The notes under the pieces were generated by a model, which was not told the origin of the DNA, did no database searches, and worked only from the letters and a program-made list of their open reading frames with translations. DNA of 51,726 bases from Nitrospira sp. Its GTDB lineage: Bacteria > Nitrospirota > Nitrospiria > Nitrospirales > Nitrospiraceae. Position 1 is the first letter of the stretch, and each line of letters begins with the position of its first letter. Below are positions 1 through 51,726 of this stretch, piece by piece. The translations under genes were made by a program, and so were the position numbers. Where the stretch lies: positions 239,043-290,768 of the forward strand of contig SWDM01000024.1 of assembly GCA_005116835.1 (NCBI GenBank), given 5' to 3'.

Positions 1-75
1 TGGGAAGGGAGTGGGTATAGAAGATTCGTGCTGTTGGGAACAATTAATTCTCATCATCCTCTGAGGGAGGTCTCT

Positions 76-2103
76 ATGCGGTATCTACGAAAGTATCTAC
101 AGCAGGTTGGGCTTGTATCTACTCTGCTGATTGGCGGAGTGCTGGGAGGACTGATGGCCCCGCTTACATCGGAAGCTGCACCGACAGTCACACTCAAGGT
201 CGATAACGGGGCTCCCGTTTCGATTCTTAGTACAACGAACACGTCCTCGACCTGTACTGCTGCTGAATTGACGCTGGGCTTTACTCAATGCTACGCGATT
301 AACACGACTCTGAATGTCCTCGGCGTTCCCCCTACGGGTACAACACTGCCTGTGCGGTCATATTTAGTCCGGAATGCTCCTGGCGCAACGGCGCGACTGA
401 GAGTGGCCGACAACCCTGGCCAGGATAAACTTTCGTTAATCGGGGTGCAATTCGTACCGGCGCCGGGGACGGGCCAAACGGTGGCGAACTGGGGGAATGT
501 CTCTCCCACTTTCGCCAACACCAACGAAACACACGTGTTGACCATAACCCAGTCCAATACATTTGATAACAGTGTGGGTGTTCAGGGCGATTATGTATGG
601 GCCATAAGGGCCGGCGGTGAATTCCGTGCCGGGCCTACTGCTACGGGTGCCTGTGCTGGTAACGGAACTGCATTGGGCAACTGCAATCCAATCGGAAATT
701 CGGTGACATACCCAGGGACGGGAACATTCAATCCCACCCAAGGGTCCACGAATATTTTAAGCACTGCTGCTGGTTCAACCGTCAATACCAGGACTCTGAG
801 CCTGACAGTAGCGGGCCCCGCTGTGCCCATCGTGAGTTTCGACGGTCTCACGAATCCAACCCTGGGTCAGGTGAATCCAGCCTATCCTACATTTCTCTGT
901 GATGACAACGGTACCACTGCCGGGGGAACATGCAAACCGACCATTACACAGACCATGACGGTCACCTTGAAGGGTCCGGACTCATTTGTGCTGGTGAACG
1001 GTCAGGATGCGTTTGGAGCGAACTGTACCGCGACGCTTACGGCCACCCAGCAAAAGCAAATCACATTTTTGACGAAGCTCGTGAATTTTCTGAAGTGGTG
1101 GGAGAGTCTACACCATAGTACAAGGCTAGAGGCGTTTATCGCGTTGATAGAGCAGTATCTAGCTACGGTGAACAGCAACGCAACTGGTGCTGGGTATGAC
1201 CATATAGTTGGGGGGTGCCCGGGAGCGAAACTTGTCAATTTGGATGTTGCCACCGCGGCTACGGCCGATCAGATAGCGTTTGCGGCGAGCGGGGCTGTCT
1301 CCGTGGAACCAGCGCCCCAAGGCACGATCACGATCAACAAATCCGTGTGCACTGTAGAATTCTGCACGGAGCTCACCCCCGTACAATTTGCCTTTTCAAT
1401 AAGAAAAACCAGCGACAATTCCCTCGTAACCGAAACCAATGTCACGACCAATGGCGCAGGACATGGGTCAGCAGTGGTGTCGGTGCCTGATGGAATCTAC
1501 AATGTGGTTGAGTCCCCTCAATTAGGCTGGAATTTGACCCAGGCTTCCTGCGGCGGAGGAAACACAAATGGTGTCACTATCTCGGCGGGGGGTACCGTCA
1601 CTTGCAGTTTCAGAAACTCACCAGCGACGGGCAATGACTTGGGCATCAGGCTCACGTGGGGCGCAGCGCCGACCGATCTTGACTCGCACTTAAATATCCC
1701 GAATGGCAATCACGTGTACTTTGACAATCAAGGCTCATTGGTGGTATCGCCGTTTGCGGACCTTGACCTCGACGACGTGAGCAGTTTTGGCCCAGAGAAC
1801 ATCACGGTAGTGAAACGGATGAAGGGAACCTATCAGTATTTCGTGCACAATTGGAGTGACAGAAATAATACTGAAATCACGAATCCTATGACGAACTCTC
1901 CCGCGAAAGTTGAATTGATCCGAAATGGCATCACCACAACGTATAACCCACCGACAACGCCAAGTGAAGGGACCAATCGCTATTGGCATGTGTTCAATAT
2001 CACTGTGGATAGTGAGACCTGCGCGGTAACTATTGTGCCTATCAATACATGGCTCGCAAGTCCACCTGCGCAGATAACGCAAACGGAAGAACTGTGCCCT
2101 TAG
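76..2103 (+). CDS. Exported surface protein with C-terminal DUF2135 (YfaP-like) domain
   Basis: A 675-residue protein. The ATG at 76 has a good ribosome site (GGGAGG at 65-70) and begins a signal peptide: KYLQQ, a hydrophobic stretch, then a likely cleavage near SEAAP. A GTG at 28 in the same frame has no such support. Residues about 415-515 resemble a prealbumin/SpaA-type beta domain (TINKSVC at its start, VVES and CSFRNS later). Residues about 520-650 look like DUF2135/YfaP: LTWGAAPTDLDSHL, DDVSSFGPENITV, then YQYFVHNWS. The first 400 residues are Thr/Asn/Gly-rich with paired cysteines and match nothing I recognise. It sits directly upstream of the two-partner secretion genes and could be a surface partner, but it has no TPS domain of its own. 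The family-level call for the C-terminus is fairly secure; the function is unknown. Confidence 0.75.
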   Translation: MRYLRKYLQQVGLVSTLLIGGVLGGLMAPLTSEAAPTVTLKVDNGAPVSILSTTNTSSTCTAAELTLGFTQCYAINTTLNVLGVPPTGTTLPVRSYLVRNAPGATARLRVADNPGQDKLSLIGVQFVPAPGTGQTVANWGNVSPTFANTNETHVLTITQSNTFDNSVGVQGDYVWAIRAGGEFRAGPTATGACAGNGTALGNCNPIGNSVTYPGTGTFNPTQGSTNILSTAAGSTVNTRTLSLTVAGPAVPIVSFDGLTNPTLGQVNPAYPTFLCDDNGTTAGGTCKPTITQTMTVTLKGPDSFVLVNGQDAFGANCTATLTATQQKQITFLTKLVNFLKWWESLHHSTRLEAFIALIEQYLATVNSNATGAGYDHIVGGCPGAKLVNLDVATAATADQIAFAASGAVSVEPAPQGTITINKSVCTVEFCTELTPVQFAFSIRKTSDNSLVTETNVTTNGAGHGSAVVSVPDGIYNVVESPQLGWNLTQASCGGGNTNGVTISAGGTVTCSFRNSPATGNDLGIRLTWGAAPTDLDSHLNIPNGNHVYFDNQGSLVVSPFADLDLDDVSSFGPENITVVKRMKGTYQYFVHNWSDRNNTEITNPMTNSPAKVELIRNGITTTYNPPTTPSEGTNRYWHVFNITVDSETCAVTIVPINTWLASPPAQITQTEELCP

Positions 2104-2368
2104 ATTTAACATGAAGGGCTGAGCCATTCTTATTGGGAACTGAAGCGGCTTCAACCTCTGCGGTGTGATGGCGTTGCGAAGACGACTGTCACATCGCAGA
2201 AGAAGGAGCCACCGTGGCCTATCGAATGTTCAGTTCGTGAGCGCAAGAAGTTTGGGGTGCGGGATCCGCGCGGCGAGGTTGATGAGGGACTGGACGAAGC
2301 GTTGCAGTGCGATCTGAAGATGAAGGCAACGCGGATCGAGTCCGTAGAAGAAGCCGGGAGATCAACCG
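2104..2368. other. Spacer with an unassigned open frame
   Basis: No gene is called here. One plus-strand frame stays open from about 2111 to 2415 and would give a charged, plausible-looking peptide (VRDPRGEVDEGLDEALQCD lies within it), but it has no ATG, GTG or TTG start with a ribosome site near its beginning and overlaps the next gene. It may be a decayed gene or chance. Confidence 0.3.
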
Positions 2369-5287
2369 ATGAGCCACAGGTATTTCCAACTGACAAAGCG
2401 CTTGACGCAGGTTGAGCGCACACCTCGGTCGCGCCATCCTGATTCTATTGGGGAGGCCTTCCTGTCGGCGATCCTGCCGATGTTCATCCTGTTCCTCGTT
2501 GGGCCTGCTGTCGTGGACGCGCAGGTGCCGGTGACCACGAATATCACCTCAAGCGGTCTTGGGACAGAGGTTCCGCTTCTGCCGCCTCCCGATGGGGTCT
2601 ACGATATTACTGGAGGGACCAGACCGGGCGGTGGCCTCAATCTCTTTCACAGCTTCGGAGATTTTACTGTCGGAAGCGGTAATATCGCCAACTTCTTGAA
2701 TACCCCGGTAGCCGGGTCCCTGCCTCTTACCTCGAATATCATCGGTCGCGTTACAGAACTAGGTCCCGAACACGTCTCATACATTTATGGCACCATTCGA
2801 ACCACCGACTTCGATGTTGGTGGACTGCCTACGAATTTATTTCTGGTGAATCCGAATGGTATCGTCTTTGGGCCTGAAGGCTCGTTTGAATTGGGTGGGG
2901 CGGTGAACTTCAGTACAGCGAATTATCTGGGATTTGATGGCACGACAACACTTTTTGACATGCTTTCGACCCCGGTCTCGTTAGGCCAGCTCGATGTCGC
3001 ACCAGTCGTAGCATTCGGTTTCACAAGTTTGGAGCCGCCGGCTCCCATTACCGTCCAGGGCAGCATCCTCCAAGTTTCAGAAGGCCAGTCGTTGTCGTTG
3101 GTGGGTGGGGACGTCACTGTTCAGGCCGGCACGCTCACGGACGGTACTCCTCAAACCGCTGTCCTTCGCGCGCCGGGCGGTCAAATCAATTTGGTGTCTG
3201 TCGCTTCGCCCGGCGAGGTTCTTGTACCCGGTCTTCAAACCGATTCGTTTACTGCGATGGGGACTGTGACGATCAAAGAAGGCTCGATACTGAACGTAGG
3301 CGGCCAGTTTGACGAGCTTGGAACTCCCATCGGCAATGGGAACAGCGGGACCCTGTTTGTGCGCGGGGGTCAGTTAGTCATGGATGCTTCGGCGATCGTG
3401 GCGGTTACCTTGGGGGCGGTGGATGGCGCAAGTAGGACCGTCGACATTCAGGTTTCGAAGGATGTCTCACTCTCCAACAGTGTCGCACTCTCCACCGGCG
3501 CAGCTATCTTGGTGGGAACCTCCGGGTCCGGACAGGGGGGCGACGTGGTGATTGAGGCGGAGCACATGGGCCTATCGGATGGTTCATTGATTTCCACGGC
3601 CAAGTCCGGGTCCGGATCGGGTGGGAATCTCTTCCTGAATGTGGGCACGTTAGGCCTCCAGAGTGGATTTATATTGAGCAGTACCCAGGGGGCCGATCTG
3701 GATTTTGATGGAGTAGCGGATGTCATAGCGGGGGCGGGCGGGAATATCACGGTGCAGGGTCTACGAGGAATAGGGAGCGTGGCAGACTCAGTGGTGCTTT
3801 CAGGCGGCAGTGGAATAGCCAGCGAAGCGCTGGAATTTAGCGAAAGCGGCGGACGAATCTTCATTACGACCACATCCTTGGACCTGAATGAGGCTTCGAG
3901 CATCGGATCGTCCACCTCGGCGACTAAAATGGACCTGAATGGTGATGGGGTTGTGGATATCACAGGTCGTGGCGGAGAAATTGTAGCGAATGTTCAGAGC
4001 CTAGGCATCTTCGGTGGGTCCTCCCTTTCAAGTAGCACCCGTGGTTCTAATGAAGGCGCTGCAGATGGTGGGACTGTGACGGTGCAAGGACTTGGCGGAC
4101 TGGGAAGCAAGGCAGGCTCTGTGGTTCTTTCTGGTCAAGATACCCTTATTGTCTCGGACTCCGACTTAGGCTTACCAGGCGATATTACAGTCAATGCCGG
4201 GACATTGACCATCACAAATGGGGCTGTGATCTCTGCAGGCAGTGGTACATCATTTGGGCCGGCGGGGAATGTGATGGTCACAGCCGACTTGATCTTGATC
4301 TCTGCCGGTGGGCTGATCCAAAGTCAATCGTTCGCTCAAGATGCAGGCCAGGTGACCATCACGGCGGATAAGTTGACCCTGGACAACGGTTCGATCGTGA
4401 CCAGTACCAGAAGCGAAAGCGGCGGCCGCGGAGGGAACGTGGTGGTGAACGGGGGGACAGTGAGCCTGAGGAACGGCGCCAGCATCAAGAGCCAAAGCGA
4501 AACCTCCACTACAACAGGCAGTGCCGGCGACATTGCGATGACTGTTGGGAGCCTGACGCTGGCGAACAGTTCTGAAATCACCAGTAGCAGCAAGGGAACC
4601 GTGATGGGTGCCGGCGATGCAGGTAACATTACCATTCAGAGTGGATCGACCGTGCTGTTAAACGACAGCGCGATCACGACCGAAGCGAGCGAAGCCAGCG
4701 GAGGCAAGATCGTGGTCAATGCTCCGGAGATGATCCGGCTGACCAACAGCCGAATCAGCACTTCCGTCAAGGGCGTTGCCGGAGACAGCGACGGCGGCAA
4801 TATCTCGATCGACCCGCAGTTCTTCATTCTGCAGAATAGTCAGCTTGTTGCTCAAGCCAATGCCGGGGCTGGTGGGGCGATCAATGTCATCGCAGGAGTC
4901 TTCATTGCCGATCCTAACAGCCTGGTGAGTGCCACCTCGGAAAGTGGACCGCAAGGAACCGTCAATATCCAGTCGCCAGTGCAGAATGTCGGTGGAGAGT
5001 TGGCGGCTTTGTCTGATGAATTCGCCAGCGCAGCAGCTTTGCTCGCCCAACAGTGCGCGGCGCGGGTCGCGGACGGCAAGTTCAGCACCTTCGTAGTCGC
5101 AGGCCGTGAAGGATTGCCGCTGGAGCCTGGAGGATTCTTAGCCAGTCCATCGTTGTCGTCTGAGCTGGTTGGGTCAACCCTCTCTTGGCAGCGTTCAGCC
5201 ACTCAGTTCCCGGCTGTTACGGGCCTATTCCCGATCTACGACGCCAGGCCCATCCAACTGGCGATGTTTGGGAACACATGCCGCTAG
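2369..5287 (+). CDS. TpsA: filamentous haemagglutinin-type two-partner secretion exoprotein
   Basis: A 972-residue exoprotein of the TpsA class, secreted by a dedicated outer-membrane transporter and forming a beta-helix at the surface. The ATG at 2369 follows GGGAG. The N-terminus is long (about 30 polar residues) before a hydrophobic core ending VVDAQ, as in extended signal peptides. Residues about 50-300 form the TPS domain, with the NPNGIVFG motif near residue 160. The rest is Gly/Ser/Thr/Asn-rich beta-helix repeat with recurrent GGNITVQG-like segments. Two Asp-rich loops, LDFDGVAD (about 445) and DLNGDGVVD (about 520), resemble calcium-binding loops. The C-terminal region (QQCAARVADG, then GREGLPLEPGGF) resembles the tail found in cyanobacterial members of this family. 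The partner transporter lies just downstream after a B-type repeat. High confidence in class; the adhesive or other role is not shown. Confidence 0.9.
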   Translation: MSHRYFQLTKRLTQVERTPRSRHPDSIGEAFLSAILPMFILFLVGPAVVDAQVPVTTNITSSGLGTEVPLLPPPDGVYDITGGTRPGGGLNLFHSFGDFTVGSGNIANFLNTPVAGSLPLTSNIIGRVTELGPEHVSYIYGTIRTTDFDVGGLPTNLFLVNPNGIVFGPEGSFELGGAVNFSTANYLGFDGTTTLFDMLSTPVSLGQLDVAPVVAFGFTSLEPPAPITVQGSILQVSEGQSLSLVGGDVTVQAGTLTDGTPQTAVLRAPGGQINLVSVASPGEVLVPGLQTDSFTAMGTVTIKEGSILNVGGQFDELGTPIGNGNSGTLFVRGGQLVMDASAIVAVTLGAVDGASRTVDIQVSKDVSLSNSVALSTGAAILVGTSGSGQGGDVVIEAEHMGLSDGSLISTAKSGSGSGGNLFLNVGTLGLQSGFILSSTQGADLDFDGVADVIAGAGGNITVQGLRGIGSVADSVVLSGGSGIASEALEFSESGGRIFITTTSLDLNEASSIGSSTSATKMDLNGDGVVDITGRGGEIVANVQSLGIFGGSSLSSSTRGSNEGAADGGTVTVQGLGGLGSKAGSVVLSGQDTLIVSDSDLGLPGDITVNAGTLTITNGAVISAGSGTSFGPAGNVMVTADLILISAGGLIQSQSFAQDAGQVTITADKLTLDNGSIVTSTRSESGGRGGNVVVNGGTVSLRNGASIKSQSETSTTTGSAGDIAMTVGSLTLANSSEITSSSKGTVMGAGDAGNITIQSGSTVLLNDSAITTEASEASGGKIVVNAPEMIRLTNSRISTSVKGVAGDSDGGNISIDPQFFILQNSQLVAQANAGAGGAINVIAGVFIADPNSLVSATSESGPQGTVNIQSPVQNVGGELAALSDEFASAAALLAQQCAARVADGKFSTFVVAGREGLPLEPGGFLASPSLSSELVGSTLSWQRSATQFPAVTGLFPIYDARPIQLAMFGNTCR

Positions 5288-5292
5288 TAGAC

Positions 5293-5420
5293 TAATGCTC
5301 AATGTTCAATGCGGAATTTGGAATGTTGAATGTCCGGAATTCATCAGGTGCGCTCACACCGCTAGTTATTGCCGATTCCGATAATTCAACATTCCACATT
5401 TCTCATTCCACATTTCAAAA
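5293..5420. repeat. Family B hairpin repeat, copy B1
   Basis: Left arm of GAATGTT-like 7-bp units (about 5293-5333), a central core CGGAATTCATCAGGTGCGCT... to ...GCCGATTCCGA, and a right arm of complementary ATTCCACATT-like units (about 5386-5420). The core matches, in reverse complement, copy B2 at 17293-17407. It lies between the tpsA and tpsB genes; its sequence is open in the tpsB frame, which is why a longer tpsB start would be misleading. Confidence 0.85.
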
Positions 5421-5439
5421 GCCGATCCTGGGACTTTCG

Positions 5440-7155
5440 ATGACCTTACGCGCGGGGCGGATTGTTGCGACGCTTTTCCTGTTGGCAATCTTGATCCAGT
5501 CTGAAGTAGCGTTGGCTCAGGTGGCCATTCCTACGCCTCCCACTCCGTTGCCCAAGGAACTTCCGAAGCCTGAGCCGCCGCTGCCAAGTATTTTGCCCCC
5601 CGCTCCCATTCCGGAGCGGCGCGGGCCGGTTTCCACGGTGAAAGTCTACGTCCGAGAGATCCGGGTGCAGGGGAGCACCGTTTTCACTGAGCAAGAGTTG
5701 GCCCAGGTCACTGGTCCCTACATCAATCGGGAGGTCACGTCTGAAGATATCGAATCGCTCCGTGTGGCCCTGACTCTGTTGTACGTGAATCATGGCTATA
5801 GCACATCCGGCACCCTGGTGCCGGATCAGGCGATTGCGGACGGAGTGCTCAGCCTTCAAGTTATTGAAGGGACGTTGAGCAGGATTAATGTGGAGGGTAA
5901 TTATTGGTTCCGGTCCCTCTATTTCACCAGCCGGCTCAAGCTTGACGCCGGTCCTCCGGTGAACGTGCATGCGCTGCAAGAACGGTTACGGCTGTTTCAA
6001 ACTGACCAGCGCATCCTACGGATCAATGCAGAATTGCGGCCAGGCGAGACGCGCGGGGAAAGTGCGTTGAATATTCGGGTAGCTGAGCGTCGTCCGATCA
6101 AGGCTTGGCTTGAATACAACAACTTCTCGACACCGGGGGTCGGTTCCAATCGTGTGATGGGAACCATTGCGCATCAAAATCTGTTGGGATTCGGGGACGC
6201 GCTCACCGTCCAGTATGGTCAATCGTTTGGCACCGATGTGAATGCGCATGGCAGCGGGGTCAATCCGAACTTGAACGTACGCTACGTGGCCCCCGTCACT
6301 CCCTACGACACGACCCTTGCCGTCGATTACCGGCGGACCGATTTCACGGTCATTGAGAGTGCGGTGAAGCCACTGGACATTACCGGTAAGTACGAATCAA
6401 TCGGGTTTACGCTCCGACAGCCAATCTTTCGCACACAGTCTCAGGAATTCTCCTTGGCCTTAACCGGCCAGTCGCAATCGTTCAGGACGTCTCTCCTTGA
6501 AACTCCGTTTGAATTCCAGAGTGGATCCACCAACGGAGTGTCTCAGGTGTCGGCTCTGCGCTTTTCGCAGGAATACGTGCATCGTGGACAGGATCAGGTC
6601 ATTTCGGCGACATCTCGGATGACATTCGGGCTGCCCGTTCTTGGGGCGACCGTCAATACTGGGCCTGACCAGGCCACAGGAGAATTTTTTTCCTGGCTGG
6701 GCCAGACGCAATTGGTCAGGCGCTTGAACCCCACGCGCGTCACATTGCTGGCGCGAGCCGATCTGCAACTCACGAACAGACACCTGTTCCTGATCGAGCA
6801 GATGGCGGTCGGCGGGCGTTACAGTGTCAGAGGCTATCGGGAGTTTACGCAGCTCGGGGACAATGTCTTTCTGGGATCCCTTGAGACGCGTATTCCTGTG
6901 TATACATCGGCGATAGGGGAAGAACTGCTGTACCTGGTGCCATTCTTCGATTACGGCCGGGCGTGGAACACCAATACAGTCAACCCATCTCAGGAGTGGC
7001 TGGCGAGCGCGGGAGTTGGGACCATCTGGAACTTCTGGAGGGGGAGCCGCTTTGAGCTCTACTGGGGACAGCGTCTGAATCCTCCCACCCAGGCCCGCCA
7101 CACCAACTTGCAGGATTATGGGGTGCACATGCAGTTGGTGGTCGAAGTCTTCTAG
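5440..7155 (+). CDS. TpsB: ShlB/FhaC/HecB-type outer-membrane transporter
   Basis: A 571-residue Omp85-superfamily transporter that exports the upstream TpsA across the outer membrane. I chose the ATG at 5440 because it starts a clean signal peptide (TLRAGRIVATLFLL... cleaving near VALAQ); everything upstream in frame is repeat B1. After a Pro-rich linker (about 28-60) comes a POTRA domain (about 67-145; VREIRVQGSTVFTEQEL, GYSTSGTLVPDQ) and a second POTRA-like part, then a beta-barrel of about 350 residues. The diagnostic loop motif is SVRGYREF near residue 463. The last residues (VVEVF) end in an aromatic, as outer-membrane barrels do. The ribosome site is weak, so coupling to tpsA is possible. 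High confidence. Confidence 0.92.
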   Translation: MTLRAGRIVATLFLLAILIQSEVALAQVAIPTPPTPLPKELPKPEPPLPSILPPAPIPERRGPVSTVKVYVREIRVQGSTVFTEQELAQVTGPYINREVTSEDIESLRVALTLLYVNHGYSTSGTLVPDQAIADGVLSLQVIEGTLSRINVEGNYWFRSLYFTSRLKLDAGPPVNVHALQERLRLFQTDQRILRINAELRPGETRGESALNIRVAERRPIKAWLEYNNFSTPGVGSNRVMGTIAHQNLLGFGDALTVQYGQSFGTDVNAHGSGVNPNLNVRYVAPVTPYDTTLAVDYRRTDFTVIESAVKPLDITGKYESIGFTLRQPIFRTQSQEFSLALTGQSQSFRTSLLETPFEFQSGSTNGVSQVSALRFSQEYVHRGQDQVISATSRMTFGLPVLGATVNTGPDQATGEFFSWLGQTQLVRRLNPTRVTLLARADLQLTNRHLFLIEQMAVGGRYSVRGYREFTQLGDNVFLGSLETRIPVYTSAIGEELLYLVPFFDYGRAWNTNTVNPSQEWLASAGVGTIWNFWRGSRFELYWGQRLNPPTQARHTNLQDYGVHMQLVVEVF

Positions 7156-7177
7156 CAGAATGCTGAAAAAGGGGGTA

Positions 7178-7275
7178 GGGGAGCGGCCAGATGCCCTTCT
7201 TGCTCGCAGAACGCGCACGGTGAAACTGTGCTCGTTCGATGCGCGCAGTAAAGGGCAGCCTGGGCCACTCCCCTT
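7178..7275. repeat. Family G repeat, copy G1
   Basis: About 98 bp, nearly identical to copy G2 at 9771-9872: both run GGAGCGGCCAG...GCCC, TTCTTGCTCGCAGAACGCGC, a short variable part, GATGCGCGCAGT and a GCCACTCCC end. The ends are themselves inverted (GGGGAGCGGCC against GGCCACTCCCC), so each copy can fold into a long hairpin. It begins just after the tpsB stop. Confidence 0.85.
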
Positions 7276-7297
7276 AAGAAAGGTTCTAAGGAATCGG

Positions 7298-7333
7298 AAG
7301 GCCTTTCGCTGCGGCCTTGCTGGAGGCCTTTTT
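7298..7333 (+). terminator. Possible rho-independent terminator after tpsB
   Basis: AAGGCCT at 7298-7304 pairs with AGGCCTT at 7324-7330, followed by TTT. An internal GGCC can form a competing stem. The T-tract is short, so the call is tentative. Confidence 0.45.
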
Positions 7334-7370
7334 GTGCATTCTGCAGAAAACTATTGTGATACGCGACACT

Positions 7371-7443
7371 CGTGAAGCTTGAAACGCCCGAATCTGCAAG
7401 CGAATGACGCTTCACGAGATACGCTTCACGCGCCACGCTACGT
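7371..7443. repeat. Family C hairpin repeat, copy C1
   Basis: Left arm CGTGAAGCTTGAAACG, core CGAATCTGCAAGCGAATGA, right arm of ACGCTTC units. The core recurs at copy C6 (about 42873). It lies in the leader of the CHAT gene. Confidence 0.8.
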
Positions 7444-7459
7444 GGCAAGGAGAATCGTC

Positions 7460-9766
7460 ATGACACGCATTATGTTCGCGAGCCTTTTCCTCTGTTTCTC
7501 GGTGGGGCTTGGCGTCGACATCGAGGCAAAAGAAATGCCTCCAGTCGATCAGCTGATGAAGGAGGGCAGTCAGGCCTATCAGCATGGTGACTTTGAGCAG
7601 GCGGTCGAGCGTTGGACAGAAGCGGCGGCAGCCTACGAGCGGTCCGCTGCGCGCCCGGAGCAGATCGATCTGTTGATCCGTCTCTCCGAGGCCTATCAGT
7701 CGCTTGGCCGTTATCAGACGGCGGCGATTCAGCTCGATCGAGCTAAGGCCCTCGCAACTGGCACTGACGATTCTCTTCTATCCGTACGGATTCTGTGGAG
7801 GATAGGCAACCTGCATCAAGCTGCCGGTCAGCATGCGGAGGCTGAGAAGTCGCTACAAGAATCCCTCCGGTTGGCCAAGGTGCTTTCCCTGCCTGCGTTA
7901 ACTGCCGCCATCTTGAACGATCTGGGGAATGTGCACGCATCGCAGGGAAAGGTACCCGCCGCGCTGGCGTCCTATAACGAAAGCTTTCAAATGGCTCAAG
8001 CGGTTCCGATGAAACTGCTGGCAGCTACGAGCATGGTCAATGCTGCCCGTGTCTTGCTGACTTCCAAAGAGTATCGTGAAAGCAAGGCGCGGCTCGACCA
8101 GGCCACCGGCATCTTACGAGGACTTGAGCCCTCGCACGAACAGGCCAGCGCCTACATTACTGTTGGGCTGACCTATGCCAAGCTGCGGGCTTCCCTCATT
8201 ACGGAGCTAAGCACAAACCTGACGCTCGCGTCGTTTCAATCGCTTCATGATGCGGCGACAGTTGCCGATCGACTTGGCGACCGTCGGGCTTCCTCCTTCG
8301 CATGGGGGTACATGGGGAAACTCTATGAGGATGAGCATCGGTACGCAGAGGCGCTCGATGTGACGCGCCACGCGATTCTCATGGGCAAGCAAGCGTCCGC
8401 GCCCGAAGCGCTTTACCGCTGGCATTGGCAAGCAGGACGACTGCTGAAAGCGCTCGAGCGGCCGAAAGAGGCGATTGCTTCATACCGGCAGGCGATCGTT
8501 GCGGTTCAATCCATCCGTCCTGAAGTCTCCGCAGTGACTGCCGAAGAACAGGCGGGCGCTTCCTTTCGGGAGACGGTTGGGGCGGTGTACTTTGAGCTCG
8601 CCGATCTGCTGCTTCGGAGTGAAGATCGGGATGCCGATCCACAGCATCGTGAGGCCATATTACGTGAAGCCCGCGACACAGTTGAACTATTCAAGGTGGC
8701 GGAGTTGCAAGATTATTTTCAAGACGATTGCGTGCAGGCCGCGCGTTCGCATGCCACGGGTCTGGAGCAGGTTTCAAAGACCGCGGCCGTGATTTATCCC
8801 ATCATGCTGCAGGATCGCTTGGAGATTCTGGTGAGTCTGCCTTCGGGCATCGTGAGAAAGACCGTCCCCGTCGGTGCCGAGGCCTTGACGGAGGAAATCC
8901 GGGTATTCCGAACCCTCCTGGAGAAACGCACCACCAGGGAATATCTTTCCCATGCCAAGAAATTACATGGATGGTTGATCCAGCCGATCGAGTCGTTGTG
9001 GGCCGGCGCCGGGATCGATACGCTGGTCATGGTGCCGGATGGCGCGCTTCGGACCATTCCGCTGGCTGCGCTGCACGACGGCACGCAGTTTCTCATCAAG
9101 AAATATGCGGTGGCGACAACCCCTGGCGTCACCCTCTCGGATCCCCGGCCAATGGATCGCAAGAATATTAAGTTACTCTCCGTGGGTATCACCGAGGCGG
9201 TGCAGGATTTTCCGGCTCTCCCCCATGTCTCGCGCGAGTTGGAGACCATCCATGGTCTCTATGGCGGCACCAGCCTGCTGAACAAACAATTCATGATGGC
9301 TCGCGTGCAAGAAGAACTGAAAGCGCACCCCTACTCGGTCATGCACATCGCGTCTCACGGGCAGTTCCAGAGCGACAGCAACGAAACGTTTTTGCTGGCC
9401 TATGACGGCAAGATGACGATGGACCGGCTGGAAGAGTACGTGGGCATGCTTCGTTTTCGAGAAGAACCGTTGGCCCTAATCACGCTGAGCGCCTGTGAGA
9501 CCGCTGCGGGGGATGACCGAGCTGCGCTCGGTTTGGCCGGTGTGGCGATCAAGGCAGGAGCGCGGAGCGCGTTGGCTTCACTGTGGTTCCTCGATGACCA
9601 GGCATCCTCCGAGCTGGTCACCGAGTTCTATCGACAACTGCATAACGATTCCGTGGCCTCCACGGCGATGGCGCTCCAGCGCGCACAGATCAAATTTCTC
9701 GAACACCCTGAGTATAATCATCCCGCTTATTGGGCCGCATTCCTGTTGCTCAATAATTGGCTTTAG
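7460..9766 (+). CDS. Exported TPR-CHAT domain caspase-like protease
   Basis: A 768-residue protein. The ATG at 7460 follows AAGGAG and starts a short signal peptide (RIMFASLFLCFSVGLGV, cleavage near DIEA), so the protein is probably periplasmic or secreted. Residues about 30-420 are tetratricopeptide repeats (for example GSQAYQHGDFEQAVERW and LSEAYQSLGRYQTAAIQL). The C-terminal CHAT domain (about 540-768) is a caspase-fold protease domain: the catalytic His is in HIASHG (His633) and the Cys in LSACETAAG (Cys679); both are intact. It follows the TPS pair, an arrangement common for CHAT genes in cyanobacteria. Its substrate is unknown; TpsA or another envelope protein is a guess. It is bracketed by direct copies of repeat G. 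Confidence 0.9.
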   Translation: MTRIMFASLFLCFSVGLGVDIEAKEMPPVDQLMKEGSQAYQHGDFEQAVERWTEAAAAYERSAARPEQIDLLIRLSEAYQSLGRYQTAAIQLDRAKALATGTDDSLLSVRILWRIGNLHQAAGQHAEAEKSLQESLRLAKVLSLPALTAAILNDLGNVHASQGKVPAALASYNESFQMAQAVPMKLLAATSMVNAARVLLTSKEYRESKARLDQATGILRGLEPSHEQASAYITVGLTYAKLRASLITELSTNLTLASFQSLHDAATVADRLGDRRASSFAWGYMGKLYEDEHRYAEALDVTRHAILMGKQASAPEALYRWHWQAGRLLKALERPKEAIASYRQAIVAVQSIRPEVSAVTAEEQAGASFRETVGAVYFELADLLLRSEDRDADPQHREAILREARDTVELFKVAELQDYFQDDCVQAARSHATGLEQVSKTAAVIYPIMLQDRLEILVSLPSGIVRKTVPVGAEALTEEIRVFRTLLEKRTTREYLSHAKKLHGWLIQPIESLWAGAGIDTLVMVPDGALRTIPLAALHDGTQFLIKKYAVATTPGVTLSDPRPMDRKNIKLLSVGITEAVQDFPALPHVSRELETIHGLYGGTSLLNKQFMMARVQEELKAHPYSVMHIASHGQFQSDSNETFLLAYDGKMTMDRLEEYVGMLRFREEPLALITLSACETAAGDDRAALGLAGVAIKAGARSALASLWFLDDQASSELVTEFYRQLHNDSVASTAMALQRAQIKFLEHPEYNHPAYWAAFLLLNNWL

Positions 9767-9770
9767 GATG

Positions 9771-9872
9771 GGAAGGGAGCGGCCAGGTGCCCTTCTTGCT
9801 CGCAGAACGCGCACGATGAAGCAGTGCTCATTCGATGCGCGCAGTGAAGGACAGCCTTAGCCACTCCCTCTA
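9771..9872. repeat. Family G repeat, copy G2
   Basis: Direct repeat of G1 (7178-7275) in the same orientation, starting a few bases after the CHAT stop codon. Differences are scattered single bases. Confidence 0.85.
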
Positions 9873-9883
9873 AAAATGGTGTA

Positions 9884-9945
9884 GGGAAGGAGAAGGTGCT
9901 TCTTCGACGCGCGCAGTGGGGGACACATCCAGGCCACTCTGGGAG
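9884..9945. repeat. Family G repeat, partial copy G3
   Basis: Resembles the 3' half of G2: CGACGCGCGCAGTG, then GGACA and GGCCACTC. More diverged than G1 and G2. Confidence 0.6.
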
Positions 9946-9990
9946 AGGTACACGAGCAAGCTCGGAAGGACTATCGTTGGTCGCTTGCTG

Positions 9991-10070
9991 CAGCCTTGCC
10001 CGCGGAACGGCGCGTCTTGGCGCGCCGGGGTTGGGCGGGTGAAAAGTCTGGCCTTTCTGAACAGCCTGCG
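9991..10070. repeat. Family H repeat, copy H1
   Basis: GGCGCGTCTTGGCGCGC followed by GGGCGGGTGAAAAGTCTGGC and CTTTCTGAACAGCCTG. A second copy lies at 39512-39580 in the same orientation. The GGCGCG...CGCGC part is a small palindrome. The rest of the 9946-10151 spacer holds nothing I can assign. Confidence 0.8.
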
Positions 10071-10151
10071 ATTGCTTCTTAACGAGTTTGTGAGTATCCG
10101 GGCCTTGTGTTTCGGTCATACTCAGGTTGTTTGTCAACATCCTGCTACTCT

Positions 10152-12143
10152 ATGCTTTCGCCCGTGAGCACAATCCTCAAGATCGGCCAATCGCTGTTTG
10201 CCGTGAGCATCCTTGCGGGGTTGTTGGTTGCGCTTTCCGTCCTCGGCATCCGGAGTACCGCCATCCTTGAGCCTCTGGAACTCACCGTCTACGACTGGCT
10301 GATCCAATCCCAGCATGGGTCAGCGGAAGCTGATCCCCGCATCGTTCTGATCACGGTCACCGAGCAGGATATTTTACGCCAAGGACGCTGGCCGATTACC
10401 GACGCAATCCTGGCTGAAGCCTTGACGCGGCTCGCGCAATTCCAGCCTCGTGCGATCGGGATCGATATCTATCGAGATATTCCTGTCGAACCAGGTCATG
10501 CAGACCTGAACAGGGTCTTCGTTGAACATCCCCAGATCGTTACCGTGACAAAGCTTGGCGGTGGCGTGGTTGCCGGCATTCCTCCTCCTCCGGCGCTGGC
10601 TGGGACCGAGCAGGTGGCCTTCAACGATATCCTCATCGATTCAGACGGGATTGTTCGCCGTGGCTTACTGTTCCAGGAGGTCGGAGACCAAACAGCCTAT
10701 GCCTTCGCGCTTCGACTGGCGTTACTGTTTCTTGCGGAGGAGGGGATTGGCCCGCAGCCGGACCCTGAAAACCCCGAGCAGCTTCGCTTGGGATCCACCA
10801 CCCTCAGGCGGTTTGGACCCCATGACGGAGGATATGTCCGCGCCGACGCAGGCGGGTATCAAATCTTGCTGGATTTTTACCGTGGACATAGCCGGCCACA
10901 TTCCTTCTCATTGACTGATCTGCTCACCGGTCAGGTTCCTCCGGATGCGATCAGGAACAAGATTGTCCTATTTGGCGTCACGGCCGAGAGTGTTCCCGAT
11001 CTGTTCCATACACCCTTCAGTTCCGGCAATGATACAGGCCGCATGATTCCCGGGGTGACGGTCCATGCCCATATCATCAGCCAGTTCCTCGGCGCTGCGT
11101 TAGAAGGGCGCCGTCCGATTGCCACGTCCAGTGAAACGCAAGAGTGGTTGTGGGTGATCCTGTGGGGTCTGTTAGGCGCCGGCCTTGGCGCCTGGACCCG
11201 TTCTCCCTGGCGGCTTGTGTTGGGTGCGATGGGAGGGCTGTTCGTTCTCGGTATCATCGTGGTCGTGGCCTTCGCTCAGGGCTGGTGGATTCCGCTTGTA
11301 CCACCGTCCCTAGCTTGGTTCTTTTCTCTTTCCGTCGTCACGGCATCGGTGTTGAGCAGAGAGCGAAAGGAGCGTGCCCTGCTGATGCACCTATTTTCCA
11401 AACATGTGTCAGGGGAAGTGGCAGAGGCAGTGTGGCGGCAGCGCGAGCAGTTTCTGAAAGATGGGCGGCCTCGGTCGCAGCAATTAGTCGCGACGGTCTT
11501 TTTCTCCGACTTTAAGGGGTACACGGCCGCGTCTGAAAAAATGACTCCTGAAGCTTTGATGGAATGGGTCAATGCCTATCTGGATGTGATGGCGGGGCTG
11601 GTGATCAAGCATGGAGGTGTTATTGACGATTATGCAGGGGATGCGATCAAAGCAAATTTCGGCGTCCCGCTCCCACGGAACTCTGAGGAAGAGATCGCCC
11701 AGGATGCGGTGCATGCCGTGACTTGTGCTCTTGCCATGGAGCAAGAAATGCATCGGCTCAACGTGCGACATGAACAGGCTGGTCTCGCGACGATCGGAAT
11801 GAGGATTGGTATTCACACTGGCCAGGTGGTTGCCGGGAGTGTCGGCACGTCGGAGCGCCTCAAATACACGACGGTCGGTGATGCGGTGAATACGGCGGCG
11901 AGATTAGAAAGCCTGGATCGGGATATCGTTCAGGAAACACCTGGTCGGCGATTATGCCGGATTTTGATCGATGAGAGCACCAAGCGCTATCTTGAAGATC
12001 GCTTCATCCTTGATCGGATTGGGGAGGTCAGCGTGAAAGGCAAAGAACAAACTCTGATGGTGTACAGGGTCCTCAGTCACGCGGGGAAGGAAACAGCCAT
12101 GCGAGACGGCCAGGGAAGTGCTGAGTTGGCCGACGAGGAGTGA
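10152..12143 (+). CDS. CHASE2-domain class III adenylate/guanylate cyclase
   Basis: A 663-residue membrane sensor that should make a cyclic nucleotide. The ATG at 10152 places the first membrane helix at about 13-35. A periplasmic CHASE2 domain follows (about 40-320; ELTVYDWL, AIGIDIYRD, NKIVLFGVTA), then three closely spaced membrane helices (about 335-410) and a cytoplasmic class III cyclase domain (about 435-640). Metal-binding aspartates are present in FFSDFKGYT (Asp453) and YAGDAIKANFG (Asp497), and the YTTVGDAVNTAARLES segment with its Asp, Asn and Arg is intact. Substrate (ATP or GTP) is not decided here. No ribosome site is obvious. It is convergent with the DUF928 gene, with an A-type hairpin between. 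High confidence in architecture. Confidence 0.92.
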   Translation: MLSPVSTILKIGQSLFAVSILAGLLVALSVLGIRSTAILEPLELTVYDWLIQSQHGSAEADPRIVLITVTEQDILRQGRWPITDAILAEALTRLAQFQPRAIGIDIYRDIPVEPGHADLNRVFVEHPQIVTVTKLGGGVVAGIPPPPALAGTEQVAFNDILIDSDGIVRRGLLFQEVGDQTAYAFALRLALLFLAEEGIGPQPDPENPEQLRLGSTTLRRFGPHDGGYVRADAGGYQILLDFYRGHSRPHSFSLTDLLTGQVPPDAIRNKIVLFGVTAESVPDLFHTPFSSGNDTGRMIPGVTVHAHIISQFLGAALEGRRPIATSSETQEWLWVILWGLLGAGLGAWTRSPWRLVLGAMGGLFVLGIIVVVAFAQGWWIPLVPPSLAWFFSLSVVTASVLSRERKERALLMHLFSKHVSGEVAEAVWRQREQFLKDGRPRSQQLVATVFFSDFKGYTAASEKMTPEALMEWVNAYLDVMAGLVIKHGGVIDDYAGDAIKANFGVPLPRNSEEEIAQDAVHAVTCALAMEQEMHRLNVRHEQAGLATIGMRIGIHTGQVVAGSVGTSERLKYTTVGDAVNTAARLESLDRDIVQETPGRRLCRILIDESTKRYLEDRFILDRIGEVSVKGKEQTLMVYRVLSHAGKETAMRDGQGSAELADEE

Positions 12144-12285
12144 AAAGTTCTGAGTTATAAATTCAGGGTTCTGAGTTGGCCGGAAAAGCCGACTGAGAAG
12201 ATCTGAGTTCCGAGTGAGAATCAAAACTCAGAACTTATAACTCAGAACTCGGCAAAGCCGTTGACTCAGCATTCAAAACTTCTTT
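12143..12285. repeat. Family A hairpin repeat, copy A1
   Basis: Units of TTCTGAG (left) and CTCAGAA (right) flank cores GGCCGGAAAAGCCGAC and CGGCAAAGCCGTTGAC. Both cores recur in copy A3 in the opposite orientation. It fills the whole gap between the convergent cyclase and DUF928 genes and touches both stop codons, so it could serve as a two-way terminator. Confidence 0.85.
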
Positions 12286-13069
12286 ATCCGGCCTTTCTGT
12301 CCTGAAACATCAGGTCGAAGTTTCCGACCTCCGGTAAATCGACCTGATCCAACAAGTCGGCCCGTTGCTTTCGCAATGCCATATCTGTCGGCGTTGTATC
12401 GATCATTTCAGAAATGGCCATCACAGCGTCATACCATAGCCCATCTGCCGCAAATCGATAAAAGGCATCGGTCGTAGGGGCCGTTGCTTGAGTTGCTGGG
12501 TTGGTATCGGCGCGCTCAACTCGCTCAATGGACCCCATTGCGATGATGTCTTTGGAGCGACGCTTCGGGTCGAGCACGAGAGCGATGGACCAGTTGTAGC
12601 GTTCACCAGGTATCAGTTTTACTCCATAGTCCGAGAGGCACACCTTCTGTATTCCGGCTTTCGTCGGCACCGCTAATCGCTTTTCCAAGATTGGGGTATC
12701 GCCCTTCTCAAGGGTCAGGGTCAATTCCACGGGATTGGTCACGACATCGGAGGCAAACCAATAGAGATCCGGCTGTTCACGTACAGTTAAGCCGGTGTGG
12801 CCCGGCGCAAGCACGGACAGAATCGGTACCGACTTGTTTGTCCCCCGAGTCCCTCCTCCGACCCGCCGCCCAGCCGAAGGGGCGCCGAGACCGCGAGGTG
12901 GCTGATAGAGGAGAGTCTTCGTAACCTGTCCGGCCTGTGCCTTCTGCTCTTTGACTTCTTTCGCAAGCGAAGAGGGTGGGATTGGATTGTCCTCCGCGAT
13001 TGCCATAATCGGTGGGCTGACCAGACATCCGATTATGAAGCTCCACCTCAGTAGCGTTGTCCGTTTCAT
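12284..13069 (-). CDS. Exported DUF928 protein
   Basis: A 261-residue protein of the DUF928 family, which is mostly known from cyanobacteria next to CHAT, CHASE2 and TPS genes. The ATG at 13069 follows AGGAG and begins a signal peptide (cleavage near MAIAED). Family features in order: Gly/Arg-rich segment RRVGGGTRG (about 70), LAPGHTGLTVREQPDLYWFA, a VCLSDYGVKLIPGERYNW segment, LVLDPKRRSKD and ERV, and the C-terminal ADGLWYDAVMAISEM. The function is unknown in any organism to my knowledge. It lies 47 nt behind the LuxR-type regulator and is probably co-transcribed with it. The family call is confident from motif pattern only. Confidence 0.82.
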   Translation of the reverse strand: MKRTTLLRWSFIIGCLVSPPIMAIAEDNPIPPSSLAKEVKEQKAQAGQVTKTLLYQPPRGLGAPSAGRRVGGGTRGTNKSVPILSVLAPGHTGLTVREQPDLYWFASDVVTNPVELTLTLEKGDTPILEKRLAVPTKAGIQKVCLSDYGVKLIPGERYNWSIALVLDPKRRSKDIIAMGSIERVERADTNPATQATAPTTDAFYRFAADGLWYDAVMAISEMIDTTPTDMALRKQRADLLDQVDLPEVGNFDLMFQDRKAG

Positions 13070-13116
13070 GGCGGTATCTCCTGTTCTTTAGTCCGCAGCC
13101 ACGCGTAGCGGTCGCG

Positions 13117-13830
13117 CTAACCGATTTCAGTGTGCGAGGTGCGGTACATGCTGTCGGTTTCCATCGGTTCAGATTCGATGCTCTGGACTGCCGCTTCAGC
13201 CGCTTCAGGTGTCGGGAAGATCATGCGAGCCAAGAGCCCTGTTCTGGTGGTGGTCTGGGTTTTATGCATGATCCGTTTCAGATGTTCTTTGACGGTGTAT
13301 TCGCTCAGGTGGATCCGGTTTGCGATTTCCTTATTCGTAAAACCGAGCATGAGATAAATGATGACCATTTGCTCGCGTTCGGTGAGGTGATACCGTTGCC
13401 GCATATCGACGTTTGGGCATTGGAGCTCTTGCTGATGTAGTTTTTCCATCACAATGAGGAATCGGCTGTTCTGCACGAGCGGCTCATCGGGAATACAGAA
13501 CCCGCGAAGGAGGAACCGCTGATCGTTGGCAAAACAGAGCCGTTCCACTTGGACGGACTCGCAGTCCTTGGGATTACTACACTGTATCAACCGAGCGATG
13601 AGTTCTTGAACAAGGGAATGAATCTGATCGGGCATGAAAGCGGCACAGTTCTCTTTGACCGATAGAGGCTGCAGTTGGCTGGTAAACGCCTTGGCCTCGC
13701 TGTTCAAGAACAACAAGTGTCCGGTGCTCGTGAAGAGGATGATGCCTGTGGCGCCCTGTTGATGTAGTCGGGGAGATTGCTTATGTCCGTTGAGGGAGCT
13801 GGCTATAGTGTTTATCGTGAAACTAGCCAT
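13117..13830 (-). CDS. LuxR-type transcription regulator with PAS-like N-terminus
   Basis: A 237-residue regulator. The start at 13830 (ASFTIN...) has GGGG eight bases upstream; a TTG at 13851 in frame is less likely. Residues about 20-130 look like a PAS-type sensor (GIILFTSTGHLLFLNSEA). The C-terminal LuxR/GerE helix-turn-helix is complete: LTEREQMVIIYLMLGFTNKE, then IANRIHLSEYTVKEHLKRIM. It lacks a receiver domain, so it is not a classical response regulator. It is followed by the DUF928 gene, suggesting it controls the exported-protein cluster, but no operator was identified. Confidence 0.88.
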   Translation of the reverse strand: MASFTINTIASSLNGHKQSPRLHQQGATGIILFTSTGHLLFLNSEAKAFTSQLQPLSVKENCAAFMPDQIHSLVQELIARLIQCSNPKDCESVQVERLCFANDQRFLLRGFCIPDEPLVQNSRFLIVMEKLHQQELQCPNVDMRQRYHLTEREQMVIIYLMLGFTNKEIANRIHLSEYTVKEHLKRIMHKTQTTTRTGLLARMIFPTPEAAEAAVQSIESEPMETDSMYRTSHTEIG

Positions 13831-14138
13831 ATGAGCCCCAATCTTTGGCAATAGGCTGCATGGAACCTATTCATTAGAGGGAGCACGGAAGAACGTCTCA
13901 TGTTTTGGCACTCACAGTCAAGGCTCTTTCCCAGTGTATAAGCAATTTCATGGCCAGAACGTTACTGTACTGACGAGGGATCGGCCAAAAAGTCGAAACG
14001 CTAGAATTGGAGAGATGTTTAGCAGATATGAATCACAGCACGTTCGCTCTGTCAGTGGTTAATAGGGCATTCCGTGTGAATCTAAACCGATTCATGGTGA
14101 ATCTGATTTGATTCTCCTTTCCGAATACGCCGGGGGGG
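13831..14138. other. Intergenic, probable leader of the LuxR-type gene
   Basis: No gene seen. It is AT-richer than its surroundings. Near 14072-14112 GAATC-type words recur in both directions, a weak version of the heptad hairpins. No promoter is clear enough to name. Confidence 0.4.
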
Positions 14139-14220
14139 AAAGTTCTGAGTTCTGGGTTCTGAGTTTTGAGTTGTCTGGAACTAACTCAGAACTCAGAACT
14201 TATAACTCAGAACTTCTTTG
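14139..14220. repeat. Family A hairpin repeat, copy A2
   Basis: Left arm AGTTCTGAGTTCTGGGTTCT, loop GAGTTGTCTGGAACTAACTC, right arm ACTCAGAACTCAGAACTTAT. The loop is the reverse complement of the loop in A3 (near 15462) with one change. It follows the stop of the receiver/HD-GYP-like gene on the minus strand. Confidence 0.88.
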
Positions 14221-14235
14221 CAGGCTTGCGTTCTT

Positions 14236-15324
14236 CTACTGCTGCGGGGGCTGTTCTCGCATGGTGCGACAGAAGACGTCGGTCAATGTGGGATCGAAGG
14301 CGGAGCCTGCCAGTTGTTCGATCTGTTGCAAGGCTTCGTTGTTGGTGAGAGAGGTTCGTTCGGGTTTCGCAACGGTCAGGTCGTCAAATACTTGGGCGAT
14401 GCCGACAATGCGAGCGAGTAAGGGTGTGCCTTCTTCATGTAAGCCGAACGGATAACCAGTTCCGTCCCATCGCTCGTGATGGAGGGCAAGAATCTGTACC
14501 GCGTCGGCTGATAATCCCATGGCCCGACCCATTCTGGCGCCAAGATCTGGGTGGTGAACCTGCGGATCGGACTCTGTCTTGAGTACATGACTGTCCGGGA
14601 GGCTGATCAAATCGATATCGTGCACGAGGGCGCCGACCGCGAGCGACTGTTGTTCGGCGATAGGGAGATTGAGTCGTCCGGCCACGAGCGTCGCGTAAAA
14701 ACTGACGCGGCTTCCATGATTGAGCAGGTGGCGGTCCTTGGCCTCCAAGAGGTCTGAGATTAGGGGAACCAGCGGCGATGCTACCTCATCATGAGCGGAG
14801 GCGCGTGGTCCTGTACGGCTCATGGCCGTGTAGTGGTCGGTGAGGGCCTGCCAGGATTTGGTACAAGCAGGCTCAGTGCCCCACAGATCCGTTGAGTTGG
14901 TCAGGATCGGGCGCAGTCGGTCGAGCCGCATTTTCTTATGAGCGGTCTGCAGCGATATCGCCAGTAATTCTGACGCATTAAACGGTTTCAGGAGGAAACC
15001 GGCTGCGCCGTTGCGGATGCAATCCATGGCAGACTGAAGGCTTCCATAGGCCGTGACCATGATGACTTCGGTTTCAGCATGCGCATGCTTGATGTCATGC
15101 AAGAGGTCCGATCCGGAAGAATCCGGTAATTTCATGTCCAGCGTGACGAGATCGACGCCGCCATCGGCGAGGATGGCTAACGCTGCGCCAGCATTCGCCG
15201 CAGTCAGGATATGGAAGTCTTGGCTGAGGATCTGGGTGAGGGCCGCGCGAGGGGCTGCTTCATCGTCGACGATCAGGACTGTCGGTCTTTGGTCGGTGAT
15301 ATCTGGAATGAGGGTTAAAGCCAT
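14236..15324 (-). CDS. Response regulator with HD-GYP-like output domain, active site altered
   Basis: A 362-residue protein if the ATG at 15324 is used; a TTG at 15360 in frame is possible, and neither has a good ribosome site. The N-terminal receiver has the acidic pair in LIVDDEAAP, the phospho-acceptor Asp in VTLDMKLPD and the Lys in FLLKPFN. The output domain resembles HD-GYP cyclic-di-GMP phosphodiesterases: HHERWDGTGYP is retained, but the canonical HDxGK box reads HDIDLISLPD (Gly-Lys lost) and the usual ADVFDAL reads AQVFDDL. It may therefore be a binding domain or weakly active. The two-component partner kinase is not in the window. Confidence 0.85.
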   Translation of the reverse strand: MALTLIPDITDQRPTVLIVDDEAAPRAALTQILSQDFHILTAANAGAALAILADGGVDLVTLDMKLPDSSGSDLLHDIKHAHAETEVIMVTAYGSLQSAMDCIRNGAAGFLLKPFNASELLAISLQTAHKKMRLDRLRPILTNSTDLWGTEPACTKSWQALTDHYTAMSRTGPRASAHDEVASPLVPLISDLLEAKDRHLLNHGSRVSFYATLVAGRLNLPIAEQQSLAVGALVHDIDLISLPDSHVLKTESDPQVHHPDLGARMGRAMGLSADAVQILALHHERWDGTGYPFGLHEEGTPLLARIVGIAQVFDDLTVAKPERTSLTNNEALQQIEQLAGSAFDPTLTDVFCRTMREQPPQQ

Positions 15325-15411
15325 AGTATTACTTGTATCTGCATCTGTTTTACTGGTCAATCAAATCATTGAATATATAGGGTTGCACCGGAGGCGAGTG
15401 AAGAAGTTCTA

Positions 15412-15568
15412 AGCGAAAAGTCAACGGCTTCGCCGAGTTCTGAGTTTTAAGTTCTGAGTTCTGAGTTAGTTCCGGACAACTCAAAACTCAGCACTTAGAA
15501 CTTCCCAGATCGTCCCTTTCAGCTTTTCCGGCAAACTCAGAACCCAGAACTCAAAACTCAGAACTTCC
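15412..15568. repeat. Family A hairpin repeat, copy A3
   Basis: The longest A copy. It contains GTCAACGGCTTCGCCGAG and CAGCTTTTCCGGCAAACTC, both reverse complements of cores in A1, and the GTTAGTTCCGGACAACTC loop shared with A2. It lies upstream of the recA promoter. A short E-like tail (CGCCAGTCCCGCGCG) follows to about 15590. Confidence 0.88.
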
Positions 15569-15630
15569 TCGCCAGTCCCGCGCGTTCGCGCAGCATTCCT
15601 GAGGGCTAGGTTTCTGCCTCTCAACTTGGG

Positions 15631-15636
15631 TATAAT
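15631..15636 (+). promoter_or_regulatory. Likely -10 box of recA
   Basis: A perfect TATAAT 33 bases before the recA start. No convincing -35 box and no recognisable LexA operator are seen around it. Confidence 0.6.
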
Positions 15637-15668
15637 CCGCGGGTTGTTTTATTACCGAAGGAGTACCT

Positions 15669-16763
15669 ATGACTGAAAAAGACGACAAGAAGCGCGCGCT
15701 GGACCTGGCCCTGTCCCAAATTGAGAAACAATATGGGAAGGGGGCCATTATGAAATTGGGGGGCGCCGATGCCCCGGTGGATATTCCAGCGATTTCGACC
15801 GGATCCCTCGGACTCGATATCGCTCTGGGAGTCGGCGGGGTTCCCCGTGGCCGGGTGATTGAAATCTTTGGCCCGGAGTCCTCGGGCAAGACGACGTTGA
15901 CCTTGCACGTGATTGCCGAGGCACAGAAGGCCGGTGGCACTGCCGCCTTCATCGATGCGGAGCATGCGCTGGACTTGACCTATGCGAGGAAGCTGGGTGT
16001 GCAGGTGGACGATCTGCTGGTGTCCCAGCCCGATACCGGCGAACAGGCGTTGGAGATTGCCGAGACGCTCGTCCGAAGCGGGGCGATCGATGTCATCGTG
16101 GTGGACTCTGTGGCAGCCCTCGTGCCGAGGGCCGAAATCGAAGGCGAAATGGGCGATGCGCATATGGGGCTGCAAGCCAGGCTCATGTCGCAAGCGCTCC
16201 GCAAGTTGACGGCGGCCATTTCCAAGTCACAGACGACGTTGATTTTCATCAATCAGATTCGCATGAAGATCGGTGTGATGTTCGGCAACCCAGAAACCAC
16301 CACCGGCGGTAACGCACTCAAGTTCTATTCATCTGTGCGGCTGGATATTCGGCGTATTGAGTCGATCAAGGAAGGGCAGGAGGTGACCGGCAGCCGCGTG
16401 CGTGTGAAGGTCGTGAAAAATAAAATGGCGCCTCCCTTCAAGCAGGCGGAGTTCGACATCATGTTTGCGCAGGGTATTTCCAAGACCGGCGAATTGGTCG
16501 ATCTCGGAGTTGAAAAGAAAATAGTCGAGAAGTCCGGGGCCTGGTATTCCTATCAGGGCGAGCGGCTCGGACAGGGGCGTGACGCGGTGCGCGATCTGCT
16601 CTTCAGCAACCAGCCGTTGGCTCGTGAGATTGAAGGAAAGCTGCGCGATCTGGCCGGTCTGCCTGGTCGGACACCGGTAAAGCCTGCCGCCGCGCCGGTG
16701 AAAGACGAAAAGAAGGTCGAGGAGAAACGCGAGGAGCGGCGGCCGCATAAGGTGGGCGCTTAA
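15669..16763 (+). CDS. recA: RecA recombinase
   Basis: A 364-residue DNA strand-exchange protein that also triggers the SOS response. The ATG at 15669 follows AAGGAG. The start [20 protein letters not shown] is typical. The Walker A motif [11 protein letters not shown] is near residue 68, [12 protein letters not shown] is Walker B, and loop 2 carries [15 protein letters not shown]. The C-terminal tail is Lys/Glu-rich ([17 protein letters not shown]), as in other RecA proteins. The length is normal. recX follows, separated by repeat C2. Confidence 0.99.
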
Positions 16764-16764
16764 A

Positions 16765-16860
16765 ACGTGAAGCGTCGTTCGTGAAGCGTGAAGCGCAAGA
16801 CAAACTAAGTGCGTCCAATCGTCGCATGCGAGATACGCTTCACGCTTCACGCTTCACGGG
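16765..16860. repeat. Family C hairpin repeat, copy C2
   Basis: Left arm GTGAAGCGTCGTTCGTGAAG, right arm of three ACGCTTC units ending CACGG. The same left arm and right arm occur at copy C7 (45721-45880), where the loop is replaced by other repeats. The best recX start codon is inside the repeat. Confidence 0.88.
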
Positions 16861-17311
16861 TGTCGAGCAGGATCGATGGCTGCAGCTCGCAGTGCGCGCC
16901 TTGGCCCGTAGTGACCGTACAACGGCACAGATCGAAGGATTACTTGCAGCGAAGGGGGCGGCTCCTTCGCAGATTCGCGCGGCAGTTCTCCGGCTGAAAT
17001 CGTTGCGATACCTCGACGATGTCGCCTTCGCTTCCCGTTGGGCCGATCGGCGACTCGCTCGCATGCCGATGGGGCGAGCTCGTCTACAAGAAGAGTTGCT
17101 CGCTACCGGTTGCCCCGAACCTATCGTGCATGCGGCTGTGCGGGCCGCCTATCGTTCGGTGAGTGAAGGGGAGTTGGCCGCGCAGCTGGTGAGGGCGGCT
17201 GGACGGGCCAACCCAGCGCAGAAGATCGGCCGGCTATCGAGGCTCTTGAACCAACGAGGATTTGACGAGGATACGATCGAGACGGCATTGAGAATGGTCA
17301 ATGAGGAATGA
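16826..17311 (+). CDS. recX: RecX regulatory protein
   Basis: About 161 residues; modulates RecA filament activity. Three-helix RecX repeats are visible: VRALARSDRTTAQIEGLLAA, LKSLRYLDDVAFASRWADRR, then LLATGCPEPIVHAAV and LLNQRGFDEDTIETAL. The start is uncertain. The ATG at 16826 is the first sensible one, but it and the next dozen codons lie in the right arm of repeat C2 (RDTLHASRFTG is repeat-encoded); an ATG at 16781 is also within the repeat. The last codons (RMVNEE and the stop) are in the left arm of repeat B2. The true core therefore begins near GVEQDRW. Confidence 0.88.
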   Translation: MRDTLHASRFTGVEQDRWLQLAVRALARSDRTTAQIEGLLAAKGAAPSQIRAAVLRLKSLRYLDDVAFASRWADRRLARMPMGRARLQEELLATGCPEPIVHAAVRAAYRSVSEGELAAQLVRAAGRANPAQKIGRLSRLLNQRGFDEDTIETALRMVNEE

Positions 17312-17407
17312 GGAATGTGGAATGGTCGGAATCGGCAGTAACTGGCTGTCCGAGAGCATCCGATGAATTCCGATCATTCCACATTCAAAATTCAACATTT
17401 CTCATTC
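17293..17407. repeat. Family B hairpin repeat, copy B2
   Basis: Left arm GAATGAGGAATGTGGAATGG, right arm ATTCCACATTCAAAATTCAA. Its core, read on the minus strand (CGGAATTCATCGGATGCTCT...CCGATTCCGA), matches B1, so it is inserted in the opposite orientation to B1. It encodes the end of recX. Confidence 0.88.
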
Positions 17408-17420
17408 GACAGATCAACTC

Positions 17421-17459
17421 GGCGATTGCAGAAAAAGCGTTTGTGAACGATCCGGGCTG
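17421..17459 (+). repeat. Family I repeat
   Basis: GGCGATTGCAGAAAAAGCG then TTTGTGAACGATCCGGGCTG. One of several 35-40 bp copies (also near 22511, 32260, 37898 and 43004). It lies just before alaS and holds its leader. Confidence 0.7.
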
Positions 17460-17467
17460 AGGATGGC

Positions 17468-20098
17468 ATGAAGAATAGTACCCACGAATTGCGGCAAGCC
17501 TTTATTCGATACTTCGAACAGCATGGCCATCAGGCTGTGCCGAGTTCGGCCCTGATTCCCCAGGCCGATCCCACCTTGCTCTTCACCAATGCCGGAATGA
17601 ATCAGTTTAAACGAGTATTTCTCGGCGAAGAGTCGCGCGCCTACAAACGAGCCGTCACCGTGCAGAAGTGTCTCCGTGCAGGGGGCAAGCATAACGATTT
17701 GGAAAATGTCGGCTATACCAGGCGCCACCATACGTTTTTTGAAATGTTGGGAAACTTTTCCTTCGGCGATTACTTTAAGGAAGAGGCCATCCACTTCGGC
17801 TGGGAGTTTCTGACTCAGACGGTCGGCTTGGCGAAGGATCGGATGTGGGTGACGATCTTCCGCGACGACGACGAGGCGGACGAGCTGTGGAAGAAGGTCG
17901 GTGTTCCCGCCTCAAGGATCGTGCGATGCGGCGAGAAGGATAACTTCTGGCAAATGGGGGATACCGGACCCTGTGGACCCTGCTCGGAACTGCATTTCGA
18001 CCAGGGACCGTCGGTGCCGGGCGACGATCGGCCCAACGGCGAGGGGGATCGGGTCATCGAGATATGGAATCTCGTCTTCATGCAGTTCAATCGGGATGCG
18101 TCCGGGACGTTGCATCCCTTGCCCAAGCCCAGCATCGATACTGGAATGGGTTTGGAACGGTTGGCGGCAGTGGCGCAAGGGGTGTTCAGCAACTATGACA
18201 GCGATGTGTTCACTCCCTTGCTGAGCGCCGTGGCTGCTAGGGCGGGAGTCCGGTATGGAGAACAAGAGCAGACCGATCGGTCGATGCGTGTCGTAGCAGA
18301 CCATCTTCGCGCGATGACGTTCTTGATAGCGGACGGCGTCCTGCCCTCGAACGAGGGCCGCGGTTATGTGTTGCGCCGGATCCTGCGCCGGGCCGCGCGG
18401 CACGGGCGGCTACTGGGCATCATCGAACCCTTCCTCCATGAATTGACGGAATCGGTCGTGAGCCAGATGGCCGGGGTCTATTCAGAAGTCCGTGGCGCAG
18501 CCGCAACGATTGCTGAGGCGACGAGAGGCGAGGAAGAGCGATTTATTGCCACACTCGATCAAGGCTTGCCGATTCTCAATGAGTTGATGGCGAACGCACG
18601 CTCGGCTGGGAAGAATGTGCTCGCCGGTTCCGAGGTATTCAAGCTCTACGACACCTATGGGTTTCCGATCGATTTGATGGGTGAGGCTTGCCGGGAGCAG
18701 GGGATGACGCTTGATGAAGCAGGGTTCGACCAGGCGATTCAGGAACAGAGAAATCGTGCGCGAAAAACCGGTGGGTTTGAACAAGAGATAGCTCGGCCTG
18801 CAGTTGCAGAGTTGGCAGCGCGTGTCGGAGCGACAAAGTTTATCGGCTACGATCGCTTGGAGAGCGAAAGTCTGGTGCAGGCAATTTTGAAAGGCGATCG
18901 GTTGGTCAAGGAAGCGGCGGAAGGCGACGAGGTTGAAATTGTTCTGGACGTGACGCCGTTCTATGCAGAAGGCGGCGGGCAGGTCGGCGACCGGGGCATC
19001 TTAATGGGCCATGATGGAACGATGGAGATCGCGGAAACCACAAGGCCTGCGCCGACGGTGATTCTTCACAAGGGGACCGTGACGAAAGGGCGGATTCGCG
19101 AGGGTGAGCAGCTGCGCTTGACTGTCAATGCCACGACGCGGCAGGACGCCCAGCGAAACCATACAGCCACGCACCTGCTCCATGCTGCGTTGCGCGACTT
19201 GCTTGGCCCCCACGTGAAACAGTATGGGTCGCTCGTCGGGCCGAATCGTTTGCGGTTCGATTTTGCCCATTTCAGGCCGCTGACTTCCCGAGACATCGAC
19301 GAGATTGAAACGGTGGTGAACAACGAGGTGCGGAAGAACGAGCGGGTCGCGACCGAGGTGATGAGCATTCAGGATGCGGTGGCCAAGGGTGCATTGGCTT
19401 TCTTCGGCGATAAATATGGTGAACAGGTACGGGTCGTGACGGTCGAGTCGTTCAGCAAAGAACTGTGCGGCGGCACGCACTGCAAGCAGACGGGGGATAT
19501 CGGTCTGTTCAGGCTTCTGTCGGAGACCGGCGTCGCGGCCGGAGTGCGCCGTATCGAAGCCCAGACCGGCAGCGGAGCGCTTGCGCACATGAAGCAGCTT
19601 GAAGTCGACATTCGGGAGCTCTCGAACCTGCTCAAGGTCGGACAGTCCGAGCTGGTGGCTAAGACACGCAAGGTCATGACGCAGCTGAAAGACAAAGAAC
19701 GAGAATTGGAAGAGGTGAAGCTGAAACTGGCAGGCGGCTCTGCTGCAGAGGCTGTAGCGAAAACAGTCGCTGGTATCCTGGTTCATGTGCAGCGAACCGA
19801 TGGCCTGGATGTGAACGGCATGAGGGCATTGGCCGATCAGTTGCGGGATAAGTTGAAAAGCGGTGTCGTGGCCCTCGGGGCTGCGAACGACGGCAAGGTC
19901 TCGTTGCTGGTCGTCGTCACGAAGGACCTGATTGCCCGGCTGAAAGCGGGCGACCTTATCAAGGAGATGGCGGTGGAAGTGGGAGGCACGGGAGGCGGTC
20001 GTCCCGAGATGGCGCAGGCCGGAGGGAAGGATCCTGCCCGGTTGGATATTGCGTTGGAAAAGGTCTTTGGACTGGTCGAACGGATGCTGGAGCGGTAG
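17468..20098 (+). CDS. alaS: Alanyl-tRNA synthetase
   Basis: An 876-residue enzyme charging tRNA-Ala. The ATG at 17468 has GAGG ten bases upstream and starts NSTHELRQAFIRYFEQHGHQ, the normal beginning. The class II catalytic core (SSALIPQADPTLLFTNAGMN, then RRHHTFFEMLGNFSFGDYF), the tRNA-recognition region and the editing domain with zinc ligands (HTATHLLHAAL and CGGTHC) are all present. The C-terminal DHHA1-type domain ends VGGTGGGRPEMAQAGG. Full length. ruvX follows after 4 bases, so they are one operon. Confidence 0.99.
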   Translation: MKNSTHELRQAFIRYFEQHGHQAVPSSALIPQADPTLLFTNAGMNQFKRVFLGEESRAYKRAVTVQKCLRAGGKHNDLENVGYTRRHHTFFEMLGNFSFGDYFKEEAIHFGWEFLTQTVGLAKDRMWVTIFRDDDEADELWKKVGVPASRIVRCGEKDNFWQMGDTGPCGPCSELHFDQGPSVPGDDRPNGEGDRVIEIWNLVFMQFNRDASGTLHPLPKPSIDTGMGLERLAAVAQGVFSNYDSDVFTPLLSAVAARAGVRYGEQEQTDRSMRVVADHLRAMTFLIADGVLPSNEGRGYVLRRILRRAARHGRLLGIIEPFLHELTESVVSQMAGVYSEVRGAAATIAEATRGEEERFIATLDQGLPILNELMANARSAGKNVLAGSEVFKLYDTYGFPIDLMGEACREQGMTLDEAGFDQAIQEQRNRARKTGGFEQEIARPAVAELAARVGATKFIGYDRLESESLVQAILKGDRLVKEAAEGDEVEIVLDVTPFYAEGGGQVGDRGILMGHDGTMEIAETTRPAPTVILHKGTVTKGRIREGEQLRLTVNATTRQDAQRNHTATHLLHAALRDLLGPHVKQYGSLVGPNRLRFDFAHFRPLTSRDIDEIETVVNNEVRKNERVATEVMSIQDAVAKGALAFFGDKYGEQVRVVTVESFSKELCGGTHCKQTGDIGLFRLLSETGVAAGVRRIEAQTGSGALAHMKQLEVDIRELSNLLKVGQSELVAKTRKVMTQLKDKERELEEVKLKLAGGSAAEAVAKTVAGILVHVQRTDGLDVNGMRALADQLRDKLKSGVVALGAANDGKVSLLVVVTKDLIARLKAGDLIKEMAVEVGGTGGGRPEMAQAGGKDPARLDIALEKVFGLVERMLER

Positions 20099-20102
20099 AC
20101 TG

Positions 20103-20678
20103 ATGGAGGATGGTAAACGAGTGCTCGCGCTCGATTACGGAACGGTGCGGATTGGCGTGGCCCTCAGTGATGAAATGGGCTGGACCGCGCAACCGCTTGA
20201 GACCCTCAAGCGGCGGACGTTGGATCGGGATATTGCGCATATCGCCTCCCTTGTAGGGACCTATGCAGTCAGACAAGTACTGTTAGGTTTCCCCATCCAA
20301 TTGGATGGCCGCGAGGGGCCGGCGATCAAGGCGATGCGAGAATTCCAGGCTCGGTTAGAGCAGGGAGTGCCGGTCCCGGTTATTTTGTGGGATGAACGGT
20401 TGACGACGAAGGCGGCGGAAGATCTCTTGATCGCTGCCGATGTCAGCCGGAAAAAGCGGAAGGGTGTGGTGGATCGCATCGCCGCTTCGATTCTGCTCCA
20501 GAGCTATCTGGCGAGCCTTGAACCTGTATCGAAGATGGAGCCGGCATCACGGGCGGATGAGTATCCTGATAGAGAAACGGTAGAACCACCGCATGAGCAT
20601 ACGGATCATTCTCGGAAGTCTGCTGGTCGTAACGGTCGCACTTGGCGTCGCGGCGTATCAGACGATTCGCTGGGCTGA
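20103..20678 (+). CDS. ruvX: RuvX/YqgF Holliday-junction resolvase-like nuclease
   Basis: 191 residues; an RNase H-fold nuclease involved in 16S rRNA 5' processing and possibly junction resolution. The ATG at 20103 is 4 bases after the alaS stop. Family motifs: VLALDYGTVRIGVALSD, VLLGFPIQLDGREG, LWDERLTTKAAEDLL and VVDRIAASILLQ. The family domain ends near residue 142; the remaining 49 residues are charged and low in structure (PEHTDHS-like, ending RGVSDDSLG). The last 86 bases overlap the mltG start in another frame, an unusually long overlap, and the tail may be functionally irrelevant. Confidence 0.95.
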   Translation: MEDGKRVLALDYGTVRIGVALSDEMGWTAQPLETLKRRTLDRDIAHIASLVGTYAVRQVLLGFPIQLDGREGPAIKAMREFQARLEQGVPVPVILWDERLTTKAAEDLLIAADVSRKKRKGVVDRIAASILLQSYLASLEPVSKMEPASRADEYPDRETVEPPHEHTDHSRKSAGRNGRTWRRGVSDDSLG

Positions 20679-21678
20679 GGGCCCGGTTATTCCCGCCGAA
20701 GCGCATCCTCCATCCAAGGTTGTTGTCATTCCTGACGGTTCGACGTTTCAACAGGTTGCGACGAAGCTCGAGCGCGAAGGATTGATCCGGAACAGTTTGT
20801 TATTCGTCTATTCCGGAAAATCTCAATCTGCCGATCGAAAGGTGCATGCCGGTGAGTATGAGTTGAATCCCGGCATGACTCCGGCAGAAATTCTGGCAAT
20901 GCTGACCAACGGTCATGTGGTGCTCCACCCACTGACGATCCCCGAAGGACTTACGATCGTCCAAATTGCCGAGTTGGCCTCTCAAGAGGGTTTCGCGGAC
21001 CGCGCGGAGTTTCTCCGGCTGGCGAAAGATCGGACGTTCGTTACGTCGCTGGGAATTAAGGCGGAGACTCTGGAAGGCTATCTCTACCCCGACACCTATA
21101 AGTTCCCCCGTGGGGTTAAGACGCGAGAGGTGCTGGTGGCGATGGTTGAACAGTTGCGGGAGATGGTCGGCCCCGATCTCCTCGCGCGGATGCAGGAACG
21201 GAAGATGACGATGCACGAGGTATTGACCCTTGCCTCCGTGATCGAAAAGGAGACCGGGTCCGGTAGTGAACGGCCGGAGATTTCCGCGGTATTTCACAAC
21301 CGGCTCAAGAAACACATTCCGTTGCAGAGCGATCCGACCGTCATTTATGGTTTGCCGGCATTCGACGGCAATATACACAAGAAAGACCTGTCCAATCCCA
21401 GCCCCTACAATACCTACCGGGTGAAGGGACTGCCGCCCGGTCCGATCGCCAATCCGGGCATTCAAGCGATCCGCGCGGCGCTGTATCCATCCGATTCCCA
21501 CTCTCTTTATTTTGTCTCACGGAACGACGGAACACATCAGTTTTCCGCAACGCTGATTGAACACAATAAAGCGGTGGAGAAATATCAAAAGCGGCCTTTT
21601 CGCCGAGGGGCGCGTTCTTCTCAGACGTCAATCGTCCCAGGCGATGGGTCTGTTTCGCACAAAGAAGGAGTGTCGTGA
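20593..21678 (+). CDS. mltG: MltG endolytic murein transglycosylase
   Basis: 361 residues; cuts nascent glycan strands at the inner membrane and sets glycan length. The ATG at 20593 gives one N-terminal membrane helix (IILGSLLVVTVALGVAAYQ). A LysM-like part follows (VVIPDGSTFQQVATKLEREG), then the YceG domain with LEGYLYPDTYKFPRG, the catalytic Glu in LASVIEKETG, QSDPTVIYGLP, YNTYRVKGLPPGPIANPG and the terminal LYFVSRNDGTHQFSATLIEH. Complete. It overlaps ruvX and is translated from the same message. Confidence 0.97.
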   Translation: MSIRIILGSLLVVTVALGVAAYQTIRWAEGPVIPAEAHPPSKVVVIPDGSTFQQVATKLEREGLIRNSLLFVYSGKSQSADRKVHAGEYELNPGMTPAEILAMLTNGHVVLHPLTIPEGLTIVQIAELASQEGFADRAEFLRLAKDRTFVTSLGIKAETLEGYLYPDTYKFPRGVKTREVLVAMVEQLREMVGPDLLARMQERKMTMHEVLTLASVIEKETGSGSERPEISAVFHNRLKKHIPLQSDPTVIYGLPAFDGNIHKKDLSNPSPYNTYRVKGLPPGPIANPGIQAIRAALYPSDSHSLYFVSRNDGTHQFSATLIEHNKAVEKYQKRPFRRGARSSQTSIVPGDGSVSHKEGVS

Positions 21679-21719
21679 GTTTTCAGGCTGCTGAAAAAGT
21701 CCGCTTCCTAAGAAGGTCG

Positions 21720-21808
21720 TTGCTTGGTTTGTCTGGTCTGTCTGGTTTTTTGGTTGAACGAAACTAACCAGATAAACCAAATAAACAAAACAAACCAAAC
21801 GAACAATG
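21720..21808. repeat. Family D hairpin repeat, copy D1
   Basis: Left arm TTGGTTTGTCTGGTCTGTCT, loop GGTTGAACGAAACTAACC, right arm AACCAGATAAACCAAATAAA. The units have a 9-bp period. The loop GGTTGAAYGRAAC is shared with D2 and in part with D4. It forms the leader just before the deoC ribosome site. Confidence 0.85.
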
Positions 21809-21825
21809 TTTGTCAGGAGACTGTG

Positions 21826-22503
21826 ATGGCTGAATGGAACTTGCCGGATCTCATCGACCATACTGTACTCCGGCCCGATGCCACGAAGAACGATGTCCTG
21901 CGAATCTGCCAGGAAGCGAAGGAATTTCGATTTTCTGTGATTTTTGTTCCGCCTTGCTATGTGGATGAAGCCGTAGCCGCTGTTGCAGGCACGGAGATTC
22001 TGGTCGGCATCCCGATCGGGTTTCCTCTCGGTGGGCATACGACGAAGATCAAGGTTGCGGAGGCGATTGAAGCAGTCTCGCGCGGCGCGCAAGTGTTGGA
22101 TATGGTCATTAATGTCAGCCGTCTGAAGTCGAGAGACTACGAGTACGTGCGAAAGGATATCGCTGAAGTTGTGCATGAGACCCCAGGCATTGAACATAAA
22201 GTTATCCTTGAAACCTGCTATCTGACACAGCAGGAAAAGCAGACGGCTTGCCAGTTAGTCGTAGAAGCAGGCGCGGACTACGTGAAGACATCCACCGGTT
22301 TCGGCGCTGCCGGAGCGACGGCTGAAGATGTGCGACTGATGAAAGAGGCAGTGGCTGGTCGCGCCAAGGTAAAGGCCTCCGGTGGAATCAGAGACTGGAA
22401 GACCACATTGGCCATGCTGGAAGCTGGAGCGGATCGGATCGGCACCAGCGCTAGCCTCACCATCGTAGCGGAGTGGCGACACCAACGACAATCTCCTTCC
22501 TAG
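21826..22503 (+). CDS. deoC: Deoxyribose-phosphate aldolase
   Basis: 225 residues; cleaves 2-deoxyribose-5-phosphate to glyceraldehyde-3-phosphate and acetaldehyde. The ATG at 21826 follows CAGGAGA. Markers: LIDHTVLRPDATKND, GFPLGGHTTKIKV, the Schiff-base Lys in DYVKTSTGFGAAGAT and the second active-site Lys in KASGGIRD, followed by GADRIGTSAS. The final residues (WRHQRQSPS) differ from most members. It sits with a DeoB-like gene, suggesting a former nucleoside catabolic set, although the DeoB-like protein looks inactive. Confidence 0.97.
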   Translation: MAEWNLPDLIDHTVLRPDATKNDVLRICQEAKEFRFSVIFVPPCYVDEAVAAVAGTEILVGIPIGFPLGGHTTKIKVAEAIEAVSRGAQVLDMVINVSRLKSRDYEYVRKDIAEVVHETPGIEHKVILETCYLTQQEKQTACQLVVEAGADYVKTSTGFGAAGATAEDVRLMKEAVAGRAKVKASGGIRDWKTTLAMLEAGADRIGTSASLTIVAEWRHQRQSPS

Positions 22504-22507
22504 TCCT

Positions 22508-22541
22508 CAGTATTCATTAACGCTTCCGCTGCAATCGGCAA
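22508..22541 (-). repeat. Family I repeat, minus orientation
   Basis: GTATTCATTAACGCTTCCGC then TGCAATCGG, the reverse complement of the copies at 37898 and 43004. It follows the deoC stop directly. Confidence 0.65.
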
Positions 22542-22552
22542 TCTGCCGCTCT

Positions 22553-22652
22553 ATCGAATGTGAAATGTTGAATTTCGAATGGTGAATGTTCGGAAATCAT
22601 CAGATCGAGTCCGTCCGACAATTCCACATTCCACATTCCTAATTCCACTTTA
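22553..22652. repeat. Family B hairpin repeat, copy B3
   Basis: Left arm GTGAAATGTTGAATTTCGAA, core CGGAAATCATCAGATCGAGT, right arm ATTCCACATTCCACATTCCT. The core is closest to B4 read on the other strand (CGGAAATCATCGGATCACG). Confidence 0.86.
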
Positions 22653-22681
22653 CGAGGAACGTATCCCAGGCCTCTCGCTTC

Positions 22682-22690
22682 TGCTATAGT
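22682..22690 (+). promoter_or_regulatory. Extended -10 promoter, leaderless start of the DeoB-like gene
   Basis: TGC directly followed by TATAGT at 22685-22690, an extended -10 element. The gene's ATG is at 22697, seven bases further, exactly where transcription should begin, and no ribosome site can fit. This points to a leaderless message. Confidence 0.6.
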
Positions 22691-22696
22691 GCGCCC

Positions 22697-23854
22697 ATGA
22701 TAAATCGTGTGGTTGTGCTGGTGATCGATGGGTTGGGTGTCGGGGCTCTGCCTGATGCATCGGAATATGGCGATGCCGGTACCAACACCTTGTCCCATTT
22801 AGCCGATGCCGTTGGGGGCCTGGACCTCCCCACGTTGGAAGCGCTTGGGCTTGGCCATATCGCGGAGATCAAAGGCGTACGGGTGATGGGGCAGCCGGAC
22901 GGGTGTTTCGGTCGTCTGGGATTCCTCTCAAAGGCGGTGGACTCCATAGCCGGTTATTGGGAAATGGCCGGTCATGTGACGGACATTGCCGGGCCTCTGC
23001 ATCCCCAGGGGTTTCCTCCTGATCTGGTTGCAGTCCTCGAGCTGGCATTTGGGCGCAAAATCCTCGGCAATCGTCAGTCATCTGGAATGGCCATGCTGCG
23101 CGAGTATGAGGCCGAGCATTTGTCATCCGGCTCATTGGTTGTGTGGACCGACGGGCGGCGAACCTGCCATGTAGCGGTTCACGAAAGCGCGATGCGCCGG
23201 GATGAGTTCTTTCAACGGTGCCGGGATGCGAGAAAATTACTCAAGGATCCCTGGGGAATTGCTCGTGTCTCTGCCCATCCTCTCGTGGGAGATGAAGGTG
23301 CGGTGGAGTTCAGCCCGCAGTCCCGTGAGTTTGTGATTGAACCGCCAGGGCCAACCATGTTCGATGTACTCAATCGTGCAAGCCAGATCCTGATCGGGGT
23401 GGGGAAAGTCGGCGATCTATTCAGCGGTCGCGGCCTCACACGTTCCGTTCCGGTTGGACATTGGACATCGTTACTGACTGAGGTCACCGGCATGTTTAGA
23501 AAGGTTCCTCGTGGATTGATATTTGCCGGGCTCGACCTTCTGGAATCGGATCCTGCGAAGTCTGCCGCAGCCCTCCATGATTTTGATCGACGGCTTTCTG
23601 AGGTGTTGGAGCTACTTGGTCCAGGCGACTTGCTTGTGGTGACGGGCGATCACGGACGAGATTTGATGAAGGGTGATTGGGCTCCGACGAGGGAATATGT
23701 CCCTCTCTTGGCGACTGGGCCCAAATTGGCATATGGGGTTAATCTGGGTATTCGAGCCTCTGCCGCTGATTTGGGGCATACCATTGTCGAGGCTTTGCAA
23801 GGGGGACAACTTCCTATCGGTGAGAGTTTTTTCGATGCCATGCGCGCAGGATAG
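22697..23854 (+). CDS. DeoB/phosphopentomutase-like protein, catalytic residues replaced
   Basis: 385 residues of the alkaline-phosphatase superfamily, closest in layout to phosphopentomutase (which interconverts ribose-1- and ribose-5-phosphate). The N-terminus VVVLVIDGLGVGALPDASEY and DAGTNTLSHLADAVGGL fit the family. However, several residues known to be essential in DeoB are changed. The activating Thr in the TGHWE segment is Ala here (SIAGYWEMAG); the GHRRD segment that gives a metal His is absent (GLDLLESDPAKS); and the terminal metal His of the TDHTREY segment is replaced (GDWAPTREYVP). One metal pair, GDHGRD, remains. It is probably not an active mutase and may bind a sugar phosphate or have another activity. 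Full length, no frameshift. Confidence 0.8.
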   Translation: MINRVVVLVIDGLGVGALPDASEYGDAGTNTLSHLADAVGGLDLPTLEALGLGHIAEIKGVRVMGQPDGCFGRLGFLSKAVDSIAGYWEMAGHVTDIAGPLHPQGFPPDLVAVLELAFGRKILGNRQSSGMAMLREYEAEHLSSGSLVVWTDGRRTCHVAVHESAMRRDEFFQRCRDARKLLKDPWGIARVSAHPLVGDEGAVEFSPQSREFVIEPPGPTMFDVLNRASQILIGVGKVGDLFSGRGLTRSVPVGHWTSLLTEVTGMFRKVPRGLIFAGLDLLESDPAKSAAALHDFDRRLSEVLELLGPGDLLVVTGDHGRDLMKGDWAPTREYVPLLATGPKLAYGVNLGIRASAADLGHTIVEALQGGQLPIGESFFDAMRAG

Positions 23855-23867
23855 TCCGCGTGAAGCG

Positions 23868-23989
23868 AAATTATGAATTAGGAATTAGGAATTAGGAATG
23901 ATGAATGGTCGGAGCCGGACGTGATCCGATGATTTCCGGTCATTCACCATTCACCATTCACCATTCAAAATTTAACATTGAACATTCTA
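23868..23989. repeat. Family B hairpin repeat, copy B4
   Basis: Left arm of GAATTAG units (three in a row), right arm of ATTCACC units (three in a row). The core matches B3 in the opposite orientation. It ends six bases before the RidA-family start codon. Confidence 0.88.
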
Positions 23990-23994
23990 TAGCG

Positions 23995-24453
23995 ATGTCC
24001 TACGAACTGAAATTGAAAGAACTACACATCGAGTTGCCCCCTCCGCCGCAACCGTTGGCGATCTATGTTCCGGCGGTCCAGGCCGGAAATCTCTTATTTC
24101 TGTCAGGTGTTCTCCCTATGCGAGACGGGCAGTTGGCATTCTCCGGCAAGCTTGGGCGTGATCTGACTGTCGAGCAGGGGATGGAGGCAGCGAGGCTTGC
24201 TGTCATGAATGCCCTGGCGATTGCCAAGCAGGCACTTGGGACGTTGGACCATATCACGCGAGTCGTGAAGGTTGTCGGGCATGTGGCGTCGGCAGAGGGT
24301 TTTATACAACAGCCTCAGGTTCTCAACGGCGCCTCGGACCTCCTGGTTGAGATCTTTGGAGAAGCTGGTCGTCATGCGCGCGTGGCTGTGGGGGCTGCGG
24401 AGTTGCCTCGCGGAGCTCCCGTCGAAATCGAAGTGATCTTTTCCGTCGCCTGA
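23995..24453 (+). CDS. RidA/YjgF-YER057c-UK114 family protein
   Basis: 152 residues. Proteins of this family hydrolyse reactive enamine/imine intermediates or act as related deaminases. The ATG at 23995 (SYELKLKELHIELPPPPQPL) follows repeat B4 directly and has no clear ribosome site. Family features: YVPAVQAGNLLFLSGVLPM, a central MNALAIAKQALGTLDHITRV helix, and the C-terminal ARVAVGAAELPRGAPVEIEV, which holds the Arg-containing strand. The longer YjgF_endoribonc-like subgroup (about 150 residues) fits better than the 128-residue RidA type, so the symbol ridA is not assigned. Confidence 0.88.
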   Translation: MSYELKLKELHIELPPPPQPLAIYVPAVQAGNLLFLSGVLPMRDGQLAFSGKLGRDLTVEQGMEAARLAVMNALAIAKQALGTLDHITRVVKVVGHVASAEGFIQQPQVLNGASDLLVEIFGEAGRHARVAVGAAELPRGAPVEIEVIFSVA

Positions 24454-24465
24454 TCGGTCTCAAGA

Positions 24466-24547
24466 ACCGTGAAAAGTAAGAGGTGAAAGGTGAAACGTGG
24501 GGAGCAGATCGTGTTTGATCCGAAACCTTTTACGTTTCTCGTCTCAC
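24466..24547. repeat. Family C hairpin repeat, copy C3
   Basis: Left arm GTGAAAAGTAAGAGGTGAAA with GGTGAAACGTG, right arm CCTTTTACGTTTCTCGTCTC. Its loop is not clearly shared with other C copies. It follows the RidA-family stop. Confidence 0.75.
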
Positions 24548-24622
24548 GGATTGCAGGCTTGCAAAGTCGTTTTTGCTGTCTGTAACCGAACTCGAACAGT
24601 GGTCGAGTGTGCGCTCCCCTGA

Positions 24623-24652
24623 TTGACTCTCAAAAAAACCGCTTGTTATAGT
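24623..24652 (+). promoter_or_regulatory. Promoter of the IPT/TIG gene
   Basis: -35 TTGACT at 24623-24628, 18-base spacer, extended -10 TGT-TATAGT at 24647-24652. Transcription should start near 24659, so the D2 hairpin becomes the 5' untranslated leader. Confidence 0.7.
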
Positions 24653-24790
24653 TTGGTTGTTCTTGTTTATTTCGTTTGTTTGGTTGAATGGAACCGAACA
24701 GGTGAATCAGGCAAACGAGATAGACCGACCGACCAGATGAGTCAAGTCAACCAGATAAACCAAACAAACTAAATGAACCAGATAAAGAAT
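24653..24790. repeat. Family D hairpin repeat, copy D2, in the leader of the IPT gene
   Basis: 9-bp period. Bases 24665-24685 are complementary to 24758-24778 at 19 of 21 positions, one of the two exceptions being a G-U wobble in RNA. The start codon ATG at 24773 lies inside this stem. No other ribosome site is visible. Confidence 0.85.
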
Positions 24791-26467
24791 GCATTTGTAA
24801 TCGGCGTGGGTACGTTGTCGTTGTGGGCTAGCCTGACCGTTGTCGCGGTTGCGGCCACTCCTACTGCGCTTGAGCTGCATCCGTCAACGGCGGCCTCTGG
24901 CGCCACCATATCGATCGGCGGGAAGGGGTTCGGCACATTTCAGTCCGTGCATGTCAATCGTGTGACGATTGGCGGATTTTCTGCTTTGATTCAGCGATGG
25001 GAATCCGACCTGATTGAGGTAAAGGTTCCCTTCCATGCCCAGTCCGGCCCAGTTGAAATCATGGCTGGCAAGAAAAAGATGGTTGCCGGGACATTAGTCA
25101 TCACGCAGCCCACAATTACTTCAGTGACGCCGGCAGAGATCGAACCGGGCCAGACTGTGCAGATTGCCGGCGCGCATTTTGGCGCCACCGCAGGTCCTCG
25201 CGATCCCAATACCATGTTCGGGGTCAACGATGTGATGATCGGGGGGGTGGTGGTCAGGCCTCGTCGCTGGAAAGACGACAGCATTGAGGTCGAAGTTCCC
25301 ACGAATGCTGCATCGGGCGAGGTTGTGGTTCGATTGGCTTCGTCCGACCCCTTGCCTGACGGCTCTTGTTGCGCACCGGTTGAGTACAAAGTCAGCAATG
25401 CCGTTCCTCTCAAGCTGATTCCGAGCATCCGTGTCGATCCTGTCAGCGGGCCGGTTGGGACCAAAGTGGTGTTCTTCGGACAGGGTTTTGGCGCTGCGAG
25501 GGGCGCCGGCGACAAGGTGACGTTTAGCGGGCGCCTTGCCACTATTGCTCAGTGGTCCGATAGCGCCATCGTCGTGCATCTTCCGATGGATGCGGAAACC
25601 GGTCCCATTGTGTTGACGATGCAGGGGCGTGAGCGGACGGTCGGAACCTTTTCGGTTCATCTGCCCAAGGTGACAGCAATTAACCCTCCTGCTGCTCCCA
25701 TCGGTACGCTGCTTCGAATCAGCGGCGAACATTTTGGATACTATTCGGAAAGTGGCGCGACCCCCTACGCCTTTGCCGATTTCAATACGGGAGAGAATCG
25801 AGTCGATATCGGGGGGGTCCGAGCGGTCATCTATCGTTGGCAAGATGATCGTATCGATGTCTGGGTACCCTTCAGCGCAAAGAGCGGGCCGGTGGTGATC
25901 TATCGAGGCGCGACGAAGCCCCATCCCGACGGTTCCTGTTGTGCCACGAAGGAGACGCTCAAGACTGAGGCGGGAACCTTTACCCTGGTGACGCCGAAAA
26001 TCGATTCCTACAGTCCACAGTCAGGCGGACTCGATGAGCTCATCACCATTAAGGGATCGGGGTTCGGCACGTTCCTGAAAACGGCCGAGCATGCCTACTT
26101 AGGTATCAGTCAGGGAGCCTACAAGCGGCAAGAAGATATGGAGTTGACCGAGAACGTCTCCCGCACAGAAGTCTTGTTCAATAATGTCGCGGCGCAGGTG
26201 ATGTCCTGGTCGGACACGGAGATCGTCGTACGGGTGCCCCATCGGCATCTCTACGGGATGGGGAAGCGCAATGAGTTCCTCAACGAACTCGCCACTGGGC
26301 CGCTGATCGTCCGACGCGGCTCCTGGGATATCCAGCCTGACAATTCTTGTTGTACTCCGAAGAAATGGCTGACCTTGGACGTGGGGACCTTTACCATTTT
26401 GGCCAAGGGCATGCCTGATCCAGGCTACTTCAAAAACAACCGGCCTGACGCAGACACCAACCAGTGA
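24773..26467 (+). CDS. Exported multi-IPT/TIG domain protein with repeated Cys-Cys motifs
   Basis: 564 residues. The signal peptide starts at the ATG 24773 (NQIKNAFVIGVGTLSLWASL) and cleaves near VAVAATP. Five IPT/TIG-type immunoglobulin-like segments are visible from their openings: LHPSTAASGATISIGGKGFG, VTPAEIEPGQTVQIAGAHFG, VDPVSGPVGTKVVFFGQGFG, INPPAAPIGTLLRISGEHFG and YSPQSGGLDELITIKGSGFG. Segments 2, 4 and 5 carry the same late motif: PDGSCCAP, PDGSCCAT and PDNSCCTP. Such vicinal cysteines could form disulfides or bind a metal. Its first codons are supplied by repeat D2. The stop overlaps the start of the next gene (GTGA), so the two are translationally coupled. Location is periplasm or cell surface; function unknown. 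Confidence 0.88.
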   Translation: MNQIKNAFVIGVGTLSLWASLTVVAVAATPTALELHPSTAASGATISIGGKGFGTFQSVHVNRVTIGGFSALIQRWESDLIEVKVPFHAQSGPVEIMAGKKKMVAGTLVITQPTITSVTPAEIEPGQTVQIAGAHFGATAGPRDPNTMFGVNDVMIGGVVVRPRRWKDDSIEVEVPTNAASGEVVVRLASSDPLPDGSCCAPVEYKVSNAVPLKLIPSIRVDPVSGPVGTKVVFFGQGFGAARGAGDKVTFSGRLATIAQWSDSAIVVHLPMDAETGPIVLTMQGRERTVGTFSVHLPKVTAINPPAAPIGTLLRISGEHFGYYSESGATPYAFADFNTGENRVDIGGVRAVIYRWQDDRIDVWVPFSAKSGPVVIYRGATKPHPDGSCCATKETLKTEAGTFTLVTPKIDSYSPQSGGLDELITIKGSGFGTFLKTAEHAYLGISQGAYKRQEDMELTENVSRTEVLFNNVAAQVMSWSDTEIVVRVPHRHLYGMGKRNEFLNELATGPLIVRRGSWDIQPDNSCCTPKKWLTLDVGTFTILAKGMPDPGYFKNNRPDADTNQ

Positions 26468-27465
26468 GATTGAGATCACCAGGATCGTGGAGAGGTTGCT
26501 CTGTATTCCACACCGGATGCCTCCTGTTCATCATGTTGGCGGCGCTGGTACGCGTCTCTCCCTCGTGGGCTGCTGACTCAGTCCTTACGATTTCCCCTCA
26601 GCTGAGCCATACGGAAGCCGTCCTGATGGGGCTCTATTTTCGCACGCCTCTGCTGGGCTGGGCCGTGGGGTCCGGCGGCATCATTCTGAAGACGGTCGAT
26701 GGCGGGAAGAACTGGAAGAAGGTCGCCAGCGGCACTGGGGCAAGTCTGTCGGCTGTGTACTTTGTTGATGAAAAGCAAGGCTGGGCGGTCGGAGCGAATG
26801 GGATGATTCGGCGGAGCCAAGACGGGGGCAATACCTGGCAGGCTCAACGCGCCGATACCCAGGCGTCGTTCTACGGCCTCTCGTTTGTATCGTCCAGTGA
26901 GGGATGGGTGGTTGGCGGAAATGGAACGATCCTCTATACGAAGGATGGCGGGGTCCATTGGGTCGATCAAACGAGCAAGACCAACGCAGCGCTCTATGGA
27001 GTACAGTTTCTGACTGCGCAGCATGGGACTGTGGTTGGGGCAGTGGGGACGGTGCTGGTGACGGATGATGGGGGAACCACCTGGAGCCCACAAGAAATGC
27101 AGGGATCGGTCACGCTCTTCGATGTGTATTTCTCCGATGCCTCGACCGGATGGGTTGTCGGGAACGCCGGCGCAATCTTCCAAACGACCAATGGTGGCCA
27201 TCAATGGATCGACCGCACTTTACCCTGCACCCGCACCTGTACGAAGCTGACGGACCTCTTGCGGGTACGTTTTACCGATCCACAGACCGGATGGATTGTA
27301 GGGGAACGGGGCATGATCTATCGAACTACCGATAGCGGATTTACCTGGATAGAGCAGGGTGCCATCGCAAAGTTTTCGCTGTTCGGCCTCTCCTTTCCTG
27401 ATGGAACACAGGGTTGGGCCAGTGGAGAGCATGGTACGATCGTTCATCTTAATACCGGACGTTAA
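26464..27465 (+). CDS. Ycf48/HCF136-like beta-propeller protein
   Basis: 333 residues from the GTG at 26464 that overlaps the previous stop. A long signal peptide (GCLLFIMLAALVRVSPSWAA) precedes a beta-propeller of BNR/Ycf48 repeats: GWAVGSGGIILKTVDGGKNW, GWAVGANGMIRRSQDGGNTW, GWVVGGNGTILYTKDGGVHW, GTVLVTDDGGTTW, GWVVGNAGAIFQTTNGGHQW and GWIVGERGMIYRTTDSGFTW. In phototrophs Ycf48 helps assemble photosystem II; bacterial relatives are exported proteins of unknown role. There is no photosynthesis gene in the window, so an assembly or scaffold role with the IPT protein is inference. The family call is secure. Confidence 0.92.
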   Translation: MRLRSPGSWRGCSVFHTGCLLFIMLAALVRVSPSWAADSVLTISPQLSHTEAVLMGLYFRTPLLGWAVGSGGIILKTVDGGKNWKKVASGTGASLSAVYFVDEKQGWAVGANGMIRRSQDGGNTWQAQRADTQASFYGLSFVSSSEGWVVGGNGTILYTKDGGVHWVDQTSKTNAALYGVQFLTAQHGTVVGAVGTVLVTDDGGTTWSPQEMQGSVTLFDVYFSDASTGWVVGNAGAIFQTTNGGHQWIDRTLPCTRTCTKLTDLLRVRFTDPQTGWIVGERGMIYRTTDSGFTWIEQGAIAKFSLFGLSFPDGTQGWASGEHGTIVHLNTGR

Positions 27466-27469
27466 CCGA

Positions 27470-27565
27470 AGCCGTAAAAGGTGAATCGTGAAAGGTGAAA
27501 AGTTTCGGAGAAGGACAGCTCAGCAATCCCACGTTTTACGTCTCACGTCTAACCTTTCACGATTG
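27470..27565. repeat. Family C hairpin repeat, copy C4
   Basis: Left arm GTAAAAGGTGAATCGTGAAA, core GGAGAAGGACAGCTCAGCAA, right arm of CACGTTTTACG-like units. The core matches C5 (33975-34064) in the opposite orientation. It supplies the rsmE stop codon. Confidence 0.86.
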
Positions 27566-28300
27566 AGTGACATCGAGCCGTGACTGGAGAATGCTGAGCG
27601 CGGCAATCGCTGCGGTTTCGGCCCGCAAGATGCGCGGCCCGAGGGTGAGCGGGACGAATCCATGCTCTTGAGCAAGACGGTGCTCGTCCGGGGCCCAACC
27701 TCCTTCTGGTCCTACTAACAAGACAATCGGTTGCTGATGGTCTGCCGGTAATTGTATGGCGGCAAGCGAAGGGCCACTGGAACGTTCTGAGAGTATCCCC
27801 TTCAGAGGCGCTGAACCGTATTGCTTGCAGATTGCTGCGAGGTCTACCGGATCGGCAATAGTGGGAAGGGTCCATCGTTCCGACTGTTGGGCCGCATCCC
27901 GTGCAATGCGCTCCCATCTGGATCGTTGATGCTCGAGGCGCTCCGGGTTGAGCTTGATGACACTGTGCGCGCTGTGCAGCGGTACGATGGTCGCGACTCC
28001 GAGTTCTGTGGATTTTTGAATGACCCAGTCCATTTTGTCGCCTTTTATTAAGGCCTGACCGAGCACTATCGGTGGGTTGCACTGTATTGGCTGGGTCTGC
28101 CGATCAATGATGCAGCTGTCGATGGCCTGTGAGGTGATCTGGGTCACTTCCACGCGGTAGCGCGACCCGCATCCGTCGTTGAGTATGAGGGAGTCTCCCG
28201 GGTGCAAACGAAGACTGTCGCGAAGGTGACGGAGGAGATCGCCGGTCATGCGGATCGTGGGTGGAGTGACGGATCGAGGATCGACGAAGAAAGTAGACAT
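27557..28300 (-). CDS. rsmE: 16S rRNA (uracil1498-N3)-methyltransferase
   Basis: 247 residues; SPOUT-class enzyme methylating U1498 of 16S rRNA. Starts STFFVDPRSVTPPTIRMTGD. SPOUT features: QALIKGDKMDWVIQKSTELG, VPLHSAHSVIK, RWERIARDAAQQSER and the knot PIVLLVGPEGGWAPDE, followed by LGPRILRAETAAIAAL. All conserved. The last codons (VTQS and TGA) come from the arm of repeat C4. It lies 31 bases after dnaJ, the usual neighbour order in many bacteria, and belongs to the chaperone operon. Confidence 0.97.
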   Translation of the reverse strand: MSTFFVDPRSVTPPTIRMTGDLLRHLRDSLRLHPGDSLILNDGCGSRYRVEVTQITSQAIDSCIIDRQTQPIQCNPPIVLGQALIKGDKMDWVIQKSTELGVATIVPLHSAHSVIKLNPERLEHQRSRWERIARDAAQQSERWTLPTIADPVDLAAICKQYGSAPLKGILSERSSGPSLAAIQLPADHQQPIVLLVGPEGGWAPDEHRLAQEHGFVPLTLGPRILRAETAAIAALSILQSRLDVTQS

Positions 28301-28331
28301 GATGCAGGGGGCCGTCCGCTGACCGACAGCG

Positions 28332-29441
28332 CTATTCGAAGAAGGTCTTCATCTTGTCGAAGAAGCCGTCGCTGTCCTCATCGAGGGACATGCCGCTCTC
28401 TTTGGCAAACTCTCTGAGCAGTTCTTTTTGGCGAGCGGTCAGTTTGGTTGGAGTCTGAATTTTGATGATCATGAGTTGATCGCCGGAACCCTGGCCCTTG
28501 AGGCTGGGAACACCGAGGCCTTTGATGCGCATCGTCTTATCTTGTTGCGTGCCGGCCGGGATCTTGATGATGGTTGTGCCCTGCAACGTTGGAACCTCGA
28601 TTTTCCCTCCGAGCACGGCAGTTACAAATTGAATCGGAACCTCGCAGAGGATATCCTGCCCTTGTCGCTGAAAGACCGGGTGCGGCTTGACGGCAATCGC
28701 CACATAGAGGTCGCCCGGCGGGCCTGAGTTGATTCCGTGCTCCCCTTCGTTCGAGAGGCGCAGTCGCATGCCCGATTCGATGCCGGCTGGGATGTGGACC
28801 GCGATGGTCCGCTCGCGATAGGTGCGTTGGCGGCCCTGGCAAGCGGAGCAAGGCTCTGTAATGATGCGACCCGCTCCCTCGCATTGGCCGCAGGGCCGTG
28901 AAATACTGAAGAATCCCTGCTGGAACCGCATCTGCCCGGCCCCTTTGCAACTGGGACAGGTCTTGACCGAGGAGGCGCTCTTGGCGCCGCTGCCTTTGCA
29001 GTCGCCGCACATCTCCCATCGCGGGATTTTGAGCTTGGCGTCTTTGCCGTAGACAGCTTCTTCGAAGGTCAGTTCCAGATTGTATTGGAGGTCATTGCCT
29101 CGTTCCGCCCGATTGCCGCCTCGCTGGCCTCCAAAGAAGTCCTCAAAGATGTCGTTGAAAGCATCGCCGAATCCGCCTCCGGCGAATCCGTCCTGTCCGG
29201 CGCCCTGCTGAGTTCCAGCGTGGCCGAACATATCGTAGCGTTTTCGCTTCTCCTGGTCGCTTAGTATTTCATAGGCTTCATTGACTTCTTTAAACTTCTC
29301 TTCAGACACTTTTTTCTGAGCATCTCCCGTCTGAAGGTCGGGATGGTGCTGGCGGGCCATCTTTCGATAGGCCTTCTTGAGTTCGTCGTCCGATGCAGTT
29401 CGGTCGACGCCTAGGGTTTCGTAGTAGTTGGGTTTGGGCAA
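28332..29441 (-). CDS. dnaJ: DnaJ co-chaperone
   Basis: About 369 residues; stimulates DnaK ATPase and delivers substrates. The start is uncertain. The TTG at 29441 gives the normal beginning (PKPNYYETLGVDRTASDDEL) with AAGAG nine or so bases upstream; a GTG at 29507 would add 22 unusual residues. The J domain carries HPD in MARQHHPDLQ. A Gly/Phe-rich linker (GFAGGGFGDAFNDIF) follows, then four zinc motifs CGDCKGSG, CPSCKGAG, CGQCEGAG and CSACQGRQ, the last missing its final Gly. The C-terminal substrate domain is complete. It sits between dnaK and rsmE. Confidence 0.95.
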   Translation of the reverse strand: MPKPNYYETLGVDRTASDDELKKAYRKMARQHHPDLQTGDAQKKVSEEKFKEVNEAYEILSDQEKRKRYDMFGHAGTQQGAGQDGFAGGGFGDAFNDIFEDFFGGQRGGNRAERGNDLQYNLELTFEEAVYGKDAKLKIPRWEMCGDCKGSGAKSASSVKTCPSCKGAGQMRFQQGFFSISRPCGQCEGAGRIITEPCSACQGRQRTYRERTIAVHIPAGIESGMRLRLSNEGEHGINSGPPGDLYVAIAVKPHPVFQRQGQDILCEVPIQFVTAVLGGKIEVPTLQGTTIIKIPAGTQQDKTMRIKGLGVPSLKGQGSGDQLMIIKIQTPTKLTARQKELLREFAKESGMSLDEDSDGFFDKMKTFFE

Positions 29442-29522
29442 GGGGCCATCTCTTAGGGTGGTATCGCGGCGAGACCGAGCCCCTGGGTCGGCGAAGCTCG
29501 GTCTCACTGACGGTATTCTAGC

Positions 29523-31448
29523 TTATTTCTTGTCTTTGTCTACTTCTTCGAACTCTGCGTCGACGACCTTTTCATCCTTCTTGGTTTTATCGGCTTCCGA
29601 TCCTGCTTCGGCGTTGGCGCCGTTGCCGGCTGCCGTTGATGCTGAGGCCTTCTTATACATTTCCTCAGCCAACTTGTGGGAGGCGGTCGTCAATGTTTGG
29701 GTGGCCGATTCGATAGCCTCAGGATCTGTTCCTTCCATCGCCTTCTTCAGGGCGGCCACGGCTTCCTCGATCTTGGTCTTGTCTTCTGCCGCGATCTTGT
29801 CACCGTGCTCGCTCAGATTTTTTTCGGTCTGATAAATCAAGCTGTCGGCCTGATTTTTCGCTTCGGCAGTCTTCCGTCGTTTCTTATCTTCGTCGGTATG
29901 GGCCTGTGCATCCTTCACCAATTTGTCGACTTCTTCCTTGCTCAAGCCGCTGGAAGCCGTGATCTTGATGGATTGTTCCTTCTGTGTCGCCAAGTCTTTG
30001 GCCGACACATGGACGATGCCATTGGCGTCGATATCGAATGTCACTTCGACTTGCGGCATCCCACGGGGTGCCGGAGGAATGCCGACGAGGTCGAACTGGC
30101 CGAGGAGTTTGTTATCGTTCGCCATCTCACGCTCGCCTTGGAATACTCGAATGGTCACTGCTGTTTGATTGTCTGCGGCCGTCGAAAATACCTGGCTTTT
30201 TTTCGTCGGGACAGTCGTATTCCGCTCGATCAACTTTGTAAAGACTCCGCCGAGGGTTTCGATGCCGAGCGACAGCGGCGTCACGTCGAGGAGCAGGACA
30301 TCCTTCACTTCGCCCTTGAGGACGCCGCCTTGAATGCCTGCGCCGATTGCCACCACTTCATCGGGATTCACACCCCGGTGTGGTTCTTTACCAAAGAACT
30401 CTTTCACTGCCTGAATGACTTTCGGCATGCGGGTCATGCCGCCGACGAGGACGATTTCATTGATGTCTTTGGCGGAAACGCCTGCGTCGGACAAGGCTCG
30501 CTTGCAGGGCTCGATCGATCGCTGAATAAGGTCATCGACCAGCTGTTCGAGTTTCGCGCGGGTCAGTTTCACGACCAGGTGCTTCGGCCCATTGGCGTCC
30601 GCTGTGATAAAGGGCAGATTGATTTCTGTTTCCTGAGACGATGACAACTCAATCTTCGCTCGTTCCGCCGCTTCTTTCAGGCGTTGGAGGGCCATCCGGT
30701 CTTTCCGAAGATCGATGCCCTGATCCTTTTTGAATTCATCCACCAACCAATCCATGACGCGCTGGTCGAAGTCGTCGCCGCCGAGGTAGGTGTCGCCGTT
30801 AGTCGACTTGACCTCAAAAACTCCGTCCCCAATCTCGAGGATAGACACGTCGAACGTACCTCCGCCCAGATCGTAGACGGCGACTCGCTCATCTTTTTTC
30901 TTGTCCAGACCGTAGGCGAGAGCGGCAGCGGTAGGCTCGTTGATGATCCGGAGTACGGTTAGCCCGGCGATCTGGCCGGCGTCTTTGGTGGCCTGGCGCT
31001 GGCTGTCGTCGAAGTAGGCAGGGACGGTAATGACCGCTTCGGTGACTTTTTCGCCGAGATAGTCCTCCGCAGTCTGCCGCATCTTTTGCAGGATCATGGC
31101 GGAGATTTCCGGCGGGCTGTAACGCTTGCTTCGTAATTCGACGTGAGCGTCGCCGTTGTCTCCTTCGGAAACTTTGTAGGGGAGTCGTTTGGCAGCATCG
31201 GAGACTTGCTGGCTGCGAAACTTGCGGCCCATGAGGCGCTTCACGGAGAAAATCGTGTTCTCCGGGTTTGTGATCGCCTGGCGCTTGGCAATTTGCCCGA
31301 CGAGACGCTCGCCTTTCTCTGTAATGGCGACGACGGAGGGTGTTGTGCGGGCCCCCTCCGCATTGGCGATCACCACCGGTTCGCCGCCACTCATGATGGC
31401 GACGCATGAGTTCGTGGTTCCAAGGTCGATACCGATCACTTTGCCCAT
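29523..31448 (-). CDS. dnaK: DnaK (Hsp70) chaperone
   Basis: 641 residues. The ATPase domain begins [20 protein letters not shown] and contains [13 protein letters not shown] and [15 protein letters not shown]; the substrate domain has [14 protein letters not shown]; the lid ends in a Glu/Lys-rich tail ([15 protein letters not shown]). Full length. It is preceded by grpE and followed by dnaJ, a standard heat-shock operon, but without hrcA and with no CIRCE operator visible. Confidence 0.99.
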
Positions 31449-31490
31449 GTGGCTACTCCTTCCTCACTAGGTCTTGATTCGATGACGTGA

Positions 31491-32090
31491 CTACGATGAA
31501 CTGGTCGATTCACTTGCTTCTCTTGCTGAGTCGGTTTGCCCCGTCGAGACGCTCACCATGGCCGCGCGCAAGATACGGTCATGCAAGAGATACCCTCGCT
31601 GAAGCTCGTCCAACACATGTTGCGCTGGAACCTTTTCGGATGCGATCGATGCGACGGCCTGATGCATCGCTGGATCGAACGCTTGTCCAATCGTTTGGAC
31701 AGGGGTGACATGAAACCTGGTCAAGGCTGACGTCAACTGTTTGAGGGTAAGGTCCACACCCTGGATGAGGGCCTCATTCTTTCCCCCCTCTCGTGAGAAC
31801 TTAATGGCCCGTTCAAGATTATCGACAACCGGCAACAGTTCTTTGAGGAGCGACTCATTGCCGAATCGTATCTGGTCCCGCTGGTCCCGCTGAATCAATC
31901 GTTTATAGTTGTCAAATTCGGCAGCAAGACGGAGATACTTGTCGTTCAGGCCCTTTGCTTCGTCAGCCTTTGCGGTCAATGCTTGCTGGAGTTCCTCAAT
32001 CAAGCTTCTCTCCTCCGTAACGGTGCAATCTTCGGGGGATGGAGCATCCAAGTTCTCGATTGTATTCGTGTTCTGCTGTTCTTCAGCCAT
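31491..32090 (-). CDS. grpE: GrpE nucleotide-exchange factor
   Basis: 199 residues; releases ADP from DnaK. The ATG at 32090 (AEEQQNTNTIENLDAPSPED) has AAGGAG six bases upstream, preferred over an earlier frame-open start at 32123. A long N-terminal coiled coil (SLIEELQQALTAKADEAKGL, YLRLAAEFDNYKRLIQRDQ) is followed by the beta-wing domain with FDPAMHQAVASI and VLDELQRGYLLHDRILRAA. First gene of the grpE-dnaK-dnaJ-rsmE block. Confidence 0.97.
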   Translation of the reverse strand: MAEEQQNTNTIENLDAPSPEDCTVTEERSLIEELQQALTAKADEAKGLNDKYLRLAAEFDNYKRLIQRDQRDQIRFGNESLLKELLPVVDNLERAIKFSREGGKNEALIQGVDLTLKQLTSALTRFHVTPVQTIGQAFDPAMHQAVASIASEKVPAQHVLDELQRGYLLHDRILRAAMVSVSTGQTDSAREASESTSSS

Positions 32091-32112
32091 GAAAGACTCC
32101 TTGGTCCGAGTT

Positions 32113-32140
32113 GAGATAGCCATAGGGTGTATAAAGTCAA
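32113..32140 (-). promoter_or_regulatory. Candidate promoter of the grpE-dnaK-dnaJ operon
   Basis: On the minus strand TTGACT (32140-32135) is followed after 16 bases by TATCTC (32118-32113), a weak sigma-70-like -10. No sigma-32-type or CIRCE sequence is recognisable. Tentative. Confidence 0.35.
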
Positions 32141-32259
32141 CCGGCCCAGAAAAATTAATTACTTGTGGGGAAAAACCGCGTTGGAAGCCGGGCGAGTGGC
32201 ACGAGGGAAGGCATTCCTTGGGTCCACCCTAGCCCCTGGCCTCTCGCCTGAACATTTGA

Positions 32260-32297
32260 GATTGCAGTAGAAGCCTTTGTGAATAATGCGGGCTAGA
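32260..32297 (+). repeat. Family I repeat overlapping the coaX stop
   Basis: GATTGCAGTAGAAGCCTTTG then TGAATAATGCGGGCTAG. The CTA at 32293-32295 is the coaX stop codon on the minus strand. Just upstream, 32185-32250 can fold through GGGCGAG and CTCGCC. Confidence 0.7.
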
Positions 32298-33084
32298 CCT
32301 GCATGGTGGGTGGGGGGAGCGGCTGGGTTCTTCTATAGAGCAGTTCAAGACCTTCTAACGTCAGAAGCGGCTCAATTTTTTGAATGGAAGTGGTTTCAGT
32401 TGCCAAGATGGAACTCAGTCCACCTGTACCGATGACATAGACGGATCGCCCGAGTTCCTGTTCCATTCGCTTGACGACCGTATCGACCAGTCCTGCATAT
32501 CCAAATAACAGACCTGATTGAATACTACCGGCCGTGTCGGTGCCGATCACCGTCTTCGGACGGATAAATTCAACCTTGGCCAGTCTGGCTGCTCGCGCGA
32601 ACAGGGCTTCGGCAGAAATTCCGAGGCCGGGAGCGATGACGCCTCCGAGGTAGTCGCCATCTGCTGTGATGGCGCAAAAGGTTGTGGCGGTGCCGAAATC
32701 GACTACGATGAGATCGCGTCGATACTTATGATATGCAGCTGCGGCATTTACCAGCCGGTCGCTGCCGATTTCTTTTGGGTTGTCGTAACAGAGTCGAAGT
32801 CCCGTGTCCGTATCCGAGGTGACGATCATCGGATGCTGGTGAAAATACTGTTGGATCATGTATTCGACGGTCCCAGTCAGCGCGGGCACGACGCTGGAGA
32901 TGATGGCGCCGGACAAACGTTGAGTGGAAATTTCTGCCGCGGTCAGAAGATTGCTAAAGAGAATGCCGTACTCGTCCGAGGTCTTTTTTACATCTGTGGC
33001 TATTCGCCAATGGGCCGCGAGGGTGCGGTTGTCATAGACGCCCCAGACGATGTTGGTATTGCCGATATCGACGACGATGAGCAT
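32293..33084 (-). CDS. coaX: Type III pantothenate kinase
   Basis: 263 residues; phosphorylates pantothenate in the first step of coenzyme A synthesis. ASKHA-fold motifs: LIVVDIGNTNIVWGVYD at the start, SSVVPALTG, IGSDRLVNAAAAYHKY with the catalytic Asp, VVDFGTATTFCAI and GGVIAPGLGISAEALFARAA; then TAGSIQSGLLFGYAGLVD and YVIGTGGLSS. Complete. It is downstream of birA by 33 bases, an association (biotin and CoA metabolism) seen in many bacteria. The stop codon is in a family I repeat. Confidence 0.97.
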   Translation of the reverse strand: MLIVVDIGNTNIVWGVYDNRTLAAHWRIATDVKKTSDEYGILFSNLLTAAEISTQRLSGAIISSVVPALTGTVEYMIQQYFHQHPMIVTSDTDTGLRLCYDNPKEIGSDRLVNAAAAYHKYRRDLIVVDFGTATTFCAITADGDYLGGVIAPGLGISAEALFARAARLAKVEFIRPKTVIGTDTAGSIQSGLLFGYAGLVDTVVKRMEQELGRSVYVIGTGGLSSILATETTSIQKIEPLLTLEGLELLYRRTQPLPPPTMQV

Positions 33085-33117
33085 GCGCCTATTGTACGTT
33101 CTGGCTGGGTGATTTGG

Positions 33118-33957
33118 CTAGCTTCTCACATGAAGGATGTCGGCGACCCGCAGATGCACAATTTCCGATGGCGTGATCCCCGGCTGTGTCGCCTCCGGTC
33201 GCAGCAGCAGGGCTCCATCCTGACCGATGCCTTCGGCAAAACCAACGAGTATCGCGCTACTGGCCAATGTCGCTTGTACTCGGTGGCCGATGGTCGAGCT
33301 TCGCTGGTGATAGGCCAATGCGAGTCGGCTGGTTCCATGATTAGCTAATTCATCGAGGCATTGTTCAAGTTCGCTGAGCAGCTGCGCGAGCAGTCTGTTA
33401 CGGTCGACGACGATTTTCCGTTCCTGCCATATCGACGTCGCTGAGTCGCGAAGGTCGATAGGCCAGTCATCATGGTCACTGTTGACGTTGATCCCGATCC
33501 CGATGATCTGGAACGAGCCTGAACTGGTTCCTGTGCCGCTTTCACAGAGGATTCCGCCGACCTTTCGCTCTGCAATCAGGAGGTCATTGGGCCATTTTAC
33601 GGAGACGTGGGTGGACGAAACCTGTTCCACCGCTTCGGCTGCGGCCAGGGCAGAAATCAGAGGCAACCAGGATAGCCATTCCACGAGGCGATCCGGTGGG
33701 CGAGCCATTCTGAGGATAATAGAACAGTAGAGGTTGGCGCCGGGCGGAGAAAACCACGTTCTAGAGAGACGCCCGCGTCCCGATGTCTGGCTATCGGCAA
33801 CGATGACGGTGCCATGCTCCACATCAGCTTGGGCGAGCTGGGCTGCCTCGCGGTTTGTTGAAGGGAGACTGTCGAACAGTTCGATACGGTGTCCCAGCCA
33901 TGAGGTAGACAGAGTGCTGTGGATTGTGTCTCGTGTGAGTGGAGGTGAAGGTTGCAC
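33118..33957 (-). CDS. birA: Biotin-[acetyl-CoA carboxylase] ligase
   Basis: About 279 residues; attaches biotin to the carboxylase carrier protein. There is no N-terminal helix-turn-helix, so this is the non-regulatory type. I chose the GTG at 33957 (QPSPPLTRDTIHSTL); the frame stays open upstream to 34032, but those codons are repeat C5. Motifs: FDSLPSTNREAAQLA, SGRGRLSRTWFSPPGANLYC with the biotinyl-AMP loop, VSVKWPNDLLIAERKVGGIL and GIGINVNSD. The C-terminal SH3-like part is present. Lies between nadC and coaX. Confidence 0.93.
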   Translation of the reverse strand: MQPSPPLTRDTIHSTLSTSWLGHRIELFDSLPSTNREAAQLAQADVEHGTVIVADSQTSGRGRLSRTWFSPPGANLYCSIILRMARPPDRLVEWLSWLPLISALAAAEAVEQVSSTHVSVKWPNDLLIAERKVGGILCESGTGTSSGSFQIIGIGINVNSDHDDWPIDLRDSATSIWQERKIVVDRNRLLAQLLSELEQCLDELANHGTSRLALAYHQRSSTIGHRVQATLASSAILVGFAEGIGQDGALLLRPEATQPGITPSEIVHLRVADILHVRS

Positions 33958-33974
33958 GTGTTGCCTAACAGGAT

Positions 33975-34064
33975 GCGTGAAACGTGAAACGTGAAAGGTG
34001 AAAGGTAGGACTGCTGAGCGCTCTTTCTTCAAAACCTTTCACGTTTGACGTTTTACCTTTGACG
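33975..34064. repeat. Family C hairpin repeat, copy C5
   Basis: Left arm CGTGAAACGTGAAACGTGAA with AGGTGAAAGG, core ACTGCTGAGCGCTCTTTCTT, right arm CCTTTCACGTTTGACGTTTT. The core is the reverse complement of C4's. It lies between nadC and birA and encodes the end of nadC. Confidence 0.88.
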
Positions 34065-34932
34065 AACGCCCCTGGCGGTGTGGTTCGAGTACCAGGCTGA
34101 GCGTTGCGGCGGGAGCTGAATGGGTGAGGGCTCCGATGGAGATGCGGTCTGGGCCTGCTGCAGCCATCGCCCGTACATTTTTCAGCGTAACGCCTCCTGA
34201 GACCTCCACCAGTGCGCGGCCGGCGATGAGTTTTACCGCTCGTTTGACGGTCGTAGGAGTCATGTTATCGAGGAGGATGATGTCGGCTTTGCCCTGAAGG
34301 GCATCGTGAACTTCCGATAGCGATTCCACTTCGACAATGAAAGGCTTGTCTGTGGAGGTCTCTGCGCGCGCTAAACGGCAGGCTTTGATGACAGCCTGTT
34401 TCTTGTCACCCAGCAGGGCCAGATGGTTGTCTTTGATCAAAATGCTGTCGCCGAGCGACGTACGGTGATTGGTTCCCCCGCCAAGCGACACAGCCCATTT
34501 CTGGAGGGCTCTCCAGCCTGGGATTGTCTTTCTCGTATCCATAATGTCGACCGAGTAGCCTCGGACGGCGCGGCAGAAACGGTCGGTCAGGGTGGCGATT
34601 CCGGAGAGATGTTGGAGGAAGTTCAAGGCGACCCGTTCGGCCGACAAGATGGATCGGCCATCGCCTTCGATGTGCAAGAGGACATCTCCCGTTCTGGCCT
34701 GCGCCCCATCTTGTAACGACGGCGTCAGCTTGAGCGAGGCATCCACGACGATGAATGTTTGAATGGCCGCTGCCATGCCTGCCACAACAAGCGGTTGTTG
34801 GGCAATGATTGTTGCGCGGGCAGGGGTCGGTTTAGAAAAGAGCGCCGTCGTCGTGATGTCCCCTTGACCGAGGTCTTCCTCAAGCCCCATCCTGACCGCG
34901 CGTCGTATATCAACTCCCGGCAGCGATGCCAT
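34039..34932 (-). CDS. nadC: Nicotinate-nucleotide pyrophosphorylase (quinolinate phosphoribosyltransferase)
   Basis: 297 residues; converts quinolinate and PRPP to nicotinate mononucleotide in NAD synthesis. Markers: EEDLGQGDITTTALF, ALNFLQHLSGIATLTDRF, IMDTRKTIPGWRALQKWAV with GGGTNHRTSLGDSILIKDNH, VEVESLSEVHDAL, DIILLDNMTP and VEVSGGVTLKNV, then GPDRISIGALTHS. Starts 3 bases after the valS stop in the same operon direction. The last residues (RSSKVKRQT and stop) are encoded by repeat C5, so the natural C-terminus probably ended near EPHRQG. Confidence 0.97.
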   Translation of the reverse strand: MASLPGVDIRRAVRMGLEEDLGQGDITTTALFSKPTPARATIIAQQPLVVAGMAAAIQTFIVVDASLKLTPSLQDGAQARTGDVLLHIEGDGRSILSAERVALNFLQHLSGIATLTDRFCRAVRGYSVDIMDTRKTIPGWRALQKWAVSLGGGTNHRTSLGDSILIKDNHLALLGDKKQAVIKACRLARAETSTDKPFIVEVESLSEVHDALQGKADIILLDNMTPTTVKRAVKLIAGRALVEVSGGVTLKNVRAMAAAGPDRISIGALTHSAPAATLSLVLEPHRQGRSSKVKRQT

Positions 34933-34935
34933 AGA

Positions 34936-37713
34936 TCAGGCTCCCAGCATCGCGCGCAGCTGTTGTTCGCTGTTGGTCAACATGGCGCGGTCACGCGAGA
35001 ATGCGCGGAGGCGATCCCGATGGTCGGCAATCACTTCCGGCGGAGCTTTTGAAACGAAGTCCGCACTGTTCAGTTTCCCGTCGAGCCGCCGGGACTCTTT
35101 GTCGGTTTCCGCGATCTGTTTCAAGAGGCGGTCCAGCGCTTTTTGAAGGTCCACGCCATGTTCGACGGAGAGGCCCACTGTGATGCCGTCTGCGACGAGG
35201 CGGAGCACATTGGATGTCGGCCACTCGGAGATTGGAAGGCGCGATATTCTTCCTCGTCCGATATGCGCGAGATGCTGTTCAATCGTCGCCAGTACAGCGC
35301 TTGCAGCAAGTTCCTCATGGGCCACAAAGATAGAGATTTCTTGTCCCGGAGGATAGTTGAGGAGCGCGCGAGCGGTTCGGACCAAGCCGACGGTCTGTTC
35401 AAAAAGACGAAAGGTATTCTCTGCAGTGGGTTCATGCCAATGCGCCTGTGGGACGGGATAGGATTGGGTGACAATGGTCTCGCCCTTGTGCGGCAAGGTC
35501 TGCCATATTTCTTCCGAAATAAAGGGCATAAAAGGATGAAGCAGTCGTAAAAATACTTCGAGCGTATCTTGGAGCGTCTGTCTGGTTGCAGAGCCTGCAG
35601 CATGCAGAGGATCCTGGAGGATAGGTTTGATGAGTTCAAGGTACCAGTCGCAGTACTCGTGCCAGAAGAATTGGTAGAGCGCGCTGGTTGCTCGATCGAA
35701 CCGATAGGCTTCCAACTCCATCGTCACGGTTTGGATGGCGTCGTTCAGCCTGCTTCGTATCCAGAGACCGGGAAAGCTGCGGTCTGCCGAATGGTGTAAT
35801 TCCTCAGTCGGGGTAAGGTGCATGTGGGCGAAACGAGCGGCATTCCAGATTTTGTTCGCGAAATTTCGGTTGCCTTCAATCCGTTCTTCCGCGAGTTTGA
35901 GGTCGCGTCCTGGTGAGGCCATCGAGGCGAGTGTGAAGCGGAGGGCATCGGTGCCGAACTGTTCCATCACATGCAGCGGATCGATGACATTGCCCTTCGA
36001 TTTGCTCATCTTTTGCCCTTCGGCGTCGCGCACCAAGGCATGGATGTAGACGTCGCGGAAGGGGACATCGCCCATGAATTTCAGTCCCATCATGATCATG
36101 CGGGCGACCCAGAAGAAAAGAATATCGAGCCCTGTGACGAGGGTTGAGGTTGGGTAGTAGGTTTTCAGGTCGGGAGTCTGTTCCGGCCACCCCAGCGTGG
36201 AGAAGGGCCAGAGGGCTGAAGAGAACCAGGTATCGAGGACGTCGGGATCGCGAAGAAAATTTCCGCCTCCACAGGTATCGCATTTTGCAGGGACATTTCT
36301 CGCGATGATGGGCCGGGCATTCTTCGTGATGACCAGTCTGCGTGTACCCGTTTCCTTCTCACCTTGGGCCTCTGTGGATGTGGGCTCGAAAATAGCGCCG
36401 GCGTTGCACTGTCTACAGTACCAAGCCGGGATTTGGTGCCCCCACCATATTTGGCGCGAGATGCACCAGTCCTTGATGTCTCTCATCCAACCAAGATAGT
36501 TGTTGGTCCAGCCTTCGGGAATGATTCGAATGCGCCCGTCTTCCACCGCCTTGATGGCAGGCTCCGCCAGCGGTTTAATCTTCACAAACCATTGTGGCGA
36601 CAAGTACGGTTCGACAACGGTCTTGCAACGATAACATTTTCCGAGCGCCATCTTGTGGTCTTCAACTTTCTCAAGATTGCCTCGGTCTGTCAGCGCCTCT
36701 ACCACAATCGCACGCGCCTTCTGAACAGGCTTCATGGTGAGGCTCTGGAGGATGGAGTCTTCAACCATCCCCTCAAGCAGACCTGCTGGGTCCATCTTTG
36801 CGTCTTGGTCAAATAGAGTGATCCTGGGAAGCCCATGCCGCTCACCGGCCTCAAAGTCATTGAAGTCGTGCGCAGGGGTGATTTTCACCGCGCCGGTGCC
36901 GAAGTCGAGGTCCACCAAGATCGAATCGCCCACGATGGGTATCACACGGCTGGTCAGCGGTACGCGAACTTTTTTGCCGATCAAGTGTCGATAACGAGGG
37001 TCGTCTGGATGGACCGCCACCGCCGTGTCGCCCAGCATCGTTTCGGGTCGTGTGGTTGCCACAATGAGCGCAGTCTGGGGATCGTCCACGAGAGGATAGC
37101 GAATATGATACAGCGTACCCTTCACATCTTCGTGTTCGACTTCGATGTCCGACAGAGCGGTCAAACATCGCGGACACCAATTGATCAGCCGTTCTCCCCG
37201 ATAGATCAGCCCGTCTTCATACAGCCGCACGAAGACTTCCAACACGGCTTTGGATAGGCCCTCATCCATCGTGAATCGCAGACGGTCCCAATCGCAGGAT
37301 TCTCCCAGCTGTTTTTGTTGATTGATTATCGTGTTTCCGGATGTGGCTTTCCATTGCCAGACACGCTCGATAAAGCGCTCGCGTCCCAAGGACTCTCGGG
37401 TGGCTCCTTCGGCCATGAGCTGTCGTTCCACCACGTTCTGGGTGGCGATCCCGGCGTGATCGGTGCCTGGCAGCCAGAGCACGTTGCGGCCTTGCATGCG
37501 TCGCCAGCGAATCAGGATGTCTTGTAGCGAATGATTCAGCGCGTGGCCGACATGGAGGGAGCCTGTGACATTGGGTGGAGGGATGACAATGGAGTACGGT
37601 TGGCCTGGATGGGTCGGTGAGGCGTGAAAGTAGCCTCGCTTGGTCCAGACTTCGTACCAACGCGCTTCTACCGCCTTGGGATCGTAGGTTTTCTCGAGTT
37701 GCGGTGCGTTCAT
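34936..37713 (-). CDS. valS: Valyl-tRNA synthetase
   Basis: 925 residues from the ATG at 37713 (NAPQLEKTYDPKAVEARWYE). The reading frame continues upstream to 37782, but those codons come from repeat DNA and are unlike the family. Class I signatures: PPNVTGSLHVGHALN (HIGH) and GQKMSKSKGNVIDPL (KMSKS). The editing domain (TTRPETMLGDTAVAVHPDD) and the tRNA-binding domain follow, and the C-terminal coiled coil (LDRLLKQIAETDKESRRLDG) is intact. Full length. First gene of the valS-nadC-birA-coaX block. Confidence 0.98.
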   Translation of the reverse strand: MNAPQLEKTYDPKAVEARWYEVWTKRGYFHASPTHPGQPYSIVIPPPNVTGSLHVGHALNHSLQDILIRWRRMQGRNVLWLPGTDHAGIATQNVVERQLMAEGATRESLGRERFIERVWQWKATSGNTIINQQKQLGESCDWDRLRFTMDEGLSKAVLEVFVRLYEDGLIYRGERLINWCPRCLTALSDIEVEHEDVKGTLYHIRYPLVDDPQTALIVATTRPETMLGDTAVAVHPDDPRYRHLIGKKVRVPLTSRVIPIVGDSILVDLDFGTGAVKITPAHDFNDFEAGERHGLPRITLFDQDAKMDPAGLLEGMVEDSILQSLTMKPVQKARAIVVEALTDRGNLEKVEDHKMALGKCYRCKTVVEPYLSPQWFVKIKPLAEPAIKAVEDGRIRIIPEGWTNNYLGWMRDIKDWCISRQIWWGHQIPAWYCRQCNAGAIFEPTSTEAQGEKETGTRRLVITKNARPIIARNVPAKCDTCGGGNFLRDPDVLDTWFSSALWPFSTLGWPEQTPDLKTYYPTSTLVTGLDILFFWVARMIMMGLKFMGDVPFRDVYIHALVRDAEGQKMSKSKGNVIDPLHVMEQFGTDALRFTLASMASPGRDLKLAEERIEGNRNFANKIWNAARFAHMHLTPTEELHHSADRSFPGLWIRSRLNDAIQTVTMELEAYRFDRATSALYQFFWHEYCDWYLELIKPILQDPLHAAGSATRQTLQDTLEVFLRLLHPFMPFISEEIWQTLPHKGETIVTQSYPVPQAHWHEPTAENTFRLFEQTVGLVRTARALLNYPPGQEISIFVAHEELAASAVLATIEQHLAHIGRGRISRLPISEWPTSNVLRLVADGITVGLSVEHGVDLQKALDRLLKQIAETDKESRRLDGKLNSADFVSKAPPEVIADHRDRLRAFSRDRAMLTNSEQQLRAMLGA

Positions 37714-37737
37714 CCAGCCTTTGACCGTGGTTCGTGA

Positions 37738-37830
37738 AGGGTGAGCGAGACAAGCACGATGGGCGCGGCAAAGCTTCTTCACCAGTCCCGCTTTTCTCGC
37801 AAGTCTCGCGCGAGTAAGCCGCGCATCTTA
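37738..37830. repeat. Diverged family C/E repeat remnant upstream of valS
   Basis: GTGAAGGGTGAGCGAGAC on the left and CTTTTCTCGCAAGTCTCGCG on the right. The right part matches the E-type arm at 45825-45846 closely (CTTTTCTCGCAAGTCTCGCG followed by CGARTAA). Confidence 0.65.
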
Positions 37831-37869
37831 GCACGCGTGTCCAGCCCTCTCAAGGCGACATTGTCAGCC

Positions 37870-37937
37870 GACTGAAGGCTCGTCGTAGCAGTGGATCGGC
37901 GTTTGCAGCAGAAATGTTCATGAATAATGCGGGATAG
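37870..37937 (+). repeat. Family I repeat, long form
   Basis: GACTGAAGGCTCGTCGTAGC, then GGATCGGCGTTTGCAGCAGA and TTCATGAATAATGCGGG. The same long form occurs at 42975-43039. Confidence 0.75.
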
Positions 37938-37951
37938 AGGATATAGATAGC

Positions 37952-37980
37952 TTGAGGGGTGTAGAGCCGTATGTTATACA
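37952..37980 (+). promoter_or_regulatory. Promoter of the 39-residue basic protein gene
   Basis: TTGAGG at 37952-37957, 17-base spacer, TATACA at 37975-37980. About 60 bases upstream of the start codon. Partial match to a sigma-70 promoter. Confidence 0.5.
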
Positions 37981-38043
37981 GACCTGCACAAGGCGAGGGC
38001 GAGAGGTTCGTTCCGCTACCACTTTTTACAGTTTGGAGAGACT

Positions 38044-38163
38044 ATGGCCACAGGGCGTGAAAAAGACCGTAAGACGAGAAAGAAGCATCGGAAGAATGTT
38101 GCTCGGGTAAAGGGGCTGGTAACGGCCAGACGGAGTAAGGCTAAGAAGAGCAAGAAGGGGTAA
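38044..38163 (+). CDS. Small Lys/Arg-rich protein, 39 residues
   Basis: ATG at 38044 with GGAGAG eight bases upstream, TAA at 38161-38163. The peptide starts ATGREKDRKTRKKHRKNVAR and ends in a Ser/Lys tail; about half its residues are Lys or Arg and it has no acidic patch except Glu-Asp near the start. It has its own promoter and a clean ribosome site, so I think it is real although tiny. It looks like a nucleic-acid or ribosome-associated peptide; it does not match ribosomal protein Thx or any family I can name. Stands alone between valS (divergent) and the receiver gene (convergent). Confidence 0.7.
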   Translation: MATGREKDRKTRKKHRKNVARVKGLVTARRSKAKKSKKG

Positions 38164-38208
38164 GTCGAAACCCAAAGAGAGCAGCAAAGCGTTCACGCGT
38201 CATGCAGG

Positions 38209-39354
38209 TTAGGCGGCTCGTGTGAGCCGTGTGATTTCTGCTTTGATTTGTTCTTCAGCCAGATCGGGGAGGAGACGCAGGACCGCCTCTTTGACTTCCT
38301 CCCTGGCCGTCGCCTGGACGAGGGCTTCGGCCATTCCTGCCGTTTGCTTGGCGGTAATCCGGTGGACTTCTTCCTTGACGAGCCCTTCAAGTGCTCCGAG
38401 TTGTTCTCGGACCACATCGGACATTGCGGTGCGAACGGCATTGAGTTCTTCACGGACAAATTGATCGATGCGCTCCTTGATCAAGGGGCTCGCGATTTGG
38501 GATACGCTCTGTCGAACGAGGGGTTCAATCAGGGCTGTTTCCTGTGAGAGAACTTTGGGGAGCGCTGTCATGAGCAACGGTTCAAGCGTCTGAGCCAGCT
38601 TCTCTTCCGAGAGGGCTGTACCGATGTGCGCGCGCACTGCTGTTTCCACACCTTTGGTCACGAGGATCGCCAGCTCTTTCCCCACCATCTGTGGGAGCAA
38701 TTCGGCAATCTTTTTTTCCGTTCGCTCCGACATGGATTGAAGGAGTTGACCGAAAAGGCCCTTCATCGCATCTTCAGGTTCGGTTGTCGATGCCGGCGTT
38801 TGTGTGGCAGTTGTCACAGCAGGAGCTTTCGGTTGGGGAGTCGGCTCGGGGATGGGCCGCAACACCTGTTCCTCTGCTCTCCCGGTCGGGATGTCAATGT
38901 TGATGTCATCATCATCGGAGTCTGCTCCGCTTGAGACCGGGGGCCAGGCGCGAGATTTTTTCTTCGCCCCATTTTTCCTGGACGCCTGTTGCGCTTCCAG
39001 ATCCTTGATGATCTCAATGAGGTTTTCCGGTTGAAAAGGTTTGTGGAGAATAGCCTTCACCCCTAACGAACGTAAATGGGTTTCGTCCACACGATCGGAC
39101 GAGCTCATCAGGGAGACAATATAGGTTTCCGCCAAGCTGTCCAGCTTGTGGACCTCTTTACAGAACCCTGAGAAGGTCATGTTGTCTAAATGATAGTCTA
39201 CGATGATGAAATTGGGGCTCGTTGTGCGCGCCGCTTGCAAGGCTGTGGAAGCATCCTGGAACCCTTGAGCCTCACACCCCTCTTGTTTCGAGATCTGCTC
39301 GACCAACCGGCGGACGGCGGGACTACTGTCGATGACGAAGATGCTTGAAGCCAC
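38209..39354 (-). CDS. Response-regulator receiver protein with long helical C-terminal region
   Basis: 381 residues. A GTG start at 39354 follows GGAGG. Residues 1-120 form a CheY-like receiver: the acidic pocket is FVIDSS (only one Asp), the phospho-acceptor Asp is in FIIVDYHLDN and the Lys in ILHKPFQ. Residues about 125-200 are a Lys- then Asp- and Pro-rich linker. Residues about 205-381 are a string of amphipathic helices with no cysteines and no DNA-binding motif (GLFGQLLQSMSERTEKKIAE, then VVREQLGALEGLVKEEVHRI). This kind of tail resembles polar-organising or motility response regulators, but I cannot name a family. No kinase nearby. Confidence 0.82.
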   Translation of the reverse strand: MASSIFVIDSSPAVRRLVEQISKQEGCEAQGFQDASTALQAARTTSPNFIIVDYHLDNMTFSGFCKEVHKLDSLAETYIVSLMSSSDRVDETHLRSLGVKAILHKPFQPENLIEIIKDLEAQQASRKNGAKKKSRAWPPVSSGADSDDDDINIDIPTGRAEEQVLRPIPEPTPQPKAPAVTTATQTPASTTEPEDAMKGLFGQLLQSMSERTEKKIAELLPQMVGKELAILVTKGVETAVRAHIGTALSEEKLAQTLEPLLMTALPKVLSQETALIEPLVRQSVSQIASPLIKERIDQFVREELNAVRTAMSDVVREQLGALEGLVKEEVHRITAKQTAGMAEALVQATAREEVKEAVLRLLPDLAEEQIKAEITRLTRAA

Positions 39355-39511
39355 CTACACCTCCAATGGTATTGAACAATGTCGAAGCTAACAGTGAGGG
39401 TTTTCATAGTCAAGAAATCGGTTGATTGGTGCAGGCGTTCACTCAGGATTTTCAAACGGCCCACACGAAGCGCGGGCTGCACCTCCTCGCCTCTTCGTTC
39501 GCTGCGGACTT

Positions 39512-39580
39512 GCTTGGGACAAGGCGCGTCTTGGCGCGCTAGGGTGGGCGGGTGAAGTCTGGCCTTTCTGAGCATCCTGA
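39512..39580. repeat. Family H repeat, copy H2
   Basis: AAGGCGCGTCTTGGCGCGCT, GGGCGGGTGAAGTCTGGC and CTTTCTGAGCATCCTG, matching H1 at 9991-10070. The rest of the 39355-39687 spacer contains only the HAD gene promoter. Confidence 0.8.
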
Positions 39581-39653
39581 GGTTGTTGGAGTTGTCGCTC
39601 CGTCTGTCATATTTCAACGGAGTTGTTTGCGCACAACGAGTTGTTCCGCAGGC

Positions 39654-39662
39654 TGCTAGAAT
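39654..39662 (+). promoter_or_regulatory. Extended -10 element upstream of the HAD hydrolase
   Basis: TGC followed by TAGAAT, 25 bases before the start codon. No good -35 is seen. Confidence 0.45.
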
Positions 39663-39687
39663 TCACTCTCAATAGGACGTATACGCC

Positions 39688-40413
39688 ATGAAGTCGCCTA
39701 TTCAGGTTATCTTTTTCGATGCAGCTGAGACATTGTTTCATATCAATGGCTCGGTGGAGGACATCTATCTATCGCATGCGGTTCAGCACGGGTTTCGGCA
39801 GACTTCCGATTCCCAGGCATCGATCGCGCAAGCCTTTCGTCGCGCTTTCCAGGACGCATCGCCGCCGGTCTTTGCCGCAACCGATCCTGTGGAGCTTAAA
39901 CAATGTGAGCGGCTTTGGTGGTTCGACATCGTGCACAACGTGTTTTATCGCGTCGGAATGTTCGAGCGGTTCGATGAATTCTTCGAGCAGGTCTTTCAGG
40001 TGTTTGAAGACCCTGGCTCCTGGGTCTTGTTTCCTGAAACTCATGCCGTACTCGTCAGGCTGCGTGAAGAAGGGTTCGAATTGGGGATCGTGTCCAACTT
40101 CGATTCCCGGCTCTTTCCTGTCATGCGGGGGCTCGGTATTGACCGGCTCTTCGATACCGTGACCATTGCCAGTCTCTCGATGGCCGCGAAGCCGGCGTCC
40201 AAGATCTTTGAGATCGCCCTTGAAAAACACGCAGCCGATCCTGAGGAAGCGATGCATGTAGGCGACAGCCTCAGGGACGATATGGAGGGCGCCACCAAAG
40301 CTGGACTGACCGGTGTGTTGTTGGATCGGGCAGGACGCCATCACGCGACTGGGGGGCATGTGATCAGGACGTTGGAAGAGCTCCTCCCACTCGTGATGAC
40401 TAAACCCACATAG
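39688..40413 (+). CDS. HAD-superfamily hydrolase
   Basis: 241 residues. HAD motif I is FFDAAETLFH; the second Asp of the usual DxDGT is replaced by Ala (DAAET), as in some HDHD3-like members. Motif II is IVSNFD, motif III the Lys in MAAKPASKIF, and motif IV HVGDSLRDDMEGA. The helical cap is inserted after motif I. Probably a small-molecule phosphatase or dehalogenase-like enzyme; no substrate can be assigned. Monocistronic, convergent with the sirtuin gene. Confidence 0.92.
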   Translation: MKSPIQVIFFDAAETLFHINGSVEDIYLSHAVQHGFRQTSDSQASIAQAFRRAFQDASPPVFAATDPVELKQCERLWWFDIVHNVFYRVGMFERFDEFFEQVFQVFEDPGSWVLFPETHAVLVRLREEGFELGIVSNFDSRLFPVMRGLGIDRLFDTVTIASLSMAAKPASKIFEIALEKHAADPEEAMHVGDSLRDDMEGATKAGLTGVLLDRAGRHHATGGHVIRTLEELLPLVMTKPT

Positions 40414-40422
40414 TCTTGAGCA

Positions 40423-40543
40423 CTTCTGCTGCAATGGCTAATGGCTGACTCAAGCGAGACGGGCGAGACTGGCGGGAAAAGCGCGACAGGTAGGGATAGG
40501 GCTCACATTTCACGCAAGCCCCGCTCTTCGCGCCTGTCGCGCG
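40423..40543. repeat. Family E hairpin repeat, copy E1
   Basis: Begins with a family I fragment (GCACTTCTGCTGCAATGG), then 9-bp units GCGAGACGGGCGAGACTGGC and GGGAAAAGCGCGAC; the right arm is CGCGCCTGTCGCGC. The GGGAAAAGCGYGA segment recurs in E2 and E3 in the same orientation. Confidence 0.82.
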
Positions 40544-40588
40544 CTACCCCGCATAATCATGACGAACCGTCACGATTATGCGGGGTAG
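40544..40588. terminator. 21-bp hairpin between convergent HAD and sirtuin genes
   Basis: Bases 40544-40564 pair with 40568-40588 at 20 of 21 positions around an AAC loop (CTACCCCGCATAATC on one side). It contains the sirtuin stop codon on the minus strand. No T-tract, so its role as a two-way terminator is inferred from strength and position only. Confidence 0.6.
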
Positions 40589-41313
40589 AGGAGTAACGGG
40601 ACGAGGTCTTTTGCGCGGCCCTGCAGCGAGAGGTCAACCAGGTTGGATTGCGGGGTGCGATCGAGATTGATCTCGATGACCATAGCGCCGGCTTCCTTTG
40701 CCACCGATGCAAACCCCGCTGCTGGATAGACGACCCCCGATGTGCCGATTACAAGGAAGACGTCGCAGTCCCGCAGGGCTTCATCACAGCGGTGTATTTC
40801 TTCTTCCCAGAGGGATTCTCCAAACCAGACGATATGGGGCCGGAGCAGGGCCTGGCATAGTCGGCAGGTCGGCAAAGGGGGAAGAGGAATCTCTCGGTTT
40901 TCCGAGACGACGCCACAGCCGGTACAGCGAACCTTCCAAATATTGCCGTGAATTTCGGAGAGTCGTTGCGAGCCGGCGGCTCGATGGAGCCCATCGACAT
41001 TTTGCGTGATCAGCCACATTCGATCGACCCAGCGCTGTTCAAGCTCCACGACTGCGTGGTGTGCAGAATTCGGTTGTTTGGTCGCAATCAATTCCCTCCG
41101 CCAGTTGTACCATTCCCAGACCAACCGTGGGTCTCGCTCAAAGGCCTCGGGTGTCGCGAGATCTTCCGGGCGAAAATTACGCCACAAACCGTCTGCTCCG
41201 CGAAAGGTCGGCACACCGCTGTCGGCAGAAATGCCGGCTCCCGTAAGAATAGTCAACTTCCGAGCGGCAGCAAGGTGTCTGCGGGCGAGGAGAATGTGAT
41301 CGTCGGTGGGCAT
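40576..41313 (-). CDS. cobB: Sirtuin NAD-dependent protein deacylase
   Basis: 245 residues; removes acyl groups from lysines using NAD. Motifs: LTGAGISADSGVPTFRGADG, QNVDGLHRAAGS with the catalytic His in the adjoining EIHGNIWKVRC, two zinc pairs CTGC and CRLC, and PHIVWFGESL. The WYNWRR segment carries the Tyr and Arg that mark class III desuccinylase/demalonylase sirtuins such as SIRT5 and E. coli CobB. Its stop codon lies in the 21-bp hairpin. Confidence 0.95.
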   Translation of the reverse strand: MPTDDHILLARRHLAAARKLTILTGAGISADSGVPTFRGADGLWRNFRPEDLATPEAFERDPRLVWEWYNWRRELIATKQPNSAHHAVVELEQRWVDRMWLITQNVDGLHRAAGSQRLSEIHGNIWKVRCTGCGVVSENREIPLPPLPTCRLCQALLRPHIVWFGESLWEEEIHRCDEALRDCDVFLVIGTSGVVYPAAGFASVAKEAGAMVIEINLDRTPQSNLVDLSLQGRAKDLVPLLLYPA

Positions 41314-41324
41314 TGTTAATTCAG

Positions 41325-41415
41325 GTGTATAGGCTGAAGGCTGAAGGTAGATTCAGGAAGAGAGAAATCCTCGTTGATCGAGATCCGGACACCTAAAAGC
41401 CTTCAGCCTATCAAC
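41325..41415. repeat. Family F hairpin repeat
   Basis: Left arm AGGCTGAAGGCTGAAGGTAG (7-bp units), right arm AAAAGCCTTCAGCCTATCAA. Only one copy in the window. Between the divergent sirtuin and panE genes. Confidence 0.7.
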
Positions 41416-41455
41416 CTGGGTTGAGTCTAGTATATTTCGAGCTGACGAATCTGCA

Positions 41456-41464
41456 TGGTATAGT
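41456..41464 (+). promoter_or_regulatory. Extended -10 promoter of the panE-like gene
   Basis: TGG followed by TATAGT, 26 bases before the ATG at 41490. The same TGN-TATAGT form precedes the DeoB-like and IPT genes. Confidence 0.55.
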
Positions 41465-41489
41465 AACATCCATTTTTTGCGAGGAGCAT

Positions 41490-42833
41490 ATGAAGCAGAT
41501 TCTCATGGTGGGAGCTGGGTCAGTGGGTGGGTTTTTCGGGGCAAACCTCGCCAAGAATAATCCTAATGTTTCCTTCCTGTTGCGGCCCAAGACCCTTGCA
41601 GCCGTGAAGCAGAATGGCCTCACGATTCGCAGTGCCAGTGGCTCTTTCACCGTACATCCGCCAGCCGCATCCGATCCGCGAGATCTTCCGAAGCCGGACC
41701 TGATTATTCTCTCGGTCAAAGCCTACGATCTGGATGGGGTACTGAACCAAATCGAGCCGGTCCTGACCAATAAGACAGTCATCTTGACCCTTCAGAATGG
41801 AGTCGATACGGAAGATCGTATCCTGGCGCGCCTTCAACGGGACTGTGTCGTTGGGGGGATCGCCTACATCTATTCCAAGATCGCAGCACCAGGCGTCATC
41901 GAGCATTATAAGAGGGGGGCAGTCACGATTGGGGAGCTGATGGGGCATCAGAGCCCTCGTCTACTGGCCATTGCTGATCTGTTTAAACAGGCGGGAATTC
42001 CTTGTCAGCTGACCGAGGATGTCCGACGCAGCAAGTGGGAGAAGATGTGTTGGAATTGTGTCTTCAATCCCTTGACGGTGATGATTGACGACAAGGTGGC
42101 TAAGGCGCTCGATCATCCGGAGATGCTGGGAGTGATCCACCAGATCGTGGGAGAAATCATGGCGGTGGCTGCCAGCGCGAAAGTGCCGTTAGCCTCCGAT
42201 ATGGCGGAGAAGGTGGTCCGTTGGACTCAGGAGATTCGAGATATCCATACCTCAATGTATGACGATTGGAAGGCTGGTCGGCCGACTGAGATCGATTCTC
42301 TGAATGGGTATATCTCCAAGCTCGGTCGGGAGTTCGGCATTCCAACGCCTCTGAACGATATGCTGACAGCGGTGATCAAGACCATTACAGCGCGAGATCG
42401 CACCGGTCCCGGTATTGTTAGGATCGAAGGGTCGGTGGTCCAACCTGTCTCGCTAGACCGTGCTGCGATCGCATCGTTGCCGGCAGAACATCAGCTCGAT
42501 ATCTCGACGGTGATGCCAGGCATGACGGGGAAAGGGATTCGGGTGAAGGGTCTGCTCGATATTCCGGCGCTGGCTATAGGAGCAGACCACGCCACCTTCC
42601 ACGCTTCAGACGGGAAGTATTCCGCCTGCCTCACCATCCAACAGGCAAGAGAGCATGGGATCCTCGTCTACGAACTTGATGGAGCATCGTTGCCTGATGC
42701 GAAAGGCGGTCCGTTCCGGTTAGTGACACCAGGTCTCGGTGATCTATGCGCCAACGTGAAGAGGGTCGCGAGGATCGAGGTGACCGTCGGAACTGGAAAG
42801 GATACGAGGCCATCGGTGAAGACGAATTGCTAG
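41490..42833 (+). CDS. Ketopantoate reductase fused to a molybdopterin-oxidoreductase-like domain
   Basis: 447 residues; the ATG at 41490 follows GAGGAG. Residues 1-about 310 are a complete 2-dehydropantoate 2-reductase (PanE/ApbA type), which uses NADPH: GAGSVGGFFGANLAKN is the nucleotide site, LILSVKAYDLDGVL and LTLQNGVDTED follow, the catalytic Lys is in SKWEKMCWNCVFNPLTVM, and TEIDSLNGYI is the late substrate motif. Residues about 312-440 resemble the sulfite-oxidase-type molybdopterin fold: IEGSVVQPVSLDRAAIASLP, KGIRVKGLLDIPAL, GADHATFHASDGKYSACLTI and GPFRLVTPGLGD with ANVKRVARIEV. The Cys that binds molybdenum in true enzymes is absent (ISTVMPGMTG). Natural PanE is about 300 residues, so this is a real fusion without frameshift. 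Role of the added domain unknown. Confidence 0.85.
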   Translation: MKQILMVGAGSVGGFFGANLAKNNPNVSFLLRPKTLAAVKQNGLTIRSASGSFTVHPPAASDPRDLPKPDLIILSVKAYDLDGVLNQIEPVLTNKTVILTLQNGVDTEDRILARLQRDCVVGGIAYIYSKIAAPGVIEHYKRGAVTIGELMGHQSPRLLAIADLFKQAGIPCQLTEDVRRSKWEKMCWNCVFNPLTVMIDDKVAKALDHPEMLGVIHQIVGEIMAVAASAKVPLASDMAEKVVRWTQEIRDIHTSMYDDWKAGRPTEIDSLNGYISKLGREFGIPTPLNDMLTAVIKTITARDRTGPGIVRIEGSVVQPVSLDRAAIASLPAEHQLDISTVMPGMTGKGIRVKGLLDIPALAIGADHATFHASDGKYSACLTIQQAREHGILVYELDGASLPDAKGGPFRLVTPGLGDLCANVKRVARIEVTVGTGKDTRPSVKTNC

Positions 42834-42842
42834 TTGCAATCG

Positions 42843-42900
42843 TTCGTGAAACGTAAAAAGTGAAACGTGAAACGTTCGAATCTGCAAACGAAGGATGGTT
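42843..42900. repeat. Family C half-repeat, copy C6
   Basis: CGTGAAACGTAAAAAGTGAA, CGTGAAACG and the core CGAATCTGCAAACGAA shared with C1. The complementary arm is missing; instead a GC-rich stretch and a family I copy follow. Confidence 0.75.
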
Positions 42901-42974
42901 CGCAGTGCGGAGGGGACTGGCTCCGCCGTCTGCGGCGGTGCCTGTCCCGCTGCTTCTCCGAGGGCGAGCCCGCC

Positions 42975-43039
42975 AGCCGAAGGCTCCGTCGTAACAGCGG
43001 ATCGGCGATTGCAGCAGAAGTGTTCATGATTGATGCGGG
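42975..43039 (+). repeat. Family I repeat, long form
   Basis: AGCCGAAGGCTCCGTCGTAA, then GATCGGCGATTGCAGCAG and GTTCATGATTGATGCGGG. Matches 37870-37937. The remaining part of this spacer, up to the Crp-type gene, shows no gene. Confidence 0.78.
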
Positions 43040-43163
43040 TGAGAACCGACACGACAATTACAGAGGAATTTTCGGGCCGGGTTCACGTACTATGCCGGTC
43101 AGTGTATTCAATAGTTACGCCGCCAGTTGAAGCGGAAAGCTTCATGGAAAGTATGCGAGCCCG

Positions 43164-43844
43164 ATGAACAAGCCGAGTGATCTCAAGGGTTGCCAACTCT
43201 TGGCGGGAATACCACGGGAGGACTTGGTTCGTGATTGTCCGTCGGCTCGGATTCTGACGATTCGACACAGAGGCACGATCTACCGGCAAGCTGAGCCAAA
43301 CCGAGCTGTCTTTTGCGTGCTCGATGGGAAGGTAACCCTCTCTAGGCTCAGTCACGAGGGCGTGACCATCACTACAGCTGCGTTGGGAGCGGGGGAGTTC
43401 TTTGGCCACGCGCTGAGTGGTGCCCCTGAGGCCGAAGACACGGCAACGGCCAAGGGAGTGGTTTCTGTTTGGCGAGTGCCGATCGCGGAGTTTCAGCGAC
43501 TGTTACTCCACCACCCGGTAGTCTCCTGGGAGTTTATCTCGATTCTTGCCTGGCGCCAGCGCCAGATGGAACTCAGGCTCGAGGGCTTCGCGTTCAAACG
43601 AACTGAGGCACGGCTGGCCGAGACGTTCCGTGAGCTTTCAGGAGGGTTCGCCACACGTTGCGAGCACGGCTTTGGACAACATCTTCGCCTCACGCAACAG
43701 GAGTTGGCCGACCTCGTAGGCGCAACCCGACCGGTTGTGAGCACGATCCTCAACAGACTTCGTGCGAAGGGGGTCCTTGGCTACAACCGCGAATATGTGT
43801 GCGTTCGTCGGATTGAAGACATTGAGCAGATGATCGATTCCTGA
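43164..43844 (+). CDS. Crp/Fnr-family transcription regulator
   Basis: 226 residues. An N-terminal cyclic-nucleotide-binding-type beta-roll (CVLDGKVTLSRLSHEGVTIT, GAGEFFGHALSG) is followed by a dimer helix (WEFISILAWRQRQMELRLEG) and a winged helix (LRLTQQELADLVGATRPVVS then TILNRLRAKGVLGY). The four-cysteine Fe-S cluster of FNR is absent, and the cAMP-binding Arg/Ser/Thr set is not obvious, so the signal is unknown. A tiny upstream frame (ATG 43144, MESMRAR) stops in an ATGA overlap with this start, possibly coupling. The next gene is 120 bases downstream. Confidence 0.92.
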   Translation: MNKPSDLKGCQLLAGIPREDLVRDCPSARILTIRHRGTIYRQAEPNRAVFCVLDGKVTLSRLSHEGVTITTAALGAGEFFGHALSGAPEAEDTATAKGVVSVWRVPIAEFQRLLLHHPVVSWEFISILAWRQRQMELRLEGFAFKRTEARLAETFRELSGGFATRCEHGFGQHLRLTQQELADLVGATRPVVSTILNRLRAKGVLGYNREYVCVRRIEDIEQMIDS

Positions 43845-43967
43845 TTGTTCACGGCGCTGTCATCTAGAGAACAGACCAATCCTGTTCAACCTGTCAACAT
43901 TATAGTTGCGCGCTCATATCGGGTGCGTTCGAAGCGGCGATTCCGCGCAAACAGGCAGGAGACGAAG

Positions 43968-44255
43968 ATGATAAAAGCCTATCTCGAGATCACGATGAAG
44001 GTGTCCGCGACGGATCGCGCCAAGGCCGGCGCGGTCTACTCAAAGTACAAACAGCCGTTTCTCGCAACAATTCCCGGCGCCGAATCCAAAGACCTCCTCC
44101 TCCGTGAAGAGGATGTACAGGTTCTTCATGGCTTCGACTCGCGAACCTCCGCAGAGAGCTATACAAAGAGCGCGCTGTTCGGTAACGATGTCGTTCGAGA
44201 GTTGAAGCCCTACCTCATGGCGGAACCAGATATCCGGATTTACGAACGCCAGTAG
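43968..44255 (+). CDS. Small ABM-like (ferredoxin-fold) hypothetical protein
   Basis: 95 residues; ATG at 43968 with AGGAGACGA before it. It begins IKAYLEITMKVSATDRAKAG and ends MAEPDIRIYERQ. Alternation of strands and helices and the Tyr-Leu-Glu-Ile start suggest a dimeric alpha-beta barrel of the antibiotic-biosynthesis-monooxygenase kind, but no catalytic residues can be assigned. A TATAGT at 43901-43906 could be its promoter. It may be a target or partner of the Crp-type regulator upstream. Confidence 0.72.
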   Translation: MIKAYLEITMKVSATDRAKAGAVYSKYKQPFLATIPGAESKDLLLREEDVQVLHGFDSRTSAESYTKSALFGNDVVRELKPYLMAEPDIRIYERQ

Positions 44256-44339
44256 GGCACTATCTGCGAGAATGAGGCCTAATAACCGGTTGTAGCGGAC
44301 GGCGCTGGGCGCCGCCGCTGTACCGGAGCATTGGGCGGC

Positions 44340-44371
44340 AAAAAAAAGGGGCGTGTCGTGAGACACGCCCC
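44340..44371 (-). terminator. Rho-independent terminator (copy 1)
   Basis: On the minus strand GGGGCGTGTC, TCAC loop, GACACGCCCC, then a run of eight Ts. It is a duplicate of the terminator at 45248-45278. Confidence 0.9.
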
Positions 44372-44404
44372 CCTGAACTCAAGCCCGTCAGATGACGGAA
44401 ACAG

Positions 44405-44527
44405 TTACTTCAATGCGTCAATGCCGGCGCCGAAGTTAATGTGAAACGCCGCCCCATTCACCACCAGAGCCGGCACCGACTTGACCTCGACTGCTTCGGC
44501 TTCTTTCACCCGCGATTTGTTCGTGCT
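44405..44527 (-). pseudogene. 3' fragment of a thioredoxin-like gene
   Basis: Encodes STNKSRVKEAEAVEVKSVPA then LVVNGAAFHINFGAGIDALK and a stop, nearly identical to the second half of the intact gene at 45311-45547. The first half, with the redox CPVC motif, is missing. Upstream on the same strand, a ribosome site GAGGAG and ATG at 44587 begin a different short frame (LIVRKMGINYSKRASFMIQ) that is out of frame with the fragment. Together with the duplicated terminator this is a partial gene duplication that brackets the toxin-antitoxin pair. Confidence 0.88.
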
Positions 44528-44636
44528 GAATCATGAAAGAGGCACGTTTCGAATAGTTGATCCCCATCTTGCGCACGATTAACATATTTGTTACTCCTCG
44601 AGAGGGGAGTACACGATCACCTATTACAGCGATGTC

Positions 44637-44936
44637 GTGCAGGTTGAGATCTTGGGCCTGCCTGATACGTTGGCGGCGAGATATATCGTGCTCACTCGAC
44701 GAATGGTTGTGCTCGGCCCGAACTTGGGAGAACCGCATACCAAAGCATTTGCTGGAGGTCTGTTCGAGTTGCGACTGAAAGGGGCAGAAGGGATTGCGCG
44801 CGTATTCTTCTGTACTCTGATCGCCAAACGAATCGTCATGCTGCATTGCTTTATTAAGAAGTCAGACAAGACGCCTCTTCGCGAGCGTGAGATCGCTGAG
44901 CCGCGGCTGAAGGAGGTCAAACATGGATACGCATGA
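44637..44936 (+). CDS. RelE/HigB-type toxin (phage Gp49-like), start uncertain
   Basis: About 99 residues from the GTG at 44637. Family features: LGLPDTLAARYIVLTRRM, LGPNLGEPHTKAFAGGLFEL, RLKGAEGIARVFFC and the basic end IVMLHCFIKKSDKTP. Such toxins cleave mRNA at the ribosome. The protein family usually begins about a dozen residues earlier, and the frame does encode EYTITYYSDV upstream (from about 44607), but there is no ATG, GTG or TTG for that longer form; only an ATT near 44586. The toxin may therefore be truncated or inactive. Overlaps the antitoxin gene by 14 bases. Confidence 0.82.
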   Translation: MQVEILGLPDTLAARYIVLTRRMVVLGPNLGEPHTKAFAGGLFELRLKGAEGIARVFFCTLIAKRIVMLHCFIKKSDKTPLREREIAEPRLKEVKHGYA

Positions 44937-45210
44937 TCAACTCGTCAAGAAGCTCATGCGCCGCCCGGGCGTGCGCGCAGAGGTGGAACGTATAGAGCGC
45001 GAAGAGTCCGTGCTGCTCGACGCCTTGCTCAAAGCGCGGCAAGAAGCGGGGCTTACTCAAGGACAGGTGGCGGCTCGAATGGGGACGCATGCTCCTGCTA
45101 TCGCTCGTCTGGAGCGGGCGCTTGCCAGTGGAAAGCATTCTCCATCGATTGCGACCTTGCGCAAGTACGTCAAGGCTTGCGGCAAGCGCTTGGTGCTCCG
45201 AGTCGCATGA
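44923..45210 (+). CDS. XRE-family antitoxin
   Basis: 95 residues; ATG at 44923 after AAGGAGG. A helix-turn-helix of the XRE type covers about 35-95: LLKARQEAGLTQGQVAARMG, THAPAIARLERALASGKHSP and IATLRKYVKACGKRL. It should bind the toxin and repress the operon. No stop overlap with later genes; the terminator at 45248 belongs to the opposite strand. Confidence 0.93.
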   Translation: MDTHDQLVKKLMRRPGVRAEVERIEREESVLLDALLKARQEAGLTQGQVAARMGTHAPAIARLERALASGKHSPSIATLRKYVKACGKRLVLRVA

Positions 45211-45247
45211 GGTTACTCGATCTATTCGATCGAGTACCCAATTTGAG

Positions 45248-45278
45248 AAAAAAGGGGACGTGTCGTTAGACACGCCCC
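45248..45278 (-). terminator. Rho-independent terminator of the thioredoxin-like gene (copy 2)
   Basis: Minus strand: GGGGCGTGTC, TAAC loop, GACACGTCCCC with one bulged base, then a run of six Ts. Duplicate of copy 1. Confidence 0.9.
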
Positions 45279-45310
45279 CTGGACTCAGAACAGTCAGTAG
45301 ACTGAACTGA

Positions 45311-45547
45311 TTACTTCAATGCGTCGATGCCGGCGCCGAAGTTGATGTGAAACGCCGCTCCATTCATGACCAGGGCCGGCACCGACTTGACGCCGGCTGC
45401 TTCGGCTTCTTTCACGCGCCCTTTGTTCGTGCCGAGATGGACATGTTCCACGTCATATTTCGCTGGATCCAAAGCGTTGGCGACGCTGTTCTCGGCTGCG
45501 ACGCATACGGGGCATCCTGCGTGGTAGAAAGTTGCTTTGGTTTTCAT
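45311..45547 (-). CDS. Small thioredoxin/glutaredoxin-like protein
   Basis: 78 residues; ATG at 45547 follows AGGGAGATCAAG. The redox motif is CPVC (KATFYHAGCPVCVAAENSV), and a cis-Pro turn is in VKSVPALVMNG. The size is that of a minimal thioredoxin fold. It probably reduces or carries electrons for disulfides in the cytoplasm. Single gene with its own terminator; a 3' copy is at 44405-44527. Confidence 0.88.
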   Translation of the reverse strand: MKTKATFYHAGCPVCVAAENSVANALDPAKYDVEHVHLGTNKGRVKEAEAAGVKSVPALVMNGAAFHINFGAGIDALK

Positions 45548-45714
45548 CTTGATCTCCCTTCAAATGAGACGGTTTGGGTAATGCTGTCGTGTCGAAGACA
45601 GAGTAACATTCAGGCTCGCTTAGGCTCGCAAGCACTTCTAGGCTTCCCTGCCACCTTGTCGGATAACCTACTGACAATCCGACAATGAAATCAATAGAAA
45701 AATCAGAGCCCCAG

Positions 45715-45886
45715 CGGGGTGTGAAGCGTCATTCGTGAAACGTGAAGCGCTAGAGCCGGATAGTTTTTCTTGTTTAGTTGGTTTGTTTGTCTGAACGTCT
45801 CCCTCGTCTCGCCCGTCCTTCTTTTCTCGCAAGTCTCGCGCGAATAACGAGATACGCTTCACGATTCACGCTTCACGGGTGTGCGC
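45715..45886. repeat. Nested repeat cluster C7 with D and E arms inside
   Basis: The outer arms are family C (GTGAAGCGTCATTCGTGAAA at 45721, CGCTTCACGATTCACGCTTC at 45855). Between them lie a D-type arm (GTTTAGTTGGTTTGTTTGTC) and an E-type arm (CTCCCTCGTCTCGCCCGTCC, CTTTTCTCGCAAGTCTCGCG). In C2 the same C arms enclose a different loop. The stretch 45548-45714 before it shows no gene. Confidence 0.8.
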
Positions 45887-45887
45887 G

Positions 45888-47471
45888 TTAGCGAATGACC
45901 TGAATTGTTTTCCATCGTTCTGATCGATAGCGCCAGAGTAGCAGTCCCATTCGGACTGTCCAATCTGCGATCATGGCGCTCCACACGAAGAACACATCGG
46001 CGGTAAGCCAAGGGCCTGCAATGGCCGCAAGGGGCAGGCGGATTCCCCACATGCCGATCGTCGTTGCTACCATAATGAATCTGGTATCGCCGGCTCCACG
46101 CAAGGATCCGGCGAGGACCATTGTAAGGGCGAGCGGCACTTGGAGGATGGCGACGATGCGTAGGAACACCGTGCCGAGCTCGACGACGGCTTCGTCGTCG
46201 GTAAAGGCACGGAGTAGCGCGTAGGGGAAAAAAAAGAGGCGCTCCCGGGTTCAGCATGGGTACAAATTGAGCCCTCCGCAGTGGAAGTAGATCGCCGTCT
46301 TGAAGTTCTCGATGTTGCGAAACCCGCAGGCCATGCTCTTGATCTTCTGGATCTGGCTGTTGACTCACGATCCACGGCGACTTCAAGCCCAGCAGGTATT
46401 GATACAACGCGGTGTCTTGCATGGTGGCCTCCTGATGAGGCCCGCATCCTACCCCGTCAGACTACCCATGCGAAACCCAGACGCGCCAAAAAAGAACAAG
46501 ATGCCCATTGACGCCATCGCAAGGGTGGCCAGCCGGTTCGCTTCCCAGTTCTCAAACTTTGCCCGAACATATTTTCCCGCGCCGATACTCTGGCCCACCA
46601 TCGTGGCTGCTGCAATGGCGAAGCCATATCCAGGCAAAAACGAAAGAGATTCGATCGACAAGCCGACTTGATGGGCGGCGTAGGTCACCGTGCCGTACAG
46701 CAGAACGATCTTGGTGTAGAGGATAATCCCTGTCTGTTGAAAGATCCGTTCGCCGGAAACCGAAGCTCCGATCTGCCAGACGGAACGCAAGAGATCTCGA
46801 CGGACATGAAGCGATATCTTGAAGAGTTTTCGGCAGGCCCATAAGAGGTAGGCCACGCCTGTTCCTTCCGCCAGGCCGGCTGCCACGGCTGCTCCAGTAA
46901 TACCCAAGGTAGGGAAGCCCCAGATTCCGTAAATCAGAGGGTAGGCGATCAGGAGGTAGAGCAGATTCACTGCGATTAAGGCGTACATGGGAGTCTTGGT
47001 GTTCCCTGTGCCTTGCAGGATGGAGGACAGAACCTGCAAGAAGATCGTGCAGGGAATGACCAGAAAGATGAAGTTTGAGTAGGGAAGGGCTAGGGTGATG
47101 ACAGCGGCCTCAGCGCCCAATTGTTCCATGATGACACGATTCAGCGACCATCCGAGTGCCACGAGCGAGCAGGAGACGATGACGGCCAGTCCGAGGAGAT
47201 GTGTGGCGGCTTCTCCGACATCTCTGGTGCGGCGTGCGCCCCACAGTTGAGCGATGAGGACATTGGCGCCGACCGATAATCCGGAGACGAGAGTGGTGGC
47301 CATGAAGGCCAGCAACTGGCCAAGTCCGACAGCCGCGATCGATGTGGCTCCGAGACCCCCGACGAGGAAAACAGCGGCGATGCCTTCCGTACGTTGAAGC
47401 AGGCTGCTGACCGTAACCGGTAAGGCCAGTGTGAGGACGGATTTCCTAATTTGCCCAATGCTGGATGCCAT
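45888..47471 (-). pseudogene. MATE efflux transporter gene interrupted by an IS remnant
   Basis: The N-terminal part runs from the ATG at 47471 (ASSIGQIRKSVLTLALPVTV) to MGILFFFGAS near 46487, about 330 residues and ten or so membrane helices. The C-terminal part resumes at about 46234 (FFFPYALLRAFTDDEAVVEL) and ends with KTIQVIR at 45888. Together they make a normal MATE protein of roughly 445 residues (sodium or proton antiporter exporting drugs). The interruption is a 236-bp element with a target duplication. Translation from the first part now ends in the element (GFRMGSLTG and stop). A truncated ten-helix protein could still be made, but function is unlikely. Confidence 0.9.
46243..46478 (-). 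mobile_element. Internally deleted ISL3-type insertion element
   Basis: It has 15-bp imperfect terminal inverted repeats (GGGTTTCGCATGGGT against GGGTTCAGCATGGGT) and an 8-bp near-perfect target duplication (AGAGGCGC at 46235-46242, AGACGCGC at 46479-46486). On the minus strand a transposase start survives: AGGAGG, ATG at 46422, then QDTALYQYLLGLKSPWIV. This runs directly into the end of a transposase in another frame: [20 protein letters not shown], then [14 protein letters not shown] and stop. Both ends are typical of ISL3-family transposases; the catalytic middle is gone. It is therefore non-autonomous (MITE-like). Confidence 0.88.
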
Positions 47472-47494
47472 GAGCGGGCCATACTAACAGGTTA

Positions 47495-47615
47495 GTGCGC
47501 GACGGGCGAGACATGCGAGAAACGCGCGACGAGCGGGAAAAGCGCGATGCGGATAGATTGAATCCCCACCTTGCCTCGCCTGTCCCGCCAGTCTCGCCAT
47601 TCTCGCTCCGTTTGC
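47495..47615. repeat. Family E hairpin repeat, copy E2
   Basis: Left arm GCGCGACGGGCGAGACATGC with GGGAAAAGCGCGATGCGG, right arm CTCGCCTGTCCCGCCAGTCT. 9-bp period. Upstream of both the MATE gene and the nuclease gene (divergent). Confidence 0.85.
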
Positions 47616-47658
47616 CCGCTGGACAAACGTGTGCCTGGCCGATTAGTGTCGTCTGACC

Positions 47659-49191
47659 ATGACTGAATTCAGTGATCTCTCATCCGTTCCTCTTCCGAAG
47701 GCCCCGCGCCTCTCAAAGTCGAAATTCCTATCCGGTCTTCAATGTCACAAACGCTTGTACCTCGAAGTTCATCATCCCTTTCTTGCGACCAAGCCGGATG
47801 CGGCGACTCAGGCCATGTTCGATATGGGAACAGAAGTGGGAGAGTTGGCCCGCAGTCGCTTCCCAGGCGGTGTCTTGGCGACAGCGAGCTATCGCCAGAC
47901 CGAAGCCGCGCTTGCGCAGACGATTGCCCTGGTCCAGGACCTTGCTGTGCCGGCAATTTTCGAAGCGGCGTTTTTGCACGGCGGGGTGCTCATCCGCGCG
48001 GACGTTATAGAGCGTGTTCAAGCCGTGGAAGGGCAGCCCGGTGGCTGGCGGCTGATTGAGGTCAAGTCTTCAACGAAGGTCAAAGACGTGCATCTCGAGG
48101 ATCTTACTGTTCAAAGCGAAGTGATACTGGGCTCTGGGCTGACGCTTGTCTCCGTCGGTCTCATGCATATCAATACCGCGTATGTATATCGAGACGGGCC
48201 CCTTGATCTGACAGAATTATTTGGGATTCAGGATCTGTCCGAGGCTGTGGCTCAACGACGCGCTGCAGTGCCGGAACGATTAGCCATCATGAGTCGCATG
48301 TTGCTCCAGGCGCAGCCTCCTGCCATTGAGCCGGACCAGCATTGCCATACACCCTACGATTGTCCCTTCTGGGAACATTGCACCAAGGATAAGCCTGCGC
48401 GCTGGATCCATTATTTGCCGGGATCCAAACAGGTGGTCAATCAGTTGGCCCAACAGGGAGTGACGACGATCGATGAGATTCCAACTGGTACGAAGCTGCT
48501 GCCGGTTCAGCGTCGTGTGAAGGAAAACGCTGAATGGGTGTCCCCGAAGCTCGATTCAGTGTTGAAGAGCGTGCAATATCCGGTGCATCACCTCGATTTT
48601 GAAACGATCATGCTGGCAGTGCCGCGATTCCCGGAGACAAGACCCTATCAAGCTCTCCCGGTTCAGTGGTCGAATCATATTGAACAGGCACCCGGTGAAC
48701 TCCACCACGAGGAGTTTTTGCACAAGGATGTGACCGACCCTCGGAATGTTTTTGCCGAAGCCTTGTTGAAATCACTGGGGGACCGAGGGACTATCTGCGT
48801 CTACTCGCCGTACGAACGATCTATCTTGGAGCAGTTGGCTGTTGCGCTTCCGTCGCTTAAACAGGCGTTGTCGCGTGTGATCAGTCGCCTGTGGGATCTT
48901 TTCCCAATCGTGCGAGACCATTACTACCATCCGGCATTCGGAGGATCCTATTCCATCAAGTCCGTGCTGCCGGCTATGGTTCCCTCACTGGCCTATGACG
49001 ATTTGGCAATCAAAGAGGGAGGGCATGCTGCCAGTGAGTATTACCGTATGGTCTTTGTCGAAACGGATTGGGTCGAGCGAGTGACTATCCAAGAAGCGTT
49101 GCTAGCCTACTGTAAACGCGACACTCTTGCGATGGTCGAACTCAGGCGAGCGCTGAAGGAGAAAGCTCAGATAAAAGGCGAGACTGGTTGA
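47659..49191 (+). CDS. DUF2779 protein: Cas4/RecB-like plus RNase H-like nuclease
   Basis: 510 residues. The N-terminal half resembles Cas4/RecB-type PD-(D/E)xK nucleases: LSKSKFLSGLQCHKRLYLEV with a Cys, then VLIRADVIERV and LIEVKSSTKVKDVHLEDLTV (the E-x-K core); a Cys-rich piece TPYDCPFWEHCTK may help bind an Fe-S cluster. The C-terminal half (about 310-505) looks like a DEDD exonuclease fold: HHLDFETIM, ICVYSPYERSILEQL and AYCKRDTLAMVELRRAL. The start at 47659 has no clear ribosome site. Stands alone; no CRISPR array or cas genes are in the window. Role is unknown. Confidence 0.85.
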   Translation: MTEFSDLSSVPLPKAPRLSKSKFLSGLQCHKRLYLEVHHPFLATKPDAATQAMFDMGTEVGELARSRFPGGVLATASYRQTEAALAQTIALVQDLAVPAIFEAAFLHGGVLIRADVIERVQAVEGQPGGWRLIEVKSSTKVKDVHLEDLTVQSEVILGSGLTLVSVGLMHINTAYVYRDGPLDLTELFGIQDLSEAVAQRRAAVPERLAIMSRMLLQAQPPAIEPDQHCHTPYDCPFWEHCTKDKPARWIHYLPGSKQVVNQLAQQGVTTIDEIPTGTKLLPVQRRVKENAEWVSPKLDSVLKSVQYPVHHLDFETIMLAVPRFPETRPYQALPVQWSNHIEQAPGELHHEEFLHKDVTDPRNVFAEALLKSLGDRGTICVYSPYERSILEQLAVALPSLKQALSRVISRLWDLFPIVRDHYYHPAFGGSYSIKSVLPAMVPSLAYDDLAIKEGGHAASEYYRMVFVETDWVERVTIQEALLAYCKRDTLAMVELRRALKEKAQIKGETG

Positions 49192-49297
49192 TCTGGTTCA
49201 TCTGGTTTGTTTTGTTCATTTGGTGAGAATGGTGTCTTCTATTCGTTGAACCGAACAACCAAATAAACAAAACAAACCAGACAAACCAAACAACAGC
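49192..49297. repeat. Family D hairpin repeat, copy D4
   Basis: Left arm GATCTGGTTCATCTGGTTTG, loop with TTGAACCGAAC, right arm AACCAAATAAACAAAACAAA. 9-bp period. Lies between the nuclease gene and the tRNA. Confidence 0.85.
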
Positions 49298-49307
49298 GAG
49301 TTTAATT

Positions 49308-49397
49308 TGGCGGAGAGGGTGGGGATCGAACCCACGGTCCCGTTGCCAGGACAGCAGTTTTCGAGACTGCCCGATTCGGCCACTCTCGCACCTCTCC
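49308..49397 (-). tRNA. tRNA-Ser(CGA)
   Basis: 90 nt including an encoded CCA. On the minus strand: acceptor GGAGAGG pairs with CCTCTCC, discriminator G. The anticodon stem GCAGT/ACTGC holds the loop CTCGAAA, so the anticodon is CGA (codon UCG). A long variable arm (class II) fits serine. T arm GTGGG-TTCGATC-CCCAC. It sits between two family D repeats. Confidence 0.97.
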
Positions 49398-49457
49398 GCA
49401 TGATAGAGCGCGTGAGCTTACTCTGGGGGCGTTAATTTTTCAATCGGTTTTCATTCC

Positions 49458-49513
49458 GTAACCAGATGAACCAAATTAACCAAACAGACCAGATAGACCA
49501 GACTAACTAAATT
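49458..49513. repeat. Family D half-repeat, copy D5
   Basis: Five 9-bp units, ACCAGATGA, ACCAAATTA, ACCAAACAG, ACCAGATAG and ACCAGACTA. Only one arm is here; the matching arm could be D4 on the far side of the tRNA. Confidence 0.8.
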
Positions 49514-49539
49514 CAGCATCCTGCTATTGGGAACTATCG

Positions 49540-50325
49540 ATGAACTCTGGTGTCGGTGCTGCGGTGATGGCCTTTCCCTCTATTGAGTCGATCGCGTCAG
49601 CCGGCTGGTCGGCGCCAATTGAGATAATAGAGGATCGGGCCATTCATGTCTGGGGCTTCTCGCTCGACGCGAGCCCATCATTCCTGGAGCAGTGCCGTTC
49701 CTGGTTGAGCGATGATGAACGTGGGAGGGCAGCTAGATTCATCCGTCAGCAAGACCAACGCCAATTCATACTGTCGCATGGAGGGCTTAGGGCGGTGCTC
49801 GGCCGCTACACAGGGCTCGATCCGTCGGCGCTGATGTTTCAGCTATCCCAAACCGGGAAACCTGAGCTGTTGAATAGGCCTGCCACCCAGTGTTCATTGA
49901 GGTTTAACCTGTCCCATTCCCAAGGGCGTATGCTGATCGCGATGACGATGGATGGGGAAATCGGAGTCGACCTCGAACAGATCCACGATAAGGCTGAGGT
50001 AGCTAAGCTGGCCAAACGATTTTATGCCCCGGCTGAATATGAGAGGGTGATAGGTCTCTCTGGTCCGGGTCAGACCCAACTGTTTTACCAGTATTGGGTC
50101 GCGAAGGAAGCGTTCTTGAAAGGCCAGGGGGTGGGGTTACGGTCGTTGCAGCAATGCGAGATTGTTCAGCTCAATGATTCGCCTAGAGCAGATATTACGT
50201 TGTCAAAAGATGCAACCATGCAGCCTGGTTGGACGATCCACTGGCTTGATTGTGGAACTGGATGGGCAGGAGCCGTCTCGGCTTATGGCAGCAACTGGGC
50301 TATCTGCAATATGACGAGCGAATAA
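49540..50325 (+). CDS. Sfp-type 4'-phosphopantetheinyl transferase
   Basis: 261 residues; transfers the phosphopantetheine arm of CoA to carrier proteins. The ATG at 49540 is 7 bases after GGGAAC; an ATG at 49567 is an alternative. The domain motifs are FIRQQDQRQFILSHGGLRAV, QTGKPELLNRPATQCSLRFN with NLSHSQGRMLIAM, GVDLEQIHDK (metal-binding Asp) and YQYWVAKEAFLKGQGVGL (Glu, Lys). The size is that of the Sfp/EntD class, whose usual partners are non-ribosomal peptide or polyketide synthases; none is in the window. Confidence 0.95.
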   Translation: MNSGVGAAVMAFPSIESIASAGWSAPIEIIEDRAIHVWGFSLDASPSFLEQCRSWLSDDERGRAARFIRQQDQRQFILSHGGLRAVLGRYTGLDPSALMFQLSQTGKPELLNRPATQCSLRFNLSHSQGRMLIAMTMDGEIGVDLEQIHDKAEVAKLAKRFYAPAEYERVIGLSGPGQTQLFYQYWVAKEAFLKGQGVGLRSLQQCEIVQLNDSPRADITLSKDATMQPGWTIHWLDCGTGWAGAVSAYGSNWAICNMTSE

Positions 50326-50362
50326 AACTTCAGCTTCTCTCTCTGAAGAGTCCCTGCCCGTG

Positions 50363-50997
<635 letters not shown>

Positions 50998-51001
50998 CTG
51001 G

Positions 51002-51726
51002 TCATGGCCGGTTCAAGAGGTAGATCGATCCAGTCGGTTGCGGCCGGCCGCCTGACGGCTCAAGGCTGACGGCAAAGGTCTTCGCATCCGAGAAGTTCAG
51101 TACCTTTTTGACCAATAGGTTTGCGGTTTTCCCGGCATCCATCTGAAAGATCCCGATACTCAGGGGTTTGTCGTGAATGGCCCACAGCTGGTATGTCATG
51201 CCGGTTGGGGACTCCGGCAGATTCACGGAGTAGAGCCAGATTTTTTGAGTTCGCACATCATAGAGCAGTAAGCCGCCGGCCTGTTTCGCCGCATCCGATC
51301 CCTGGAGGGAAATGGCCTTCACGTTGGAATTTCGAAGGAGCGCGGCCAATTCGTCTTGCCCAGATACTACTGCGCGGGCACTGCCTCGCTGGTTTAGTTG
51401 AATGTGAGTCTCTTCCAGCTCGGCTTCACGTTGGGCCAGCCTTTCCTTGGCGTCTGCGGCTTCGCCTGCCCGTTGCGTAAGTTCGTTCTGTAGCTCAGTC
51501 AAGGATTTAGCTTGGTTTCTGATCTCACGATCCACATCGGCAAGCTCCGTCGTCTTTTCCTGGAGTGACGCTTCGAGCTGCTGAATTTTCGCTGTGTCGC
51601 TGGAATGTTGTGCCCACAGGCTCCAGGCGAAATAGCCGCCGATCGCCACGATGAGAAGGGCGCCTAACCCAAGGGCCCAGGGGAGCGCTGGGGATTGAAC
51701 AGGGGTTTCGGCAGGAAAGAGGTGGT
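51002..51726 (-). CDS. RskA-like anti-sigma factor, 3' part (runs off the window)
   Basis: At least 240 residues; the frame is open to the right edge, so the N-terminus (cytoplasmic sigma-binding domain) is missing. A membrane helix (ALPWALGLGALLIVAIGGYF) is followed by a coiled coil (KIQQLEASLQEKTTELADVD, ELTQRAGEAADAKERLAQRE) and a C-terminal periplasmic domain of the anti-sigma-K type: GGLLLYDVRTQKIWLYSVNL, GMTYQLWAIHDKPLSIGIFQ and FAVSLEPSGGRPQPTGSIYL. The partner sigma factor gene should lie just outside the window. Good confidence in the C-terminal family. Confidence 0.88.
   Translation of the reverse strand, partial: HLFPAETPVQSPALPWALGLGALLIVAIGGYFAWSLWAQHSSDTAKIQQLEASLQEKTTELADVDREIRNQAKSLTELQNELTQRAGEAADAKERLAQREAELEETHIQLNQRGSARAVVSGQDELAALLRNSNVKAISLQGSDAAKQAGGLLLYDVRTQKIWLYSVNLPESPTGMTYQLWAIHDKPLSIGIFQMDAGKTANLLVKKVLNFSDAKTFAVSLEPSGGRPQPTGSIYLLNRP

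Follow-up and report, generated by a model that had tools for sequence, protein, structure and literature searches.

Disulfide-looped C-terminal anchors of TpsA exoproteins have been described in two-partner secretion (TPS, type Vb) systems (PMC5422565; PMC11898600). In HMW1 and HxuA the loop keeps the end of TpsA fixed in the pore of TpsB (PMC5422565), and in CdrA-CdrB of Pseudomonas aeruginosa a cysteine-bearing C-terminal end holds the exoprotein, LapG cleaves the periplasmic CdrA tail, and a second-messenger (c-di-GMP) receptor exerts control inside-out (PMC5422565, PMC11898600). The C-terminal part of Bordetella FhaB, the partner of FhaC, is processed by periplasmic DegP and CtpA and surface SphB1 (PMC8263021). 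Known TpsA-maturation proteases are encoded outside TPS operons (2017 TPS review, PMC5422565). Craspase (type III-E CRISPR) and separase combine TPR repeats with a His/Cys-dyad protease domain of CHAT type; the Craspase CHAT is allosterically activated by RNA binding and cuts a separate substrate, Csx30, after Leu, without separase's Arg-binding Asp (PMC9729208). For DUF928 our literature search found a single paper, reporting a WD40/CHASE2/DUF928 gene cluster in Nostoc (PMC5587647). The same search found no paper joining 'CHAT domain' and 'two-partner secretion', which is weak evidence given its thin coverage of subscription journals. We know of no exported bacterial member of the caspase/separase superfamily with an assigned substrate.

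The window, a 51,726-nucleotide stretch of Nitrospira sp. DNA, carries a gene set whose logic would resemble that of CdrAB-LapG-LapD, although the proteins of the two systems are unrelated: a TPS exoprotein with a cysteine-bearing C-terminal end, a protease probably acting near that end in the periplasm, and putative second-messenger control. The protease is a CHAT protein instead of LapG, its gene lies within the TPS cluster, unlike that of LapG, and the CHASE2-cyclase would report outside-in rather than inside-out. No LapG-type protease or LapD-type receptor was found by Pfam scan among the eight proteins at 1-15360. The predicted tail disulfide recalls HMW1 and HxuA, for which, in contrast, no dedicated protease, DUF928 or CHASE2 has been described. 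The FhaB proteases differ in being general or separately encoded, in acting on a large prodomain and in not being of CHAT type. Unlike Craspase and separase, the window TPR-CHAT protein bears an export signal, is accompanied by TPS partners and lacks a defence context.

Gene set, neighbourhood conservation and origin

Pfam-A confirmed the reading of the first-pass annotation that TpsA, TpsB, an exported TPR-CHAT protein, a CHASE2-cyclase, DUF928 and a LuxR regulator lie together at 2369-13851 (Table 1). The type Vb hallmark, a TpsB with POTRA and ShlB/FhaC barrel adjoining TpsA, is present, with 14 bases between the two genes. DUF928 and LuxR are encoded on the opposite strand, so the gene set is not one operon. 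LuxR, which had been counted as part of the island, was removed from it: its only other occurrence as a true neighbour is at one locus of the same genus (L093), and conservation is thus confined to the genus. The upstream ORF at 1-2103 was also rejected as a member, since a homologue was found in no neighbourhood compared.

Table 1. Features of the locus. Domain calls are from Pfam-A, all of them above curated cut-offs; the tail row gives the match to the tail model.
Feature	Position	Strand	Match (E-value)
TpsA exoprotein, 972 aa	2369..5287	+	TPS PF05860 1.9e-25
TpsA C-terminal tail	5018..5284	+	tail model 7.0e-22
TpsB outer-membrane transporter, 617 aa	5302..7155	+	ShlB PF03865 1.6e-32; POTRA_2 1.4e-21
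TPR-CHAT caspase/separase-like cysteine protease	7379..9766	+	CHAT PF12770 2.5e-52; TPR_12 7.4e-22
CHASE2 sensor-cyclase	10107..12143	+	CHASE2 PF05226 1.7e-63; Guanylate_cyc PF00211 4.1e-22
DUF928 protein	12284..13069	-	PF06051 8.9e-31
LuxR-type regulator, upstream of DUF928, same strand	13117..13851	-	GerE/LuxR PF00196 1e-12

Among 74 Nitrospirota DUF928 neighbourhoods, CHAT was present in 65, TpsB in 58, TpsA in 54 and CHASE2-cyclase in 14. CHAT was found in all 64 Nitrospirota genomes with DUF928 vs 49 of 232 others. Circular shifts of complete genomes put the linkage far over chance: DUF928-CHAT within 3 kb in 9/12 cases (expected 0.03), DUF928-TPS within 12 kb in 9/9 (expected 0.13), CHAT-TPS within 10 kb in 14/17 (expected 0.25) and cyanobacterial DUF928-CHASE2 within 3 kb in 20/33 (expected 0.37); none of 20,000 shifts reached the observed value for any pair. 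The same contig carries a second, paralogous set that has no cyclase gene (C17:32.9-41.6 kb), and full or partial sets occur in seven other phyla, including Cyanobacteria. The contig scan for DUF928 used a five-sequence profile. We conclude that, at the sequence level, TpsA, TpsB, a CHAT protein with an intact dyad, CHASE2-cyclase and DUF928 form a conserved multi-phylum neighbourhood. The proposed functional unit was thus upheld by neighbourhood statistics and by its recurrence in many phyla. Its description as five genes is too strict. The core is TpsA-TpsB-CHAT, with DUF928 as the usual companion; DUF928 is not universal, as TpsA-CHAT clusters without it occur and the minimal form is TpsB-TpsA-CHAT alone, and a CHASE2 gene is close by in only a minority of the Nitrospirota clusters.

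A transfer of the set from cyanobacteria had also been suggested. The same families are abundant there (18 of 59 genomes, with up to 20 DUF928 copies each). However, in the CHAT tree and in the DUF928 tree a branch with 100% support set all cyanobacterial sequences apart, the window genes grouped with Nitrospirota or mixed non-cyanobacterial rows in the CHAT, DUF928, TpsB and CHASE2 trees, and the base composition of the cluster was unremarkable. Since the four trees separate cyanobacterial from window genes, the transfer fails; a recent cyanobacterial donor is ruled out by the trees, and a recently transferred island is extremely improbable. The gene set is ancient and common to many bacterial phyla, and the host is nitrite-oxidiser-like.

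The TpsA tail and the CHAT protease

TpsA has a hydrophobic signal region (31-49), a TPS domain (residues 79-291) with an NPNG motif, of which N161, P162 and G164 are invariant in 93 aligned relatives, and a beta-helix body. Its tail has Cys896 within a short helix, then Gly-Arg913 with x-x-Leu-Pro after it, and Cys971 as the penultimate residue; the two cysteines are those expected of an HMW1-type anchor. In the predicted structure the Cys-bearing helix gives way to a stretch modelled as disordered (pLDDT <50 after residue ~899). A 103-residue tail model, searched among 102 TpsAs, matched 93, and the order is shared: Cys, usually GR-x-x-LP, and Cys near the end. One tail Cys is present in 93/93, the last Cys lies within 6 residues of the end in 84/93, and the arginine is kept in 77/93, Gly-Arg being replaced in one Nitrospirales lineage and in a TpsA-TpsB fusion (L169). 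As read from these alignments, the shared two-cysteine tail of this TpsA lineage is newly found here.

The tail occurred in 63 of 113 Nitrospirota genomes with CHAT vs none of 183 without it, one spurious match aside. It was found in 80/82 TpsAs from DUF928 neighbourhoods and also in those of DUF928-less TpsA-CHAT clusters, but in none of eight TpsB-linked TpsAs without CHAT nearby. Exceptions in the other direction are two tail-bearing TpsAs (L176, L177) around which no CHAT lies out to about 8 kb and, in cyanobacteria, some others without a close CHAT (L144, L162). In two cyanobacterial TPS-CHAT fusions, CHAT occupies the place of the tail, which is missing. The confinement of the Nitrospirota tail to CHAT genomes suggests that CHAT cuts or holds it, although the association follows a single split between two TPS lineages in the TpsB tree and does not represent many independent events. 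The earlier suggestion that CHAT processes TpsA thus gained strong circumstantial support from the shared tail and the fusions, and from these we infer cleavage.

The CHAT protein has both class features, a TPR array and a catalytic dyad, and His660 and Cys706 are invariant in 103/103 related CHAT domains. Both positions are counted from TTG 7379; Cys706 is Cys679 of the first-pass annotation, counted from ATG 7460, which is the likely true start; in the former numbering the N-terminal export signal is hydrophobic 26-44. CHAT occurs three times in this genome, twice inside the two gene sets. A P1-Arg specificity read from a conserved acidic pocket was dropped: the separase S1 residue cannot be safely aligned, and in the Craspase CHAT that position is Lys. 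An anti-phage identity (Craspase, Pycsar) was not supported. PADLOC gave no defence-model match for TpsA or DUF928, only a generic TPR match for the CHAT protein, and PycC matches restricted to the cyclase domain of the CHASE2-cyclase; no anti-phage effector gene was found among the Pfam-scanned proteins of the locus.

The CHASE2-cyclase and the DUF928 fold

The CHASE2-cyclase combines a predicted periplasmic CHASE2 sensor and membrane segments with a class III nucleotide cyclase domain on the cytoplasmic side. Metal-binding Asp468 and Asp512 are conserved in 39/39 aligned sequences, and transition-state Asn595 and Arg599 are present. The window protein has Asp at position 508, which we take to be the substrate-selecting Lys position of adenylate cyclases; relatives have D in 20 cases, K in 10 and E in 7. 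The protein thus lacks the Lys of class III adenylate cyclases proper, and cyclic AMP is therefore not claimed as its product. The unit may nonetheless signal by way of a cyclic nucleotide.

The DUF928 protein has a predicted signal peptide or anchor, an Ig/Fn3-like sandwich and a five-helix TPR-like C-terminus; the fold was taken from the model (pLDDT 81.7) of a relative in the alignment of its family. The top solved-structure match was MtxA (4z29; Foldseek E 2.6e-5; Z 10.8, 159 residues aligned, rmsd 4.6), and the modelled relative has the MtxA-like layout of an Ig-like followed by a five-helix TPR domain. MtxA is also exported, and in Magnetospirillum a CHASE2-cyclase gene follows mtxA; the available part of the source mentions no TPS or CHAT with it (PMC4439547). 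It differs in an extra N-terminal region, and no significant sequence similarity to DUF928 was found: a DUF928 profile run against PDB sequences up to E 10 did not match 4z29.

Proposed mechanism and alternatives

We propose, as an evenly balanced proposition, a type Vb system with a dedicated regulatory CHAT protease acting on the TpsA tail and with DUF928 and CHASE2 reporting. TpsB would export the TpsA beta-helix while the tail stays periplasmic as a plug or hook, perhaps held like the reported C-terminal ends of HMW1, HxuA and CdrA. Periplasmic CHAT would bind and cut the disordered tail, the most plausible site lying between the two cysteines and close to the conserved Gly-Arg, leading to release or maturation of the exoprotein; by analogy, the differing specificity of the Craspase CHAT would count against a cut at that site. 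DUF928 may act as a periplasmic adaptor of the CHASE2 ectodomain, and in the window subtype the envelope or adhesin state would be coupled to a cytoplasmic cyclic-nucleotide signal.

The tail might instead serve to sense whether export has led to folding or has failed, and so dock or activate a CHAT that spares TpsA and cuts another envelope protein or triggers self-harm, with DUF928 and CHASE2 reporting. The Craspase CHAT is activated allosterically against a separate substrate (PMC9729208), TPR domains bind partners, and cyanobacterial CHASE2 proteins adjoining DUF928 bear a cytoplasmic CHAT-like domain, so CHASE2 outputs can be proteolytic. Yet minimal TpsB-TpsA-CHAT clusters show no other conserved candidate substrate and the protease takes the tail's place in the fusions, and we regard this alternative as fairly unlikely. 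Mere adjacency, with TPS-CHAT and DUF928-CHASE2 as separate modules both serving the cell surface, is improbable. Each pair does occur alone, TpsA-CHAT without DUF928 and, in Myxococcota and many cyanobacteria, DUF928-CHASE2 with no TPS, and mtxA is accompanied by a CHASE2 cyclase. Against this reading stand linkage far over chance, the TPS-CHAT fusions and the DUF928-CHAT adjacency, which in most Nitrospirota clusters is kept where CHASE2 is absent.

In the type IX system the caspase-like enzyme PorU acts on C-terminal domains, and a conserved C-terminal tail in which a motif shortly precedes a removable end is laid out as sorting signals are. CHAT could accordingly be a PorU-like sortase/transpeptidase that, on cutting the tail, joins TpsA to a lipid or glycan of the surface instead of releasing it. 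This is quite improbable, as the annotated cluster members include no genes for type IX secretion or lipid attachment, and in the fusions the enzyme stands in cis while the tail is gone. Returning to tail cleavage, we tentatively suggest, at somewhat short of even confidence, an undescribed multi-phylum branch of type Vb secretion in which a periplasmic protease specific for the two-cysteine tail would control release, and a DUF928 adaptor of MtxA fold with a CHASE2 receptor would report the exporter's state across the inner membrane through a second messenger.

A large, ancient TPS lineage with its own caspase/separase-superfamily protease gene contrasts with the reviewed placement of such proteases (PMC5422565), and the shared tail provides a candidate substrate and site for CHAT that is directly testable. 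We found no earlier structural reading of DUF928 than the MtxA match, which would tie an unexplained magnetosome-island gene to the widespread CHASE2-associated DUF928 family.

A linked gene set and its recurrence

All six genes named in the first-pass annotation were borne out at the coordinates tabulated below, above curated Pfam cut-offs; DUF928 and LuxR point toward the + strand genes. The catalytic residues of CHAT are intact. Hydrophobic N-terminal export segments are visible in the window TpsA, TpsB, CHAT and DUF928 proteins and membrane segments border the CHASE2 domain; from this, an extracytoplasmic location is expected for TpsA, CHAT, DUF928 and the CHASE2 ectodomain. On the same contig, C17, mobile-element genes (neighbourhood L004) lie near the cluster's left edge, with TpsA about 4-11 kb to their right.

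Coordinates of the window genes, mobile-element genes and gene fusions
Feature	Location	Strand
TpsA	window:2369-5287	+
TpsB	window:5302-7155	+
CHAT (TPR-CHAT)	window:7379-9766	+
CHASE2-cyclase	window:10107-12143	+
DUF928	window:12284-13069	-
LuxR	window:13117-13851	-
UvrD helicase	L004:5417-7519	+
IS605 OrfB/TnpB-like protein, Cas12f-like TNB domain	L004:9396-10598	+
TraG/TraD-like coupling protein	L004:11049-12425	-
TPS-CHAT fusion, cyanobacterial	L148:4109-9577	
TPS-CHAT fusion, cyanobacterial	L150:5446-9456	
TpsA-TpsB fusion, 1463-aa open frame, tail retained between the two parts	L169:1434-5825	

When gene positions were circularly shifted within complete genomes (20,000 shifts), observed co-location far exceeded expectation in every pair tested: 9 versus 0.03 for DUF928-CHAT (≤3 kb), 9 versus 0.13 for DUF928-TPS (≤12 kb), 14 versus 0.25 for CHAT-TPS (≤10 kb) and 20 versus 0.37 for cyanobacterial DUF928-CHASE2 (≤3 kb). 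No shift (0/20,000) equalled any observed count, figures that describe physical linkage inside genomes and, because the genomes are related, are not counts of independent origins.

The window (C17:239043-290768) belongs to a 3.9 Mb genome with a second, paralogous set, TpsA (1173 aa)-TpsB-CHAT-DUF928 without the cyclase, at C17:32.9-41.6 kb; only three CHAT proteins occur in the whole genome, two of them inside these sets. DUF928 was found in 64/296 Nitrospirota genomes, and matching of the two genome lists by hand placed CHAT in 64/64 of these versus 49/232 without DUF928. Around 74 Nitrospirota DUF928 genes, CHAT was a neighbour at 65 loci, TpsB at 58, TpsA at 54 and a CHASE2-cyclase at 14. 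Tandem DUF928 pairs (L047, L050, L053, L054, L069, L081) and a triple (L092) occur in Nitrospiraceae clusters, the copies mutually diverged. Whole or partial sets were also found by contig scan in Candidatus Scalindua, a Pyrinomonadaceae bacterium, Rokubacteria, Methylomirabilota, Alphaproteobacteria including Rhizobium, Myxococcota and one cyanobacterium. The earlier statement that these families co-locate in cyanobacteria held: DUF928, with up to 20 copies per genome, adjoins CHASE2 proteins whose outputs are cyclase, histidine-kinase or CHAT-like, and in many cases CHAT and TPS lie close by. At L136, L141, L143, L144, L164 and L169 the DUF928-adjacent CHASE2 protein carries a CHAT-like domain at its N-terminus, probably on the cytoplasmic side (Pfam match confirmed in L136, where a His/Cys pair is visible, and weak in the others).

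A conserved TpsA tail that accompanies CHAT

Comparison of TpsAs revealed a conserved C-terminal tail: a final beta-helix turn, a short L-L-x-x-x-C-A-A segment with one cysteine, S-S-F, Gly-Arg-[Asp/Gly/Glu]-x-Leu-Pro (the arginine is not universal), Pro-Gly-Gly and Ser-Pro, then ~55 variable residues usually closing with a second cysteine ≤6 residues from the C-terminus. The window landmarks are Cys896, Arg913 and Cys971. In a structural model covering the C-terminal 215 residues, the beta-helix is confident until roughly residue 869; a helix surrounds Cys896, and over most of the remainder pLDDT is below 50, predicting disorder.

The tail is carried by 80/82 TpsAs from DUF928 neighbourhoods and also by those of TpsB-TpsA-CHAT clusters without DUF928, short 425-467-residue TpsAs included; in Nitrospira clusters of this kind (L186, L189, L190, L191, L192) such short TpsAs adjoin TPR-CHAT. 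None of 8 TpsAs with TpsB and no nearby CHAT had it. Tail-bearing TpsAs lacking a nearby CHAT numbered two (L176 and L177, the latter frameshifted), both in genomes with CHAT elsewhere. A 47-residue tail profile matched 64/296 Nitrospirota genomes, 63 of them with CHAT; the remaining match (G034) was weak, in a 31-residue frame. The converse fails, as 50 Nitrospirota CHAT genomes lack the tail. In the TpsB tree, CHAT-associated TpsBs form one clade (93%) and Nitrospirota TpsBs without CHAT another (83%); the tail-CHAT correlation is therefore a single ancient split.

The tail is absent from the two cyanobacterial fusion genes, in which CHAT forms the C-terminal part behind a TPS domain; the L148 frame continues from an upstream glycosyltransferase domain. 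Their caspase-like domain would travel out via a TpsB.

DUF928 and the cyclase

The window cyclase, of class III, retains its metal aspartates. Residue 508, which we take to be the substrate-binding, adenine-selecting lysine site of adenylate cyclases, is Asp in the window and about half of the clusters' CHASE2-cyclases, and Glu in several cyanobacterial ones; given this Asp, no nucleotide is named for the window enzyme.

An AlphaFold model of a DUF928 family member (first row of a 15-sequence alignment; pLDDT 81.7) starts with a helix, continues into an Ig/Fn3-like sandwich and ends in five helices. Its top solved-structure match was the C-terminal part of Magnetospirillum MtxA (Foldseek 2.6e-5; Z 10.8 across 159 residues, runner-up Z 6.7), and no DUF928-MtxA sequence similarity was detected. 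The MtxA report describes an exported protein of Ig-then-TPR arrangement, a deletion without phenotype in the conditions tested, and a CHASE2-cyclase gene after mtxA (PMC4439547). Because fold and CHASE2-cyclase neighbour are both shared, common ancestry is likely, though not proven. A 2017 survey had already recorded a Nostoc in which DUF928 adjoins CHASE2, and noted that Synechocystis sll1891 responds to acid (PMC5587647).

Descent and proposed role

Quick maximum-likelihood trees grouped window CHAT, DUF928, TpsB and CHASE2 with Nitrospirota and neighbouring phyla. Transfer from cyanobacteria had been proposed; a recent cyanobacterial donor is unsupported, cyanobacterial CHAT and DUF928 each being set apart at 100%. 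The same nearest relatives recur from gene to gene (L037/L115/L116 and L035/L038/L042/L103), which fits joint inheritance. Ancient exchange between phyla is possible. The set is an ancient shared module, not a cyanobacterial import. As for the suggested functional unit, its core is the linked TpsA-TpsB-CHAT, with DUF928 and CHASE2 as added layers; LuxR, outside both, was rejected as a member.

In HMW1 and HxuA, a disulfide-bearing C-terminal end within or behind the TpsB pore can keep the exoprotein at the surface, and P. aeruginosa CdrA is freed once periplasmic LapG cuts close to its C-terminus (PMC5422565, PMC11898600). In the window, other proteins would fill equivalent roles. We infer that the TpsA tail would be a periplasmic hook and that CHAT, also periplasmic, would take LapG's role, cutting the tail, most plausibly between its two cysteines, and releasing the exoprotein. 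DUF928, contacting the CHASE2-cyclase, would form a sensor with it, its message here probably passing outside-in. As a unit the set is apparently undescribed in the literature searched. It is real and widespread, a variant within two-partner secretion.
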